This document shows positions 1 through 64,000 of a DNA stretch of 64,000 nt, piece after piece. Within the stretch, counting starts at the first letter, position 1; each line of letters begins with the position of its first letter. Made by a program: the position numbers and the translations under genes. Origin of the DNA: Phytopythium helicoides (lineage: Eukaryota; Oomycota; Peronosporomycetes; Pythiales; Pythiaceae); NCBI GenBank assembly GCA_024867545.1, contig JANFNE010000004.1, positions 1,302,001-1,366,000 on the forward strand, written 5' to 3'. The notes below the pieces were generated by a model that saw only the letters and a list, made by a program, of their open reading frames with translations, did no database searches and was not told where the DNA came from.

Positions 1-337
1 GCACGATGGGTGCAACTAGACTCGATATTGCAGTGATGAGCGCTGCAACGGCGCTCAGCGCGAGACTCCGGCCAGAAAGCACCAAGATAGCGCGCAGAAT
101 GGAGCCCCTATACTTTTCATAGGCCGCGATGAGATCCTTGGTCGCCTTGGCAGTGGAGTTATCGCGATCGAGTGACCAGATGTCGCTGTCTTGGAGTTGT
201 CGATTGCTGCCAATTTTCATCGCCGGGCTCATGTAAGATAATAACAACCGGGACGCCCAAGAAGCCGAATGCGATGGATTTGGACGTAATTGCTCCCTCT
301 CGGAAGCTGGAAATGTCGAATATGCGAGTTTTGGCAT
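1..337 (-). CDS. ABC transporter, ABCC (MRP) subfamily, N-terminal fragment
   Basis: The reading frame starts at an ATG at 337 and stays open to the window edge, giving the first 112 residues; the rest lies outside. The N-terminal part reads PSHSASWASRLLLSYMSPAM, followed by MKIG, LQDSDIWSL and then ATKDLIAAYEKYRGS. This is the classic lead-in of ABCC/MRP exporters: a helix beginning in a 'S-A-S-x-x-S-R-L' motif, then 'D-x-W-x-L', then the first transmembrane domain. A hydrophobic segment (SLALSAVAALITAISSLVAP) at the fragment's end fits the first TM helix. ABCC proteins are ATP-driven exporters of conjugates and xenobiotics in plasma or vacuolar membrane. The nucleotide-binding domains are not visible, so whether the gene is intact is unknown. 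Confidence 0.8.
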   Translation of the reverse strand, partial: MPKLAYSTFPASEREQLRPNPSHSASWASRLLLSYMSPAMKIGSNRQLQDSDIWSLDRDNSTAKATKDLIAAYEKYRGSILRAILVLSGRSLALSAVAALITAISSLVAPIV

Positions 338-779
338 GTTGGGAGGTGATTGGAGAGTGTCCGATTCGATTGGTATGTTGGAAACTTGTATGCAGGATAG
401 TTGGTCTATCTGGTTAGTTGCGAACTGCGCGGTGGAGAGTTTGCTGATCAAAGGAAAGCTCATTGTAGGTCCTGGTTGGATTCGATTGACCTCGCTGGCC
501 TGATGTTCCATTTGACTGCGAGCTGGATTTTCCTGAGTCAATGAGTTATGCACATTCTGTGAGGTGATCGATCACTCGCGTGGTTCGGTCTCTCGGCAAA
601 AATCCAGTGAGTCATAAACAAGATCTAACAGACAAGGGCATTTCATTTGTTCTTGATTACTTAAGTACATTCAGTTCGTAATGCAAGTGTGTAGGATAGA
701 GAACCTCCTTACCACCCAAGTCGACTTCATCGTCGTCACGGCCTCCTGTATCGCTCTCGGCTCCATCAGACGAGCTGGT
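338..779. other. Intergenic, upstream of ABCC gene
   Basis: I see no supported gene here. It holds the upstream region of the ABCC gene and, at about 690-779, sequence that continues the homology of the small membrane-protein ORF ending at 780: an acidic Ser/Asp/Gly-rich stretch in the same frame beyond its stop codon. Confidence 0.4.
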
Positions 780-1052
780 TTAAAGATACGTTGAGGCTGT
801 GAAGTCATGCGCTGAAGATGGGATGCCAACTGAGACCGATGCAGGTACAGCCGTTGGCGGAGCGCGTATTGCGAGTCGTGGTGATCTCTCGTGCCAGTAC
901 GAAGAGTCAAAATGGTGCCTGTTCTCCCCCTGCTGTTGGGAGGCTCTGTCAAACTTGCGGGAGCTCCGCCAAATCGAGTACCCGCAAGCCAAAATGGCAA
1001 TGGTCCAGAACCCAACCCAGCAGAAAACAAACACATAGATCCCGTCCGTCAT
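780..1052 (-). CDS. Small single-pass membrane protein, left paralogue (possibly truncated)
   Basis: This is an ATG-started 90-residue frame. An N-terminal hydrophobic helix (YVFVFCWVGFWTIAILACGY) is followed by basic I-W-R-S-S-R-K-F-D-R and a hydrophilic tail. It closely parallels the ORF at 1492-1833: both have G-hydrophobic-W-x-G-F, then Y-x-V/I-W-R-x-x-R-x-F-D-R. The paralogue ends in an acidic Ser/Gly/Asp tail. The equivalent acidic stretch here lies in frame but beyond the stop at 780, so this copy appears cut short by a premature stop. Sequence upstream of the ATG is also homologous between the two but contains stops here. I do not recognise the family. It may be a real tail-anchored or signal-anchored protein or a decaying duplicate. 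Confidence 0.35.
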   Translation of the reverse strand: MTDGIYVFVFCWVGFWTIAILACGYSIWRSSRKFDRASQQQGENRHHFDSSYWHERSPRLAIRAPPTAVPASVSVGIPSSAHDFTASTYL

Positions 1053-1491
1053 GACACCAAGCTATCAATTTGAAGAATGGCAGCAAGTTGAGCTCAGTGC
1101 GAGTGTCCAGAGCCAATTGGCTTCATGTGGCTTCCAAGCGAACCCCATCCTTGCAGTTCGTTTCCTGAAAGCCATCTTCACACCGTTTGCCACTATTGGT
1201 GCACTTGTGGATCCACATCGCGAGCGCAGCGAGCACCACAAGGGGTTACCCGCCGATTATGAACGCGGAGCTAACGCCATCTAACGTTGTGATGAGAAGC
1301 CGAATGGCATTGGCGGTGCGAGGCGATGGAGTCTAGTGACGGTGGTGCAATTGGGTGGTGGCAACAGATGATGGTTCAACCAATTGGCTCCAATGCTTTG
1401 TTTCATTGTCAGATTCAGTGCAGTGCTCGCCGAGACAGACAGCGAAGTTTGCAGTTCGAAGATGAAATCGTCCTTCCGAGTGGCTGTCGGG

Positions 1492-1833
1492 TTAGTCCCA
1501 GTCTCCTGCTGTCGAGTCGGTATCGCCTCCGGAGCTGCTTCCAGCGTCGCTTGCATCGTTCCGACTTTTATCACGAGGAAATATCGAGATCGAGACATCC
1601 TTGGAGTCCAACATATCAGTTAGTGGCGGCGGCGGAGCTTGTGCTGCGGGTCGCGGCGATGCCGCAGCCTGGTATGAGGATTCGTTCCACACACTGTAGT
1701 TGATCCACGGGTGAGAACGGTGTCTTCTGTCAAAATTGCGCTCGCACCGCCAAACCAAGTAGCAGGTAACCGCAACACTGACGGCCATGAAACCAAGCCA
1801 GGCGAAAAGTAATATGAGCCCTTCGTTCATCAT
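1492..1833 (-). CDS. Small single-pass membrane protein, right paralogue
   Basis: This is a 113-residue frame from the first ATG of a double Met (1833 and 1830). Residues about 5-26 form a hydrophobic helix (LILLFAWLGFMAVSVAVTCY), followed by L-V-W-R-C-E-R-N-F-D-R, then a Pro/Ala-rich linker and an acidic Ser/Gly/Asp C-terminus. The frame is open for another 30 codons upstream without an ATG, so it may be the last exon of a longer gene. It is a tandem, same-strand duplicate of 780-1052, about 440 bp apart. Family and function are not recognised; the layout suggests a signal-anchored protein with a cytosolic tail. Confidence 0.4.
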   Translation of the reverse strand: MMNEGLILLFAWLGFMAVSVAVTCYLVWRCERNFDRRHRSHPWINYSVWNESSYQAAASPRPAAQAPPPPLTDMLDSKDVSISIFPRDKSRNDASDAGSSSGGDTDSTAGDWD

Positions 1834-2505
1834 GGCTACGACCTGCCAAATTGAGGAATGCCCGCAGAGCACAAGCGGCGCGGGTACAAGAGCGGACCCA
1901 ACTAGCACTCTCCACGGTGGACCCAAGCTTTTGTGGGTTCACCGCATGGAAGAGCCCATCAGTGCGAACGAATCGCGGGGATCTGATCCCGATACTGCAG
2001 TCGAGCGATTCAGTTCATCTCCAGCAGCAAATCCGGATGATGGGCGGTTGTTGACGAGTGCACAACTCGGAATGCTGCGAGTCGACCGAAGGAGCGCCTT
2101 CACCCAAAGCAGCATGAGGGCGAGAAGAGAAGCTCCATCCGCAGCAGCAGCTATTTAGTGCATTGCCTCTGTGAGCTGTCGACTCGAAGCCTTGGGCGGA
2201 GGTAGCATGACGAGGCAATGGCGGTCGGCAGTGGATGGCCGCCGGGCGTTGACGATCGGCTCGCTGCTCAGTCAGCTACCGTCGATCAGCCCATCGCAGG
2301 AGTGCCTCTTCACGCGTTACGCGATCTGCTCTGCATGCGTCTGCAATGTCAGCTCTGAGATCCGGTCTCCTTCCATACAAACCGGCAGAGTCTCGCCGCC
2401 ACCTCGCTTTCTGTTCGTCCCACCCTTTCCAAGTGCACAGTACACATTTCGCGAGTCAACCCAGTGGTCCCAGTCGAGAAACCCCCACAGCAGGCGACAG
2501 GCGGT
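1834..2505. other. Intergenic between small membrane ORF and LRR kinase
   Basis: No supported gene. On the minus strand an ATG at about 2117 opens a 58-codon frame with a hydrophobic N-terminus, but I could not join it by splice sites to the downstream membrane ORF. The right part should hold the promoter of the LRR kinase; no clear core element was found. Confidence 0.3.
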
Positions 2506-5045
2506 ATGGCGATGCTGCTGCTGCCGCTGCTGCTGCTGCTGCTGGCGCTGGCGCTGGGCCGCGTCGCCGGCGCCTGCGAGCGCGCGACGTCCGCGCTGTC
2601 GACCGCGTGCGGCGGTTTGTGCCTCGAGGGTCGGCCGTGCGTGGCGCTGGCGGCCGACGCGACCTGCGACGCGAGCAACTCGACGTTCGCGAGCTGCGCC
2701 GAGGACGAGAGCTCGGGCTGCGCGTTCGAGTGCTTCACCAACGGCCCGGATGACTTTGCGGCCAACGGCATCGTCGACTTCTCCGACTACGTCTTCTTCG
2801 TGACAGTCGACGGCGCATCGGCCGCCGAGAACGAGACGGACGAGCACCCGTCGGCGCCCAACGCCGTCGTGGCGACCGCAGAGGCGCTCACGCTGCTCAA
2901 CACTACCACGAAGCTGTGCGTTGCGTTCTTCGGGGTGAGGGACCTCGACGGGCAGCTGGACTGACAGGGGAGGCGAAAACGCAGGACCATCGCGGGAGGA
3001 CTCAGCGTGGACGGAGAGCGAGACGTGGTCGCTAACCTCACGCTCGCAGACGGCTTCCTCGGATCGGACCCCAACCTCCTCTCCATGTACGGATGGGTTT
3101 TGCATCTGGGTGAATGATATGCCGCGCTGACGATGCTGTTCTTGGCGACAGCACGCTCGCCAACCTGTACCTGGGGGACACGGCGCTGCCCACGAGCACC
3201 TTCCCACCCCAGCTGACGGCGCTGACGCTGCGCAACTGCATGCTGACGAGCTACCCGCTGGACCTGCCGCTTCTGGTCGAGCTAGAGAACCTGTACGTGC
3301 GACGCCAGCAAAGTGGGGGGAAGCTAATGACTTGTGGCTGACCGAGTGATATATAACCCATCGCAGGGATCTCTCTCAGAACGAGCTGGTAGACTTCACC
3401 GGCAAGCTTGGAGAACCGACCTTGCTGCGCACGCTCAACTTGTCCGGCAACTCGATCGTGTCGTTCAAGCCCAGTGGAAACTTCACCAACGTCACCAGTC
3501 TGTATGTGATTTGTCTTCCTCCTCTGATTTTCTTGACGCACACTGACACCTTGGTCTCGCAGGGATCTATCCAACAACTCGCTGTCTACCATTCCGGCAG
3601 CCGTGTTCGAGTTCACGGCGCTGGAAACGCTCAACCTGACGGGCAATAGGCTCAAGAGCGTACAGCTGTCGCCGTACCAGGAGGCATTTCTCAAGGCTCT
3701 GACCAATTTCTCCATCGACACTTTTGGTGGCGTCGACGGTTGCGAGGAGAGCCAACAGGCTACCATCGCGGGAGTGTCTGTGTGCTTGACTAGTGATGCC
3801 AGCAGTAGTGGATCGAGTGGTGCGACAACAGCCGGAACTTCTAGCTCCTCAAGCAGCAACATTGGTGCCATCGCCGGCGGCGTTGTGGGTGGCCTTGTGG
3901 CTATTGCCATCATTGCCGGACTCTTTCTGCTTCGACGCAAGCGTAACCGGAAGGAGGCGCTCAGCCTGCACCTGCCTGACGATCGCGACATCATTCAGCA
4001 TGACAGCAAGACGACCGCTGCGACCACGGGCGGCACTTCCAATGACAGCAACCACCTTGGTACTCAGCATCAGTCGCTATCGTCGCAGTCCATGTCGCAG
4101 TCTCGCGACACTGGATCGCTGTGGACAGATCAAGAGCTGCTGTCACTGCAGGTCAACCTGGACGACGTGCAGGATGTTCGCAAGATTGGTGCCGGTGCTT
4201 TTTGTGTCGTGTATCTCGCGACGTTCCGCCGCACGCAGTATGTTGCGAGCAAGCGTCTCAAGCGCGACGAGGTGTCGTGGCGCAACACGCAACGGTTCCT
4301 GGAAGAGATCAAGCTTGTGTCGAAGCTCGACCACCCGCGGGTAGTTAAGCTCGTGGGTGTTGCCTGGAGCATCGAGGCTGATCTGCAGGCTTTGTTCGAG
4401 TACATGGAGAATGGCGATCTGCGGACGCATCTTGAGCGCACGGCGCCTTATGATCGCCGGTGGTGGACGGACGACGTCGAGACTGACGAGACTCGCGGCA
4501 ACAAGCTGCAGATGGCTATCGATATTGCTGAGGCACTCGTGTATGTGCACTCGTTCGCCCCACCGCTGGTGCATCGCGATCTCAAGTCGCGCAACGTGCT
4601 GCTGGACAGCCAAATGCGTGCGCACGTGAGCGACTTTGGTGTAGCGCGGTACTCGTCGGTTGACGCGACTATGACGGCGGGTGTGGGCACGGGCCGGTGG
4701 CTGGCTCCCGAGGTGATTGCCGGCAGCGGCGACTACGACCAGTCGTGCGACATCTACAGCTTCGGTGTGGTGCTGGCCGAGATGGACACGCACACACTGC
4801 CGTACGATGACGCGCGCGGCTCATCGGGTCATAAGCTCGCAGACGTCGCCGTGCTTCAGCTTGTAGCAGCCGGCCGGTTGCTGCCGAACTTCACTCGCGA
4901 GTGCCCACCGCGCGTGCGCGAGCTGGCGCTGCGCTGCATGTCATTCAACCCTCGCGACCGGCCGAGCGCCGTCGAGGTCGCGTACGCCCTGCGGTCGCTG
5001 CAGAAGAGCGTGCGGCTGTCGTCGGGTGTCGGCTTCGTGGTGTGA
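2506..5045 (+). CDS. LRR receptor-like protein kinase, TKL group
   Basis: Five exons: 2506-2915, 2985-3086, 3152-3292, 3367-3501, 3563-5045 (756 aa). All introns are in the same phase, as is usual for LRR cassettes. The start at 2506 gives an ideal signal peptide (Leu-rich h-region). Next come a Cys-rich ectodomain containing ECFTNGPDDF, three to four LRRs (LDLSQNEL, LNLSGNSI, LDLSNNSL, LNLTGNRL), a Ser-rich juxtamembrane stretch, one TM helix (GAIAGGVVGGLVAIAIIAGL) and a basic stop-transfer. The kinase is complete: GAGAFCVV loop, VASKRL lysine, HRDLKSRN catalytic loop, DFG and APE motifs. It probably acts as a surface receptor kinase; ligand and pathway are unknown. A paralogue with a dead kinase lies at 12947-15612 and shares exon structure and ectodomain. 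Confidence 0.9.
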
Positions 5046-5698
5046 CGAGCCTCCGAGCCCTGTATGAGCGCTGGAAGGGAGGCGGCGGCGCTGCTTCGAG
5101 TGGCAGAGCGGCGAGTTCTCGTCCGCGACGACCGGCGCGGCTCACGTCACACGTCGCACTTCAACTTACGTTTGCTTTTTTTACAAATGTGAAGTGTCAG
5201 AATGTATGACCCCGTTCAAATCGACAGAACGCAGTCAGCAGCCGCGGGGCGCCAGCTGGTGGCTGAATCGCGACACGCGCGACAGCTTCAAGCCGCCGCT
5301 ACTATACATGGCGGCAAGATCTCATGTGACGGCATGGGTACACTCCATGGCGTCGGTGCGTTGCAGCCATCCGTCGCCACTTCGCTGCCTCTACATCAAG
5401 ATCCCATGATCGTAGGGTCTCGTGCTACCATGAGATGGCTACAAGTGAGACTGAGAGGGTCTCAAGCGGAGACTCGCCTGCGGTTTCTCTGAGGAGACCA
5501 TGGAGATGCAGCGCTCGAGTGTGCTTTGTTGATCCGCGTTGATTGTTCATTGTCTAAAGCTAATCGTTACTATATACTCTTTACTACTTGGTGGAGGCCG
5601 TGTCGGCCCAGTCCCTCCGGTCCATGTGTGGCCGGATGGATAGATCATCATCATCATCATACCGCACTCGCTCCCCTCTCCATGGAGAAGGAAGGTGC
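5046..5698. other. Intergenic, 3' ends of two genes
   Basis: Convergent 3' flanks of the LRR kinase and the KIX/F-box gene. It contains a short (ATC)n run at about 5645-5660. I see no gene, RNA or mobile element. Confidence 0.4.
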
Positions 5699-7330
5699 TC
5701 ACCGCTCGCAGGCCACGTGGTGCAGCTTGGGCATCATGCCGCCAGCCACGGCCGCCTCGATGACCTCGTGCACGCCACGCGCGCTGAGGAAATTGTCCTC
5801 GAGCCCGAGGAAGCGCAGGCGAGGGCACTTGGCGTGCGCCAGCAGCTCCACCACGGGCGCCACGCAGTCGTCCGTGATGATGTTGCCGCCCATGCATAGG
5901 TACTGCAGCTTGGAGCACTGCCCGCTGGCGAGCGCCGCCATGACGCGGCGCAGCCCCGACTCGCCCACGTAGTTGCGGCGCAGGTCCAGGCGTGCCAGCT
6001 TGGGCAGCGAACCAGCACGCAGCAGCCACGCCACGTCCACGGCGCCGACGTCCGCTAGCGCGTTGCCACCAAGCAGCAGGTCCTCCAGGTCCGGGCACGC
6101 GCCCTTCACCAGCGCCGCACACACCATGTGCAGCGCGTTCACGCGGCACGTGTTGGAGAACACCGACACCAGCCGCAGTGCGCGCAACCGGCGCCCGGCG
6201 CCGCGTTCCAGCGCCTCGGCCAGCTGTGCGACCACCATCTCGCCAACGTTATCGTGCGAGAGGTCCAGCTCGCGGCAGCCCCAGGCGTGCAGTGACATGC
6301 CGTCCTCGGCCGGCGGGGGCGTAGCAGGAGAAGTTGTCGTCGTCGCGGACGCGGCAGACGACTGGTAGCGTTCGTTGGTAAGCGTGAGCGTCTCGAGGTG
6401 GGGGAAGCGGCCGAGCAGCGCCATCGATGAGCCCGAGAGCGCGTGCACGTCCATCTCCAACGAGGTCACGCAGCGCGGGACCACTCGCGCCGCGAAGCGG
6501 TTGACGGCGCTGAGCCGCGCCGTCTCGACGCCCGGAAGGAACTCGAAGATGGCGCGCAGCACGTCTTCGCTGGTGGAGAAGAAGACCCTGCCCTTGCATT
6601 CGTCGCTGTCGTGGGGGAGCTTGGGGGCTTCCGGGACGGCGTCGAGCCGCGGGCGCTTCTTGAGCTGCAGTCTCGAGACGCCGAAGGGCGTGAGCTCCTG
6701 CGCGACGGTGCGGCGCTTTCCTAGCGCGGACTGCGCGGCGTCCATGACTGTGTCTGTGTCTGCCGAAGCCCTGCGTGCGCCTGCGGCCTCGTGGTAGCTG
6801 AGCGAGACGAGCGACTGCAGCCTCCTGCGCAGCGTGTTGAGGTCTCGGTACTCGTTGAAGGAAGCTGCGCGCGAGTAGAGCGAGAGCTCGATGCGCTTGG
6901 CGAGCGATGGCGTGCGGTCCGCGGGTACGCCGCACCCGTCGACGCCGAGCGGGGCCAGGCGGCGGTTGCGCGTCATGGCGATAATACGCTGCACCATGAG
7001 ACGGCGCTCGGGCAGGTCGGCGGGCGACTGCCAGTGCTGCAAGTCGGCCGTGTACCTCTCCGGCAGCACGCCTGGCGCGGGTCGGACGGGGGCGGCGCCC
7101 GAGCGCATGGGCGCCGCCGATCCCGCCGAGGCCGCGGCCTGAGCCGCCGCGACCGCCGAGGCGTCCGTGTCGACCGTGAGGTTGGCCCAGGGCGTGCGCA
7201 GCGTGGAGGCGTCTAGCGAGCGCGGCGTGGCGCCAGGCTCTGCGGCCACGGCGGCCTTGGCGACCAGGCGCGCGGTCGAGGGCGTGAGCGCGCCCTGCAT
7301 GGCCGACGAGATCTCGCTGCGCGTCGCCAT
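5699..7330 (-). CDS. KIX-domain + F-box + leucine-rich-repeat protein
   Basis: This is a single-exon 543-residue protein; the start is the first ATG (7330) in a frame open further upstream. After a low-complexity Ala-rich leader, residues about 95-180 match a KIX fold: W-x-S-P-A-D-L-P-E-R-R, MVQRIIAMTRNRR, then SLAKRIELSLYSRA and LNTLRRRLQSLV. Residues about 250-290 (STSEDVLRAIFEFLPG, then LSAVNRFAARVV) look like an F-box. The C-terminal half has RNI-type LRRs (LEDLLLGGNAL, LARLDLRRNYVG, LQYLCMGGNIITD, LRFLGLEDNFL). KIX domains bind transcription-activator peptides; F-boxes bind SKP1. A nuclear adaptor or ubiquitin-ligase receptor for transcription factors is plausible but inferred. KIX genes are numerous in Phytophthora; a KIX/F-box fusion is unusual. 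Confidence 0.75.
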   Translation of the reverse strand: MATRSEISSAMQGALTPSTARLVAKAAVAAEPGATPRSLDASTLRTPWANLTVDTDASAVAAAQAAASAGSAAPMRSGAAPVRPAPGVLPERYTADLQHWQSPADLPERRLMVQRIIAMTRNRRLAPLGVDGCGVPADRTPSLAKRIELSLYSRAASFNEYRDLNTLRRRLQSLVSLSYHEAAGARRASADTDTVMDAAQSALGKRRTVAQELTPFGVSRLQLKKRPRLDAVPEAPKLPHDSDECKGRVFFSTSEDVLRAIFEFLPGVETARLSAVNRFAARVVPRCVTSLEMDVHALSGSSMALLGRFPHLETLTLTNERYQSSAASATTTTSPATPPPAEDGMSLHAWGCRELDLSHDNVGEMVVAQLAEALERGAGRRLRALRLVSVFSNTCRVNALHMVCAALVKGACPDLEDLLLGGNALADVGAVDVAWLLRAGSLPKLARLDLRRNYVGESGLRRVMAALASGQCSKLQYLCMGGNIITDDCVAPVVELLAHAKCPRLRFLGLEDNFLSARGVHEVIEAAVAGGMMPKLHHVACER

Positions 7331-7562
7331 GGGGTGCGCAGGTGGGCGGCGATTCCCAAATGAGCGAGCAGCTCCAGAGGGGGCGGGACGGGGCGGCTGC
7401 AACATCTACTGTACGAAGAGGCGAGGATTTTTTTGTTGTTGTTGTATTTTGTACATTTTCGACGCTTTTTGCGCCTGCTTCGCTGGATCAGGCAGAGTTT
7501 ACCAGGAGGAATTGAAGCGGCCTTCAACTCGGCAGCCCGCGCGTGGATGGCGCCACGAGCCT

Positions 7563-7997
7563 CTATCCCCCGCGGACTCCGGACAGGCGGCCGGCCGCAG
7601 CCACCGCAGCGCCCCGTCGAGCGGCCATGGAGCCTCCGCGGCGGCGCTCTCTGGCCTCCGCCCCGTTGCGCCAAAAACCGCGGTTGGACATTTCGGCATT
7701 TCGGCATTTTGGCATTTCGGAAGGTGTCGAAAAGATGTAAAAGCCCTTCGCGCCGACCTCGAGGCGCTTGTATGCGTCGAGACAGTGGGAGCCGCGCGCT
7801 CCGCCCGCCTTTGCCGGCTCGGCGCCGCCATTGTGGATGTGGGGGCCGTTGGCGGCGCTCAGCAGCTCGACGACTCGCTCGGCAGACCGGCAGCCACTCA
7901 GCTGCGTGGTCGCCAGCTGCTGGAGCGCTGCTTCGCCCCCGGCTGAAGGGCGCTGCAGCACATCGTTTCCCGCTCCGGTTCCGTCTCTGGCGCTCAT
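7563..7997 (-). CDS. Hypothetical ORF upstream of the KIX gene
   Basis: A 144-codon frame from the ATG at 7997. The first about 85 residues (including SAERVVELLSAANG and C-L-DAYKRLEVGAKGF) have amphipathic-helix character. The remainder is Arg/Gly/Ala-rich and runs through the short GGCATTTC repeats at 7688-7720, which argues that the true coding part, if any, ends earlier or is spliced. I do not recognise it. It could be a small coiled-coil protein or non-coding. Confidence 0.22.
   Translation of the reverse strand: MSARDGTGAGNDVLQRPSAGGEAALQQLATTQLSGCRSAERVVELLSAANGPHIHNGGAEPAKAGGARGSHCLDAYKRLEVGAKGFYIFSTPSEMPKCRNAEMSNRGFWRNGAEARERRRGGSMAARRGAAVAAAGRLSGVRGG
7688..7720. repeat. Short tandem repeat, 8-bp CATTTCGG-like unit
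   Basis: Four near-identical copies in a row of CATTTCGG or CATTTTGG. No coding or structural role is visible. Confidence 0.7.
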
Positions 7998-8559
7998 GGC
8001 TGTCACCAGCGTGCCACGTTGGACCCGGTGGAGGAAATCAGCTGACCTGACCGAGATGCCGAAGGCATGGTGGTCGGTGGCCTTCTACGGCGTGGAGGCG
8101 AGCGATCTTTGGTACATCGGATTGGATCCAAACGCGTAAAGCGTCAAGCGTTTTGCGCCTCGCCACCATGGACCTGATGAACCAACCGGCCAGCACGCAG
8201 CGCATTTTTTGCCATTTTGATGTGGAAGCGCCGCAATTGCGACCGAAGGAAGGAGGAGGAGCGGCGGTGCGCGAGCGGCCGTCGAACCCACGCCACTCGC
8301 GCGCGCAGATCACAGCGCACGCAGCTGCCGGAACGCGGAATTTTCGACTCGTTCCCTGAAAATGGCCGCGGAAGGCGCCGCGAAGCTGCTCGACTCCATA
8401 ATGTCCCGGGACGTAGTTTGGATTCCAACCACGCCAACTTGGAATCCAACTGCGCCGCGCCTGGTTTCCAAGGAACTTGCTGGCGAAAAAAGCAGCGAAA
8501 AGCGAGCGCCGCGGACCTTCAGCTGGTGCACTGCGGCTGGCGCTGGGCTCTGATTCCTC
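7998..8559. other. Intergenic, no supported gene
   Basis: Long open frames exist on both strands but lack domain-like composition or splice support. I see nothing that can be named. Confidence 0.35.
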
Positions 8560-8937
8560 ATGCATGACTTGCGTCGGCGTTTCCAGCAGCTGGCCGGTGA
8601 TTTCCACCGCCTGCTCGCGGCGCTTTTCAGAGAGCACAAATTGACGTTGACCAGATCGCGACAGTTAGTCAGCGTGACCACACTCCGTCTCGCTGCTGAA
8701 GTGCTCTGGCGTCCCCAATGCTCCATGGCCCGAGTTGAAGCTTACGCAAGGTGAGATATCCACACCCGATACACTATCATCTGCTCGTAGAGGACTCCTG
8801 CAGCGACGCTGTAGAGAGTGATCAAAGTGGACGCCCGCTACAGCAAGCACCCGAACGTGCGCGCTGTCTTTCCACGCCTAGGGGTTCACCACTTCGAGCA
8901 TTGGTTTGAAGTCGTGGGGTGGAAGCTCGGTTGTTGA
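8560..8937 (+). CDS. Small hypothetical protein, two exons
   Basis: Exon 1 is 8560-8750 and exon 2 is 8817-8937, joined across a 66-bp intron with good GTGAGA...TAGAG borders. This gives 103 residues and keeps the frame, whereas reading through gives an immediate stop. Exon 1 encodes an Arg/Leu-rich amphipathic stretch (RRRFQQLAGDFHRLLAALF). Exon 2 encodes DARYSKHPNVRAVFPRLGVH and ends HWFEVVGWKLGC. The basic, Leu-rich N-terminus could be a mitochondrial presequence. No family is recognised. The gene model rests on splice logic and protein-like composition only. Confidence 0.4.
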
Positions 8938-9482
8938 GCTTGATTGTGCTGCTCGGCGTCAACCGCTAGGACACATCACTTTCATTCTGACTCCGGACTT
9001 TTTGATTGCTCGGGACGATGGAGCCGCTTGTGCGCCTTTGCCACGATGAAACAAAGGCAATGCAACGACCGATCCCTTGTCGGTCTGTCTATTGTTCGCC
9101 TCCCACCCTTGCTTGCTTGCACGGCTTCGTGCGGCGTACGGGTCTTCGCATCTGAGATCCCGTCCACTCTCCACATCGCCTTCGTGCTCTGTTCGAGTCT
9201 AGCGGACACCAACCAACCGCAGCAGCATCACCAGCGTTTCCTTGAGCTAGCGGCTTTTACGTGTAGCGTTTCGTATCGTCCGAGCTGTACCTACGCCATC
9301 CCATCGCCTCCTTGGCGTTACCAGCTCCTCTTCTGTTGGATGAGCGTGGCAAAGCCTCTGATCACCTTCATGCAGAAGCTCGCGCGTGGACACCTCGTTG
9401 AAGCTCGCATGTCGCCCGAATGTCGCTGGAATCTCGGCCTCCTCGCGTCGCCGCCACTGCCAACCCCCACGCCGCCGCGAGC
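8938..9482. other. Intergenic, upstream of phosphatase gene
   Basis: No gene supported. The motif TCACTTTCATTCT at 8977-8989 resembles the oomycete initiator plus flanking element, but it lies about 500 bp before the next ATG, so its use is uncertain. Confidence 0.3.
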
Positions 9483-10050
9483 ATGTCGTACTTCATCCCG
9501 CCCGTCAACTATGGGATGGTGGAGGAGGATCTGTACCGCTCGGGGCAGCCGAACGAGCTCAACTTCCCCTTCCTGGAGCGGCTGAGCCTGCGCACGATCG
9601 TGTACCTGGCGCTGGAGGAGCCCAACGCGCAGTTCCAGAGCTTCGCCGAGGAGCAGGACATCCGGCTGCTCTTCCTGGGCGGCAACACGCGCATGGAGAG
9701 CCGCCGCAAGGCCTGGGAGCCGCTCAGCGAGGAGACCGTGCTCGCTGCGCTCGACGTCATCCTGGACCGCGCCAACTACCCGCTGCTCGTCACCTGCCAC
9801 CTCGGCCGTGACCGCACAGGTGCGTTCCCCACCGTTGAGAGGGCGAGGACGAGCGCTGACGATGGCACCAGGCGCGGTGGTGGGCTGCCTGCGCAAGATC
9901 CAGCAGTGGCACCTGTCCTCCATCTTCGAGGAGTACCGGCGGTTCGCGGGCAGCAAGGTGCGCCTGCAGAACGAGCAGTTCATCGAGCTGTTCGACACGG
10001 ACCTGGTCACCATCCCGGCCAACCCGCCGTCGTGGCTGCGCAAGCACTAA
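9483..10050 (+). CDS. Plant/fungal-type atypical dual-specificity phosphatase (Siw14/Oca family)
   Basis: Exons 9483-9819 and 9872-10050, 171 aa, with a 52-bp intron (GTGCGT...CAG). The N-terminus F-I-P-P-V-N-Y-G-M-V-E-E-D-L-Y-R-S-G-Q-P is the signature of PFA-DSPs. The body follows with LERLSLRTIVYLALEEPN, and the active-site loop is L-V-T-C-H-L-G-R-D-R-T-G, a C-x5-R P-loop. The intron splits the glycine codon just after the P-loop. The residue before the catalytic Cys is Thr, where the family normally has His. Family members hydrolyse phosphotyrosine or inositol pyrophosphates. The C-terminal helix set (VVGCLRKIQQWHLSSIFEEY) is complete. Likely a cytosolic soluble enzyme. Confidence 0.85.
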
Positions 10051-10168
10051 GCAAACAGGCAACGCCCGACTCCATCTCACACGCAACGCTCCGTTCTTCA
10101 TGCTTTCAGAGCGACTCTCGGCCTACCGAGCGCGCCGTGGATGGGCATAGAGCTGCGACTAGACGCGC

Positions 10169-10468
10169 CTAGACGCGCGCGCCGCCCACCTGCTCCAGCG
10201 CGCAGTCGATCTGGTCCTGGTCCTCCAGCTCGAGCATCTTGGGCGTCTGGTCGCCGCTGATGCGCGTGCCGTCCAGCAGGAAGCGCAGCGCGTTGGGCGG
10301 CACGCCCTTGCGCTGCGCGTACGCGCTGAAGATCTTCTCCATCTTGGTGTTGGGCTTCACCTTGAAGAACGTCTCCTCGCCCGACTGGTCCTTGACGCGG
10401 ATCGTGATGGCCTCGGCCTTCTTCTTGTCCTCGCCGTTGGCTGCGTCCGCGTGCGCCTGCTCCGACAT
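10169..10468 (-). CDS. SUMO: SUMO (small ubiquitin-like modifier)
   Basis: A single-exon 99-residue protein with a ubiquitin fold typical of SUMO: ITIRVKDQSGEETFFKVK, MEKIFSAYAQRKGV, LRFLLDGTRISGDQTPKMLE, DQIDCALEQVGG. The C-terminus is GG followed by A-R-V, so SENP-type processing would remove three residues to expose the conjugating di-glycine. The start is set at MSEQ (10468), where the family N-terminus usually begins; an in-frame ATG eight codons upstream is possible. SUMO is conjugated to lysines of nuclear and other proteins by the E1/E2/E3 cascade. It is divergently arranged with LSM4 across a 450-bp intergenic region. Confidence 0.95.
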   Translation of the reverse strand: MSEQAHADAANGEDKKKAEAITIRVKDQSGEETFFKVKPNTKMEKIFSAYAQRKGVPPNALRFLLDGTRISGDQTPKMLELEDQDQIDCALEQVGGARV

Positions 10469-10792
10469 GGTCTCCTGCTGTTGCAAAGCCACACAGCGCA
10501 GTGTTAGCGTCCGTTCCCTTCGTTGCTCATGCGCTTCCCGCCAAGTGCACGCGCCAACGGCAACTCTTGGGGCTTCCGCGCGTTGCGCAGCCCCTAGAGC
10601 GCGCCTAGAGCCCAGACCGACACCAAAATTGAGCTCAGGATGTGCTGCGCGCTCTCCTCTTCATGCTCGCAGACTCTGGGCGACTGGGGACGCGCACCGA
10701 CACCTCCACGCAGCGATCCTTCGACTCACCTTTCTGGCTTGACCCGCTTTCTCTTTTGTGCGCTTCTTTCCCCGCGTCCACCAACGCGCACC

Positions 10793-10825
10793 CAAAATAG
10801 CCATAGTGTCTTCCCCAAAATAGCG
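10793..10825. promoter_or_regulatory. Repeated CAAAATAGC motif between SUMO and LSM4
   Basis: Two copies of CAAAATAGC(C/G), at 10793-10802 and 10816-10825, lie between the divergent SUMO and LSM4 genes. The same motif recurs in other intergenic regions of this window (12664, 12692, and 19901 on the opposite strand). Function is inferred from position and recurrence only. Confidence 0.4.
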
Positions 10826-10916
10826 TTCACTACATTAGTTTGGGCTTTCTCCCCAACCTCGGCAACAAACCAACGCCAAGCTCGAGGAAGGTGACCGACG
10901 CACCCTCGACGCCAAG

Positions 10917-11728
10917 ATGGTGCGTGTCTGGCGCTGTCTGCGCGCGCCTGCGAGCGCTGTGCGCGTACTGTAGATGTGCATCGGCGTCTAATGCCTCCGC
11001 CTGCCGCTTTTCCCGCTCGCAGCTGCCGCTGTCGCTTCTCAAGACGGCGCAGGGCCACCCGATGGTGAGCAGGGGATCTCGACGCATTGGGAGCGCGATC
11101 ATGGGGGCTAACGGTGGTGGGCGCAGCTCGTGGAGCTCAAGAATGGCGACACCTACAACGGACACCTGGTGAACTGCGACACGTGGATGAACGTCAACCT
11201 GCGCGAGGTCATCTGCACGTCCAAGGACGGCGATCGCTTCTGGAAGATGCCCGAGTGCTACATCCGCGGCAACACCATCAAGTACATCCGCGTGCCCAAC
11301 GAGGTCCGGCTGCAGCCATCTGCTACTGCTCGGCTGCTAGTGCGTGGACTGACTGCTTATAACCTTTTTTTTCTCTCTTCCCAGATCCTCGACATGGTCA
11401 ATGAAGAGGACTTTTCCAAGCGCGGTGAGACTTTAAGCACCAGCAGTTCATTCCATCACCATAACGGTAATTCTCACTCTCTTGCTGTCGCCATTTCATT
11501 GGAACAGACCGGCAATCCAACCGTGGACGCGGTCGTGGCGGACGGTCGGGTGTTGGCTCCCGTGGCGGTCGCGGTGGTGGCGGTCGCGGAGGCCGAGGTG
11601 ATGGAGGTGGCCGTGGCCGCGGCGAGGGCGGTGGACGTGGAGGACGTGGAGGTGGCCGTGGAGGTCGTGGCGGCCGCGGCGGAGGCTACCAGCCTGGTCG
11701 GGGCGGTCCTGGCGGCCGGGGCGAGTGA
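10917..11728 (+). CDS. LSM4: U6 snRNA-associated Sm-like protein LSm4 with RGG tail
   Basis: Exons 10917-10919, 11023-11064, 11127-11303, 11385-11424, 11508-11728 (160 aa). The first coding exon is only the ATG, spliced to [14 protein letters not shown]. Then follow [51 protein letters not shown] and E-I-L-D-M-V, a nearly invariant LSm4 core holding the Sm1 and Sm2 motifs. The last exon, read in the correct frame, encodes a long RGG/GRG-rich tail ending G-G-R-G-E. LSm4 is part of the LSm2-8 (U6 snRNA) and LSm1-7 (mRNA decay) rings; the RGG tail supports P-body association and is an arginine-methylation target. An overlapping Val/Ala-rich frame is a shadow. Confidence 0.95.
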
Positions 11729-11926
11729 ACTGAGAAGCTCGATCGAGTCTAATCGCGCCGCTGCCGCAGAAGAGATAGGGATCTTAGCGAGGAGCACAAG
11801 GAGGCTGGTCGTCGAGTGGTAATATAGAGAGAACGTTCGTTCGCCTCAAGCGTGCGTGATGCTTAGATATAAAACTCGTTCCTGCTCGTCGTACTCTCTC
11901 TATGCAGAACTCTAGCGTGGCGATGC

Positions 11927-12511
11927 TTACTTGGCGTCGGCGCTGGGTCCCTGCGGGTTGTGCTTGATGAGATAGGCGGCCAGCCACTCAATCGGGTTCG
12001 GCGGGCGCTCGCGCACCAGCGCCGACATGCCCTGCAGCAGGATCGGCACCACCGTCTGGTCCAGGTACGCGCGGATGGGCAGCGTCTGCACGTCCGTCTT
12101 GGGCGGTGCACTCTCGGCCGCGTCGTCCGCCGCCTTGACCTCCTCGTCCGCCGCAAGCTTGGCTGCCGGCGCCTCCTCCGCTGCAAGTGGGGGCGTGCTT
12201 TCGTCCCCGGTCGGCTCGGGGGCCTCGTCCTTGCTGTCCGCGGGCGTCTCCTTCTCCGCTGGCGCCTCTGGCTCCTCCGCCTCTACGGTCTGCACCACCT
12301 CCGTCGGTTATCGTCCTCCTCGCGGTACTCAGTCGCACTCTAAGCGCGCACCTTGCTCTCTGGCTCGGCCGCGGCCTCCTCCACTGGCGGGGCGTCCGCC
12401 GCCACCTCCTCCGCCGCCACGGGCTCCGCATCTGCACAGCCGCCGTTAGATCTGCGCGGACCTCGCGCCGCCTGCCAGTCGCCGCTCACCGATAGGCGCG
12501 TCCTCCGACAT
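11927..12511 (-). CDS. DPY30-motif protein
   Basis: Exons 12511-12490, 12431-12352, 12298-11927, 157 aa. The first about 110 residues are acidic and Ala/Glu/Pro-rich (SEDAPI, then [20 protein letters not shown]). The C-terminus carries the DPY30 dimerisation motif: [20 protein letters not shown], then [20 protein letters not shown] and HNP. DPY30 is a subunit of SET1/MLL histone H3K4 methyltransferase (COMPASS); the same motif docks proteins in flagellar radial spokes. The long acidic extension does not decide between them, and oomycete zoospores are flagellated. Splicing uses GTGAGC and GTGCGC donors. It converges on LSM4, about 200 bp away. Confidence 0.85.
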
Positions 12512-12663
12512 GAGCGCCGCTGGTTCTGGAGCTGAGAGAGTCGCCGCTGCCGCTTCGCCTGCCGATCCGCAAGTGCCGACGACCGCGAGGCTCTCGGCGC
12601 CCGCCCGGTCCGCCTACTCGACTCGCCGCTTCCTCGTCGAGCGGTTTGTGTTGGTTTCGCGCT

Positions 12664-12701
12664 CAAAATAGCGGCCGCAAAAACCCCTTGACAAAATAGC
12701 G
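12664..12701. promoter_or_regulatory. Paired CAAAATAGCG motifs upstream of the DPY30 gene
   Basis: Two exact CAAAATAGCG copies (12664-12673, 12692-12701) lie 28 bp apart, about 150-190 bp upstream of the DPY30-protein start codon at 12511 on the minus strand. This matches the doubled arrangement at the SUMO/LSM4 promoter region. Confidence 0.4.
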
Positions 12702-12946
12702 TGGGCCACATGATCAGCAACCTTCCTGCGACAGGACCAAGGTGACATACGCTGTCAACCCATCGACCACCCCGCGCTGACCCTTTCGGTTCCACCAGCA
12801 AATCCAGGCAATATTTCCTACTATCCTAGTTTTAAACGACTTCAACCCTATAACAACAGGCGAAACCGCCCTCTTATAGACTAATCACCCTGCATGCGAG
12901 CGCCAGACCACATGGCGCTCGCCAAAGTCTCAGTTCTCATCCGGCC

Positions 12947-15612
12947 ATGGCGGGTCGCCTGCAGGCCCTGGCGCTGGCGCTGGCCGCCGCCGCGGGCCCC
13001 TCGCCGGCGCTGGCCGCGTCCTCGTCGGGCTCTTCGGCCTCCGCCGCGTCGCTCGGCCCGCTCGACTGCCCGCGCACGCGCACGGCGCTCACGAGCGCCT
13101 GTCTCGACCGCTGCTACGCCGGTCGCCCGTGCGTGGCGTACGCTGGCGCCAACGCGACCAGCGCCAGCGCCGGCGGCCAGCAGGAGGAAGAGGTTTGCGA
13201 GGCGTCGGCGCTGAGCGCGTGCACGAGCGCCGAGGGCGGCGTCTGCGCGCTCGAGTGCTTCACCAACGGCCCCGACGACTTTGTGGCGCAGGACGCCGTC
13301 GGCTTCTCGGCCTACACGTTCCTCGTGCCGCTGGCCGGGGACGCGACGACAGGCGACACGGACGACCACCCCAGCAAGAGCAATGAAGTGCTGCAGCGCA
13401 TCGAGGCGCTCGAGCTGCTTGACGTGACCACCAAAGTGTGCGTGGTTCGGACGCTGCTGCAGGGTGACTGGAATCTGCAGGAGGATTTGACGAGCAACAC
13501 GCTACAGGACGATCATAGGCGGGACGAGCGCTGACGGAGCTGGCAAGAGAGGTAACGTGGCGAAGATGGAGCTCGCGGGCGGCTTCCTGGCCTCGAACAC
13601 ACAGCTGGAGCACATGTACTGTACATGCTGGAACCTCTGGTTTTGACTAGACAAATGTGAAATCTAACGCGCGTTCCGATCAGCATGCTGGCCAACTTGG
13701 GGCTTGAAGAGATCGCAGCGGGCCTCCTTCCGACTGCCAACATAACCAACTTGACGCTGGCCAACTGCCTCCTCACGGACGACTACCCCGGCGACCTCGT
13801 GTCCATGGGCGAGCTTGTTCGATTGTGCGACCTACCTTCTGCTAATTTGATCCATGGGTGTAGATTGGACTAACTAAACCACTGATTGTGTTCGAGCAGA
13901 GATCTGTCGCGCAACTACTTAACAAGCTTCCCAGCACGTTTTTCGCTCCCCCAGCTCGAGCAGCTCAACCTGTCTTCGAACAACCTCGTGAGTTACTATG
14001 GTGACCTGTCGGCCCTCACCTCCCTGTACGTCGTCTTTTGATATTTTTGCTCGTTTCTTCAGCCAGAGCTGATGTGGACCCTGAATTATGGTGCAGCGAC
14101 CTCTCAAACAACAAATTGAGTGAGATTCCTGCCTCAGTGTTTGCTTCTTCGCAGCTGCAGAAGTTGTACCTCGGTGGAAACTCGTTCGAGAGCGTCACTC
14201 TCGCCGAGTCAGAGCTGACATTCCTCGAGAACCTGCAGGAGCTGTCCATCGATTCTTTTGGCGATATATCCCACTGCTCCAACGCTGCATCCGTCAATGG
14301 GACCGATGCTTCTACTGGCGTGGAGCTCGTGACGATTAGTGGCGTGAATGTGTGCGCTGTTGTTAGTGCCACGTCAGCTTCTGCCGACGGTCAAGAAACG
14401 ACAATCACTTCAATTGGCTCTTCTTCGAGCTCAACCAATGTTGCAGCCATCGCCGGGACGGCTGCGGGAGGTGTTGTTGTCGTGCTAGTTCTGATTTTCG
14501 CGCTTGTGGTGTATGTGAAGCGTGAAAGACGGCGTGAGCGGATGAAATTTTCTCGCCATCCGACTTGGTCACTCGGCGACTCACCGTCGGACCCAATCGA
14601 GGGTGCATTTTACCGGCAGCAGTCGGAGGGTGGTGCTTCGGAAGCAGATCACTCTATCAAGACTGTGCTTCGCGACCATCCATCGCTCCTATCACTTCGC
14701 ATCGAAGCTTCCGAGCTCCATACCATGACTGACGGCTTTGCGCGTGGTTCTCGTTATGTCATCGACCTCGCCAGCTTCCGACACGTTCGAAGAAGTATCC
14801 AGGGTATCGAACCCCCAGAGTTTATCGCAATCAAGAGATTGCGGCTTGATGACTTGGAAAATGCGCGGTACCGAGAAGAATTTCTGACAGAGTTGTCATT
14901 GCTTGCACGCTTGCAGCACCCACACATTACTCCCCTACTTGGCATCATGTACTCCCGGAGGCGGGGCGTTCAAGCACTTATCGAGTTCATGGAGGGTGGG
15001 ACGCTGCGTTCGTGGCTTTCGGGATTGCTCGATGCGGGTGAGACGTCTGCGTGGACACCGATCAAATCACTACTAGCTCTCGATATGGCAGAAGCACTTG
15101 CATTCGCGCATTCGTTTTCGCCGCCACTAGTGCACGCACGCCTCCGAAGTGACAAGGTGTTTCTGACCCGAGACGCTCGTGGAAAACTTGGTCACTGGCG
15201 TGAGTTCCAGCCAGGTGGCCGAAATAGCAGCGACTTCGATGGCGGTATGGCGACGGTGCATCTTCCTGGTCACGGCCAGTCAGAGCGGTGGATGGCACCA
15301 GAAGTGCTGAAAGGAAGCGCTGAGTACTCGCCAGCAAGTGATGTGTTCGCACTTGGAGTCATCTTGTCTGAGATGGACACACATTTGCTGCCGTATACGG
15401 ACATGAACCCGAATCTGGATGCGTTTGATGCCGAGATGCTCGCGTTGGTCTCATCGGGTCGTCTTCGACCAGCGTTTTCGACTGACGCGGATGGAATCCC
15501 GTGGGAACTTCGCATTGTCGCTCAGCGGTGCCTCGTGGTTGATCCTCGAGCGCGTGCGACGGCAGTTGATGTTATTCGAACCCTGAAAGCTGGGATCGCG
15601 AGTGGGTGGTAA
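12947..15612 (+). CDS. LRR receptor-like protein with pseudokinase domain, TKL-derived
   Basis: Exons 12947-13437, 13508-13615, 13684-13824, 13900-14025, 14097-15612 (793 aa), with exon phases identical to the kinase at 2506-5045. It has a signal peptide, a Cys-rich ectodomain with ECFTNGPDDF, LRRs (LDLSRNYLTSFP, LNLSSNNL, DLSNNKLSEIP, LYLGGNSF) and a TM helix (IAGTAAGGVVVVLVLIFALVVY). The kinase-like domain keeps the fold and the IAIKRL lysine and APE motif. It has lost the glycine loop, the HRD motif (reads VHARLRSDKV) and the DFG (position reads LGHWRE). It is therefore predicted catalytically inactive, perhaps a co-receptor or scaffold. The intact frame and domain suggest it is maintained rather than a pseudogene. 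Confidence 0.85.
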
Positions 15613-15794
15613 TGTCTCCGTCCAGTATGAGATAACTCTACTTGTGCCCCTTTACAGCCCTGAAATTGCTTTTTTTCGACGTCAAGGAGGACCTGAAATA
15701 GCCCTTCGTCAATGTCAACGAGAATAGTGATATAAATGCACCTTGAGCGAGTTCGTTTCTCAACCCTGCGTCAGTTTGGTTCCCCTTCGAAAGC

Positions 15795-17602
15795 ATGGCA
15801 GTCTGGTGGAAGCGAATTCTCGCCGTGATTGAGAGCATATGGGCAATACTCCAAGTCGAGCACCAAGGACTGTACTCGCTGGAGCGCGTGAAACAGATGC
15901 TTGCCTACATGACTGCTCCATCTAGCTCCATGTCGACTTTCGCGGTGCTGGTTTGCACGCCACTGCCGTGTATTGTGGCTCTTACTCTCATCGACTCGAT
16001 CCCGCTTCAGGACCCATCGCTTGGCCCAAAAGCCAACTGGGGCTTCGTTATTCGCTCCATGGTCGCTGTCATGGTTTACACGACATGCATTGTGGGGCAG
16101 ATCCACGCGTGTGTACCGGGCTTGATTCGAATTCGCAGTCTGTTGTGGATAGCTCCACTTGTCTCGTTCGCCACAAATAGTGGCAACTACCTAATGAGTC
16201 TTGCAATCGGATTCCCACTCCCATTCACCCATGTTTTGGGTCTTGCACCGTGGATCACAAGCCTGATGTTGAGTCTCTGGATCGCTTTGGGTCGTAGTGG
16301 ACGGCAGAGCCCAATCCTTCGCAAAGCGTTCACAGAGCATGGGGCATTACTCATGGTTCAATCTTCGCTTGGCGTCGTTTACCCGCTTTTTTACCGAGTT
16401 TTCCTCATATCGACCCCAACAGCTCAGCTCTTTGTCGTACTGCTGTTACCAGTCATCAAGCTAGGTATGAAATTCAGAATCAACCAAGTAACACCCCACA
16501 TTGCTGATCTGCAGCCCTTGATGGTGACCTTCAACGCGGAAGTATTCAATTCGCTCTTCACTGCTAGCTGTATGCAGAGCTCTGGTTCGGCGGTCACTAG
16601 TGTCGCACTGATGACCATCGATTTTGTTCACGCAAGCTACAGTCTGTATCGCCTCAGTGGACTAGTTGACCGAGTTGATCAACTTGGACGCGAGTTTGGA
16701 ATGTCGAGAGAACAAATGCTGCCTGCACTGGTAGACCTCGCGAACAAAATTCCTGCGAGCGAGTGGGAGAAAATCGACGTTCCCATCAAGACTCATGGGC
16801 CTAACACTACCATAGTTGAGGCTTTCAGTATGTCCAGGAAATCCAAAGGAGCCATATCAGCAACGACTCAGTCCATCTTACACTATAAGCCATCTCGAGT
16901 GGGTCCCAATATCACGAATACCGCAAGCGAAGTCAAGAGCAACAAAATGACTGCCATCGCGCCAGCTCCAAGTGCTGATCTCTCCCTGATCCCACCGCCC
17001 ACGCCCAAGTCTGCCAGTCAGTCCGCATGGACGGCAGGCTTATCCATTGGGCAAATGCAGTGCGCGAAGCAAGTCCTTGTTCTCTTCCGCCGCACTGAAT
17101 ATCTACTCTTGGTCGAGTACACAGAAGTTATGGTACCCTTCGTGTATGGCACGTACCTGGGACTGACTTTTAACTTGCCAACACGAGCGTACTATCCTCT
17201 GCTTCAGCATGTGGATTTGAAGACGATCGGGCGAGTTTTGCGCAACATCTACATCTACGGTGGACTGCAGCTGCTCTCTTTCATTCTTCTTGTTGCCTAT
17301 CTTCATCGTCGGCTTCGTGTCGCTGCTCACCATCAGGTGCGATTCGCGACCTTTGTCTTGACTGACAGTCAAAGTTTCCGAGTCTTACGATTTGTACGCA
17401 GCTAGCGTTTGCTCTGCGAGCTCATTGGCAACTTGTGCAGTGCAACCTTGTGTTGTGGATGCTCTATACGATTCAGTCGTCGCTGGAGCATGTTGGTGCG
17501 TTTGGCTTCTCGTAGTGATAGACACCGAGTCTTCATTGACATGGTTGTATCGCAGGCATGGACTATAGTTTTCGGTTCGAGTGGCTCAAGAAGTCAAATT
17601 GA
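15795..17602 (+). CDS. Multi-pass membrane protein, oomycete family, paralogue A
   Basis: Exons 15795-17336, 17402-17495, 17556-17602 (560 aa). The N-terminus includes VEHQGLYSLERVKQML, followed by at least six hydrophobic segments (for example STFAVLVCTPLPCIVALTLI, SLAIGFPLPFTHVLGLAPWI, LFVVLLLPVIKLGMKF). A polar Ser/Pro-rich region sits at about residues 340-420, then come further TM segments (YIYGGLQLLSFILLVAYLHR). The last two exons were identified by alignment with paralogue B: both end in LEHVG, then DY-S/T-F-R/K-F-x-W-L. Function unknown; no transporter signature is recognised. It is convergent with paralogue B, with 46 bp between stop codons. Confidence 0.75.
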
Positions 17603-17648
17603 TTATCTATGGTAGTTAATGTACGAGAGTTTAAGGGATATGCGCGTT

Positions 17649-19602
17649 TTATGAGTTATGCAACCAGGCAAACTTGAAAGTGTAGTCGGTTCCTAAGCAC
17701 ATTCAAGATATCAGACGATGAAGTGCATGTGGTCTTTTCCTTTGCAATTTGAACGCACCGACATGCTCGAGCGAGGATTGCAGCGAATATGGAATCCAAA
17801 GCAGGCAATTCGCGTGGATAAATAGCCCCTGGCTCTGAAGAATGAAGGCAAGTTGAGCTGGTGCCGGCAATCGGAACTTGCTCACAAGCACTGCATTGAG
17901 CATGATGAATGATAGTAACTGTAGTCCACCATAAAGCCCGATATTGCTAACGGTAGCTTTAAACTCGTCCTCGTTCATCTCGCGCATGTAGGGAAAGAAC
18001 TGGCGATTTGGTAACCGATAGATGGTGTTGAGATATAAGCCTACACATACGTTGTTACAATTTATTAGTCAGACCCGTTCTCAAAACGCATATGAATAAG
18101 CAGAAGAACGCACAGTAAACAATTGGCACGACGAGCTCGGTGTACTCGATAAGCAACAAGAATTCGGTACGTCGAAGAACCTTGAGGGTTTCCTTGACAT
18201 ACATTTTACGCTCTTTGAGCGTAAGTTTCTCGATGACATTAGCATCAATTGAACCTTCACGACAGCTGGAGTCGTGTCCAGTGCTAATATCAGACACAGT
18301 TGATGAGGCAGGAACTGTAGCACTTAGCTTGAGCATTGGGTCTTTTGAGGGTGATCCAGGCATCGAGTCGTCGACGTATTGATGGTTGTGCTGGGACTGG
18401 TAATCAGGTGCTGGGGTTACGATGCTTCCTGGTAGAAACCCCACTGAACCACGTCGAATTGTCATGATGCGATGATTTGGAAATTCACGGACAATTACAT
18501 CATCGGATGGGCCGGCTGTTACTGCTGTTATTGATCCTCCTGTATCTAAAACTTTACCGGACTCTCCAGCAACAGCATACTTGTTAGGATATCCGATGCG
18601 GCTGATGCGTGCTCTTCGCCATCGGAGAATCTCTGGATTTGAGTGGATGATGGCTGCAGCTACGTGAATAATTTGGTCCCGAGTAACGCCCATTTTGGCA
18701 TTGAGCTCGTCCATCGATACCATAAGGTCTCCTAGACGTACGAGAGTGTAGGTGGCGCCAATAAAGTCCATGGTCATGAGGGCAACGTTTGTTGCAATCG
18801 AGTTGGCATTCTGCATACAGCACGAAACAAATAACGAATTGAATACCTCAACGTTGCAAGTCACAAGTGCCGGTTGCAGGTCTTCCATATAGCGCGAAAA
18901 GTGGTTGAGCAGGAACTTTTCAAGCAACTTGATGACTGGCAGCAAAAACGTGAAGAAAAACTGACCAGTTGGGTTATCATGCAGCAGGAGGAAGAGATGG
19001 TAGAACAGCGGATACGTGACAGCTAGACTCGATGCCACGTACACGACTACGCCATACTTTTTTAGGTCCTCTCGTGTGCGTGGATCACTTCGGCCTGCAG
19101 GACCCATGTGGATTGCCATTGCGATGACGATGAGCGTGATCCATGGAATATTCATCACCAGATAACCGAAGGGCACAGGAAACCCAATGGCAATCGACAG
19201 TTCATAGTGGATACCGACGTGTGCTCCGGCGACGACTACTGCCATGATGCCGATTCGGGTCCAGGAGAACGGGATGTTTGGCGCGTTGTAGTGAATCTGG
19301 GACACGACAGCTCCAGTAAAGACAGTCATGATGATGTACTCGCGGATCCAGTAGGCGAAGTTGGCGCTGACACCAGCTGTGGGTGGTACAAGGGGGATAG
19401 TGTCGGCCAGTACGATCAGCGACAGTGTAGGTAGCATTGAGGCCGCAATCACCAGCATGTTGTGTACGTTGTTGGAGCGCATCTCGAAGTGACGTAGGAG
19501 CTGCAGCCGCTCAAGCGAGTAGTACCCCTTGTGTTCGATGTGCAGCGTGTTCCACAGCGCCTCTAGTGAATTCCACGCGCGCGTGGCGCACTCGAGCACC
19601 AT
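17649..19602 (-). CDS. Multi-pass membrane protein, oomycete family, paralogue B
   Basis: Exons 19602-18114, 18040-17759, 17692-17649 (604 aa); introns begin GTGCGT. The start is the first true ATG (MVLECATRAW); the frame is open further upstream but only with non-ATG codons. Aligned to A: IEHKGYYSLERLQLL; LPVIKLLEKFLLNHFSRYME; VEVFNSLFVSCCMQNANSIA; LLLIEYTELVVPIVYC; LYGGLQLLSFIML; LLWIPYSLQSSLEHVG. About eight or more hydrophobic segments flank a long polar loop (residues about 360-440) rich in Ser/Asp. Paralogue A shares this layout, so the pair is an inverted duplication. Role unknown; related membrane proteins are probably numerous in Phytophthora (inference). Confidence 0.75.
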
Positions 19603-19900
19603 GTCTGGTCTGCCAATCGCGTTGGTTGGGGGACGTCGATGTCGGAGGAGGACGATCTCGTAATGACTCGGGCCGCCCAAGTGAGCGACCCTTTGAGCAG
19701 TTAAACCCTGTGATCATATGAGATATCACGTGTGTGGGCTATTGATGGAGTTTGCAACGGATGCCACAGTCGCGCCAATCTCCGCCGCACAGTGGTGTGC
19801 GTCGTTTCGAGGCTCGACGTATACCTATATGAGTCACACCTATATATATTTAGCAGAGTACCTCCTCGTTTAAGTATGTATACATGTATCGTTTAACAGA

Positions 19901-19910
19901 GGCTATTTTG
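19901..19910 (-). promoter_or_regulatory. CAAAATAGCC motif upstream of small membrane protein gene
   Basis: A single copy of the recurrent motif, in reverse orientation, about 140 bp before the ATG at 20052. Confidence 0.3.
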
Positions 19911-19986
19911 TTTTAGAAGAGCGCGTCGTGGGTGGGCAGCAAGCGAAGACTCCATCAAGCCTCGAGCTCGTCAAGCGCCCGTTCCG

Positions 19987-20013
19987 CTCTCTCTCTCTCT
20001 CTCTCTCTCTCTC
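19987..20013. repeat. (CT)n microsatellite in 5' leader
   Basis: Uninterrupted CT dinucleotides over 27 bp, about 40 bp before the ATG at 20052. Such pyrimidine runs are common near oomycete start sites and may sit in the promoter or 5' UTR. Confidence 0.85.
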
Positions 20014-20051
20014 CGTCCCCAGCGCCAGGCTCTCCTTCCCGCCCGCCAGCC

Positions 20052-20189
20052 ATGTTCATGCTCAAGAAGAAGAAGCCGCAGGTGGACTCGTCCAAGCAGA
20101 TGAAGGCCGTGGCCTGGGACCTCGCCAAGATCGCCGTCGTATTTATCGGCATCCGCGCCGCGTCCGTCATCCTCAACCCCGAGTACTAG
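20052..20189 (+). CDS. 45-residue single-pass membrane protein, possibly TOM6-like
   Basis: A short but clean frame: M-F-M-L-K-K-K-K-P-Q, then S-K-Q-M-K-A-V-A-W-D, and a TM helix LAKIAVVFIGIRAASVILNP ending E-Y. A basic, Lys-rich cytosolic N-terminus, one helix near the C-terminus and the I-R-x-x-x-x-V-L pattern recall small TOM-complex subunits, particularly Tom6. Similarity is weak and length-limited, so this is inference. The upstream (CT)n tract and intergenic CAAAATAGCC motif support a functional promoter. If real it would be tail-anchored in the mitochondrial outer membrane. Confidence 0.5.
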   Translation: MFMLKKKKPQVDSSKQMKAVAWDLAKIAVVFIGIRAASVILNPEY

Positions 20190-20443
20190 ACGGCCGAGGC
20201 GGCGAGGAGCCGAGCGGCTGTAGCAGGCAGAAGCGGGTGGTGGCGAGCAATAGAGACCGTCGAGAGCCTCCCCTCGCTTCCTGGACGTTCTGGTCGAGCA
20301 TGGCGACCGAGCAGCTACGCGCGACGCGATGACACGCATGACGCTTTCAAGAGTGTGCAAATACATACTTTTTCGCCGTTTTCTAATCGTGTCGGGTAGG
20401 CCGCGGCCAGCTACGTCTAACAGCTCACACTGCTCGTGGACAT

Positions 20444-21550
20444 CTACTCGTCGTCTTCGTCCTCGTCGGCCATGTCCTCGTCCTCGTCCTCCTCGGACCG
20501 GCTGAACGCCTCTAATGCCACGTTGCACTTCTCCACGAGCACGCTCAGCGCCTCGGGCAGCAGCTCCTCGGGCTTGATCATGCCCACCGACTCGACGCTG
20601 AAGATGAAGTGGTCGCTCTTGCGGCCCAGCGCCAGCTTGTCGTTCCACTCGGGCTCGCGGATGCAGTTGCGGCACATGGTGCAGCTGCGAACGTCCTTGA
20701 CCACGGCAGTGGGCACGCCCCCCAGGTCCTCAATGTCAAACACTCCCGTGGGGCACAGCGTGTCCTTGAGCTTGCGCGCATCGTCGCCCGTCACGGGCTC
20801 CTTGAACTCAATGTGCGGCATGAGCCGGTACGAGGCCGTGGCCACAGGCGAGAACTTGGCGTGGTCCTTGCCGACGCCCTTGCGACAGTGAGCCTCAAGC
20901 GCAATGCTCTGTCCCGGACGCAGCTTGGCGATCAGAATGTCCTCCGACACGGGCCGGATGGAGCCAAAGCGCTCCTCCTGGTTACCCTGCGGCACCCACT
21001 CGAGGTCGCGCGAGTAGACGGTGGCGTGCTGCGCCTTGGACGGGTCCTTGGGGTGTGCCGGGTCCGCGGTGCACGTCACGTCGAGCTTGAAGACAATCGT
21101 GTTCTCGTCCGTGGCTTCTGCCTCCTCGTTGTCCGGGAAGGCCTGAAACTCGCGCGGGTCCACGTTGAGCGGCACGAGGCCGAGGCGGTGCGCGAGCACC
21201 TCGTCCTGGATTATGGACGAGTTGTTCCAGATGTAGACGTGCTCGATGGCCATGGTGGGCACCTCGGCCAGCAGGATGCGGCGCAGCGCGTTGGCCACGG
21301 ACGCGTCGACGCCGATGAGGTCGAACACGATCTCCTCCTCGCTCAGGCTCTGGATCTTGACCTTGACGCTCTTCTTGAACTGGTCCACGAAATCGTAGCT
21401 GCTCGTGCTGTCCACGTCGGGCTGCTCGCATCGCACGTTGGTGAGTCACTCGTCCGTCCGTTTCGATCCGCTCGACTGGCGCTCGCCACGCACCATATGC
21501 GGCGCGTCGGCGCCCACGCGCACGATCTTGGAGCTCGAGGACTTGGCCAT
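20444..21550 (-). CDS. POLR1C: DNA-directed RNA polymerases I and III subunit RPAC1 (AC40)
   Basis: Exon 1 is 21550-21494 (ending D-A-P-H-M) and exon 2 is about 21421-20444, 344 aa; the acceptor could be three bases earlier. It shows the alpha-like dimerisation fold: GVDASVANALRRILLAEVPT, MAIEHVYIWNNSSIIQDEVL, A-H-R-L-G-L-V-P-L, and later PGQSIALEAHCRKGVGKDHA, FSPVATASYRLMP, SCTMCRNCI and KSDHFIFSVESVG. This is the AC40 pattern, longer than archaeal RpoD. The tail is Asp/Glu-rich. AC40 pairs with AC19 to nucleate assembly of Pol I and Pol III, which make rRNA, 5S and tRNA. A 392-codon open frame on the opposite strand is a codon-bias shadow. Confidence 0.93.
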
Positions 21551-22146
21551 GGCGTCTACGGTACGGCGGCGATGCGGCGCTGCTGGCTACGGGCAATGAG
21601 CGAGGCAGGCGGCGGCAATTGCGCGAGCGCCAAGCGACACCGAAGGCTGGAATGGCTGGCCTTTGGCGGTTCAGGCCAGCCATTCCAGCCGTCGCTGCTG
21701 CCACCGACTGGAAGGAGCTGCTGGTGGCGCGAGATGTGCCCCTGTCTACACCACCACCTCAGGAACGGAGTGTCAAAAGGCGTATGAAATGAGGTGCAAA
21801 AGTGACGCATAACGTAGATTTACGGTTGTCAACGCTGTGGTGAAGGTAGGTGACGGCGTTGTGCCGCCTAGGGGTAACGAGGCAAACGAAGCACGACGAC
21901 GACGGTAGCAAGACGCAACGTAAAAAATGTCAACCGCGTGCCTCTTTTTTGCTGTGATGTTTGTCGTTATCTCCTCCTCGGCCGGTCCTCTCGACGCGCG
22001 CCATCTCGCTCCGTCGTCCTCCATCGAGCCCCACAAGCGGCAGCCACTGCGATCGTCTACCACCTAAGCATCGCCCATCACGCATCTACGCGGACCGGCG
22101 GGTGGACGGTCGAGGGGTCCGGCCAGTCGGGCGCCAGACGAGCAGT
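21551..22146. other. Intergenic with a long inverted repeat
   Basis: Holds the RPAC1 upstream region and the 3' flank of the cytochrome c1 gene. Apart from the inverted repeat at 21645-21690 I see no gene. Confidence 0.4.
21645..21690. repeat. Perfect 17-bp inverted repeat, 12-nt loop
   Basis: GGCTGGAATGGCTGGCC at 21645-21661 is exactly mirrored at 21674-21690. A stable hairpin would form in DNA or RNA. It lies about 95 bp upstream of the RPAC1 start, so it would be promoter or 5' UTR sequence. Confidence 0.85.
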
Positions 22147-23140
22147 TTACTTGGTGTACGAGATCTTACGGGTCTTGAGCGGCGCCCACTTGACACGCTT
22201 GTAGTAGCCCGTGAGCAGCACCATGGCCGTGAGGGCGATCACCGACTGCATGCCCAGCTTCTTTCGCACGTCGTGCTCGGGCTCCGAGGCCCAGGCCAGG
22301 AAGACTGACACGTCCTTGGCCATCTGCGACGTGGTGGCCGGCGTGCCATCCTCGTACTCGAGCTGGCCGTCGTTCAGCTGGCGCTCCATGGCAATGGCAC
22401 CGCCACCAAAGTACGGGTTGTAGTAGAGGCCCGGCAGCAGCTCCTTGCCCTCAGGCGGCTCGACGTAGCCCGTGAGCAGCGCAAAGAGGTAGTCGACGCC
22501 GCCGGGGCGTCCCTTGACGATGAGCGAGAGATCCGGCGGGATGGCGCCGTTGTTGGCGGCGGCGGCGGCCTCGTCGTTGGCGTACGGCTTGGGCAGCGGG
22601 TCCGACAGCTTACCGGGGCGCTCGAACATCTCGCCCTCATCGTTGGGGCCGTCCACGACGTCGATCTCGGCGGCGAGGGCCTTGAGCTCCTCCTCCGTGT
22701 GGGTGACGCCCACGAGGTTGCGGAAGCAGATGCGCTCCAGGCTGTGGCACGTCGAGCACACCTCCTTGTACACCTGGTAGCCGCGGCGCACGCTGGCGTA
22801 GTCGAACGACGACAGCGGTCCCTTGTGGTCGAAGCCGTACGGCAGCGCGTCGATCTGGTCGCCGCTGAAGGCCGTCACGCCCGTCAGCACCGATCCGCCG
22901 AGCAGGGCGCCCGCGCCAACCTGTCGTCATCACAGCGTCTGCGTTAGCGAGCTTGTCCGAGTCGCTCCGGCCGCGTTTTGGTGGTGCAGGCGCCTGCGGC
23001 GGCTGGCGGACAGCGCGTGGCCCGCCCGCCCGCCGCTTCCGTCACCGCCGCAGCTCCAGCGCAATCAGCGGCCGGAGCGAGCGCCAACGCCGGCCACGCA
23101 CCTTGGCGACGCGTTGCACGAGTTGCGGCACGCGGTTCAT
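22147..23140 (-). CDS. CYC1: Cytochrome c1, heme protein, mitochondrial
   Basis: Exon 1 is 23140-23102 (13 codons, N-R-V-P-Q-L-V-Q-R-V-A-K) and exon 2 is 22920-22147; 270 aa. Exon 2 begins VGAGALLGGSVLTGVTAFSG. The heme-binding motif is V-C-S-T-C-H (CxxCH). Next come S-L-E-R-I-C-F-R-N-L, then D-P-L-P-K-P-Y-A-N-D-E-A, NNGAIPPDLSLIVKGRPGG, and FGGGAIAMER with the distal Met ligand region. A C-terminal TM anchor (MQSVIALTAMVLLTGYYKRV) is present. It is the electron-transfer subunit of complex III facing the intermembrane space. The presequence is unusually short; the first exon looks basic and amphipathic enough for import. Confidence 0.93.
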
Positions 23141-25014
23141 GGTCGTGCGGCGGCCTCCAGTCTTTCTTGGCTCTGCTGCCGCCCGGGGGGGAGCGCCGCT
23201 CACAGCCGCACCCTCCGAACGCGAAAAAACCTCGATTTCACCTAACAAAAAAACACGCTAAAAACCTTGGAGGACCTGCTACGTTTGATTTCCTGTATTT
23301 TGTTATGAGATATCTCCAACGCGCGGTCTGGGAACGTCTGCGCGGCGTGAAGGATGTGCCTTCGAGACGACGTGGGCGAGCGGGCGAAGCGCGGCGGAGA
23401 GGCAGGTCATCTTGGAGGCGCTGGGCCGTGTCGTGTGGCTGGTGGGTCGGGCTCTCCCCCCAGCGCGCGACCTCCTGGGGAGTCCACGCTGGCATATGGG
23501 GACGACCTGCCAGACTGGATGAACGCGGCCCAACTGCTTCCGAGGGGCATAGAAACGAAAAGACCATGAAAAATAACCATCCTATGATACGGTGCCCAAC
23601 CACCTCGTCCCATAGTCGTATCAAATGAGGTTTTATCATCCCAAATCGAGGTTTTGGTATTTTGCTAGTCGCCGTTCCGATTCGAATTCACTCATAAAAC
23701 CTCAGGTTTTTCAGTTTTTCATGAGGTTTTTCTCAATACCTCGTGGTGTTTTGCCAAAAAACCTTGATGTTGTGTAAAAAAAATAAATGACGAAAATTCG
23801 TTCGGTACGCATACACCGATTGAAGTGGCGCCGAGGTGGCGTGTCAGACAACGTTCGCAGTGGACAGCGAACGGAGCGGATCGCCAAGTACGCAAGCCGG
23901 TCACGGCGCACAACAGCAGAAGCAGCAGCAGTGCGACGCCGACGCTCAGGTCGCGCGCTCGAGGGCATGCGCAACGAATGCATTTCCGGTCCGACACCAC
24001 GCGACGCTCTGACGCGAAGGTTCAGCTTGACCACTTCAACGTCGAATGGCTACACCTACGAGCTTGCGGCTAGGCTAGGCTCTGTCGACTCGCACCTCCA
24101 GGAGCGACCCCTCTTCAAACGCGTGCGTTAGCTACAAGATGCCGGAGAGCCCGTGAGACGAGCGATTGGTGGTCGCGACGAGTGTTCGCCTATGGGCACC
24201 CCATGATGACAATAGGAACGTCGCTAAAGTCGGTGCTCCCAGGTTCGTGGGAGCTACGTGAGGACGACGCCATGAGATCCGCTTTTCACTCGTTCGACAA
24301 GCGCTACCAAGCCAACGGCTACCCACGAGAGCACTCGCTGCTCGCAGCGTATTGGCGAAACGCTTCCGCTCTGCTCCATCGCCTGAGTCGTCATCACGGC
24401 GTGCAGCATTCGCGTTCCCATCACACAGTCCATGTTGGCTAAGTCAGAGAGGACGACTTTGTGACAACCAGCAGCAAATGAAAATGGACACTTTCTGGCA
24501 GTCTCGCACAGACTACCGTCGTGAGTGGCGTGAGCTCCAACCAAGCATCGTTTGCACCATTGATGACTTTGGCCCTCAAAAGATATACAACTCTAGCTGT
24601 GAAGCAATGCAATAGCCCCATTGACCTGGCATCCAGCAGAAACTCACCTCGAAGCAGTTTCCGCTGGTACCCTACCATGACAGGAGTTCTTCGACCTTCA
24701 CCAAATTTTCGGTCTGCTCACTCGCTAAGTTGGCTCCAGCCAGCAGCTGCAGAAATCTCTGCAGTGCAAACGCCGCAAGAGCATGAAGCACCAGCTTAGT
24801 GAATTAATCAGGTAAGCTCTAGCACTTCATTCTCCTCGCGATGGCTGCGTTGATCGCACAAATGTGTCCATGGTCGGGCATGTTGCCAAGTTGACTTGCT
24901 TTCAGTAAGCAATATGCAGCGTCTATTTTCCGCCAATCACATTTCTCCATTTTCGCCTGCTTTGATCTCCCCCTCACACCCCGCCACGAAGCCGCTGAGC
25001 TTGAAGCCGTCGAC
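23141..25014. other. Long intergenic stretch, no confident gene
   Basis: Open frames here have no recognisable domain or consistent splice structure. At 23610-23770 the sequence is AT-rich with repeated GAGGTTTT and AAAACCTC motifs in both orientations, possibly a worn transposon relic. At 24150-24680 minus-strand frames with protein-like words (for example LLHCFTARVVYLLRAK) may be a decayed gene, but nothing can be named. Confidence 0.35.
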
Positions 25015-25333
25015 ATGGTGCGCTCCCTGGCGGCGTCTGCGCGGCGCTCTGACCGCTGTTCCGTGACTAACCACCCGCCTACATGTGCGCTCACGCCTCT
25101 AGTCGGCGCTGTTCAGCCTGCAGGGGCTGCTGACGGTGATCCTGCTGTTCATCTGCACGTGCACGTACATCCGCATGAAGTTCCCGACCGTGTTCGACCG
25201 CGGTCAGCTGCCGGGCAAGCACGAGGGACTGGGCGGGCTCTGCTGGAAGGCCTCGCGCATCGGAGAGCGCAAGAGCCCCTACGTCGCAGGCGCGCTCGTC
25301 GTCATGGCCGTGCACACACTCTTCTTCTCCTGA
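25015..25333 (+). CDS. TMEM167: KISH / TMEM167 secretory-pathway membrane protein
   Basis: Exon 1 is the ATG only (25015-25017). An 85-bp intron (GTGCGC...CTAG) leads to exon 2, 25103-25333; 77 aa. It reads SALFSLQGLLTVILLFICTC, T-Y-I-R, then D-R-G-Q, LGGLCWKASRIGERKSPYVA and G-A-L-V-V-M-A-V-H. This matches the KISH family (usual length about 72 aa), with two TM helices and the invariant W-K-x-x-R-I-G-E-R-x-S-P-Y/W motif. KISH is a Golgi protein needed for constitutive secretion in animals. The start assignment depends on the single-codon exon; without it the protein would lack its initiating Met. Confidence 0.9.
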
Positions 25334-25796
25334 GCGCGATCGTTAAGGCCGTAATGGAGGCGCAGTTGCCAGTTTGTTGTTTGCATGGATGGGGTTCTGC
25401 ATTGCACGCCTTGAGTCGGCACCGTGGCGACGAAGAGACTGCGCTCCACATACTGAAGCACCGCATTTCTCGCATTTCTCGCATTTCTACAGTCTCACCT
25501 GATACCAAGCAGCTGCACCACGTCAGCCGACCACGTCAGCGACGGCGGAAATGGACAGCATCAAGAGCGCGAAGGACGAGAAAGCAGAGTCGTGATGGTG
25601 TTGGTGAATTGCTAGAAGCATCTATTACGCCCCGCAGCGCGCGAAGGCTGCGCTGGTATCAACAGGAGGCCATGCGAGACCACGCATGCAGGCCACTTCC
25701 TAAGATGGCATCGAGCCAAGGCAGCACCTCCACGGCCTCATGTCTACGCAGATAAACATCCCCTCGCACTACGGTCCCAAGCAGAAAACGATCCGC
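25334..25796. other. Intergenic; contains a 9-bp triplicate
   Basis: Between KISH and the phosphate carrier 3' end. Three consecutive copies of CGCATTTCT (third ending in A) occur at 25462-25489. No gene is supported. Confidence 0.4.
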
Positions 25797-26834
25797 TTAG
25801 TGCTTCTTGGGGGCGCCACCCGACGTGCCCATGCCCATGGCCGACTTGAACGAGTCGTAGATCCACCACTGCAGACCAGTCAGCGTACCGATCATCAGGA
25901 TACGCGTCGGCAGACCCTTGGTCGCCAGGTTCACAATGCCAGTCTCGCTGGCGATCTGGCCGAAGCCCTTGCCCTTGTTCTCGGCCTTGCCCATGAGCGA
26001 CACAACCGAGTCGGCCGGGTGCGACACAATGGCGCAGATGACACCAGCGAGGTAACCCGAGGCGAAGGTAATGCCGAGCTGCGTCGTCTTGGGGTACGTG
26101 TCCTTGGGGGCCGTGAACACGTACGTGTAGAAGGCCTCAACGACCTTCTCGAAGAAGAAGAACTTGGCCATCGTGTACGGGATCTGGCGCGACCAGAGCG
26201 GGGTCACCGAGCCGAAGGGGAAGCGCGTCTCGGCGGAGTTGGCACGCATGGCGGCAACGGCCGGGCCGAACTCGACCGGGAAGGTGCCGGCAGGCGAGGT
26301 CTGCACCTTGACCTTGACCATCTCCATGGGGCAGAGCGCCACGTCGGCGATGAACTCGGCCGAGGCCGAGCCGGCCAGGTAGATGGCGCCACGGTACTTG
26401 TAGGCGTTCTCCTCGCCCGCCATGGTGCTGTAGAGGTCCTTGAAGTACTCGTAGAAGCCGAACTTGCAGAGACCCTGGGCCGAGTAGCCGATGGCCGTGG
26501 GGGCCCAGCCCTTGAAGAGCGCGGCCGTGCCCTCCTCGGCGACCATCGTCTTGATGCCGGGGATCAGACCCGTGTACTTGGCCGGGTTCACCTGCATGTT
26601 GCACTTGACCACGTCGAGGGGCGTGATGGCCGTGTGCGTCAGGCCGCACGAGAGCACGCCGCCGAGCATGCACTTGCCGTAGTAGGCGTTGTCATGGATG
26701 GGCGAGTGCGACAGGCGCGCGTCCCACTTGGCGGCCGACGTGGCCAGCGCCGCCGGGCGGAAGACCGACGACGTCTGCTTGGGCGCGGGCGCGGCCGGGC
26801 TCAGCGACGAGATGACGGGGAAGAAGGCGCTCAT
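25797..26834 (-). CDS. Mitochondrial phosphate carrier (SLC25A3 type), copy 1
   Basis: Single exon, 345 aa, starting M-S-A-F-F-P (first ATG; the frame is open upstream without one). Three mitochondrial-carrier repeats are visible with PX[DE]XX[KR] signatures: ITPLDVVKCNMQVNPAKY, LCPMEMVKVKVQTSP and SHPADSVVSLMGKAENKGKG. Phosphate-carrier words follow: FKGWAPTAIGYSAQGLCKFG, FYEYFKDLY, R-Q-I-P-Y-T-M-A-K-F, and LMIGTLTGLQWWIYDSFK. It imports phosphate with protons into the matrix for ATP synthesis. An N-terminal Ser/Ala/Pro-rich leader may be a presequence, as in animal and plant phosphate carriers. It is tandem with a close paralogue 241 bp upstream on the same strand. Confidence 0.95.
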   Translation of the reverse strand: MSAFFPVISSLSPAAPAPKQTSSVFRPAALATSAAKWDARLSHSPIHDNAYYGKCMLGGVLSCGLTHTAITPLDVVKCNMQVNPAKYTGLIPGIKTMVAEEGTAALFKGWAPTAIGYSAQGLCKFGFYEYFKDLYSTMAGEENAYKYRGAIYLAGSASAEFIADVALCPMEMVKVKVQTSPAGTFPVEFGPAVAAMRANSAETRFPFGSVTPLWSRQIPYTMAKFFFFEKVVEAFYTYVFTAPKDTYPKTTQLGITFASGYLAGVICAIVSHPADSVVSLMGKAENKGKGFGQIASETGIVNLATKGLPTRILMIGTLTGLQWWIYDSFKSAMGMGTSGGAPKKH

Positions 26835-27075
26835 GGGGACGGGGGCTTGGGCGCTCGACGGGTGGATGGCGAATGAGCCCAAGGGTGGGGGAGCCGCCAG
26901 GGCCGCACACAAGCGCCCGCTCCCTCGGGCGACCTTCGCGCGACTGCTGTTTTAAACAGTTTTATTCTGAAGTAACACGGGGAGGGGGGCGTAAGCGTGT
27001 GACGCGCGCACGGCGAGATGCTACGGTGAACATTTGTGAGGCGTGACATGACATGCACGACATGCATCCTCGAGT

Positions 27076-28119
27076 CTACTGCTTCTTGGCGGCGCCGCCG
27101 GTCGTGCCCATGCCCATGGCCGACTTGAACGAGTCGTAGATCCACCACTGAAAGCCGGTCAGCGTACCGATCATCAGGATACGCGTTGGCAGACCCTTGG
27201 TCGCCAGGTTCACAATGCCAGTCTCGCTGGCGATCTGGCCGAAGCCCTTGCCCTTGTTCTCGGCCTTGCCCATGAGCGACACGACCGAGTCGGCCGGGTG
27301 CGACACGATCGCGCAGATGATACCGGCAATGTAGCCCGACACGAACGTGATGCTGAGCTGGGTGGTCGCCGGGTACGTCTCCTTCGGAGCCGTGAACACG
27401 TGCGTGTAGAACGCCTCGACCACTTTTTCAAAGAAGAAGAACTTGGCCATCGTGTACGGGATCTGACGACTCCACAGAGGCGTCAGCGAGCCAAACGGGA
27501 AGCGAGTCTCAGGGTTGGCGCGCATGGCAGCCACAGCAGACCCAAGCTCGGTTGGGAACGTGCCCGTCGGCGACGTTTGCACCTTGACCTTGACCATCTC
27601 CATGGGACACAGAGCAATATCGGCGATGAACTCGGCCGAGGCAGAACCAGCCAAATAGATAGCGCCGCGGTACTTGTAGGCGTTCTCCTCGCCCGCCATG
27701 GTGCTGTAGAGGTCCTTGAAGTAGTCGTAGAAGCCGTACTTGCAGAGACCCTGAGCGGAGTAACCGATGGCCGTGGGAGCCCAGCCCTTGAACAGACCAG
27801 CAGTGCCTTCCTCGGCAACCACGGTCTTGATCCCCGAAACTAGACCCTTGTACTTGGCCGGATTCACTTGCATGTTGCACTTGACAACGTCCAGAGGCGT
27901 GATGGCGGTGTGGGTGGTTCCACAAGCGAGCACACCACCGAGCATGCACTTGCCGTAGAAGGCGTTGTCGTGGATGGGCGTGTGAGTGAGACGCGCGTCC
28001 CACTTGGCTGCTGAGGTTGCGAGTGTCGTTGGGCGGAAGGTGGATGCCTGCTTGGCGGAAGCAGTTGGCATTGCGGCGGCAGGATGGAGCGACGAGATGG
28101 CAGGGAAGAAGGCGCTCAT
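27076..28119 (-). CDS. Mitochondrial phosphate carrier (SLC25A3 type), copy 2
   Basis: Single exon, 347 aa, with the same start context (M-S-A-F-F-P-A-I-S-S-L). All carrier signatures are conserved (ITPLDVVKCNMQVNPAKY, LCPMEMVKVKVQTSP, SHPADSVVSLMGKAENKGKG, LMIGTLTGFQWWIYDSFK). Differences from copy 1 concentrate in the N-terminal leader (A-A-A-M-P-T-A-S-A-K-Q) and in silent third positions, while some tracts of about 60-95 bp are identical at DNA level. Both copies look functional. An oomycete-type initiator lies about 50-60 bp upstream of the ATG. Confidence 0.95.
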   Translation of the reverse strand: MSAFFPAISSLHPAAAMPTASAKQASTFRPTTLATSAAKWDARLTHTPIHDNAFYGKCMLGGVLACGTTHTAITPLDVVKCNMQVNPAKYKGLVSGIKTVVAEEGTAGLFKGWAPTAIGYSAQGLCKYGFYDYFKDLYSTMAGEENAYKYRGAIYLAGSASAEFIADIALCPMEMVKVKVQTSPTGTFPTELGSAVAAMRANPETRFPFGSLTPLWSRQIPYTMAKFFFFEKVVEAFYTHVFTAPKETYPATTQLSITFVSGYIAGIICAIVSHPADSVVSLMGKAENKGKGFGQIASETGIVNLATKGLPTRILMIGTLTGFQWWIYDSFKSAMGMGTTGGAAKKQ

Positions 28120-28164
28120 GGTGCTAATTCTAGCTTGTGCTTGGAGTAAGCTGGGCACTCGGCA

Positions 28165-28181
28165 GGCAAATCGTGAATGAA
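28165..28181 (-). promoter_or_regulatory. Oomycete initiator-like core promoter of phosphate carrier copy 2
   Basis: The minus strand reads TTCATTCACGATTTGCC, close to the oomycete Inr (YCAYTYY) followed by the A/T-flanking element (CAWTTT). It lies about 50-60 bp before the ATG at 28119, the distance expected for the short 5' UTRs of Phytophthora. The match is not perfect. Confidence 0.5.
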
Positions 28182-28901
28182 GAAAGAGTGGAGTCGAGCG
28201 CACGAACTGCCTGCAAACCGAGTCCGAAGAGAGCTTGAAGTCACTATCCAACAATACGTTCAAGTCTTTTGCATAGTCGATCATTCTGATTGTGGTTGAC
28301 GGCTAGGCGTAATCGGGCCATAGTCAGGCCAAGTTTGCGTGAAGTGAAGCTCACTTCTGAGCGAGGACTTCAGCTCGTGCTGGGTCAGCTGAGCAGAGCC
28401 TGCATTTGTGCTTTCTGTTCTGAGCAAGCGCCTCTAACCTCCCGTAGGTATGACGCGATGGTTCTGTGTTTGATGGTTGTTTATCCTCCGCAGCTAAGTA
28501 GGGATGGTGCATTTCTCGCAACGCTCACACTCGTTCTTGTCACAAGCAGCTCAATGCCTGCGATCAAACCTCAATGACAACGCAACGAGTTGTGTTGACC
28601 AGAGCTCGCTTTCACCCACCACCAGAACGTTGCGGCATTTCTATCTCGAGGGACGAACGAAAGAGACTCAACGATCCTCGCCATCGTGGTGACCACGAAG
28701 TCATCTTGATAACCACCAAGTCGAGATCGATCTGCGTCATCCCATCCGTTTCACGGTGTTTGCAGGACATGGCAAGCCTTCAACTCTGGTGGTGCTTGGC
28801 GCCGTCGCGTTTCTCTTGTTGATTTACGCTACTTTCTGAAGTAACTCGAGCAGAAGTCGCGCGCGACCAAGCGCCGTGACGCGCGCAACGTCACTGAACC
28901 T
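28182..28901. other. Intergenic, no supported gene
   Basis: Upstream region of phosphate carrier copy 2 and the 3' flank of a minus-strand hypothetical ORF. No domain-bearing frame or RNA gene is seen. Confidence 0.35.
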
Positions 28902-29144
28902 CTAATGTTTTTGATGGGTGGAGGGCTGCAAAAGAGGGACCAAGCAGCCAAGATTCAGTCGCTCACGGCGCTTTTGACGTGCTGCCAGCGTCTCCAATGC
29001 CAACTCCATTCGAGCTTCGTGCTGCCAGTGCATGAAGCTCCAGTGGTGCTTGATGGCGACTTTGTGATGCAGCCTTGACCAGCGTGCGACCATCATGACG
29101 GCGGCCTTATAGTTCCTACGTTGAAGTGGGCGGTTACGCGCCAT
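28902..29144 (-). CDS. Small basic hypothetical protein
   Basis: The ATG at 29144 opens 80 codons: rich in Arg/His/Leu, with RRNYKAAVMMVARWSRLHHK, H-H-W-S-F-M-H-W-Q-H-E, MELALETLAARQKRRER and a C-terminal T-H-Q-K-H. The frame is open another 16 codons upstream without an ATG. Composition looks helical and protein-like rather than random, but no family is recognised and no splice partner was found. Divergent from the secreted protein at 29323. Confidence 0.3.
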   Translation of the reverse strand: MARNRPLQRRNYKAAVMMVARWSRLHHKVAIKHHWSFMHWQHEARMELALETLAARQKRRERLNLGCLVPLLQPSTHQKH

Positions 29145-29322
29145 ACAAACGTCAGCACAGTCGAGAAGGGCCACGCACGCGTCGCGTTTCAACCGCCACG
29201 CACCAGGAATAGTGTCGGCTGGCTGCGATTCATGCGCTGTTGCTGCTATTCACGGCTCCCACCAAGCCACAACGACGGCATCCTCGACAGCACCACCCAC
29301 TGATCCAGGACTATCGGTTGGC

Positions 29323-30165
29323 ATGGCGCTGGTGCTCGTTTGGGTCGTGACGGTGATGCTGCTGGCGCTGGGCGTGGAGGGCACGGCTACCAACGTCTCG
29401 AGCCTGTGCTCGCCGTTTACGACAGCCCCCAAGGTCACCAAGGGCTCCAACACCTACGTTTGCATCAACGTCAACGACGAGTACCGCACGGTTTTCATGC
29501 CTGTGGCCGACAAATTCACCGTGCTACGCGTCACAGACTGTGCGTTGCGTCTTGCTGCTGACCATCATGGACTCCTAGCTCATACGTTGACGCTCGCTGG
29601 ACAGCCTGGAATGACACGCGTATTGGCGCGAATCCGGACGGGGCTTTCCTCACTGTGTCCAGCCTCAACTACCGCACGTACTACAAACTATACGCGTCCT
29701 CCACCGGTCGGCTCTACCCGTTCCTCACTGCTATCATCTCTGTCAAGAAAGGCGTGGTGCGTTGCAGTCCACTTGCGTCGATTGGTCTTTCGTGCGTTGG
29801 AATTGTGTCCCTGACATTAGTGATTGTTGCAGGTGCAAGGCGTTTCCTGGGACGATGGCTGCTACTTTTGCGACTCGACAACGTGCGAGTCCAACCTGTG
29901 GTCGTATGCATCCAACAGCACGACATCCCAACTCGAGGACGGAAACACTTGCTACACAGACTCGTCATCATGCAGCGGCGACAATTCGTCCGTCTGCGAT
30001 ATCACTCTGTATGTTGGCTGGACGGGCACGGACCGCAATGGCGAGTACCTGAGCAGTGCTGGCTTGCGCATGTCCCAGTTCAAAAAGTACTCGATCGGCT
30101 CGTACTTCAGCAGCATCACATCGAGCCTGTCGAACTTGTTGCCAAGCAGCCGTTTCGACACTTGA
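29323..30165 (+). CDS. Secreted Cys-rich oomycete protein, three exons
   Basis: Exon 1 runs from 29323 to about 29545, exon 2 is 29579-29756 and exon 3 is 29833-30165. The N-terminus is a signal peptide (ALVLVWVVTVMLLALGVEG). The ectodomain has S-S-L-C-S-P-F-T-T-A-P, YVCINVNDEYRTVF, then SYVDARWTAWNDTRIGANPD, GAFLTVSSLNYRTYYKLY, W-D-D-G-C-Y-F-C-D-S-T-T-C, LYVGWTGTDRNGEYLSSAG and F-K-K-Y-S-I. Cysteines are paired-looking, and no TM helix or GPI signal is evident. I read it as a conserved secreted oomycete protein of unknown function; no RXLR or CRN motif. The exon 1/2 border is problematic: the best donor (GTGCGT) leaves the frame out of phase with exon 2, so a weaker donor two bases later or an indel must be assumed. 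Confidence 0.65.
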
Positions 30166-30366
30166 ACGAGGTCTTCACCGGTGATCCTGGAGGTAGTGTG
30201 ATCAATCCATGCTGTAGGCGCAAAGCCAAAACAAACACGCATATCTTTCTTTCAGCCTTTTGGGCTTTCATGGCGTCTATTCACAAGGGAGGTTGGCTTG
30301 GGCCGACACCCTGCCGGGTGAGCTCTAAACAAATGAAGAGATACAACACACTTGATGAAAAAAATC

Positions 30367-31357
30367 TCAGCGGTAGTCGTGGATCGTGCGTTCCGGGTCC
30401 GTTGGTGCCGCAAGCAGCAACTCGAGGTTCTCCCACCACTTTGGCAGCAAGTTCTGCGCGATGAGGCGGAACCACGGCGTGATGGCGCGGCTCTCGTCCG
30501 CGAGGAAGGCTTCGAGCTCGTCCTTGCCGATGAACTCGATAGCCTCGACCTCATTCTCGTTCACCGCCAGGTCTACATCCCCGCGCGCCAACAGGATGTG
30601 GTCCATCTCGTACTCGGTCCAGTTAGCGTCCGACGCAGCCTATGCAGATCAATGCATCGCCATAGTGTGAGCTATTCAGCAACAGATAACAGCTCTGACG
30701 GCGTCATAGATCAGCGCGCGCACCTTGTACAGAATGGTGGTTAGGTAGCGCATGTCGGCGACGCGGAAGCTGGTCTCGGGGATGCCGAGCTCGTGCTCGA
30801 GTTTGCGGATGGCCGCGCGCTTGATGCCGTCGCCGTCCTCCATCTCCTCCTTGGTGAACAGCGGGTGGCTGCGCTCCTCACTCACTGTCAGCTCTCCTGC
30901 TGCGGCGCCAGCGCCTCCAAGCCAACGAAAGTGACCGCACCTGCAGCATGTGTTGGCCCACATGCCCGGGAAGGTGATCTTCTCGGCCGCGCGCTTCTGC
31001 ACCAGCAGCTCGTTGTTGGCGTTGAATACGAACGCGCTGAACGCGCGGTGCAGCACGCCGTCATGCAGGTGCGCTGCTCCGAGGCACGGGCGTGAGCCGC
31101 CTCCTCTCCACCCACCACGAGGACCGCAGAGACGCACCGTCCTTCTTGCTGATGGGGCCCTGTACTTGGTCGCGCGCGTCCACTTGGATGATGCACTCCT
31201 TCATGAACTCGATCTGCGACGCGTCGGCGCCCGCCGTCAGCTCCTCGAACGGCAGGCGGCGCGCGCCGGAGCCGAAGCGCCTGGCCGTCGACTGTAGCGA
31301 GTTGCGCATCCTTGCGGCAAACTTCAGGTGTGCGCGTCGGCCGGTCACGCGCGCCAT
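30367..31357 (-). CDS. IDI1: Isopentenyl-diphosphate delta-isomerase (type I)
   Basis: Exons 31357-31138, 31073-30941, 30868-30724, 30639-30367 (256 aa). It interconverts IPP and DMAPP in isoprenoid synthesis. Visible Nudix-fold elements: GPISKKD, LHDGVLHRAFSAFVFNANNE, L-L-V-Q-K-R-A-A-E-K-I-T-F-P-G-M-W, N-T-C-C-S-H-P-L (catalytic Cys), I-K-R-A-A-I-R-K-L-E-H-E-L-G-I and YEMDHILLARGDVDL (catalytic Glu region). The ending is ITPWFRLIAQNLLPKWW. Splicing at the Cys motif (TGC AG / C CAC) restores the family sequence exactly, fixing that acceptor over an upstream alternative. An N-terminal basic extension may be a targeting peptide. Confidence 0.95.
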
Positions 31358-31645
31358 TTTCAGCCACTCAACGCCTCAAACTCGCTATTTCAGCCAATCG
31401 CGCGGGTCGGTGGAGCGGGCCAACCAAATGGACACTAACGGCGCTGCTGGCGTTGCTGCGTGGCGCCGGATGACACCATGAAGCGCGCGATGGCGCCGCC
31501 AGCAGCTTGAGAACGACGCAGCTCTGGTCATCTTGCAGCGAGGGTCGGTTTGAACACAGCTAATGTATTTTATGCCGGCGCGGAGGGCTCCCGCGGCCGC
31601 CACCGGTGTGGGCAGCGCCGCGTCGACCGCTCCGCCGCCTCGGCC
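31358..31645. other. Short intergenic; GAAATAGC-type motif
   Basis: Region between IDI and PAM16. It contains a GAAATAGCGAG variant (reverse strand, about 31381-31391) of the recurrent CAAAATAGC motif just upstream of the IDI start. No gene. Confidence 0.35.
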
Positions 31646-32038
31646 TTAGGAGGCCTTGTCCTTGTCGCCCGCAGCCGCCTTGTCGTCCGCTGTGTCGTCT
31701 TCCTTCCGCTCGAGCGCCTCCTTGGCGCGGAAGATCTTGGACTGCAGGTAGAAGGAGCCGCCCTTGGCGGGGTCGTTGGCCTCGAAATACCGCGTGAACT
31801 GCTTCTCGATCTCGGCGGCGCTGGGCTTGCTGCTCGTGGGGAAGTTGAGCACCTCGAGCGCCTGCTGCTTGCTCATGACGTTCTTGCGCACCGCCGTCTT
31901 GGCCGCCATGGCCGCGCCAGCGTTGCCCGACTTGGCGTTGTGCACCGCCTGCTGGTACGCCTGCACGAACGCGCGGCTCACGATGCCCGCGCCCATGACC
32001 ACCACCTGCGCGATGATGCGGCCCAGCGGTCCCGACAT
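31646..32038 (-). CDS. PAM16: Mitochondrial import motor subunit PAM16/TIM16 (Magmas)
   Basis: 130 aa from the ATG at 32038 (M-S-G-P-L-G-R-I-I-A-Q-V-V-V-M-G), the expected Magmas N-terminus. An in-frame ATG 27 codons upstream would add a non-conserved Pro/Gln leader. The core is RAFVQAYQQAV, then the degenerate J-like domain MSKQQALEVLNFPTSSKPSA, I-E-K-Q-F-T-R-Y-F-E-A-N-D, KGGSFYLQSKIFRAKEALE. The HPD motif of true DnaJ is absent, as in all PAM16. It binds and restrains PAM18 at the TIM23 channel on the matrix side. The C-terminus is Lys/Asp/Ala-rich. Confidence 0.93.
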   Translation of the reverse strand: MSGPLGRIIAQVVVMGAGIVSRAFVQAYQQAVHNAKSGNAGAAMAAKTAVRKNVMSKQQALEVLNFPTSSKPSAAEIEKQFTRYFEANDPAKGGSFYLQSKIFRAKEALERKEDDTADDKAAAGDKDKAS

Positions 32039-32290
32039 GGCGCTCTGCTGCTGCTTGGGGGCGTCCGGAGGTCGCGCGGAGGCGCCTGGTTGGTTTTCTG
32101 GCGCTGCCAAAGCCGCCATCACCCACCATTCCGCGCCTGCATCCCGTGGATATTGGTATCCTGCCGAGTTCTTATCGCTATGCGTTGTGACAACCTAGTT
32201 CATCTAATAAAAAGCTGACCCCTATAAACCAGTGCATGGGAAATAGCGAACGACCGTATTTACGGAGTTTTAGTTTAGTTACGGTACCTG

Positions 32291-33314
32291 TCAGTGCAGC
32301 GAAAAGCTGGCGGGCAGGTCGGCCAGCATGAGGCGCAGGAAGGCGGCGAGCGTAAAGCGGCGCATGAGCTGGCCCTCGGCGTCGGTGCGCAGCGCGGCCA
32401 TGAGGCTCTCGGCCAGGCGCTCGCTCTTGGTCAGGCGCCGCAGCTCCGTCGTCAGCTCCAGCGCTGCGTGCGCCGCAGGAGCAGCAGCCGCAGCACAGCA
32501 ACAGCAGCAATAGCAACAGCCAGCGTCAGCCCCCGGCGCTTTCGGCGACGCATGCCGCTGACGTACGCACCGGAGACGGACTGGCTGCCATCCGCGTCGC
32601 AGAGCAGAAAGAGCACCACGTAGTAGAGCTGCCGCGGCTCAAGCGCCAGTCGGTCGCGCGCCGCGCGCACGTACGCCGCGCGGAACTCATCCCAAGAGAT
32701 CGCGCCGTCAAGGTCGTCGTCGACCTCCCAGATCATCCACTGCGCCTCGGCCTGGTGAAAAGCGTGCGTGGATCAGCAGCAGCCTGCCATTGCCAATGCG
32801 AATGCCGTGCGTGCACGGCAAGTATCCATGGACAGACCTTGGTGGTGGGCCGGTTGAGAGACCGCAGCGCCGACGCGAGGTCGCCGGCGGTGATGAGCCC
32901 GGACGAGTCTGCGCTGCTCAGGATGACGCCTCTCTGCAACTCACGCAGCTCGCGATGCAGGTGCTTGGCATCCGGTTCGGATTCCAGAGACACCAGTTGT
33001 CCGATTGAAATCGCCGAGTCTGCCGGCGTTGAAGCGGCAAAGCTTCCGGCGGCTTCAGCGCACATTCGGTCGAGCTCCTCGCCCAGCGCCTGCACATCCT
33101 GATTGGTGGACGGCACAAGCAACGGACCACCGAGAACCTGAGAGCCGTCGGTGGTGGGCGAGACGGTCTGCGAGCGGGTCCACGCCTGCAGCTCGGCCAT
33201 TTTCCGCGCCGCCTTGGCCTTGCGTTCGTGCTGCCGTAGGAAGCAGAAGACGCGCAGCAGCCGCGCCGCCGTCTCCGCCGGGAGCAGCGCGTCGGCGGTC
33301 TTGGCGCCGTCCAT
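32291..33314 (-). CDS. EF-hand protein, probable axonemal/flagellar type
   Basis: Exons 33314-32838, 32751-32571, 32463-32291 (276 aa). The N-terminal half is helical (RLLRVFCFLRQHERKAKAAR, LQAWTRS), then L-H-R-E-L-R-E-L-Q-R-G-V-I. An EF-hand-like segment (SSADSSGLITAGDLASAL) is followed by a canonical one, MIWEVDDDLDGAISWDEFRA (Asp/Asp/Asp/Gly/Ile/Glu ligands), and a partial third (LCDADGSQSVSA). The order 'M-x-W-E-V-D-x-D-L-D-G ... EP-x-x-L' is reminiscent of flagellar-associated EF-hand proteins, which would fit zoospore motility; that is inference. The third exon adds LRRLTKSERLAESLMAALRT and ends SFSLH. Confidence 0.7.
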
Positions 33315-34557
33315 GGGCTCCGTTCGATGGTGCTCGCTGCTGCAATTATCGCATGCTGGCTAAATGAAGGAGGCGCAGTTGCTGCTGCACCGCCATCACT
33401 GCAGCACGCGCGTGACAATGCGAGCGTTGAGACTTGTCAACTCCTGCAACGCGATGACCGCCCACTGTGGCAGTTGCAGTGCGCGTCAACCGAACCAGCA
33501 ACCAAGTGAGCGCATCCCTTTTGGCTCGCGGTCGGAACTTTCGCCCCGAGTTCGAGTCGCCTCAGTCAAATCAGCGTGTGCACCAGGCAGCAGCATTGGC
33601 AGCCGGCGAGAAGGCGAGGGCGAAGGAGGGAACAACGAGCAGCCGAGGGGAACGAGGACACATTTTCCGCCGCAGCTGAGCGCCGCCTTCCTCTGCAGCG
33701 CCGCGCTCGACGCTGTCGGCGGGCGCTCAGCACTTTGCTCCGCACTTTGGCCGCCGCGTGTCGTGGCCGTCCATGCAGACTTTCCGTGAAGGCTCCATGC
33801 ACGTTGGGGGACGCGCCACGTTGGCGCGAGCACATACAAAAGTGCAGCGACAACGCCCCGGCTATACACGAATACAAAGATCATTGCTGGCGCTTTCGGC
33901 GAAGCAGGCAGACGAGCCGGTTCGACCCGTCCCATCTCCCTGTCGAACCCATTCCCTTGAACCGATCGCGAATGTATGGTTGTTTGTATGGTCTGCTCCG
34001 TACGGGTAACGGTCGCGTCAAATCTTGCAAACCACTTGATTTAAGTATGCCGCCGATCCAAATCCAAGAGGCGCATGGGACACTGTCCTCGCGGTGCATT
34101 TCTCTCGACTAAACTATGCAGCCGAACATTTGGGCATGTGTGGTCACGCGACCTGTCAGATCAAATATAGACACCAAATTGTCGATACAAACAACAAGTC
34201 AACTAAACGATATACATATATGATCGTGCTCGAGGCATCACTTCTCAAAGGTATGGGAATCTTTTCGAGTCCGCGAAAGTTGAAGTGGGCGTCGGTTTCC
34301 GTAAATACTTTATCGGAACGCCAAGTCAAAACGGCTATCTTTGCGATTTTTCAGATACGCTTCCAAATGATGCGGATGTGTATCACAGCGATAGAGATTC
34401 CACGGCAGACGGGCGGCGGTGGATTCTCCCATAGTCACTTCAAGTCTTCGCGCTCGCCCCCCTTCGCTCCCTTTGCTTCCCACGGCCTCCACAGGCGGCG
34501 ACTAAGAAACGCCTGGGCCAAGGGGGGGGAAACGGGCGGCCCACTCGCGCTTTCGCC
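33315..34557. other. 1.2-kb intergenic, no supported gene
   Basis: Divergent promoter region between the EF-hand gene and the cyclin. Overlapping open frames here disagree in frame and show biased low-complexity composition. I see no RNA gene or repeat. Confidence 0.4.
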
Positions 34558-36240
34558 ATGGTGTTCACCGAGTTCGCGGCGCTCGTGCAGGCGCGCTGGC
34601 AGCAGCTGCGCGCCGTCGGCGACGACGCTAAGGCCAACGGCCGCAAGAGCCGAGCGGCGCGCTCGCGCAGGGACCGCAGGGCCAGGCAGCGCGGCAAGAA
34701 GGCGCGCGAGGCCGACGCCGTGGACGCGTTCGTGGAGGCCGCGCTCATGGGCGAGACCCCCGCGCTGGACAAGCCTGGCAAGCCGCGCTTCTTCGACTCG
34801 GGCGTCAGCTCGGGCGGCTACAGCACGCTGGACGAGGATGAAGAGTTCCGCGACCTGCTGCTGCAGGGCAGAGACCCCATCGACCGCGCGTGCGCCGCGG
34901 CCGTCGTCGCCTTCCAGCAGCGGTCGTCCAGCTCAGGCGCGACCCCCGCCGAGCAGGAGAAGAAGCTCAAGACGCTCGGCAGTCCCGAGGAGCTCGTCGA
35001 GACCGAGCCAGAGGACGATGAGCTGATGCGAGACAGCGACCCTTTCAGCGGCTACTCGACGTTCGACGAGGAGGAAGAGCGCGACCTGGACCTGGACGAG
35101 CTCGAGGAAGACGCCGCCGAGTCACCAAAGACCCAAGACCAAGATACTACACAAGCTGAACTGGCCAGTGAAGTCAAGGCGAGCGCGCCTGGACCGGTCA
35201 CTGAAATCATCGAAATCATCGAGACGTACGAGTACATTGAGGTTATCGAGTCGCCCGTCAAGCCCCAGGTGGACCTGCAGACGCTCGAGGCGGGCATCGC
35301 GACCGGGGAAGACATGTTCGGCCAGTCGACGGCATCGCCATCCTCCAAGGGGGCCGCGTCCTCGCCGCTGTCATCGTGCCTGCTATCCTCGCCGTCCACG
35401 TCCACCGTCGAGTCGGTGGTTGACGAGACCGCGCCGTACTGTCCTGGTCTGCCGGACGAGTACGTGTGCGAGATCTACGCCAACCTGCGCGCACGCGAGC
35501 CCCGGTATCATGTCACGAGTGACTACTTTACCGTTCAACCGACCGTCAAGCCCAAGATGCGCTCCGTGCTGGTCGACTGGCTTGTCGAGGTGCACCAGCG
35601 CTTCGAGCTTGAGCCACAGACGCTGTTCCTGACCATCAACTACATCGACCGATACCTGGCCAACGTCCCAGTCCGATCCCAGCGGTTACAGCTCGTGGGC
35701 ATCGCGGCACTGCTCGTCGCGTCCAAGTTTGAGGAGATCTACCCGTGCGACATGGACGACCTGCTCTACATCTGTGAGCGCTCGTACTCGCGCGATGAGC
35801 TTGTTGAGTGTGAGAAGAACTTGCTCAACTCATTTCACTTCGAGCTCGCGGGTCCGACAATCAGCAGCTTCTTGGACTACTTCCTGCACTCGCTGGACGA
35901 GGAGCCACTGATTGCGCACCTAGCAATGTACTTGGGCGAGTCGTCGCTCGTGGATTTCTACTTCTGCGCGGGGCACACTCCCTCCAAGGTCGCGGCTGCA
36001 AGCTTACTGGCAGCTTACTGCTTTGTGGAGAACCAGCCGCCATCGCTCGTGTGGAACTTCCGGCGGCAAGAGCTCACGGGTTATACGCTCGAAGAGCTCG
36101 TGCCGTGCGCCCGAGCCCTGTGGGGAGTGCTGCGGGATCAGCCAAGCGACCTGGTGGCCGTCAGCAACAAGTACGGCGGAGAGGACATGAGCCACGTCTC
36201 ACGTCTCCCGCTGGACGACCTCGAGCTGCTGCTTGAGTGA
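34558..36240 (+). CDS. Mitotic-type (A/B) cyclin
   Basis: A single exon of 560 aa. The N-terminal 290 residues are basic then acidic and low-complexity (KSRAARSRRDRRARQRGKKA; several Glu/Asp runs). The cyclin box follows: K-P-K-M-R-S-V-L-V-D-W-L-V-E-V-H, ETQ-like LEPQTLFLTINYIDRYLANV, LQLVGIAALLVASKFEEIYP and C-D-M-D-D-L-L-Y-I-C. The C-terminal cyclin fold includes CEKNLLNSFHFELAGPT, SSLVDFYFCAGHTPSKVAAA and LLAAYCFVENQPPSLVW. It would activate a CDK in mitosis. No canonical destruction box (R-x-x-L-x-x-x-x-N) is evident; R-D-L-L occurs once at about residue 98. Assignment to A or B type is not certain. Confidence 0.88.
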   Translation: MVFTEFAALVQARWQQLRAVGDDAKANGRKSRAARSRRDRRARQRGKKAREADAVDAFVEAALMGETPALDKPGKPRFFDSGVSSGGYSTLDEDEEFRDLLLQGRDPIDRACAAAVVAFQQRSSSSGATPAEQEKKLKTLGSPEELVETEPEDDELMRDSDPFSGYSTFDEEEERDLDLDELEEDAAESPKTQDQDTTQAELASEVKASAPGPVTEIIEIIETYEYIEVIESPVKPQVDLQTLEAGIATGEDMFGQSTASPSSKGAASSPLSSCLLSSPSTSTVESVVDETAPYCPGLPDEYVCEIYANLRAREPRYHVTSDYFTVQPTVKPKMRSVLVDWLVEVHQRFELEPQTLFLTINYIDRYLANVPVRSQRLQLVGIAALLVASKFEEIYPCDMDDLLYICERSYSRDELVECEKNLLNSFHFELAGPTISSFLDYFLHSLDEEPLIAHLAMYLGESSLVDFYFCAGHTPSKVAAASLLAAYCFVENQPPSLVWNFRRQELTGYTLEELVPCARALWGVLRDQPSDLVAVSNKYGGEDMSHVSRLPLDDLELLLE

Positions 36241-36481
36241 AGTCAGTATCTATATAAACTATTAGCACTTTTTGGAGGAAGGGGGAGAGCAGCAAGGGGG
36301 AGGTAGGTGTGGCAAGTGCGTTTCGCTCGTGTGATGTATGCGCCGGCAACTCCGGCAGCAAATGTAAATACTGCAGTTTTTTTTTTCTTTTCCTTTTGAA
36401 CAAACACATTGACTGTGGCACATGAGACAAATGGAGATTGTCATGGGTGCGGATGATATTGGCTCTACATGGGTGGAGTCA

Positions 36482-38575
36482 CTAGAATCCATTGCTTGCG
36501 GCTTCGCCAAACAGCTCGTCGATAACTTCGTAGTTGATACGCCGGCTCTTTAATTTCTGTCAAATCAGCCACAAAAGTCAGCAACATGTCAGAGGCTTGG
36601 AACGTCATGGATATCATGAAGTATGTAACTCACATAGATGGCGTGCTGCGCAGTATCGGGCGGCGGCGCGTTCACATCCGGCGCCTTCTTCCTTCGCTTC
36701 TTCTTGGGCATGTCTGGCGCGTTGAGGCCCAGTAGCCGCTTCTCCTCCTGTTTGTTTCGTAAGGATATCATAGCACGACATCATCAGCCGCCATCGCACA
36801 ATATTTTGCTGTGCTCGCTAGCCACCCACCTGCTCCTGAATGTAATCCTTGTTCATCTTCTCCCAGATAAGCTTCTTCTTGTCTGCTTCTTCGCGTGTCA
36901 GCAGCAACGAGTTGATCTCGTCATCATCCAGGTCCGAAAACGTATCGACAGCATGTTCACCACCATCGCCGTTTTCTTTGCGGCCTTCTACACCATTGCG
37001 TGAAGCAGTTTCCTCTCCATCATCCTCGGCATCCTCTTCGTATTCATGTGCCTCACTCCCAGCGCTTGACCGCCTTCGGCGCGCTGATGAGGTGCTTATG
37101 TAGTCCTCAGCGGAACCCTGAGAAGCTAACCTTTTCTTGCCTGACCGAGTTATGCTTGATCCATTTGACTGTGCCGTGCGACTGGTTTTGGAGGTCGATT
37201 CCTCTTCTTCTAATGCAAGCGTCAAGTCGCGCTCAATGGTCTTGTAGAAGTCGGCTTCTTCGCGCTTGCGCATAATGTATCGAGCCGACTTTCGGCGAAC
37301 GCGCATTAGAACCTCTTGCGCAGCCAGGCGACTGGCACGGTTCACAATCTGGTCATTGGGGTTATCAAAACCGTAGTCGATGTCATCGTCGTCATCTTCC
37401 TTGTCCATTTCAACGAGCGTATCATCTGCACCGTTCTTCGCTGTGCTAGTGCCGTTCAGTATTGCGCTCGCGTGGCGCTTCTTGTAGTACAAATCACCGC
37501 TGAGGAACCGTGACATCTCTTCATCTTTCATCCGCTGCGTCTTCTCGTCGTCAGCACTGTCTTCTTCATTGTCGACAATAGCTCCACCCTTGCGTCGCGA
37601 GAGGCGCTTCTTATGAGAGCCATTCTCAATCGGTAAACGCTCCGACTCGATTAAAAGCATCTCCATGACCTCCTTTTCACGATGGCGCTGGAAACTTGGC
37701 GGGTCGCACTCGACGCGCGACATCTCGAGCTTACCAACCTGGTCGTACGTGAGCTGCGCCGTGGGTGTCAGTGAGAACTCGTACAGGCGCTGCTTGAGCG
37801 TCCGCTCGCCAATGTTGACGACATCCATAACGTCGTGGAGGCTGCACATGACTGACTGCGAGCGGGCGGCAATAAGCAGCGCAGCGCCGCAGATACCTGA
37901 AGGTCGACGTCCGGTCTCGATCCAATCGCGCTTCATGGTGGCCACGAGGCGCAGCGCCGTGGTCGCGATGCTGTGCGTCTTCTCTGCAAAGTTGAGCTGC
38001 GAGGCAAAGCGGTGGATGTAGAGTGATGGGTCGATGAGCGGCAGGTGGATCTGCAGCAGCTTGCAGAACTTGAGGAAGACGCCGCCGAGCACGTAGACGT
38101 TGATCTGCAGCTTGTCGGAGAAGTCAATGAGCAGGTGCGGGGATCGCTCGCGGCGGCAGACGATGTAGAGGCAAGCGGCGATGACGGTCTGCGCCTTGCG
38201 GCCGTGCGTGAAGTTGCGCTGCAGCGCAAGCGCGTAGAGTCGGAAGGCCGAGTCGACGTAGTGGTCTCCGAGGCGCAGCATGCCCGCGATCTGGCGTATC
38301 TTCTTCTTTCCGTTGGCCAGCGTGTTGGCGCGCGACTCCATGCCATAGTTGCGTCCGCTGGTGCCGACGTTGCCGAAGGACTTGGTGGCGGACGCGCTCA
38401 CGAACTGGCCGACGACCGAGTGCGCGCCGCCGCTCGACTCCTGGAACTCGATGGACGAGACGATGTTGTTCTCCTCCAGGATGGTGCCGCAGCTCACGCA
38501 CACGGCCTCGCCGCTCACGTCCACCACGTCGATCTCGGTGCACGCGCACGTGGGGCACACACCGCTCGACGCCAT
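36482..38575 (-). CDS. BRF1: TFIIIB subunit BRF1
   Basis: Exons 38575-36830, 36747-36634, 36556-36482 (644 aa). It recruits RNA polymerase III to tRNA and 5S genes together with TBP and BDP1. Zinc ribbon: G-V-C-P-T-C, then A-V-C-V-S-C-G. B-linker: FQESSGGAHSVVGQFVS. Two TFIIB-like cyclin repeats follow: GLGD-like RLGDHYVDSAFRLYALALQR, QTVIAACLYIVCRRERSPHL; then THSIATTALRLVATMKRDWI, RRPSGICGAALLIAARS. The long acidic linker carries BRF-specific homology, and the C-terminal exon ends RRINYEVIDELF, the BRF homology II style motif. The true start is the ATG at 38575; a TTG lies three codons before. Divergent from NDUFA13 across 206 bp. Confidence 0.95.
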
Positions 38576-38781
38576 GGTCGCCAACCACCTCGCTTCCCCT
38601 CCCGATGTCCTTTCCGGGGCGATGCGATTCCGCAGGTTTCTCTCCGAGCGGCTTCCGCGGGGTATGTGTTCTGGTAGGATATGCCAGCGCAGACCACAGG
38701 ATCGGTCTCTCCCCCCCCCTTCGCGACTGAGCAGGAGACCACCGGACGCGGGCGACGCAGGCGAAGCGAGCGACGGAAGCC

Positions 38782-39171
38782 ATGGCGACGCCCAACTACG
38801 CGACGCCCAACCAGGAGATGCCGCCGCCCGGCGGCTTCCGCGCCGTCAAGTTCCGCCGCGGCGTGCCGGCCACGCGCGGGCCGCCGGGCTGGGCGCTGTT
38901 CCTCGGCACGTTCCTCGTGTCGTCGTTCGGCTACTACCAGGTGGGCCAGCACAACCAGCGCGCGCGCGAGGTGGCGCGCGAGGAGCGCGAGCGGCGGATC
39001 GCGCTGCTGCCATTCCTGCAGGCCGAGGCAGACGTCGAGTTCCTCGCGCAGCGCGAGAAGGTGCTGGACGAGGAGGCCAAGATCATGAAGGACGTGCCCG
39101 GATGGGTGCCCGGGCAGTCCACCTACCACTCGGACCGCTACACCGTCCCGCTGTACGCGCAGAAGAAGTGA
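38782..39171 (+). CDS. NDUFA13: NADH dehydrogenase complex I subunit NDUFA13 (GRIM-19)
   Basis: A single exon of 129 aa: MPPPGGFRAVKFRRGVPATR, G-P-P-G-W-A-L-F, a TM helix LFLGTFLVSSFGYYQVGQHN, then a long Arg/Glu-rich helix (REVAREERERRIALLPFLQA, E-A-D-V-E-F-L) and the conserved ending M-K-D-V-P-G-W-V-P-G, Y-T-V-P-L-Y. This is an accessory subunit of respiratory complex I spanning the inner membrane, matching the usual length (about 140 aa). No cleavable presequence, as usual for this subunit. Confidence 0.95.
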   Translation: MATPNYATPNQEMPPPGGFRAVKFRRGVPATRGPPGWALFLGTFLVSSFGYYQVGQHNQRAREVAREERERRIALLPFLQAEADVEFLAQREKVLDEEAKIMKDVPGWVPGQSTYHSDRYTVPLYAQKK

Positions 39172-39419
39172 GCGAGCCACCGACATACCCGTGGGAGGGT
39201 GGTTGCCGCGCGCGAGGCGTGCGCGGATGTAATATCGAATGCAGGCGTTCGGTTCGCGCACGAGTAACGCACCAAGCAATAAAAATGTTGACCAAGAACG
39301 ATCGAGCCGCAGCGCGGTCTTCTCGTCGTGTTTGCTGCCTGCCTCTCGTGGTGGGGCCCTGGCTAAAGCTCGAGCTTGCTTCTTTCATAGAGACGGCCGC
39401 CCTGGTCGGCCCGCACACT

Positions 39420-41172
39420 CTAAAGACCCTCGTCCATCTCGTCTTCGATCTCCTTCGCGAGCTCCTCCTCCTGCTTCTCGCGCTCCAGACGCTCCTCGGC
39501 GCTCTCCAGATCCTTCTTGTATGCGTCAGGCGGGTATCGCATCGCCTGCAGTGGGGTAAACCCGCATTCTGTTAGAGAGACCCACCGGCGGAAAGCAATG
39601 ATCACCAAGAACACCCACCTTGACAGCCTCGTTGTGCACGTCGAGGCAGAACGTGATACGCCGGTGGAAGGCAATCTGCGGGTCATTCGTCGTGTACACG
39701 TTGATGGTCTCCTTCAGCTGCAGCCAGCCGTTCTTGTGGTCGATCACGCCGTCAATCACACCGTCGCGGATCGCCTTGGCGCACACGAACTCGGCAGTCG
39801 ACGCATCCTCGAGTGCCAGCTTGGCCGCAATGTCTGCGAACTGGATCCGCGAGTACGAAGTGCTGATCTTGCGCAGACCCGTCTTGATGACGTTATGGCG
39901 AAGGCTGTCATCGAGAAGGTAGAGGACGACGTTAGATCTAATGACGTTAAGGGCCAAACGCACTCTGAACACTAGAACCTACCGAAGGATGAGCGTGTAC
40001 GTGTGGTCTGCCTTGAAGGTCGGCGCGTGCTGAGCTAGCACGGCATTGAACTCCTCGAGGTTGCCGACGCGCACAGCCTGTTTGTTCAGATGGAGAGTGG
40101 TCAGCGGGACATTTGTTCACAACCACAGTGAGCGAGGACGTACGTTGGTGAGCTGCAGGTACGGCGCAAGCGCGGTGCGGAGCTCGTCCTGGTTGAACAC
40201 GCTTCGCTCGGGCACCTCGCCCATGAGCAGCTGCACAATGATGGAGAGCTTGTGCACCGTGCGGCGGAAGCCAAACGCCGTGTTCTGCGGAGCCTTGCGG
40301 ATCGACTGCGACAGTTTGGTGAACGCCTCCGTGTACTCGAGCTGCACGGCCTGGATCTTGCCGACGTAGTACAGGTATCGCACGAACTGGTTGTTGGAGA
40401 CGTTCTCAGGGAAGGTGGTCTTGTTGACGAACTTGTAGGCCTGCTCGTACAGGTTCTCTGCCAGGTAGTTGCGCAGGATGAGGTTGACGAGCGTCGCCTG
40501 GCCCACCTCGTCGTAGCGCAGGCATGCCGTGCGGTGTGCGGCCAGCAGCGTGTTGCGAATGGCCGGCAGGTCGCCTGCAAACTGCTCGTGGACGGTGGCG
40601 TAGTACGTGTACACCTTGGCCTGGAACGTGTCGAGCGTGCGGCGGTTGAACTGCTGGCAGCGCGCCACGAGCTTCTCGGCCGTGTCGAGCGCCTCGGCGC
40701 TCATCTTGTACTTGACGAGCGCGGCGAGCGCGAAGAGGAAGAGGAAGACCTCTACCTCGATGAGGTCGATCACGGGCGCGGGCGTGACGGCCACTGGCGC
40801 GGCGGTCTCAGCCTCGGGCTCCCCCGCGTCCTCCATCTTGACGTCGTCGTCGCGCGCCGTGGCCGCCTTGACGTGCGGCGCCACCTTGGCCAGCAGCGCC
40901 AGCAGCGCGCGCTTGGACTCGCTGTGGTCCGGCAGCACCTGCGCCACCGCCAGCTCCAGCTGCGCCAGCGACAGCGTCTTGCGCAGCTTACTGGTGCTGC
41001 GCAGGATGCGCGGCAGCTTCTCCTTGGCGTTCGTCTTGACCACGCTCTCGATCAGCGCCAGCGTGCGCTTCAGCTCATCGTAGGCCGCCGCCTCCTCGGC
41101 CGCCAGCTCCTTGGCGCCCAGCGCGCGCGCGCCGTACGCGGGCGTCTGCGAGAACGTCGACTGCGCGCTCAT
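39420..41172 (-). CDS. PSMD3: 26S proteasome non-ATPase regulatory subunit RPN3/PSMD3
   Basis: Exons 41172-40144, 40077-39983, 39904-39619, 39545-39420 (511 aa; human PSMD3 is 534). Start at M-S-A-Q-S-T-F. Helical TPR-like region: [100 protein letters not shown]. The PCI module begins in exon 2 and continues [46 protein letters not shown]. The exon 2/3 join (L-I-L-R / L-R-H-N-V-I-K-T-G) reproduces the family sequence exactly. RPN3 is a horseshoe scaffold subunit of the lid. The Glu-rich tail is [20 protein letters not shown]. Convergent with NDUFA13. Confidence 0.95.
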
Positions 41173-41370
41173 CGGCCGCCGGATCTTCTGCGTTATGTGC
41201 GCACCGGGGGAAAATGGGGAGGAAAGATCGTCGAGTGGACATCTTGGAATTTGTATACCCACAACTCCGACTGCAGAGCAGGACGTTCCGCTTGGTGTGG
41301 GACACATTATTCAGAGTTGCACGACAGTCGACCCAACATGACGATGGACGTTCGTGACAGTCCGGGCTGA

Positions 41371-43127
41371 GGCGTTCTTCGTCGAGCTGAAGCGTCGGAG
41401 CGTGTCTGTAATCAAGCCTGGGAGGACCGACTTCGTGATGAGATCGTTGCCTACGAAACCCGTCTGGCCACACTCGCGCAGCAGCAGTGCTCTACTCGGT
41501 CTGCAGCGCACGAGCGACTAGCTCGCCGGGACCGTTTGATCGAGAGAATGGGCTCCGAATTAGAGCGTCAGCGAATGTATCCGGAAGACCTCGAGGTGCG
41601 TCTCCAAGATTCACTACGCGCACTTGAGGAAGCTCAATCTCAGGTGACGACTGCAACGCTTTCGCCACGCCGGCCAATGGACGTCGATGACATGTTGGAC
41701 TACCTCAACGTGCGAACCCGTGTCCGCGGCAACTGGATCCGTCTCCGCGAGCTTCTTGACGCCTTTGCCGCTGGTGATACAGACAGGGTCCCGGCTGCAA
41801 CAGTGATTTCGATCGAGGCGTTTGATGTTGCGTCCGATGTTGTGATTCCTGCTTTTCACCGGCGCGGATCGCCGGAGCCCTCGACGTCGAACGAGTCTAT
41901 GTCGATTACCCCGTTTTGTGCATGAGTACTTTCGAGCAGATCGGCTCGAGGACATGCTGAAAACGATGATAGTGTTTGGTGAGCTGGATAGCGTCCCATG
42001 GACGCACTTTGTGCCGACGGATCTGTTGAATTCAGCCTACCAATATGCCACAGCGCCAAACTTCCAAGCTTCACACCCGTGGCCACCAATCCCTCCGGTT
42101 GACGACGATGTATCGGATAGTTCCTTCAGCAGTGGCTCGGCGGCTGATCCGCCATTCAGGAGCAGAGCGAAAAGCCAGAGTCCGCTCGTTGCGAAGACAC
42201 CTGGACGCAAACGTCCTGCGGAGAGATCTCCCCGAGCCCAGCGAGATAAACTCCACGCAGGTGTCTCTGCCGTCAAAGAAGTTGAAGTCGGTGGTGGTAG
42301 ATGATGCCGAGCAATCGGACGAGCAGCTACGCGAGGCCGAGACATTTTTCAGACATGAGCCCGCGGCTCTATTTCGGTGTGCGCGTAGTCAACGCAAACC
42401 AAGGGTCGAACCGAGCTCTGCAGGGCTTCCCAATGTTTGTGCATCTACGAGCTGAAAGCACTACGGCCACATTGGACGCTCGTTGGGATCCGGTTGCATA
42501 CCGAGATCTCTTGCGCTCCTGCCCGTGGGAAACGCTCTTCAGGAATCGCGTCCGTCACTTGGCTTTTTTTACCACAACGTGACTTTTACTCAGCTTCGGC
42601 GCGCTGTCTTGAGTCGAGTGGTGAACTTCATGCATGAGTATGCCCAAGAAATTTGGGAGCGTCTACATTGGACATACATCCCGAAGGACCCGGCCAGCTT
42701 TGCGGGTCATCCCGAACTGGCTCGGATGTACCAGAGCAGGAAATCGCGTGCAGCGGTTTTCATGGCTGCGCGCCAGAAACTGCTTGAGACCACGGCTTGC
42801 CTCCCGACTGCAGTTTGGTACGAGCCTGAGTTGTGGGCGTGCCCGGATGGGTACTGTGAGTGGATACTCGAGCACCTGAAATTTGGGGTACCGCTAGCCG
42901 AACAAGTCCAGAAACTCGTTATGCGCGAGCCGGTGCGGTCGTGTTGGACGACCGGATCACTCGAGCCGTTGGTGAAGCTTGTTTCCGATGGAGTTTCCAG
43001 GGAGCTCGCCCGCACTCGCCGTACAGGTGAACCCCTTCCCAGCCACCTAATCCCGGCCGACCCCGAGCTAGATGAGCGTCCGTTCCATAAACCTGCGATC
43101 ACAGGTTCGTTCTCGAGGCGCGGGTGA
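41371..43127 (+). pseudogene. Decayed retroelement-associated ORF, antisense to pol
   Basis: An open coiled-coil-rich stretch (E-A-S-E-R-V-C, DRLRDEIVAYETRLATLAQQ, RDRLIERMGSELERQRMYPE) leads to VDDMLDYLNVRTRVRGNWIR. Homology then jumps frame at about 41880 (L-D-V-E-R-V-Y-V-D-Y-P), about 41910 (HEYFRADRLEDML), about 42280 and about 42540, with further sequence MSPRLYFGVRVVNANQGSNR, AYRDLLRSCPWETLFRNRVR, then FFYHNVTFTQLRRAVLSRVV and IWERLHWTYIPKDPASF, ending near 43127. Several frameshifts make it a pseudogene. I recall similar proteins in Phytophthora gypsy-like elements; that is from memory of the family. It lies on the strand opposite the integrase remnant and converges on it. Confidence 0.55.
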
Positions 43128-43399
43128 TGGTGGCCTAGCCCACTCGCCACCGTTTGCTCTTGTCGGCTCTCATGACAGCCAATGTTACTCCTTGTAATTG
43201 ATTCATAAATAACCAACACGCGCTGTCTTGCTCCCCGAATCTCGTCTTTATCCATCCCCTGTGTAGTGCCTGCTATGCAGATGTGAAAAGAATGCAAAGT
43301 GTCACTTGCGTGACCGTATTTCAGCTCCATCCACCGTTGGGTGGAGGCCGGTGATTGGGAAAACGCTGACAGGGCACTGGACAACCACGCCTTCCTGCG

Positions 43400-43933
43400 C
43401 TATAAAATCTCTGGATCGGGCTCATCATCTCCGGCTTGCATAGCACGGAACCGAGACCGCGCTTTCGCACTTTTATCAAATTCGAACAGTAGCTGTCCGC
43501 AGGATAGTTGAGCCGCTGGTAACCATTCGGGATCGGCATAGCCGACCCATTTGACAAGATATTCTCTTGTTCGGCGGGGCGTGCGAGTTCGCTTGACCCA
43601 TCGTACGTCGAGTATCTCTTCGGCCTCGTACTCGTCTGCGTCGGCCTCTGGCTCCCAGCTGTCTTCTGGCAGAAGCGCTGCGTCCCAGTCGTCGTCCTCG
43701 TCGAGCTCGAGGATCTCGGTTGGCCGGTCCGGGAACGCCACTCTTGGCTTGAGCCGGCCGACGTGTACCCATGGGTGGATACGGTATCCGGTACCTTCGA
43801 TGCAAAGCTTGACGCGGAAGTTGTCGGACTTCTCGACAATAGTGAACGGTCCGTGCCACAAATGTGCCAATTTCTTGGTCAACCCAGGCTGGACGCGCGC
43901 TAGGTATAGCCAGACCACGTCTCCAACCTCACC
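43400..43933 (-). pseudogene. Ty3/gypsy polyprotein remnant: integrase C-terminus plus chromodomain
   Basis: The minus-strand frame reads VGDVVWLYLARVQPGLTKKL, AHLWHGPFTIVEKSDNFRVK, the typical GPY/F-like end of a Ty3/gypsy integrase (W-x-G-P-F). Then follow H-V-G-R-L-K-P, an acidic linker, and a chromodomain: EAEEILDVRWVKR, REYLVKWVGYADPEWLPAAQ, ending in a stop at 43400. Everything upstream (protease, RT, RNase H, integrase core) is missing: the frame runs straight into the tandem array at 43933/43934. Chromodomains in chromoviruses steer integration to marked chromatin. No LTR could be recognised within the window. Confidence 0.85.
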
Positions 43934-44079
43934 AAAAACAACACCACACAAAACACTTTACCAACACATATATCACAATCTCTCACACACATATCCCTAC
44001 ACATCTTTGCAAACCAACCACATGCCAAATACTCAACACCGAGAAATCAACCCCAAGCCAACCAAACGCGCACGCACAT

Positions 44080-44330
44080 ACGCACCCAGTACGACTTGGG
44101 GAATTGTATGCGAACATGCCTCGTTTTTGTTCCAACACGTCTCCATTCTCGTCGACGACATGGCGACCCAAGGACATGCCGGTGTGACAGCAGTTGGAGG
44201 TATCAAAGAGTAGTTTGCTTGTGTTGAGAATGGCATCAATTTGGGTCGAACACACTTTTTTGTGTGGAGTGAGTTGGCATCGTGTGGTATGGGTCGATGG
44301 GTCGATGAGTGATTGTGAAAACTGAAAAGG
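44080..44330. other. Conserved non-tRNA block of the array unit (unit 1 copy)
   Basis: About 250-300 bp of mixed base composition, in contrast to the CA-rich spacers, and preserved in every unit. It includes a hairpin CACAC-T6-GTGTG at about 44249-44265. Frames through it are open in most units, but a 2-bp deletion in units 2, 12, 13, 14 and 18 shifts them, which argues against coding. I could not match it to U1, U2, U4, U5, U6, U6atac, 5S or 7SL RNA signatures. It could be an unknown non-coding RNA, a Pol III regulatory region or an origin. Confidence 0.5.
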
Positions 44331-44364
44331 CAGTGATTGAGTGGTCGGATGGAGATGGGGACAA

Positions 44365-44372
44365 TATAAATA
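44365..44372. promoter_or_regulatory. TATA-like element TATAAATA in array unit (unit 1 copy)
   Basis: TATAAATA on the plus strand, or TATTTATA on the minus strand, 56 bp beyond the 3' end of tRNA-Val; present in every unit. On the minus strand it would face the conserved unidentified block; on the plus strand it faces the back of tRNA-Val. Which, if either, is used is unknown. Confidence 0.4.
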
Positions 44373-44427
44373 GAAGGTCGTGTGAGGTGTGTGTGCGAGC
44401 GGCAAAGTAAGGAAAGTAGCAATAAGA

Positions 44428-44500
44428 TATCAGAGGAGGGGATCGAACCCTCGATCTTGAGCGTGTTAAGCTCACGTCCTAACCACTAGACGACACTGAC
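44428..44500 (-). tRNA. tRNA-Val(AAC), unit 1
   Basis: 73 nt including discriminator A; no intron. The anticodon stem TGAGC/GCTCA closes the loop TTAACAC, giving anticodon AAC. The T arm is GAGGG-TTCGATC-CCCTC (box B GGTTCGATC) and the D arm GTCTAGTGGTTAGGAC (box A). The acceptor pairs GTCAGTG with CTCTGAT, with one T-T mismatch at 6:67 and a G-T wobble at 1:72. The reading is unambiguous for valine. All array copies of the gene appear identical by eye. Confidence 0.93.
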
Positions 44501-44737
44501 ACTTGTCAAACACACTCATCAACACAAATATCACATACCACACAACACACACAACACACAAAATACACAAAATACAAAACATGTATACTATACACAACAA
44601 ACAACAAACAACACAACAAACGAACACATTCATATCACTCCATACCACTACACCATGACGGTTACACCTACCCTAATCGCATGTCATAACAAGTGGAAAC
44701 CAATCTACTATTCACCTTCTCCTCCCATGAATCCACA

Positions 44738-44769
44738 GATCCACCGATCCACGGATCCACGGATCCGTG
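44738..44769. repeat. GATCCAC short repeats ending in 12-bp palindrome (unit 1 copy)
   Basis: Four successive GATCCAC/GATCCG-type words end in the perfect palindrome CACGGATCCGTG (44758-44769), about 90 bp downstream of tRNA-Ser in its own direction. Repeated in every unit; from unit 11 onward the following base changes (GTGGGC instead of GTGAGC). Confidence 0.8.
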
Positions 44770-44826
44770 AGCAGGTGGAGGAGAAAAAGTGTGCAATGGA
44801 TGTGCCAATATGGGTTGAAAGACACG

Positions 44827-44832
44827 AAAAAA
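44827..44832 (-). terminator. Pol III T6 terminator of tRNA-Ser (unit 1 copy)
   Basis: Six T residues on the minus strand, 28 nt beyond the 3' end of the tRNA-Ser gene, as expected for RNA polymerase III termination. The same run is present in each unit. No equivalent run follows tRNA-Val for about 100 nt. Confidence 0.75.
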
Positions 44833-44859
44833 GAAGGGGGAGAAAGAACATAAAGCGGT

Positions 44860-44940
44860 CGACAGCTGTGAGATTTGAACTCACGCGGGTTACCCCAATA
44901 GATTTCTAGTCTATCGCCTTAACCACTCGGCCAAGCTGTC
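44860..44940 (-). tRNA. tRNA-Ser(AGA), unit 1
   Basis: 81-nt class II tRNA with long variable arm (TGGGGTAACCCGC). The acceptor GACAGCT/AGCTGTC is perfect and the discriminator G is typical of serine. The anticodon stem ATAGA/TCTAT closes loop CTAGAAA, anticodon AGA. The T arm is GTGAG-TTCAAAT-CTCAC. Intronless and apparently functional. Confidence 0.96.
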
Positions 44941-45496
44941 GGTCGAAAACCATCATTCCACACCTCACCGACCACCTACTCACTATCACACACAAACACA
45001 CACAAAAAACAACACCACACAAAACACTTTACCAACACATATATCACAATCTCTCACACACATATCCCTACACATCTTTGCAAACCAACCACATGCCAAA
45101 TACTCAACACCGAGAAATCAACCCCAAGCCAACCAAACGCGCACGCACATACGCACCCAGTACGACTTGGAATTGTATGCGAACATGCCTCGTTTTTGTT
45201 CCAACACGTCTCCATTCTCGTCGACGACATGGCGACCCAAGGACATGCCGGTGTGACAGCAGTTGGAGGTATCAAAGAGTAGTTTGCTTGTGTTGAGAAT
45301 GGCATCAATTTGGGTCGAACACACTTTTTTGTGTGGAGTGAGTTGGCATCGTGTGGTATGGGTCGATGGGTCGATGAGTGATTGTGAAAACTGAAAAGGC
45401 AGTGATTGAGTGGTCGGATGGAGATGGGGACAATATAAATAGAAGGTCGTGTGAGGTGTGTGTGCGAGCGGCAAAGTAAGGAAAGTAGCAATAAGA

Positions 45497-45569
45497 TATC
45501 AGAGGAGGGGATCGAACCCTCGATCTTGAGCGTGTTAAGCTCACGTCCTAACCACTAGACGACACTGAC
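45497..45569 (-). tRNA. tRNA-Val(AAC), unit 2
   Basis: Array copy, gene sequence as in unit 1; the flanking conserved block carries the 2-bp deletion (CTTGGAATTG). Confidence 0.93.
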
Positions 45570-45928
45570 ACTTGTCAAACACACTCATCAACACAAATAT
45601 CACATACCACACAACACACACAACACACAAAATACACAAAATACAAAACATGTATACTATACACAACAAACAACAAACAACACAACAAACGAACACATTC
45701 ATATCACTCCATACCACTACACCATGACGGTTACACCTACCCTAATCGCATGTCATAACAAGTGGAAACCAATCTACTATCCACCTTCTCCTCCCATGAA
45801 TCCACAGATCCACCGATCCACGGATCCACGGATCCGTGAGCAGGTGGAGGAGAAAAAGTGTGCAATGGATGTGCCAATATGGGTTGAAAGACACGAAAAA
45901 AGAAGGGGGAGAAAGAACATAAAGCGGT

Positions 45929-46009
45929 CGACAGCTGTGAGATTTGAACTCACGCGGGTTACCCCAATAGATTTCTAGTCTATCGCCTTAACCACTCGGC
46001 CAAGCTGTC
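45929..46009 (-). tRNA. tRNA-Ser(AGA), unit 2
   Basis: Array copy, gene sequence as in unit 1. Confidence 0.96.
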
Positions 46010-46567
46010 GGTCGAAAACCATCATTCCACACCTCACCGACCACCTACTCACTATCACACACAAACACACACAAAAAACAACACCACACAAAACACTTTA
46101 CCAACACATATATCACAATCTCTCACACACATATCCCTACACATCTTTGCAAACCAACCACATGCCAAATACTCAACACCGAGAAATCAACCCCAAGCCA
46201 ACCAAACGCGCACGCACATACGCACCCAGTACGACTTGGGGAATTGTATGCGAACATGCCTCGTTTTTGTTCCAACACGTCTCCATTCTCGTCGACGACA
46301 TGGCGACCCAAGGACATGCCGGTGTGACAGCAGTTGGAGGTATCAAAGAGTAGTTTGCTTGTGTTGAGAATGGCATCAATTTGGGTCGAACACACTTTTT
46401 TGTGTGGAGTGAGTTGGCATCGTGTGGTATGGGTCGATGGGTCGATGAGTGATTGTGAAAACTGAAAAGGCAGTGATTGAGTGGTCGGATGGAGATGGGG
46501 ACAATATAAATAGAAGGTCGTGTGAGGTGTGTGTGCGAGCGGCAAAGTAAGGAAAGTAGCAATAAGA

Positions 46568-46640
46568 TATCAGAGGAGGGGATCGAACCCTCGATCTTGA
46601 GCGTGTTAAGCTCACGTCCTAACCACTAGACGACACTGAC
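46568..46640 (-). tRNA. tRNA-Val(AAC), unit 3
   Basis: Array copy, as unit 1. Confidence 0.93.
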
Positions 46641-46999
46641 ACTTGTCAAACACACTCATCAACACAAATATCACATACCACACAACACACACAACACACA
46701 AAATACACAAAATACAAAACATGTATACTATACACAACAAACAACAAACAACACAACAAACGAACACATTCATATCACTCCATACCACTACACCATGACG
46801 GTTACACCTACCCTAATCGCATCTCATAACAAGTGGAAACCAATCTACTATCCACCTTCTCCTCCCATGAATCCACAGATCCACCGATCCACGGATCCAC
46901 GGATCCGTGAGCAGGTGGAGGAGAAAAAGTGTGCAATGGATGTGCCAATATGGGTTGAAAGACACGAAAAAAGAAGGGGGAGAAAGAACATAAAGCGGT

Positions 47000-47080
47000 C
47001 GACAGCTGTGAGATTTGAACTCACGCGGGTTACCCCAATAGATTTCTAGTCTATCGCCTTAACCACTCGGCCAAGCTGTC
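47000..47080 (-). tRNA. tRNA-Ser(AGA), unit 3
   Basis: Array copy, as unit 1; the spacer has the CATCTCAT variant shared only with unit 4. Confidence 0.96.
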
Positions 47081-47638
47081 GGTCGAAAACCATCATTCCA
47101 CACCTCACCGACCACCTACTCACTATCACACACAAACACACACAAAAAACAACACCACACAAAACACTTTACCAACACATATATCACAATCTCTCACACA
47201 CATATCCCTACACATCTTTGCAAACCAACCACATGCCAAATACTCAACACCGAGAAATCAACCCCAAGCCAACCAAACGCGCACGCACATACGCACCCAG
47301 TACGACTTGGGGAATTGTATGCGAACATGCCTCGTTTTTGTTCCAACACGTCTCCATTCTCGTCGACGACATGGCGACCCAAGGACATGCCGGTGTGACA
47401 GCAGTTGGAGGTATCAAAGAGTAGTTTGCTTGTGTTGAGAATGGCATCAATTTGGGTCGAACACACTTTTTTGTGTGGAGTGAGTTGGCATCGTGTGGTA
47501 TGGGTCGATGGGTCGATGAGTGATTGTGAAAACTGAAAAGGCAGTGATTGAGTGGTCGGATGGAGATGGGGACAATATAAATAGAAGGTCGTGTGAGGTG
47601 TGTGTGCGAGCGGCAAAGTAAGGAAAGTAGCAATAAGA

Positions 47639-47711
47639 TATCAGAGGAGGGGATCGAACCCTCGATCTTGAGCGTGTTAAGCTCACGTCCTAACCACTAG
47701 ACGACACTGAC
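47639..47711 (-). tRNA. tRNA-Val(AAC), unit 4
   Basis: Array copy, as unit 1. Confidence 0.93.
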
Positions 47712-48070
47712 ACTTGTCAAACACACTCATCAACACAAATATCACATACCACACAACACACACAACACACAAAATACACAAAATACAAAACATGTATACT
47801 ATACACAACAAACAACAAACAACACAACAAACGAACACATTCATATCACTCCATACCACTACACCATGACGGTTACACCTACCCTAATCGCATCTCATAA
47901 CAAGTGGAAACCAATCTACTATCCACCTTCTCCTCCCATGAATCCACAGATCCACCGATCCACGGATCCACGGATCCGTGAGCAGGTGGAGGAGAAAAAG
48001 TGTGCAATGGATGTGCCAATATGGGTTGAAAGACACGAAAAAAGAAGGGGGAGAAAGAACATAAAGCGGT

Positions 48071-48151
48071 CGACAGCTGTGAGATTTGAACTCACGCGGG
48101 TTACCCCAATAGATTTCTAGTCTATCGCCTTAACCACTCGGCCAAGCTGTC
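48071..48151 (-). tRNA. tRNA-Ser(AGA), unit 4
   Basis: Array copy, as unit 1; spacer variant CATCTCAT. Confidence 0.96.
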
Positions 48152-48709
48152 GGTCGAAAACCATCATTCCACACCTCACCGACCACCTACTCACTATCAC
48201 ACACAAACACACACAAAAAACAACACCACACAAAACACTTTACCAACACATATATCACAATCTCTCACACACATATCCCTACACATCTTTGCAAACCAAC
48301 CACATGCCAAATACTCAACACCGAGAAATCAACCCCAAGCCAACCAAACGCGCACGCACATACGCACCCAGTACGACTTGGGGAATTGTATGCGAACATG
48401 CCTCGTTTTTGTTCCAACACGTCTCCATTCTCGTCGACGACATGGCGACCCAAGGACATGCCGGTGTGACAGCAGTTGGAGGTATCAAAGAGTAGTTTGC
48501 TTGTGTTGAGAATGGCATCAATTTGGGTCGAACACACTTTTTTGTGTGGAGTGAGTTGGCATCGTGTGGTATGGGTCGATGGGTCGATGAGTGATTGTGA
48601 AAACTGAAAAGGCAGTGATTGAGTGGTCGGATGGAGATGGGGACAATATAAATAGAAGGTCGTGTGAGGTGTGTGTGCGAGCGGCAAAGTAAGGAAAGTA
48701 GCAATAAGA

Positions 48710-48782
48710 TATCAGAGGAGGGGATCGAACCCTCGATCTTGAGCGTGTTAAGCTCACGTCCTAACCACTAGACGACACTGAC
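48710..48782 (-). tRNA. tRNA-Val(AAC), unit 5
   Basis: Array copy, as unit 1. Confidence 0.93.
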
Positions 48783-49141
48783 ACTTGTCAAACACACTCA
48801 TCAACACAAATATCACATACCACACAACACACACAACACACAAAATACACAAAATACAAAACATGTATACTATACACAACAAACAACAAACAACACAACA
48901 AACGAACACATTCATATCACTCCATACCACTACACCATGACGGTTACACCTACCCTAATCGCATGTCATAACAAGTGGAAACCAATCTACTATCCACCTT
49001 CTCCTCCCATGAATCCACAGATCCACCGATCCACGGATCCACGGATCCGTGAGCAGGTGGAGGAGAAAAAGTGTGCAATGGATGTGCCAATATGGGTTGA
49101 AAGACACGAAAAAAGAAGGGGGAGAAAGAACATAAAGCGGT

Positions 49142-49222
49142 CGACAGCTGTGAGATTTGAACTCACGCGGGTTACCCCAATAGATTTCTAGTCTATCGCC
49201 TTAACCACTCGGCCAAGCTGTC
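49142..49222 (-). tRNA. tRNA-Ser(AGA), unit 5
   Basis: Array copy, as unit 1. Confidence 0.96.
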
Positions 49223-49780
49223 GGTCGAAAACCATCATTCCACACCTCACCGACCACCTACTCACTATCACACACAAACACACACAAAAAACAACACCAC
49301 ACAAAACACTTTACCAACACATATATCACAATCTCTCACACACATATCCCTACACATCTTTGCAAACCAACCACATGCCAAATACTCAACACCGAGAAAT
49401 CAACCCCAAGCCAACCAAACGCGCACGCACATACGCACCCAGTACGACTTGGGGAATTGTATGCGAACATGCCTCGTTTTTGTTCCAACACGTCTCCATT
49501 CTCGTCGACGACATGGCGACCCAAGGACATGCCGGTGTGACAGCAGTTGGAGGTATCAAAGAGTAGTTTGCTTGTGTTGAGAATGGCATCAATTTGGGTC
49601 GAACACACTTTTTTGTGTGGAGTGAGTTGGCATCGTGTGGTATGGGTCGATGGGTCGATGAGTGATTGTGAAAACTGAAAAGGCAGTGATTGAGTGGTCA
49701 GATGGAGATGGGGACAATATAAATAGAAGGTCGTGTGAGGTGTGTGTGCGAGCGGCAAAGTAAGGAAAGTAGCAATAAGA

Positions 49781-49853
49781 TATCAGAGGAGGGGATCGAA
49801 CCCTCGATCTTGAGCGTGTTAAGCTCACGTCCTAACCACTAGACGACACTGAC
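49781..49853 (-). tRNA. tRNA-Val(AAC), unit 6
   Basis: Array copy; 3' flank has the GGTCAGATGG variant. Confidence 0.93.
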
Positions 49854-50212
49854 ACTTGTCAAACACACTCATCAACACAAATATCACATACCACACAACA
49901 CACACAACACACAAAATACACAAAATACAAAACATGTATACTATACACAACAAACAACAAACAACACAACAAACGAACACATTCATATCACTCCATACCA
50001 CTACACCATGACGGTTACACCTACCCTAATCGCATGTCATAACAAGTGGAAACCAATCTACTATCCACCTTCTCCTCCCATGAATCCACAGATCCACCGA
50101 TCCACGGATCCACGGATCCGTGAGCAGGTGGAGGAGAAAAAGTGTGCAATGGATGTGCCAATATGGGTTGAAAGACACGAAAAAAGAAGGGGGAGAAAGA
50201 ACATAAAGCGGT

Positions 50213-50293
50213 CGACAGCTGTGAGATTTGAACTCACGCGGGTTACCCCAATAGATTTCTAGTCTATCGCCTTAACCACTCGGCCAAGCTGTC
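50213..50293 (-). tRNA. tRNA-Ser(AGA), unit 6
   Basis: Array copy, as unit 1. Confidence 0.96.
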
Positions 50294-50851
50294 GGTCGAA
50301 AACCATCATTCCACACCTCACCGACCACCTACTCACTATCACACACAAACACACACAAAAAACAACACCACACAAAACACTTTACCAACACATATATCAC
50401 AATCTCTCACACACATATCCCTACACATCTTTGCAAACCAACCACATGCCAAATACTCAACACCGAGAAATCAACCCCAAGCCAACCAAACGCGCACGCA
50501 CATACGCACCCAGTACGACTTGGGGAATTGTATGCGAACATGCCTCGTTTTTGTTCCAACACGTCTCCATTCTCGTCGACGACATGGCGACCCAAGGACA
50601 TGCCGGTGTGACAGCAGTTGGAGGTATCAAAGAGTAGTTTGCTTGTGTTGAGAATGGCATCAATTTGGGTCGAACACACTTTTTTGTGTGGAGTGAGTTG
50701 GCATCGTGTGGTATGGGTCGATGGGTCGATGAGTGATTGTGAAAACTGAAAAGGCAGTGATTGAGTGGTCGGATGGAGATGGGGACAATATAAATAGAAG
50801 GTCGTGTGAGGTGTGTGTGCGAGCGGCAAAGTAAGGAAAGTAGCAATAAGA

Positions 50852-50924
50852 TATCAGAGGAGGGGATCGAACCCTCGATCTTGAGCGTGTTAAGCTCACG
50901 TCCTAACCACTAGACGACACTGAC
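50852..50924 (-). tRNA. tRNA-Val(AAC), unit 7
   Basis: Array copy, as unit 1. Confidence 0.93.
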
Positions 50925-51283
50925 ACTTGTCAAACACACTCATCAACACAAATATCACATACCACACAACACACACAACACACAAAATACACAAAATACA
51001 AAACATGTATACTATACACAACAAACAACAAACAACACAACAAACGAACACATTCATATCACTCCATACCACTACACCATGACGGTTACACCTACCCTAA
51101 TCGCATGTCATAACAAGTGGAAACCAATCTACTATCCACCTTCTCCTCCCATGAATCCACAGATCCACCGATCCACGGATCCACGGATCCGTGAGCAGGT
51201 GGAGGAGAAAAAGTGTGCAATGGATGTGCCAATATGGGTTGAAAGACACGAAAAAAGAAGGGGGAGAAAGAACATAAAGCGGT

Positions 51284-51364
51284 CGACAGCTGTGAGATTT
51301 GAACTCACGCGGGTTACCCCAATAGATTTCTAGTCTATCGCCTTAACCACTCGGCCAAGCTGTC
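51284..51364 (-). tRNA. tRNA-Ser(AGA), unit 7
   Basis: Array copy, as unit 1. Confidence 0.96.
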
Positions 51365-51922
51365 GGTCGAAAACCATCATTCCACACCTCACCGACCACC
51401 TACTCACTATCACACACAAACACACACAAAAAACAACACCACACAAAACACTTTACCAACACATATATCACAATCTCTCACACACATATCCCTACACATC
51501 TTTGCAAACCAACCACATGCCAAATACTCAACACCGAGAAATCAACCCCAAGCCAACCAAACGCGCACGCACATACGCACCCAGTACGACTTGGGGAATT
51601 GTATGCGAACATGCCTCGTTTTTGTTCCAACACGTCTCCATTCTCGTCGACGACATGGCGACCCAAGGACATGCCGGTGTGACAGCAGTTGGAGGTATCA
51701 AAGAGTAGTTTGCTTGTGTTGAGAATGGCATCAATTTGGGTCGAACACACTTTTTTGTGTGGAGTGAGTTGGCATCGTGTGGTATGGGTCGATGGGTCGA
51801 TGAGTGATTGTGAAAACTGAAAAGGCAGTGATTGAGTGGTCGGATGGAGATGGGGACAATATAAATAGAAGGTCGTGTGAGGTGTGTGTGCGAGCGGCAA
51901 AGTAAGGAAAGTAGCAATAAGA

Positions 51923-51995
51923 TATCAGAGGAGGGGATCGAACCCTCGATCTTGAGCGTGTTAAGCTCACGTCCTAACCACTAGACGACACTGAC
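51923..51995 (-). tRNA. tRNA-Val(AAC), unit 8
   Basis: Array copy, as unit 1. Confidence 0.93.
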
Positions 51996-52354
51996 ACTTG
52001 TCAAACACACTCATCAACACAAATATCACATACCACACAACACACACAACACACAAAATACACAAAATACAAAACATGTATACTATACACAACAAACAAC
52101 AAACAACACAACAAACGAACACATTCATATCACTCCATACCACTACACCATGACGGTTACACCTACCCTAATCGCATGTCATAACAAGTGGAAACCAATC
52201 TACTATCCACCTTCTCCTCCCATGAATCCACAGATCCACCGATCCACGGATCCACGGATCCGTGAGCAGGTGGAGGAGAAAAAGTGTGCAATGGATGTGC
52301 CAATATGGGTTGAAAGACACGAAAAAAGAAGGGGGAGAAAGAACATAAAGCGGT

Positions 52355-52435
52355 CGACAGCTGTGAGATTTGAACTCACGCGGGTTACCCCAATAGATTT
52401 CTAGTCTATCGCCTTAACCACTCGGCCAAGCTGTC
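52355..52435 (-). tRNA. tRNA-Ser(AGA), unit 8
   Basis: Array copy, as unit 1. Confidence 0.96.
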
Positions 52436-52993
52436 GGTCGAAAACCATCATTCCACACCTCACCGACCACCTACTCACTATCACACACAAACACACACAA
52501 AAAACAACACCACACAAAACACTTTACCAACACATATATCACAATCTCTCACACACATATCCCTACACATCTTTGCAAACCAACCACATGCCAAATACTC
52601 AACACCGAGAAATCAACCCCAAGCCAACCAAACGCGCACGCACATACGCACCCAGTACGACTTGGGGAATTGTATGCGAACATGCCTCGTTTTTGTTCCA
52701 ACACGTCTCCATTCTCGTCGACGACATGGCGACCCAAGGACATGCCGGTGTGACAGCAGTTGGAGGTATCAAAGAGTAGTTTGCTTGTGTTGAGAATGGC
52801 ATCAATTTGGGTCGAACACACTTTTTTGTGTGGAGTGAGTTGGCATCGTGTGGTATGGGTCGATGGGTCGATGAGTGATTGTGAAAACTGAAAAGGCAGT
52901 GATTGAGTGGTCAGATGGAGATGGGGACAATATAAATAGAAGGTCGTGTGAGGTGTGTGTGCGAGCGGCAAAGTAAGGAAAGTAGCAATAAGA

Positions 52994-53066
52994 TATCAGA
53001 GGAGGGGATCGAACCCTCGATCTTGAGCGTGTTAAGCTCACGTCCTAACCACTAGACGACACTGAC
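52994..53066 (-). tRNA. tRNA-Val(AAC), unit 9
   Basis: Array copy; 3' flank has the GGTCAGATGG variant. Confidence 0.93.
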
Positions 53067-53425
53067 ACTTGTCAAACACACTCATCAACACAAATATCAC
53101 ATACCACACAACACACACAACACACAAAATACACAAAATACAAAACATGTATACTATACACAACAAACAACAAACAACACAACAAACGAACACATTCATA
53201 TCACTCCATACCACTACACCATGACGGTTACACCTACCCTAATCGCATGTCATAACAAGTGGAAACCAATCTACTATCCACCTTCTCCTCCCATGAATCC
53301 ACAGATCCACCGATCCACGGATCCACGGATCCGTGAGCAGGTGGAGGAGAAAAAGTGTGCAATGGATGTGCCAATATGGGTTGAAAGACACGAAAAAAGA
53401 AGGGGGAGAAAGAACATAAAGCGGT

Positions 53426-53506
53426 CGACAGCTGTGAGATTTGAACTCACGCGGGTTACCCCAATAGATTTCTAGTCTATCGCCTTAACCACTCGGCCAA
53501 GCTGTC
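53426..53506 (-). tRNA. tRNA-Ser(AGA), unit 9
   Basis: Array copy, as unit 1. Confidence 0.96.
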
Positions 53507-54064
53507 GGTCGAAAACCATCATTCCACACCTCACCGACCACCTACTCACTATCACACACAAACACACACAAAAAACAACACCACACAAAACACTTTACCA
53601 ACACATATATCACAATCTCTCACACACATATCCCTACACATCTTTGCAAACCAACCACATGCCAAATACTCAACACCGAGAAATCAACCCCAAGCCAACC
53701 AAACGCGCACGCACATACGCACCCAGTACGACTTGGGGAATTGTATGCGAACATGCCTCGTTTTTGTTCCAACACGTCTCCATTCTCGTCGACGACATGG
53801 CGACCCAAGGACATGCCGGTGTGACAGCAGTTGGAGGTATCAAAGAGTAGTTTGCTTGTGTTGAGAATGGCATCAATTTGGGTCGAACACACTTTTTTGT
53901 GTGGAGTGAGTTGGCATCGTGTGGTATGGGTCGATGGGTCGATGAGTGATTGTGAAAACTGAAAAGGCAGTGATTGAGTGGTCGGATGGAGATGGGGACA
54001 ATATAAATAGAAGGTCGTGTGAGGTGTGTGTGCGAGCGGCAAAGTAAGGAAAGTAGCAATAAGA

Positions 54065-54137
54065 TATCAGAGGAGGGGATCGAACCCTCGATCTTGAGCG
54101 TGTTAAGCTCACGTCCTAACCACTAGACGACACTGAC
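54065..54137 (-). tRNA. tRNA-Val(AAC), unit 10
   Basis: Array copy, as unit 1. Confidence 0.93.
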
Positions 54138-54496
54138 ACTTGTCAAACACACTCATCAACACAAATATCACATACCACACAACACACACAACACACAAAA
54201 TACACAAAATACAAAACATGTATACTATACACAACAAACAACAAACAACACAACAAACGAACACATTCATATCACTCCATACCACTACACCATGACGGTT
54301 ACACCTACCCTAATCGCATGTCATAACAAGTGGAAACCAATCTACTATCCACCTTCTCCTCCCATGAATCCACAGATCCACCGATCCACGGATCCACGGA
54401 TCCGTGAGCAGGTGGAGGAGAAAAAGTGTGCAATGGATGTGCCAATATGGGTTGAAAGACACGAAAAAAGAAGGGGGAGAAAGAACATAAAGCGGT

Positions 54497-54577
54497 CGAC
54501 AGCTGTGAGATTTGAACTCACGCGGGTTACCCCAATAGATTTCTAGTCTATCGCCTTAACCACTCGGCCAAGCTGTC
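54497..54577 (-). tRNA. tRNA-Ser(AGA), unit 10
   Basis: Array copy; last unit with the GTGAGC form of the palindrome flank. Confidence 0.96.
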
Positions 54578-55135
54578 GGTCGAAAACCATCATTCCACAC
54601 CTCACCGACCACCTACTCACTATCACACACAAACACACACAAAAAACAACACCACACAAAACACTTTACCAACACATATATCACAATCTCTCACACACAT
54701 ATCCCTACACATCTTTGCAAACCAACCACATGCCAAATACTCAACACCGAGAAATCAACCCCAAGCCAACCAAACGCGCACGCACATACGCACCCAGTAC
54801 GACTTGGGGAATTGTATGCGAACATGCCTCGTTTTTGTTCCAACACGTCTCCATTCTCGTCGACGACATGGCGACCCAAGGACATGCCGGTGTGACAGCA
54901 GTTGGAGGTATCAAAGAGTAGTTTGCTTGTGTTGAGAATGGCATCAATTTGGGTCGAACACACTTTTTTGTGTGGAGTGAGTTGGCATCGTGTGGTATGG
55001 GTCGATGGGTCGATGAGTGATTGTGAAAACTGAAAAGGCAGTGATTGAGTGGTCGGATGGAGATGGGGACAATATAAATAGAAGGTCGTGTGAGGTGTGT
55101 GTGCGAGCGGCAAAGTAAGGAAAGTAGCAATAAGA

Positions 55136-55208
55136 TATCAGAGGAGGGGATCGAACCCTCGATCTTGAGCGTGTTAAGCTCACGTCCTAACCACTAGACG
55201 ACACTGAC
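55136..55208 (-). tRNA. tRNA-Val(AAC), unit 11
   Basis: Array copy; the 5' flank has ACAAACATCAC and a 1-bp deletion shared only with unit 15. Confidence 0.93.
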
Positions 55209-55566
55209 ACTTGTCAAACACACTCATCAACACAAACATCACATACCACACAACACACACAACACACAAAATACACAAAATACAAAACATGTATACTATA
55301 CACAACAACAACAAACAACACAACAAACGAACACATTCATATCACTCCATACCACTACACCATGACGGTTACACCTACCCTAATCGCATGTCATAACAAG
55401 TGGAAACCAATCTACTATCCACCTTCTCCTCCCATGAATCCACAGATCCACCGATCCACGGATCCACGGATCCGTGGGCAGGTGGAGGAGAAAAAGTGTG
55501 CAATGGATGTGCCAATATGGGTTGAAAGACACGAAAAAAGAAGGGGGAGAAAGAACATAAAGCGGT

Positions 55567-55647
55567 CGACAGCTGTGAGATTTGAACTCACGCGGGTTAC
55601 CCCAATAGATTTCTAGTCTATCGCCTTAACCACTCGGCCAAGCTGTC
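55567..55647 (-). tRNA. tRNA-Ser(AGA), unit 11
   Basis: Array copy; first unit with the GTGGGC palindrome flank. Confidence 0.96.
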
Positions 55648-56203
55648 GGTCGAAAACCATCATTCCACACCTCACCGACCACCTACTCACTATCACACAC
55701 AAACACACACAAAAAACAACACCACACAAAACACTTTACCAACACATATATCACAATCTCTCACACACATATCCCTACACATCTTTGCAAACCAACCACA
55801 TGCCAAATACTCAACACCGAGAAATCAACCCCAAGCCAACCAAACGCGCACGCACATACGCACCCAGTACGACTTGGAATTGTATGCGAACATGCCTCGT
55901 TTTTGTTCCAACACGTCTCCATTCTCGTCGACGACATGGCGACCCAAGGACATGCCGGTGTGACAGCAGTTGGAGGTATCAAAGAGTAGTTTGCTTGTGT
56001 TGAGAATGGCATCAATTTGGGTCGAACACACTTTTTTGTGTGGAGTGAGTTGGCATCGTGTGGTATGGGTCGATGGGTCGATGAGTGATTGTGAAAACTG
56101 AAAAGGCAGTGATTGAGTGGTCAGATGGAGATGGGGACAATATAAATAGAAGGTCGTGTGAGGTGTGTGTGCGAGCGGCAAAGTAAGGAAAGTAGCAATC
56201 AGA

Positions 56204-56276
56204 TATCAGAGGAGGGGATCGAACCCTCGATCTTGAGCGTGTTAAGCTCACGTCCTAACCACTAGACGACACTGAC
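56204..56276 (-). tRNA. tRNA-Val(AAC), unit 12
   Basis: Array copy; the 3' flank has CAATCAG, shared with units 13 and 14. Confidence 0.93.
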
Positions 56277-56635
56277 ACTTGTCAAACACACTCATCAACA
56301 CAAATATCACATACCACACAACACACACAACACACAAAATACACAAAATACAAAACATGTATACTATACACAACAAACAACAAACAACACAACAAACGAA
56401 CACATTCATATCACTCCATACCACTACACCATGACGGTTACACCTACCCTAATCGCATGTCATAACAAGTGGAAACCAATCTACTATCCACCTTCTCCTC
56501 CCATGAATCCACAGATCCACCGATCCACGGATCCACGGATCCGTGGGCAGGTGGAGGAGAAAAAGTGTGCAATGGATGTGCCAATATGGGTTGAAAGACA
56601 CGAAAAAAGAAGGGGGAGAAAGAACATAAAGCGGT

Positions 56636-56716
56636 CGACAGCTGTGAGATTTGAACTCACGCGGGTTACCCCAATAGATTTCTAGTCTATCGCCTTAACC
56701 ACTCGGCCAAGCTGTC
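56636..56716 (-). tRNA. tRNA-Ser(AGA), unit 12
   Basis: Array copy, as unit 1. Confidence 0.96.
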
Positions 56717-57272
56717 GGTCGAAAACCATCATTCCACACCTCACCGACCACCTACTCACTATCACACACAAACACACACAAAAAACAACACCACACAAAA
56801 CACTTTACCAACACATATATCACAATCTCTCACACACATATCCCTACACATCTTTGCAAACCAACCACATGTCAAATACTCAACACCGAGAAATCAACCC
56901 CAAGCCAACCAAACGCGCACGCACATACGCACCCAGTACGACTTGGAATTGTATGCGAACATGCCTCGTTTTTGTTCCAACACGTCTCCATTCTCGTCGA
57001 CGACATGGCGACCCAAGGACATGCCGGTGTGACAGCAGTTGGAGGTATCAAAGAGTAGTTTGCTTGTGTTGAGAATGGCATCAATTTGGGTCGAACACAC
57101 TTTTTTGTGTGGAGTGAGTTGGCATCGTGTGGTATGGGTCGATGGGTCGATGAGTGATTGTGAAAACTGAAAAGGCAGTGATTGAGTGGTCAGATGGAGA
57201 TGGGGACAATATAAATAGAAGGTCGTGTGAGGTGTGTGTGCGAGCGGCAAAGTAAGGAAAGTAGCAATCAGA

Positions 57273-57345
57273 TATCAGAGGAGGGGATCGAACCCTCGAT
57301 CTTGAGCGTGTTAAGCTCACGTCCTAACCACTAGACGACACTGAC
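57273..57345 (-). tRNA. tRNA-Val(AAC), unit 13
   Basis: Array copy; CAATCAG flank. Confidence 0.93.
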
Positions 57346-57704
57346 ACTTGTCAAACACACTCATCAACACAAATATCACATACCACACAACACACACAAC
57401 ACACAAAATACACAAAATACAAAACATGTATACTATACACAACAAACAACAAACAACACAACAAACGAACACATTCATATCACTCCATACCACTACACCA
57501 TGACGGTTACACCTACCCTAATCGCATGTCATAACAAGTGGAAACCAATCTACTATCCACCTTCTCCTCCCATGAATCCACAGATCCACCGATCCACGGA
57601 TCCACGGATCCGTGGGCAGGTGGAGGAGAAAAAGTGTGCAATGGATGTGCCAATATGGGTTGAAAGACACGAAAAAAGAAGGGGGAGAAAGAACATAAAG
57701 CGGT

Positions 57705-57785
57705 CGACAGCTGTGAGATTTGAACTCACGCGGGTTACCCCAATAGATTTCTAGTCTATCGCCTTAACCACTCGGCCAAGCTGTC
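57705..57785 (-). tRNA. tRNA-Ser(AGA), unit 13
   Basis: Array copy, as unit 1. Confidence 0.96.
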
Positions 57786-58341
57786 GGTCGAAAACCATCA
57801 TTCCACACCTCACCGACCACCTACTCACTATCACACACAAACACACACAAAAAACAACACCACACAAAACACTTTACCAACACATATATCACAATCTCTC
57901 ACACACATATCCCTACACATCTTTGCAAACCAACCACATGCCAAATACTCAACACCGAGAAATCAACCCCAAGCCAACCAAACGCGCACGCACATACGCA
58001 CCCAGTACGACTTGGAATTGTATGCGAACATGCCTCGTTTTTGTTCCAACACGTCTCCATTCTCGTCGACGACATGGCGACCCAAGGACATGCCGGTGTG
58101 ACAGCAGTTGGAGGTATCAAAGAGTAGTTTGCTTGTGTTGAGAATGGCATCAATTTGGGTCGAACACACTTTTTTGTGTGGAGTGAGTTGGCATCGTGTG
58201 GTATGGGTCGATGGGTCGATGAGTGATTGTGAAAACTGAAAAGGCAGTGATTGAGTGGTCAGATGGAGATGGGGACAATATAAATAGAAGGTCGTGTGAG
58301 GTGTGTGTGCGAGCGGCAAAGTAAGGAAAGTAGCAATCAGA

Positions 58342-58414
58342 TATCAGAGGAGGGGATCGAACCCTCGATCTTGAGCGTGTTAAGCTCACGTCCTAACCAC
58401 TAGACGACACTGAC
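58342..58414 (-). tRNA. tRNA-Val(AAC), unit 14
   Basis: Array copy; CAATCAG flank. Confidence 0.93.
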
Positions 58415-58773
58415 ACTTGTCAAACACACTCATCAACACAAATATCACATACCACACAACACACACAACACACAAAATACACAAAATACAAAACATGTAT
58501 ACTATACACAACAAACAACAAACAACACAACAAACGAACACATTCATATCACTCCATACCACTACACCATGACGGTTACACCTACCCTAATCGCATGTCA
58601 TAACAAGTGGAAACCAATCTACTATCCACCTTCTCCTCCCATGAATCCACAGATCCACCGATCCACGGATCCACGGATCCGTGGGCAGGTGGAGGAGAAA
58701 AAGTGTGCAATGGATGTGCCAATATGGGTTGAAAGACACGAAAAAAGAAGGGGGAGAAAGAACATAAAGCGGT

Positions 58774-58854
58774 CGACAGCTGTGAGATTTGAACTCACGC
58801 GGGTTACCCCAATAGATTTCTAGTCTATCGCCTTAACCACTCGGCCAAGCTGTC
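58774..58854 (-). tRNA. tRNA-Ser(AGA), unit 14
   Basis: Array copy, as unit 1. Confidence 0.96.
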
Positions 58855-59412
58855 GGTCGAAAACCATCATTCCACACCTCACCGACCACCTACTCACTAT
58901 CACACACAAACACACACAAAAAACAACACCACACAAAACACTTTACCAACACATATATCACAATCTCTCACACACATATCCCTACACATCTTTGCAAACC
59001 AACCACATGCCAAATACTCAACACCGAGAAATCAACCCCAAGCCAACCAAACGCGCACGCACATACGCACCCAGTACGACTTGGGGAATTGTATGCGAAC
59101 ATGCCTCGTTTTTGTTCCAACACGTCTCCATTCTCGTCGACGACATGGCGACCCAAGGACATGCCGGTGTGACAGCAGTTGGAGGTATCAAAGAGTAGTT
59201 TGCTTGTGTTGAGAATGGCATCAATTTGGGTCGAACACACTTTTTTGTGTGGAGTGAGTTGGCATCGTGTGGTATGGGTCGATGGGTCGATGAGTGATTG
59301 TGAAAACTGAAAAGGCAGTGATTGAGTGGTCAGATGGAGATGGGGACAATATAAATAGAAGGTCGTGTGAGGTGTGTGTGCGAGCGGCAAAGTAAGGAAA
59401 GTAGCAATAAGA

Positions 59413-59485
59413 TATCAGAGGAGGGGATCGAACCCTCGATCTTGAGCGTGTTAAGCTCACGTCCTAACCACTAGACGACACTGAC
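59413..59485 (-). tRNA. tRNA-Val(AAC), unit 15
   Basis: Array copy; 5' flank as in unit 11. Confidence 0.93.
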
Positions 59486-59843
59486 ACTTGTCAAACACAC
59501 TCATCAACACAAACATCACATACCACACAACACACACAACACACAAAATACACAAAATACAAAACATGTATACTATACACAACAACAACAAACAACACAA
59601 CAAACGAACACATTCATATCACTCCATACCACTACACCATGACGGTTACACCTACCCTAATCGCATGTCATAACAAGTGGAAACCAATCTACTATCCACC
59701 TTCTCCTCCCATGAATCCACAGATCCACCGATCCACGGATCCACGGATCCGTGGGCAGGTGGAGGAGAAAAAGTGTGCAATGGATGTGCCAATATGGGTT
59801 GAAAGACACGAAAAAAGAAGGGGGAGAAAGAACATAAAGCGGT

Positions 59844-59924
59844 CGACAGCTGTGAGATTTGAACTCACGCGGGTTACCCCAATAGATTTCTAGTCTATCG
59901 CCTTAACCACTCGGCCAAGCTGTC
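59844..59924 (-). tRNA. tRNA-Ser(AGA), unit 15
   Basis: Array copy, as unit 1. Confidence 0.96.
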
Positions 59925-60482
59925 GGTCGAAAACCATCATTCCACACCTCACCGACCACCTACTCACTATCACACACAAACACACACAAAAAACAACACC
60001 ACACAAAACACTTTACCAACACATATATCACAATCTCTCACACACATATCCCTACACATCTTTGCAAACCAACCACATGCCAAATACTCAACACCGAGAA
60101 ATCAACCCCAAGCCAACCAAACGCGCACGCACATACGCACCCAGTACGACTTGGGGAATTGTATGCGAACATGCCTCGTTTTTGTTCCAACACGTCTCCA
60201 TTCTCGTCGACGACATGGCGACCCAAGGACATGCCGGTGTGACAGCAGTTGGAGGTATCAAAGAGTAGTTTGCTTGTGTTGAGAATGGCATCAATTTGGG
60301 TCGAACACACTTTTTTGTGTGGAGTGAGTTGGCATCGTGTGGTATGGGTCGATGGGTCGATGAGTGATTGTGAAAACTGAAAAGGCAGTGATTGAGTGGT
60401 CGGATGGAGATGGGGACAATATAAATAGAAGGTCGTGTGAGGTGTGTGTGCGAGCGGCAAAGTAAGGAAAGTAGCAATAAGA

Positions 60483-60555
60483 TATCAGAGGAGGGGATCG
60501 AACCCTCGATCTTGAGCGTGTTAAGCTCACGTCCTAACCACTAGACGACACTGAC
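60483..60555 (-). tRNA. tRNA-Val(AAC), unit 16
   Basis: Array copy, as unit 1. Confidence 0.93.
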
Positions 60556-60914
60556 ACTTGTCAAACACACTCATCAACACAAATATCACATACCACACAA
60601 CACACACAACACACAAAATACACAAAATACAAAACATGTATACTATACACAACAAACAACAAACAACACAACAAACGAACACATTCATATCACTCCATAC
60701 CACTACACCATGACGGTTACACCTACCCTAATCGCATGTCATAACAAGTGGAAACCAATCTACTATCCACCTTCTCCTCCCATGAATCCACAGATCCACC
60801 GATCCACGGATCCACGGATCCGTGGGCAGGTGGAGGAGAAAAAGTGTGCAATGGATGTGCCAATATGGGTTGAAAGACACGAAAAAAGAAGGGGGAGAAA
60901 GAACATAAAGCGGT

Positions 60915-60995
60915 CGACAGCTGTGAGATTTGAACTCACGCGGGTTACCCCAATAGATTTCTAGTCTATCGCCTTAACCACTCGGCCAAGCTGTC
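60915..60995 (-). tRNA. tRNA-Ser(AGA), unit 16
   Basis: Array copy, as unit 1. Confidence 0.96.
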
Positions 60996-61553
60996 GGTCG
61001 AAAACCATCATTCCACACCTCACCGACCACCTACTCACTATCACACACAAACACACACAAAAAACAACACCACACAAAACACTTTACCAACACATATATC
61101 ACAATCTCTCACACACATATCCCTACACATCTTTGCAAACCAACCACATGCCAAATACTCAACACCGAGAAATCAACCCCAAGCCAACCAAACGCGCACG
61201 CACATACGCACCCAGTACGACTTGGGGAATTGTATGCGAACATGCCTCGTTTTTGTTCCAACACGTCTCCATTCTCGTCGACGACATGGCGACCCAAGGA
61301 CATGCCGGTGTGACAGCAGTTGGAGGTATCAAAGAGTAGTTTGCTTGTGTTGAGAATGGCATCAATTTGGGTCGAACACACTTTTTTGTGTGGAGTGAGT
61401 TGGCATCGTGTGGTATGGGTCGATGGGTCGATGAGTGATTGTGAAAACTGAAAAGGCAGTGATTGAGTGGTCGGATGGAGATGGGGACAATATAAATAGA
61501 AGGTCGTGTGAGGTGTGTGTGCGAGCGGCAAAGTAAGGAAAGTAGCAATAAGA

Positions 61554-61626
61554 TATCAGAGGAGGGGATCGAACCCTCGATCTTGAGCGTGTTAAGCTCA
61601 CGTCCTAACCACTAGACGACACTGAC
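61554..61626 (-). tRNA. tRNA-Val(AAC), unit 17
   Basis: Array copy, as unit 1. Confidence 0.93.
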
Positions 61627-61985
61627 ACTTGTCAAACACACTCATCAACACAAATATCACATACCACACAACACACACAACACACAAAATACACAAAATA
61701 CAAAACATGTATACTATACACAACAAACAACAAACAACACAACAAACGAACACATTCATATCACTCCATACCACTACACCATGACGGTTACACCTACCCT
61801 AATCGCATGTCATAACAAGTGGAAACCAATCTACTATCCACCTTCTCCTCCCATGAATCCACAGATCCACCGATCCACGGATCCACGGATCCGTGGGCAG
61901 GTGGAGGAGAAAAAGTGTGCAATGGATGTGCCAATATGGGTTGAAAGACACGAAAAAAGAAGGGGGAGAAAGAACATAAAGCGGT

Positions 61986-62066
61986 CGACAGCTGTGAGAT
62001 TTGAACTCACGCGGGTTACCCCAATAGATTTCTAGTCTATCGCCTTAACCACTCGGCCAAGCTGTC
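61986..62066 (-). tRNA. tRNA-Ser(AGA), unit 17
   Basis: Array copy; the 17-bp deletion of unit 18 lies in the spacer just beyond (about 62130). Confidence 0.96.
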
Positions 62067-62605
62067 GGTCGAAAACCATCATTCCACACCTCACCGACCA
62101 CCTACTCACTATCACACACAAACACACACAAAACACTTTACCAACACATATATCACAATCTCTCACACACATATCCCTACACATCTTTGCAAACCAACCA
62201 CATGCCAAATACTCAACACCGAGAAATCAACCCCAAGCCAACCAAACGCGCACGCACATACGCACCCAGTACGACTTGGAATTGTATGCGAACATGCCTC
62301 GTTTTTGTTCCAACACGTCTCCATTCTCGTCGACGACATGGCGACCCAAGGACATGCCGGTGTGGCAGCAGTTGGAGGTATCAAAGAGAAGTTTGCTTGT
62401 GTTGAGAATGGCATCATTTTGGGTCGAACACACTTTTTTGTGTGGAGTGAGTTGGCATCGTGTGGTATGGGTCGATGGGTCGATGAGTGATTGTGAAAAC
62501 TGAAAAGGCAGTGATTGAGTGGTCGGATGGAGATGGGGACAATATAAATAGAAGGTCGTGTGAGGTGTGTGTGCGAGCGGCAAAGTAAGGAAAGTAGCAA
62601 TAAGA

Positions 62606-62678
62606 TATCAGAGGAGGGGATCGAACCCTCGATCTTGAGCGTGTTAAGCTCACGTCCTAACCACTAGACGACACTGAC
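62606..62678 (-). tRNA. tRNA-Val(AAC), unit 18
   Basis: Array copy; the adjoining conserved block has three private substitutions, but the tRNA itself is unchanged. Confidence 0.93.
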
Positions 62679-63037
62679 ACTTGTCAAACACACTCATCAA
62701 CACAAATATCACATACCACACAACACACACAACACACAAAATACACAAAATACAAAACATGTATACTATACACAACAAACAACAAACAACACAACAAACG
62801 AACACATTCATATCACTCCATACCACTACACCATGACGGTTACACCTACCCTAATCGCATGTCATAACAAGTGGAAACCAATCTACTATCCACCTTCTCC
62901 TCCCATGAATCCACAGATCCACCGATCCACGGATCCACGGATCCGTGGGCAGGTGGAGGAGAAAAAGTGTGCAATGGATGTGCCAATATGGGTTGAAAGA
63001 CACGAAAAAAGAAGGGGGAGAAAGAACATAAAGCGGT

Positions 63038-63118
63038 CGACAGCTGTGAGATTTGAACTCACGCGGGTTACCCCAATAGATTTCTAGTCTATCGCCTTAA
63101 CCACTCGGCCAAGCTGTC
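63038..63118 (-). tRNA. tRNA-Ser(AGA), unit 18
   Basis: Array copy, as unit 1. Confidence 0.96.
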
Positions 63119-63676
63119 GGTCGAAAACCATCATTCCACACCTCACCGACCACCTACTCACTATCACACACAAACACACACAAAAAACAACACCACACAA
63201 AACACTTTACCAACACATATATCACAATCTCTCACACACATATCCCTACACATCTTTGCAAACCAACCACATGCCAAATACTCAACACCGAGAAATCAAC
63301 CCCAAGCCAACCAAACGCGCACGCACATACGCACCCAGTACGACTTGGGGAATTGTATGCGAACATGCCTCGTTTTTGTTCCAACACGTCTCCATTCTCG
63401 TCGACGACATGGCGACCCAAGGACATGCCGGTGTGACAGCAGTTGGAGGTATCAAAGAGTAGTTTGCTTGTGTTGAGAATGGCATCAATTTGGGTCGAAC
63501 ACACTTTTTTGTGTGGAGTGAGTTGGCATCGTGTGGTATGGGTCGATGGGTCGATGAGTGATTGTGAAAACTGAAAAGGCAGTGATTGAGTGGTCAGATG
63601 GAGATGGGGACAATATAAATAGAAGGTCGTGTGAGGTGTGTGTGCGAGCGGCAAAGTAAGGAAAGTAGCAATAAGA

Positions 63677-63749
63677 TATCAGAGGAGGGGATCGAACCCT
63701 CGATCTTGAGCGTGTTAAGCTCACGTCCTAACCACTAGACGACACTGAC
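63677..63749 (-). tRNA. tRNA-Val(AAC), unit 19
   Basis: Array copy; the matching tRNA-Ser of this unit would lie beyond the window edge. Confidence 0.93.
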
Positions 63750-64000
63750 ACTTGTCAAACACACTCATCAACACAAATATCACATACCACACAACACACA
63801 CAACACACAAAATACACAAAATACAAAACATGTATACTATACACAACAAACAACAAACAACACAACAAACGAACACATTCATATCACTCCATACCACTAC
63901 ACCATGACGGTTACACCTACCCTAATCGCATGTCATAACAAGTGGAAACCAATCTACTATCCACCTTCTCCTCCCATGAATCCACAGATCCACCGATCCA

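Follow-up and report, generated by a model that had tools for sequence, protein, structure and literature searches.

The closest described counterpart of the locus reported here lies on chromosome 11 of the oomycete Phytophthora infestans, where nearly all 85 copies of a tRNA-Val(AAC)/tRNA-Ser(AGA) gene pair belong to a tandem array whose dimeric unit measures 850 nt (Matson et al. 2022, PMC9584435). How such loci should be classified is in dispute. Matson et al. regard the arrays of oomycetes as tRNA genes (PMC9584435), whereas Skiadas et al. (2024, PMC11540230) read the tRNA clusters of Peronospora effusa as SINE-like, invoke non-allelic recombination, describe a conserved open reading frame (ORF) between the tRNA genes of the units, and put the arrays into a transposable-element library for masking. 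Beyond the oomycetes, tandem multi-tRNA units that are uniform within a genome have been described in Entamoeba, where arrays hold almost all of the tRNA genes (Tawari et al., PMC2652664). Arabidopsis carries a Ser-Tyr-Tyr (SYY) cluster of tandem tRNA genes for different amino acids, which is presented among redundant tRNA genes and is silenced in most tissues (PMC12308677).

An initial annotation of the DNA analyzed here proposed that no Val-Ser array had been described in an oomycete. The P. infestans array, with the same two anticodons (PMC9584435), overturns that claim, and the array itself belongs to an already published kind. What is new is that a single array holds every Val-AAC and Ser-AGA gene detected by pattern searches, and that a second array in the same genome carries another P. 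infestans gene set. The source is an oomycete; among the named records listed, its cytochrome b is closest to that of Phytopythium vexans, and Phytophthora, to which the initial annotation alluded, is a near relative but probably the wrong genus.

Results

A 54.35-kb tandem array of paired tRNA-Val and tRNA-Ser genes

The window (the whole stretch of 64,000 nucleotides of Phytopythium helicoides DNA that was analyzed) contains 37 tRNA genes called by ARAGORN, 19 for Val(AAC) and 18 for Ser(AGA); they occupy positions 44426 to 63750, every one on the minus strand. All 37 lie well above the Rfam tRNA cut-off of 29 bits (Val, 58.9 bits; Ser, 61.9 bits). Within the window, the 19 Val sequences are identical to one another, as are the 18 Ser sequences. 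The main features are as follows:

43930..64000, minus strand: array of Val(AAC)-Ser(AGA) units of ~1,071 bp in tandem, with its far end beyond the window at C35:1400281 (98281 in window coordinates)
43930..44425, minus strand: left-most partial repeat, spacer only, joined leftward to non-array sequence (local alignment, sequence)
44426..44501, minus strand: first tRNA-Val(AAC) gene as delimited by ARAGORN (44428-44500 in Rfam)
44857..44941, minus strand: first tRNA-Ser(AGA) gene as delimited by ARAGORN (44860-44940 in Rfam)
45495..46565, minus strand: representative complete unit of 1,071 bp, from one Val gene to the next
63035..63119, minus strand: 18th and last tRNA-Ser(AGA) gene in the window (ARAGORN)
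63675..63750, minus strand: 19th and last tRNA-Val(AAC) gene in the window (ARAGORN)

The 18 complete Val-to-Val units in the window measure 1,052 to 1,071 bp. A 19th unit is split by the window end, with its Ser gene at L009:106-190, and the window therefore holds 19 Val and 18 Ser genes. The initial annotation had listed at least 19 near-identical units on one strand, each with two intact tRNA genes; the strand, the near-identity, and the quality of the genes are confirmed, but the window does not contain 19 full pairs. Local alignment also shifts the left edge of the array slightly, from the proposed 43934 to 43930. The claim of a large array was, if anything, too modest, since the whole array spans 54,352 bp (C35:1345930-1400281) with 51 Val genes, 50 Ser genes, and 50 full units. 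Across this span all 50 Ser copies are identical, and a single substitution is found in 1 of the 51 Val copies (contig position 1366746).

In one unit, a sensitive Rfam scan revealed no further RNA genes; the other hits listed, to microRNA families and Plastid-ycf2, scored far below their gathering scores. ORFs of up to 140 amino acids overlap the unit. Tandem Repeats Finder, with a longest period of 500 that leaves the ~1-kb unit unreported, identified one 16-bp and one 8-bp repeat within the units of the window; short tandem repeats are also described between the genes of some Entamoeba species (PMC2652664).

This organization resembles the P. infestans chromosome 11 array in its two isoacceptors, its dimeric tandem unit, its high copy number, and its confinement to one, or nearly one, location; the arrays differ in unit length (850 nt in P. 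infestans versus 1,071 bp here) and in copy number (85 versus 51 and 50) (PMC9584435). The tandem, uniform multi-tRNA units are also reminiscent of Entamoeba, an unrelated lineage (PMC2652664), and the pairing of genes for different amino acids is shared with the Arabidopsis SYY cluster (PMC12308677).

Units are nearly uniform and most similar to their neighbors

Over the whole array, the 50 full units have a mean pairwise identity of 99.83% (gaps excluded), far too high to arise by chance, and fall into 23 distinct sequences. Adjacent units differ at 1.88 positions on average compared to 2.55 for random pairs, and unit distance increases with separation along the array (Spearman 0.27); in both cases, 0 of 5,000 permutations were as extreme. 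This is the arrangement expected under local spread by exchange, which may be the homogenizing mechanism. The dimeric and trimeric arrays of P. infestans are reported to be much more diverse (PMC9584435).

These data also bear on whether a short true array was inflated by the assembler. Long tandem repeats are error-prone, the copy number here is that of the assembly, and tRNA counts of P. infestans assemblies differ by about a quarter (PMC9584435). However, 23 distinct units in a non-random arrangement, with no Ns, speak against inflation, and the array terminates within the same contig, with non-array sequence flanking both sides, in an assembly that contains further arrays. We regard an artifact as exceedingly unlikely, although the precise number of copies may differ.

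We also tested for extra constraint on the tRNA columns, which was unsupported: 1 of 161 tRNA columns varied versus 16 of 911 spacer columns (Fisher P = 0.49). Relative to the spacer, the tRNA columns show no measurable excess of conservation, and variation within the array therefore gives no sign of constraint on the genes.

The array holds all detected Val-AAC and Ser-AGA genes

The 49-Mb genome was searched with two independent patterns per gene, one for the 3' half and one for the 5' half. For Val-AAC, 51 of 52 and 51 of 54 matches fell in the array; for Ser-AGA, all matches did (50 of 50 with each pattern). Reversed-pattern controls returned 19, 5, 0, and 0 matches. The Val-AAC matches outside the array (one and three for the two patterns) are at four separate places, so that none fits both patterns. 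The array thus contains all pattern-detected Val-AAC and Ser-AGA genes of the genome and looks like their only source, with the proviso that copies with unusual loops could escape such patterns. A genome-wide Rfam tRNA search scored 63 of 3,472 first-look candidates and hence gives no genome total.

Are these units SINE-like repeats in which tRNA sequence is simply included, the reading that Skiadas et al. put forward for P. effusa? The resemblance is real: both are large, single-location tandem expansions in which near-identical units bearing tRNA sequence form local subgroups, and P. effusa consensus units reach 1,070 bp (PMC11540230). A single 30-bp spacer probe allowing up to 3 mismatches matched only within the array (51 of 51 genome matches; control, 0), and no dispersed unit copies were found outside it with this probe. 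Since the P. effusa families are themselves single-location and considered immobile by their authors (PMC11540230), lack of dispersal cannot separate the two readings. Against the SINE-like reading, each unit here bears two complete tRNA genes that serve different amino acids, and these are the only genes for two isoacceptors that two patterns each could detect genome-wide. It is on this sole-source status, not on non-dispersal, that we rate the SINE-like reading as improbable. The same status sets the array apart from the Arabidopsis SYY cluster with its redundant genes (PMC12308677), no other copies having been detected here by the patterns.

Other isoacceptors are arrayed in the same genome

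A second array, on contig C4, has a unit of Trp-CCA, Thr-CGT, and Ser-GCT genes, a combination also published for a further P. infestans array (PMC9584435). All 54 Trp-CCA pattern matches lie in this array (reversed control, 0), which also speaks against SINE-like repeats; the pattern was derived from the array's own gene, and a divergent Trp gene elsewhere could escape it. An earlier Trp pattern with an assumed loop gave 2 matches versus 2 in its reversed control and was dropped; it missed the C4 gene because it required a purine where the C4 Trp gene has T. Also speaking against SINE-like repeats, the same pair (PMC9584435) and the same trio are present in P. infestans, whereas SINE families are described as often clade-specific (PMC11540230).

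Val-CAC is likewise arrayed (35 exact matches; array on contig C21). A whole-unit DNA search placed 24 of 24 scored matches in this Val-CAC array and missed the Val/Ser array itself, because very common words are skipped. For the four isoacceptors probed, all real matches were in arrays, the Val-CAC and Trp-CCA patterns having been built from an arrayed gene.

A34 tRNAs for Val and Ser are ordinary eukaryotic isoacceptors. The initial suggestion that the array provides a special dosage of two A34 tRNAs is therefore not sustained: Val-CAC is arrayed too, and codons for the two Val isoacceptors are about equally frequent in five nearby ORFs (119 of 224 for Val-AAC versus 105 of 224 for Val-CAC).

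The array is internal on its contig

The array lies within a 1.97-Mb contig, 1.35 Mb from one end and 568 kb from the other. The left end, on the 1.35-Mb side, bears telomere-like repeats; none were found in the last 2 kb of the other end. The sequence to the left of the array contains the following features:

36818..38584, minus strand: BRF1-like gene for a TFIIIB subunit (initiation by RNA polymerase III), 5.3 kb from the left edge of the array
40117..41307, minus strand: 26S proteasome PSMD3-like subunit gene, a neighbor of the array
43427..43933, minus strand: probable retrotransposon fragment adjoining the left array edge (chromodomain above cut-off; Tf2-1-like SH3 match below cut-off)

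The genes flanking the array also include amino-acid permeases. We considered but do not adopt a causal link between the BRF1-like gene and the array, as this is one neighborhood spotted post hoc.

Alternatively, the array might serve above all as a structural or chromatin element (a boundary, a determinant of nuclear organization, or a chromosome end), its tRNA output being of lesser importance. For the P. infestans arrays, a part in nuclear or chromatin organization has been suggested by Matson et al. (PMC9584435), and chromosome ends have been proposed for those of Entamoeba (PMC2652664), a role that the initial annotation extended to this locus. At 1.35 Mb from a telomere-like contig end, however, the array is not at that end, and the proposal of a telomere substitute does not fit (PMC2652664). 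We consider a mainly structural role highly improbable; a secondary structural effect may nevertheless exist.

Discussion

Our results are very probably explained by a functional, multicopy tRNA locus comparable to rDNA, homogenized by exchange or conversion and the sole detected source of both isoacceptors. Genes for tRNA-Ser-AGA and tRNA-Val-AAC, paired in a unit on one strand, would have been amplified head to tail, with uniformity being maintained through unequal exchange or gene conversion. Based on published gene content, this array and its P. infestans counterpart with the same two genes may descend from a common ancestor (PMC9584435). A broader reading is that the tRNA arrays of oomycetes are rDNA-like loci of ancient origin, in which the unit gene sets (Val-AAC with Ser-AGA; Trp-CCA with Thr-CGT and Ser-GCT) have been retained since Phytophthora and this Phytopythium-like organism last shared an ancestor, the spacers have turned over, and the array is the single locus for each dependent isoacceptor. 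We see the case for this broader reading as evenly balanced. If true, decoding capacity would be set by unequal exchange at few loci.

The sole-source status favors a view of such arrays as working genes over one of repetitive junk or SINE-like elements, and suggests that masking them would delete real tRNA genes. Together with two unit gene sets common to two genera, it makes the dispute testable in any long-read oomycete genome. The array is, in addition, a clean setting in which to study concerted evolution of small RNA polymerase III genes.

We infer that the array genes are transcribed. Each tRNA gene would be transcribed separately by RNA polymerase III via internal A and B boxes. A T6 run begins 25 nt downstream of the Ser gene. 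Two features of the Val gene count against a functional locus: its sixth acceptor pair is mismatched, and the 97 nt downstream of it contain no T4 run, whereas in eight other arrayed tRNA genes (one copy each) such a run lies 1 to 47 nt downstream.

Extent and anatomy of the tRNA-Val(AAC)/tRNA-Ser(AGA) array

The window corresponds to C35:1302001-1366000 in an assembly that comprises 49.06 Mb in 100 contigs. Within the window, ARAGORN predicted 37 minus-strand tRNA genes at 44426-63750 (19 tRNA-Val(AAC) and 18 tRNA-Ser(AGA)), all of which were matched by the Rfam tRNA model with scores well over the cut-off. Neither the 19 Val copies nor the 18 Ser copies differed in sequence, and the Val-to-Val unit length was 1,052 to 1,071 bp (n = 18 units). 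Alignment placed the left edge at 43930, a few bases from the 43934 of the initial annotation. Beyond the window, the array terminates within the same contig (C35:1400281). The whole array spans 54,352 bp and contains 51 Val and 50 Ser genes, with 50 complete units. One Val gene among the 51 has a single changed base (contig position 1366746); no differences occur among the 50 Ser genes. On the right, the array breaks off between a Val gene and the next Ser position, and non-array DNA and amino-acid permease genes follow. On the left, window 43427-43933 holds what is probably a fragment of a retrotransposon, with a chromodomain, that adjoins the array edge.

The two genes are co-oriented; along the transcribed direction, the shorter of the two spacings runs from a Ser gene to the Val gene after it. 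A T6 run begins 25 nt past the Ser gene. The first T4 past the Val-AAC gene is found at 98 nt (45397-45494 contains none, for the Val at 45495-45570); eight arrayed tRNA genes, this Ser included, have a T4 at 1 to 47 nt downstream (one copy each). The Val-AAC transcript may be unusually long or ended by a non-canonical signal. The Val-AAC acceptor stem has one mismatch in all, at the sixth pair, and Val-CAC carries the same letters at that place. Val-AAC and Val-CAC agree at 70 of 73 positions, and the anticodon change accounts for one of the three differences, which suggests that one family derived from the other through this change. Short tandem repeats of 16 bp and 8 bp occur inside units in the window, and no further RNA family was found in the unit at the Rfam gathering score.

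The array as the only detected source of both tRNAs

Are there other copies of these genes in the genome? For Val-AAC we used two patterns, one from the anticodon to the T-loop and one from the A-box side to the anticodon, with reversed patterns as controls. Each found the 51 array copies, plus 1 and 3 outside matches, compared with 19 and 5 for the controls. The outside matches lie at four separate places, none of which fits both patterns. Both Ser-AGA patterns found 50 copies, all within the array (controls, 0). An intron just past the anticodon would hide no copy, since the 5' patterns end at the anticodon. The one spacer probe, a 30-mer with three or fewer mismatches allowed, had 51 genome matches, in the array only (control, 0). 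Within the limits of these patterns, which copies with an unusual loop could escape, the array is the only detected source of Val-AAC and Ser-AGA genes.

A strong dosage of A34 tRNAs had been proposed. When GTT, GTC and GTA were assigned to the A34 tRNA and GTG to the CAC tRNA, 119 of the 224 Val codons in five nearby ORFs, a sample too small to carry more than a comment, fell to A34 versus 105 GTG, and the detected genes numbered 51 versus 35, with no sign of a special need for A34 dosage.

Uniformity of the units

Among the 50 units, 23 different sequences occur; with gaps left aside, two units are on average 99.83% identical. Mean differences were 1.88 between adjacent units versus 2.55 over all pairs, and distance increased with separation (Spearman 0.27); for either measure, 0 of 5,000 permutations were as extreme. 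Such clustering would be expected if variants spread locally by unequal exchange or conversion. Because variants are clustered locally, simple assembly duplication seems an unlikely origin of the array. The tRNA columns were not significantly less variable than the spacer (1/161 versus 16/911; P = 0.49), and therefore the within-array data alone show no constraint on the genes.

We consider it highly probable that the array is a working, rDNA-like tRNA locus and the only detected source of both isoacceptors. Its genes would be transcribed, and recombination would hold its units uniform. Within the limits given with each, the analysis shows the anatomy, extent and uniformity of the array and its sole-source status.

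Position on the chromosome

The first 60 bases of C35 consist exclusively of repeats of CCCTAAA, which we take to be the telomeric motif, and 29 copies occur within the first 3.5 kb. The array is 1.35 Mb from this left end and 568 kb from the other, in whose last 2 kb no telomere-like repeats were found. It is therefore internal on C35, which argues against the role at chromosome ends raised initially. That the array is mainly a structural element appears very improbable.

The start of contig C21 seems to lie inside a Lys-CTT array, and telomere-like repeats are absent there (C21:1-10000); tRNA arrays may thus break the assembly.

A BRF1-like TFIIIB subunit, which matches a TFIIIB 70 kDa subunit in PDB at E 1e-72, is encoded at window 36818-38584 (-), with 5.3 kb between it and the edge of the array. 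It belongs to the machinery of Pol III, which transcribes tRNA genes; this proximity is a single instance, spotted after the fact, and may be coincidental.

Other tRNA arrays in the genome and in other oomycetes

Further arrays were found on other contigs of the assembly:

C21:84092-115748 (L013), Val-CAC, 35 of 35 exact matches to a pattern taken from that gene
Start of C21 (L017), Lys-CTT, 16 genes in 10 kb
C57, Thr-TGT
C14, Lys-TTT
C4:741039-851692 (L026), Trp-CCA/Thr-CGT/Ser-GCT, from one unit read, with Trp on the strand opposite to the other two genes

With a Trp-CCA pattern derived from the gene on C4, all 54 matches fell at C4:741039-851692, although a divergent Trp gene elsewhere could escape it. 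The T-arm pattern GGTTCRANYCC had 2,145 genome matches versus 272 for its reverse, which suggests a total well above 1,000 tRNA genes. Near the C21 array are a Tc1-like transposase and a tyrosine recombinase match below the cut-off (L012:2-772 and L012:2763-3455); mobile-element remains thus adjoin or neighbour two arrays, on C35 and C21.

The initial annotation knew of no described Val-Ser array in an oomycete. Matson et al. (2022, PMC9584435) report one: nearly all 85 Val-AAC and Ser-AGA copies of Phytophthora infestans lie on Chr11 in a dimeric 850-nt repeat. They give 7,519 tRNA genes on the chromosomes, about 64% in single-gene tandem arrays and 36% in arrays with dimeric or trimeric units, and include a Thr-CGT/Trp-CCA/Ser-GCT array, so that the gene sets of both multi-gene units (the C35 pair and the C4 trio) agree. 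Because gene content is shared, the Val-AAC/Ser-AGA array was probably inherited from an ancestor common with Phytophthora. The broader proposal, that oomycete arrays are ancient, with unit gene sets kept since a Phytophthora/Phytopythium-like ancestor and each array the sole locus of its isoacceptors, seems to us evenly balanced; the Trp and Val-CAC probes were derived from the arrayed genes themselves. A literature search short of most subscription journals found neither a between-genus comparison of oomycete unit gene sets nor a test of the sole-source status of such arrays.

Could the units instead be SINE-like elements and not tRNA genes proper? Skiadas et al. (2024, PMC11540230) propose this for Peronospora effusa, where 33 to 39 clusters per isolate hold around 99.6% of annotated tRNA genes, each at one location only, and attribute cluster variation to non-allelic homologous recombination. 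The C35 data agree with that account on the recombination mechanism but disagree on the SINE-like nature of the units, and confinement to a single location does not separate the two readings. We regard SINE-like units as unlikely and favor tRNA genes proper.

tRNA matches also repeat in both orientations on C89 (L025), C91 and C92, which suggests that the mitochondrial genome contains a large inverted repeat, the contigs being multimeric or duplicate. C89 was taken as mitochondrial by its genes; among the best 120 of 8,000 matches, its cytochrome b is 95% identical to that of Phytopythium vexans, the closest named record, and 89 to 93% identical to named Pythium, Globisporangium and Phytophthora records.
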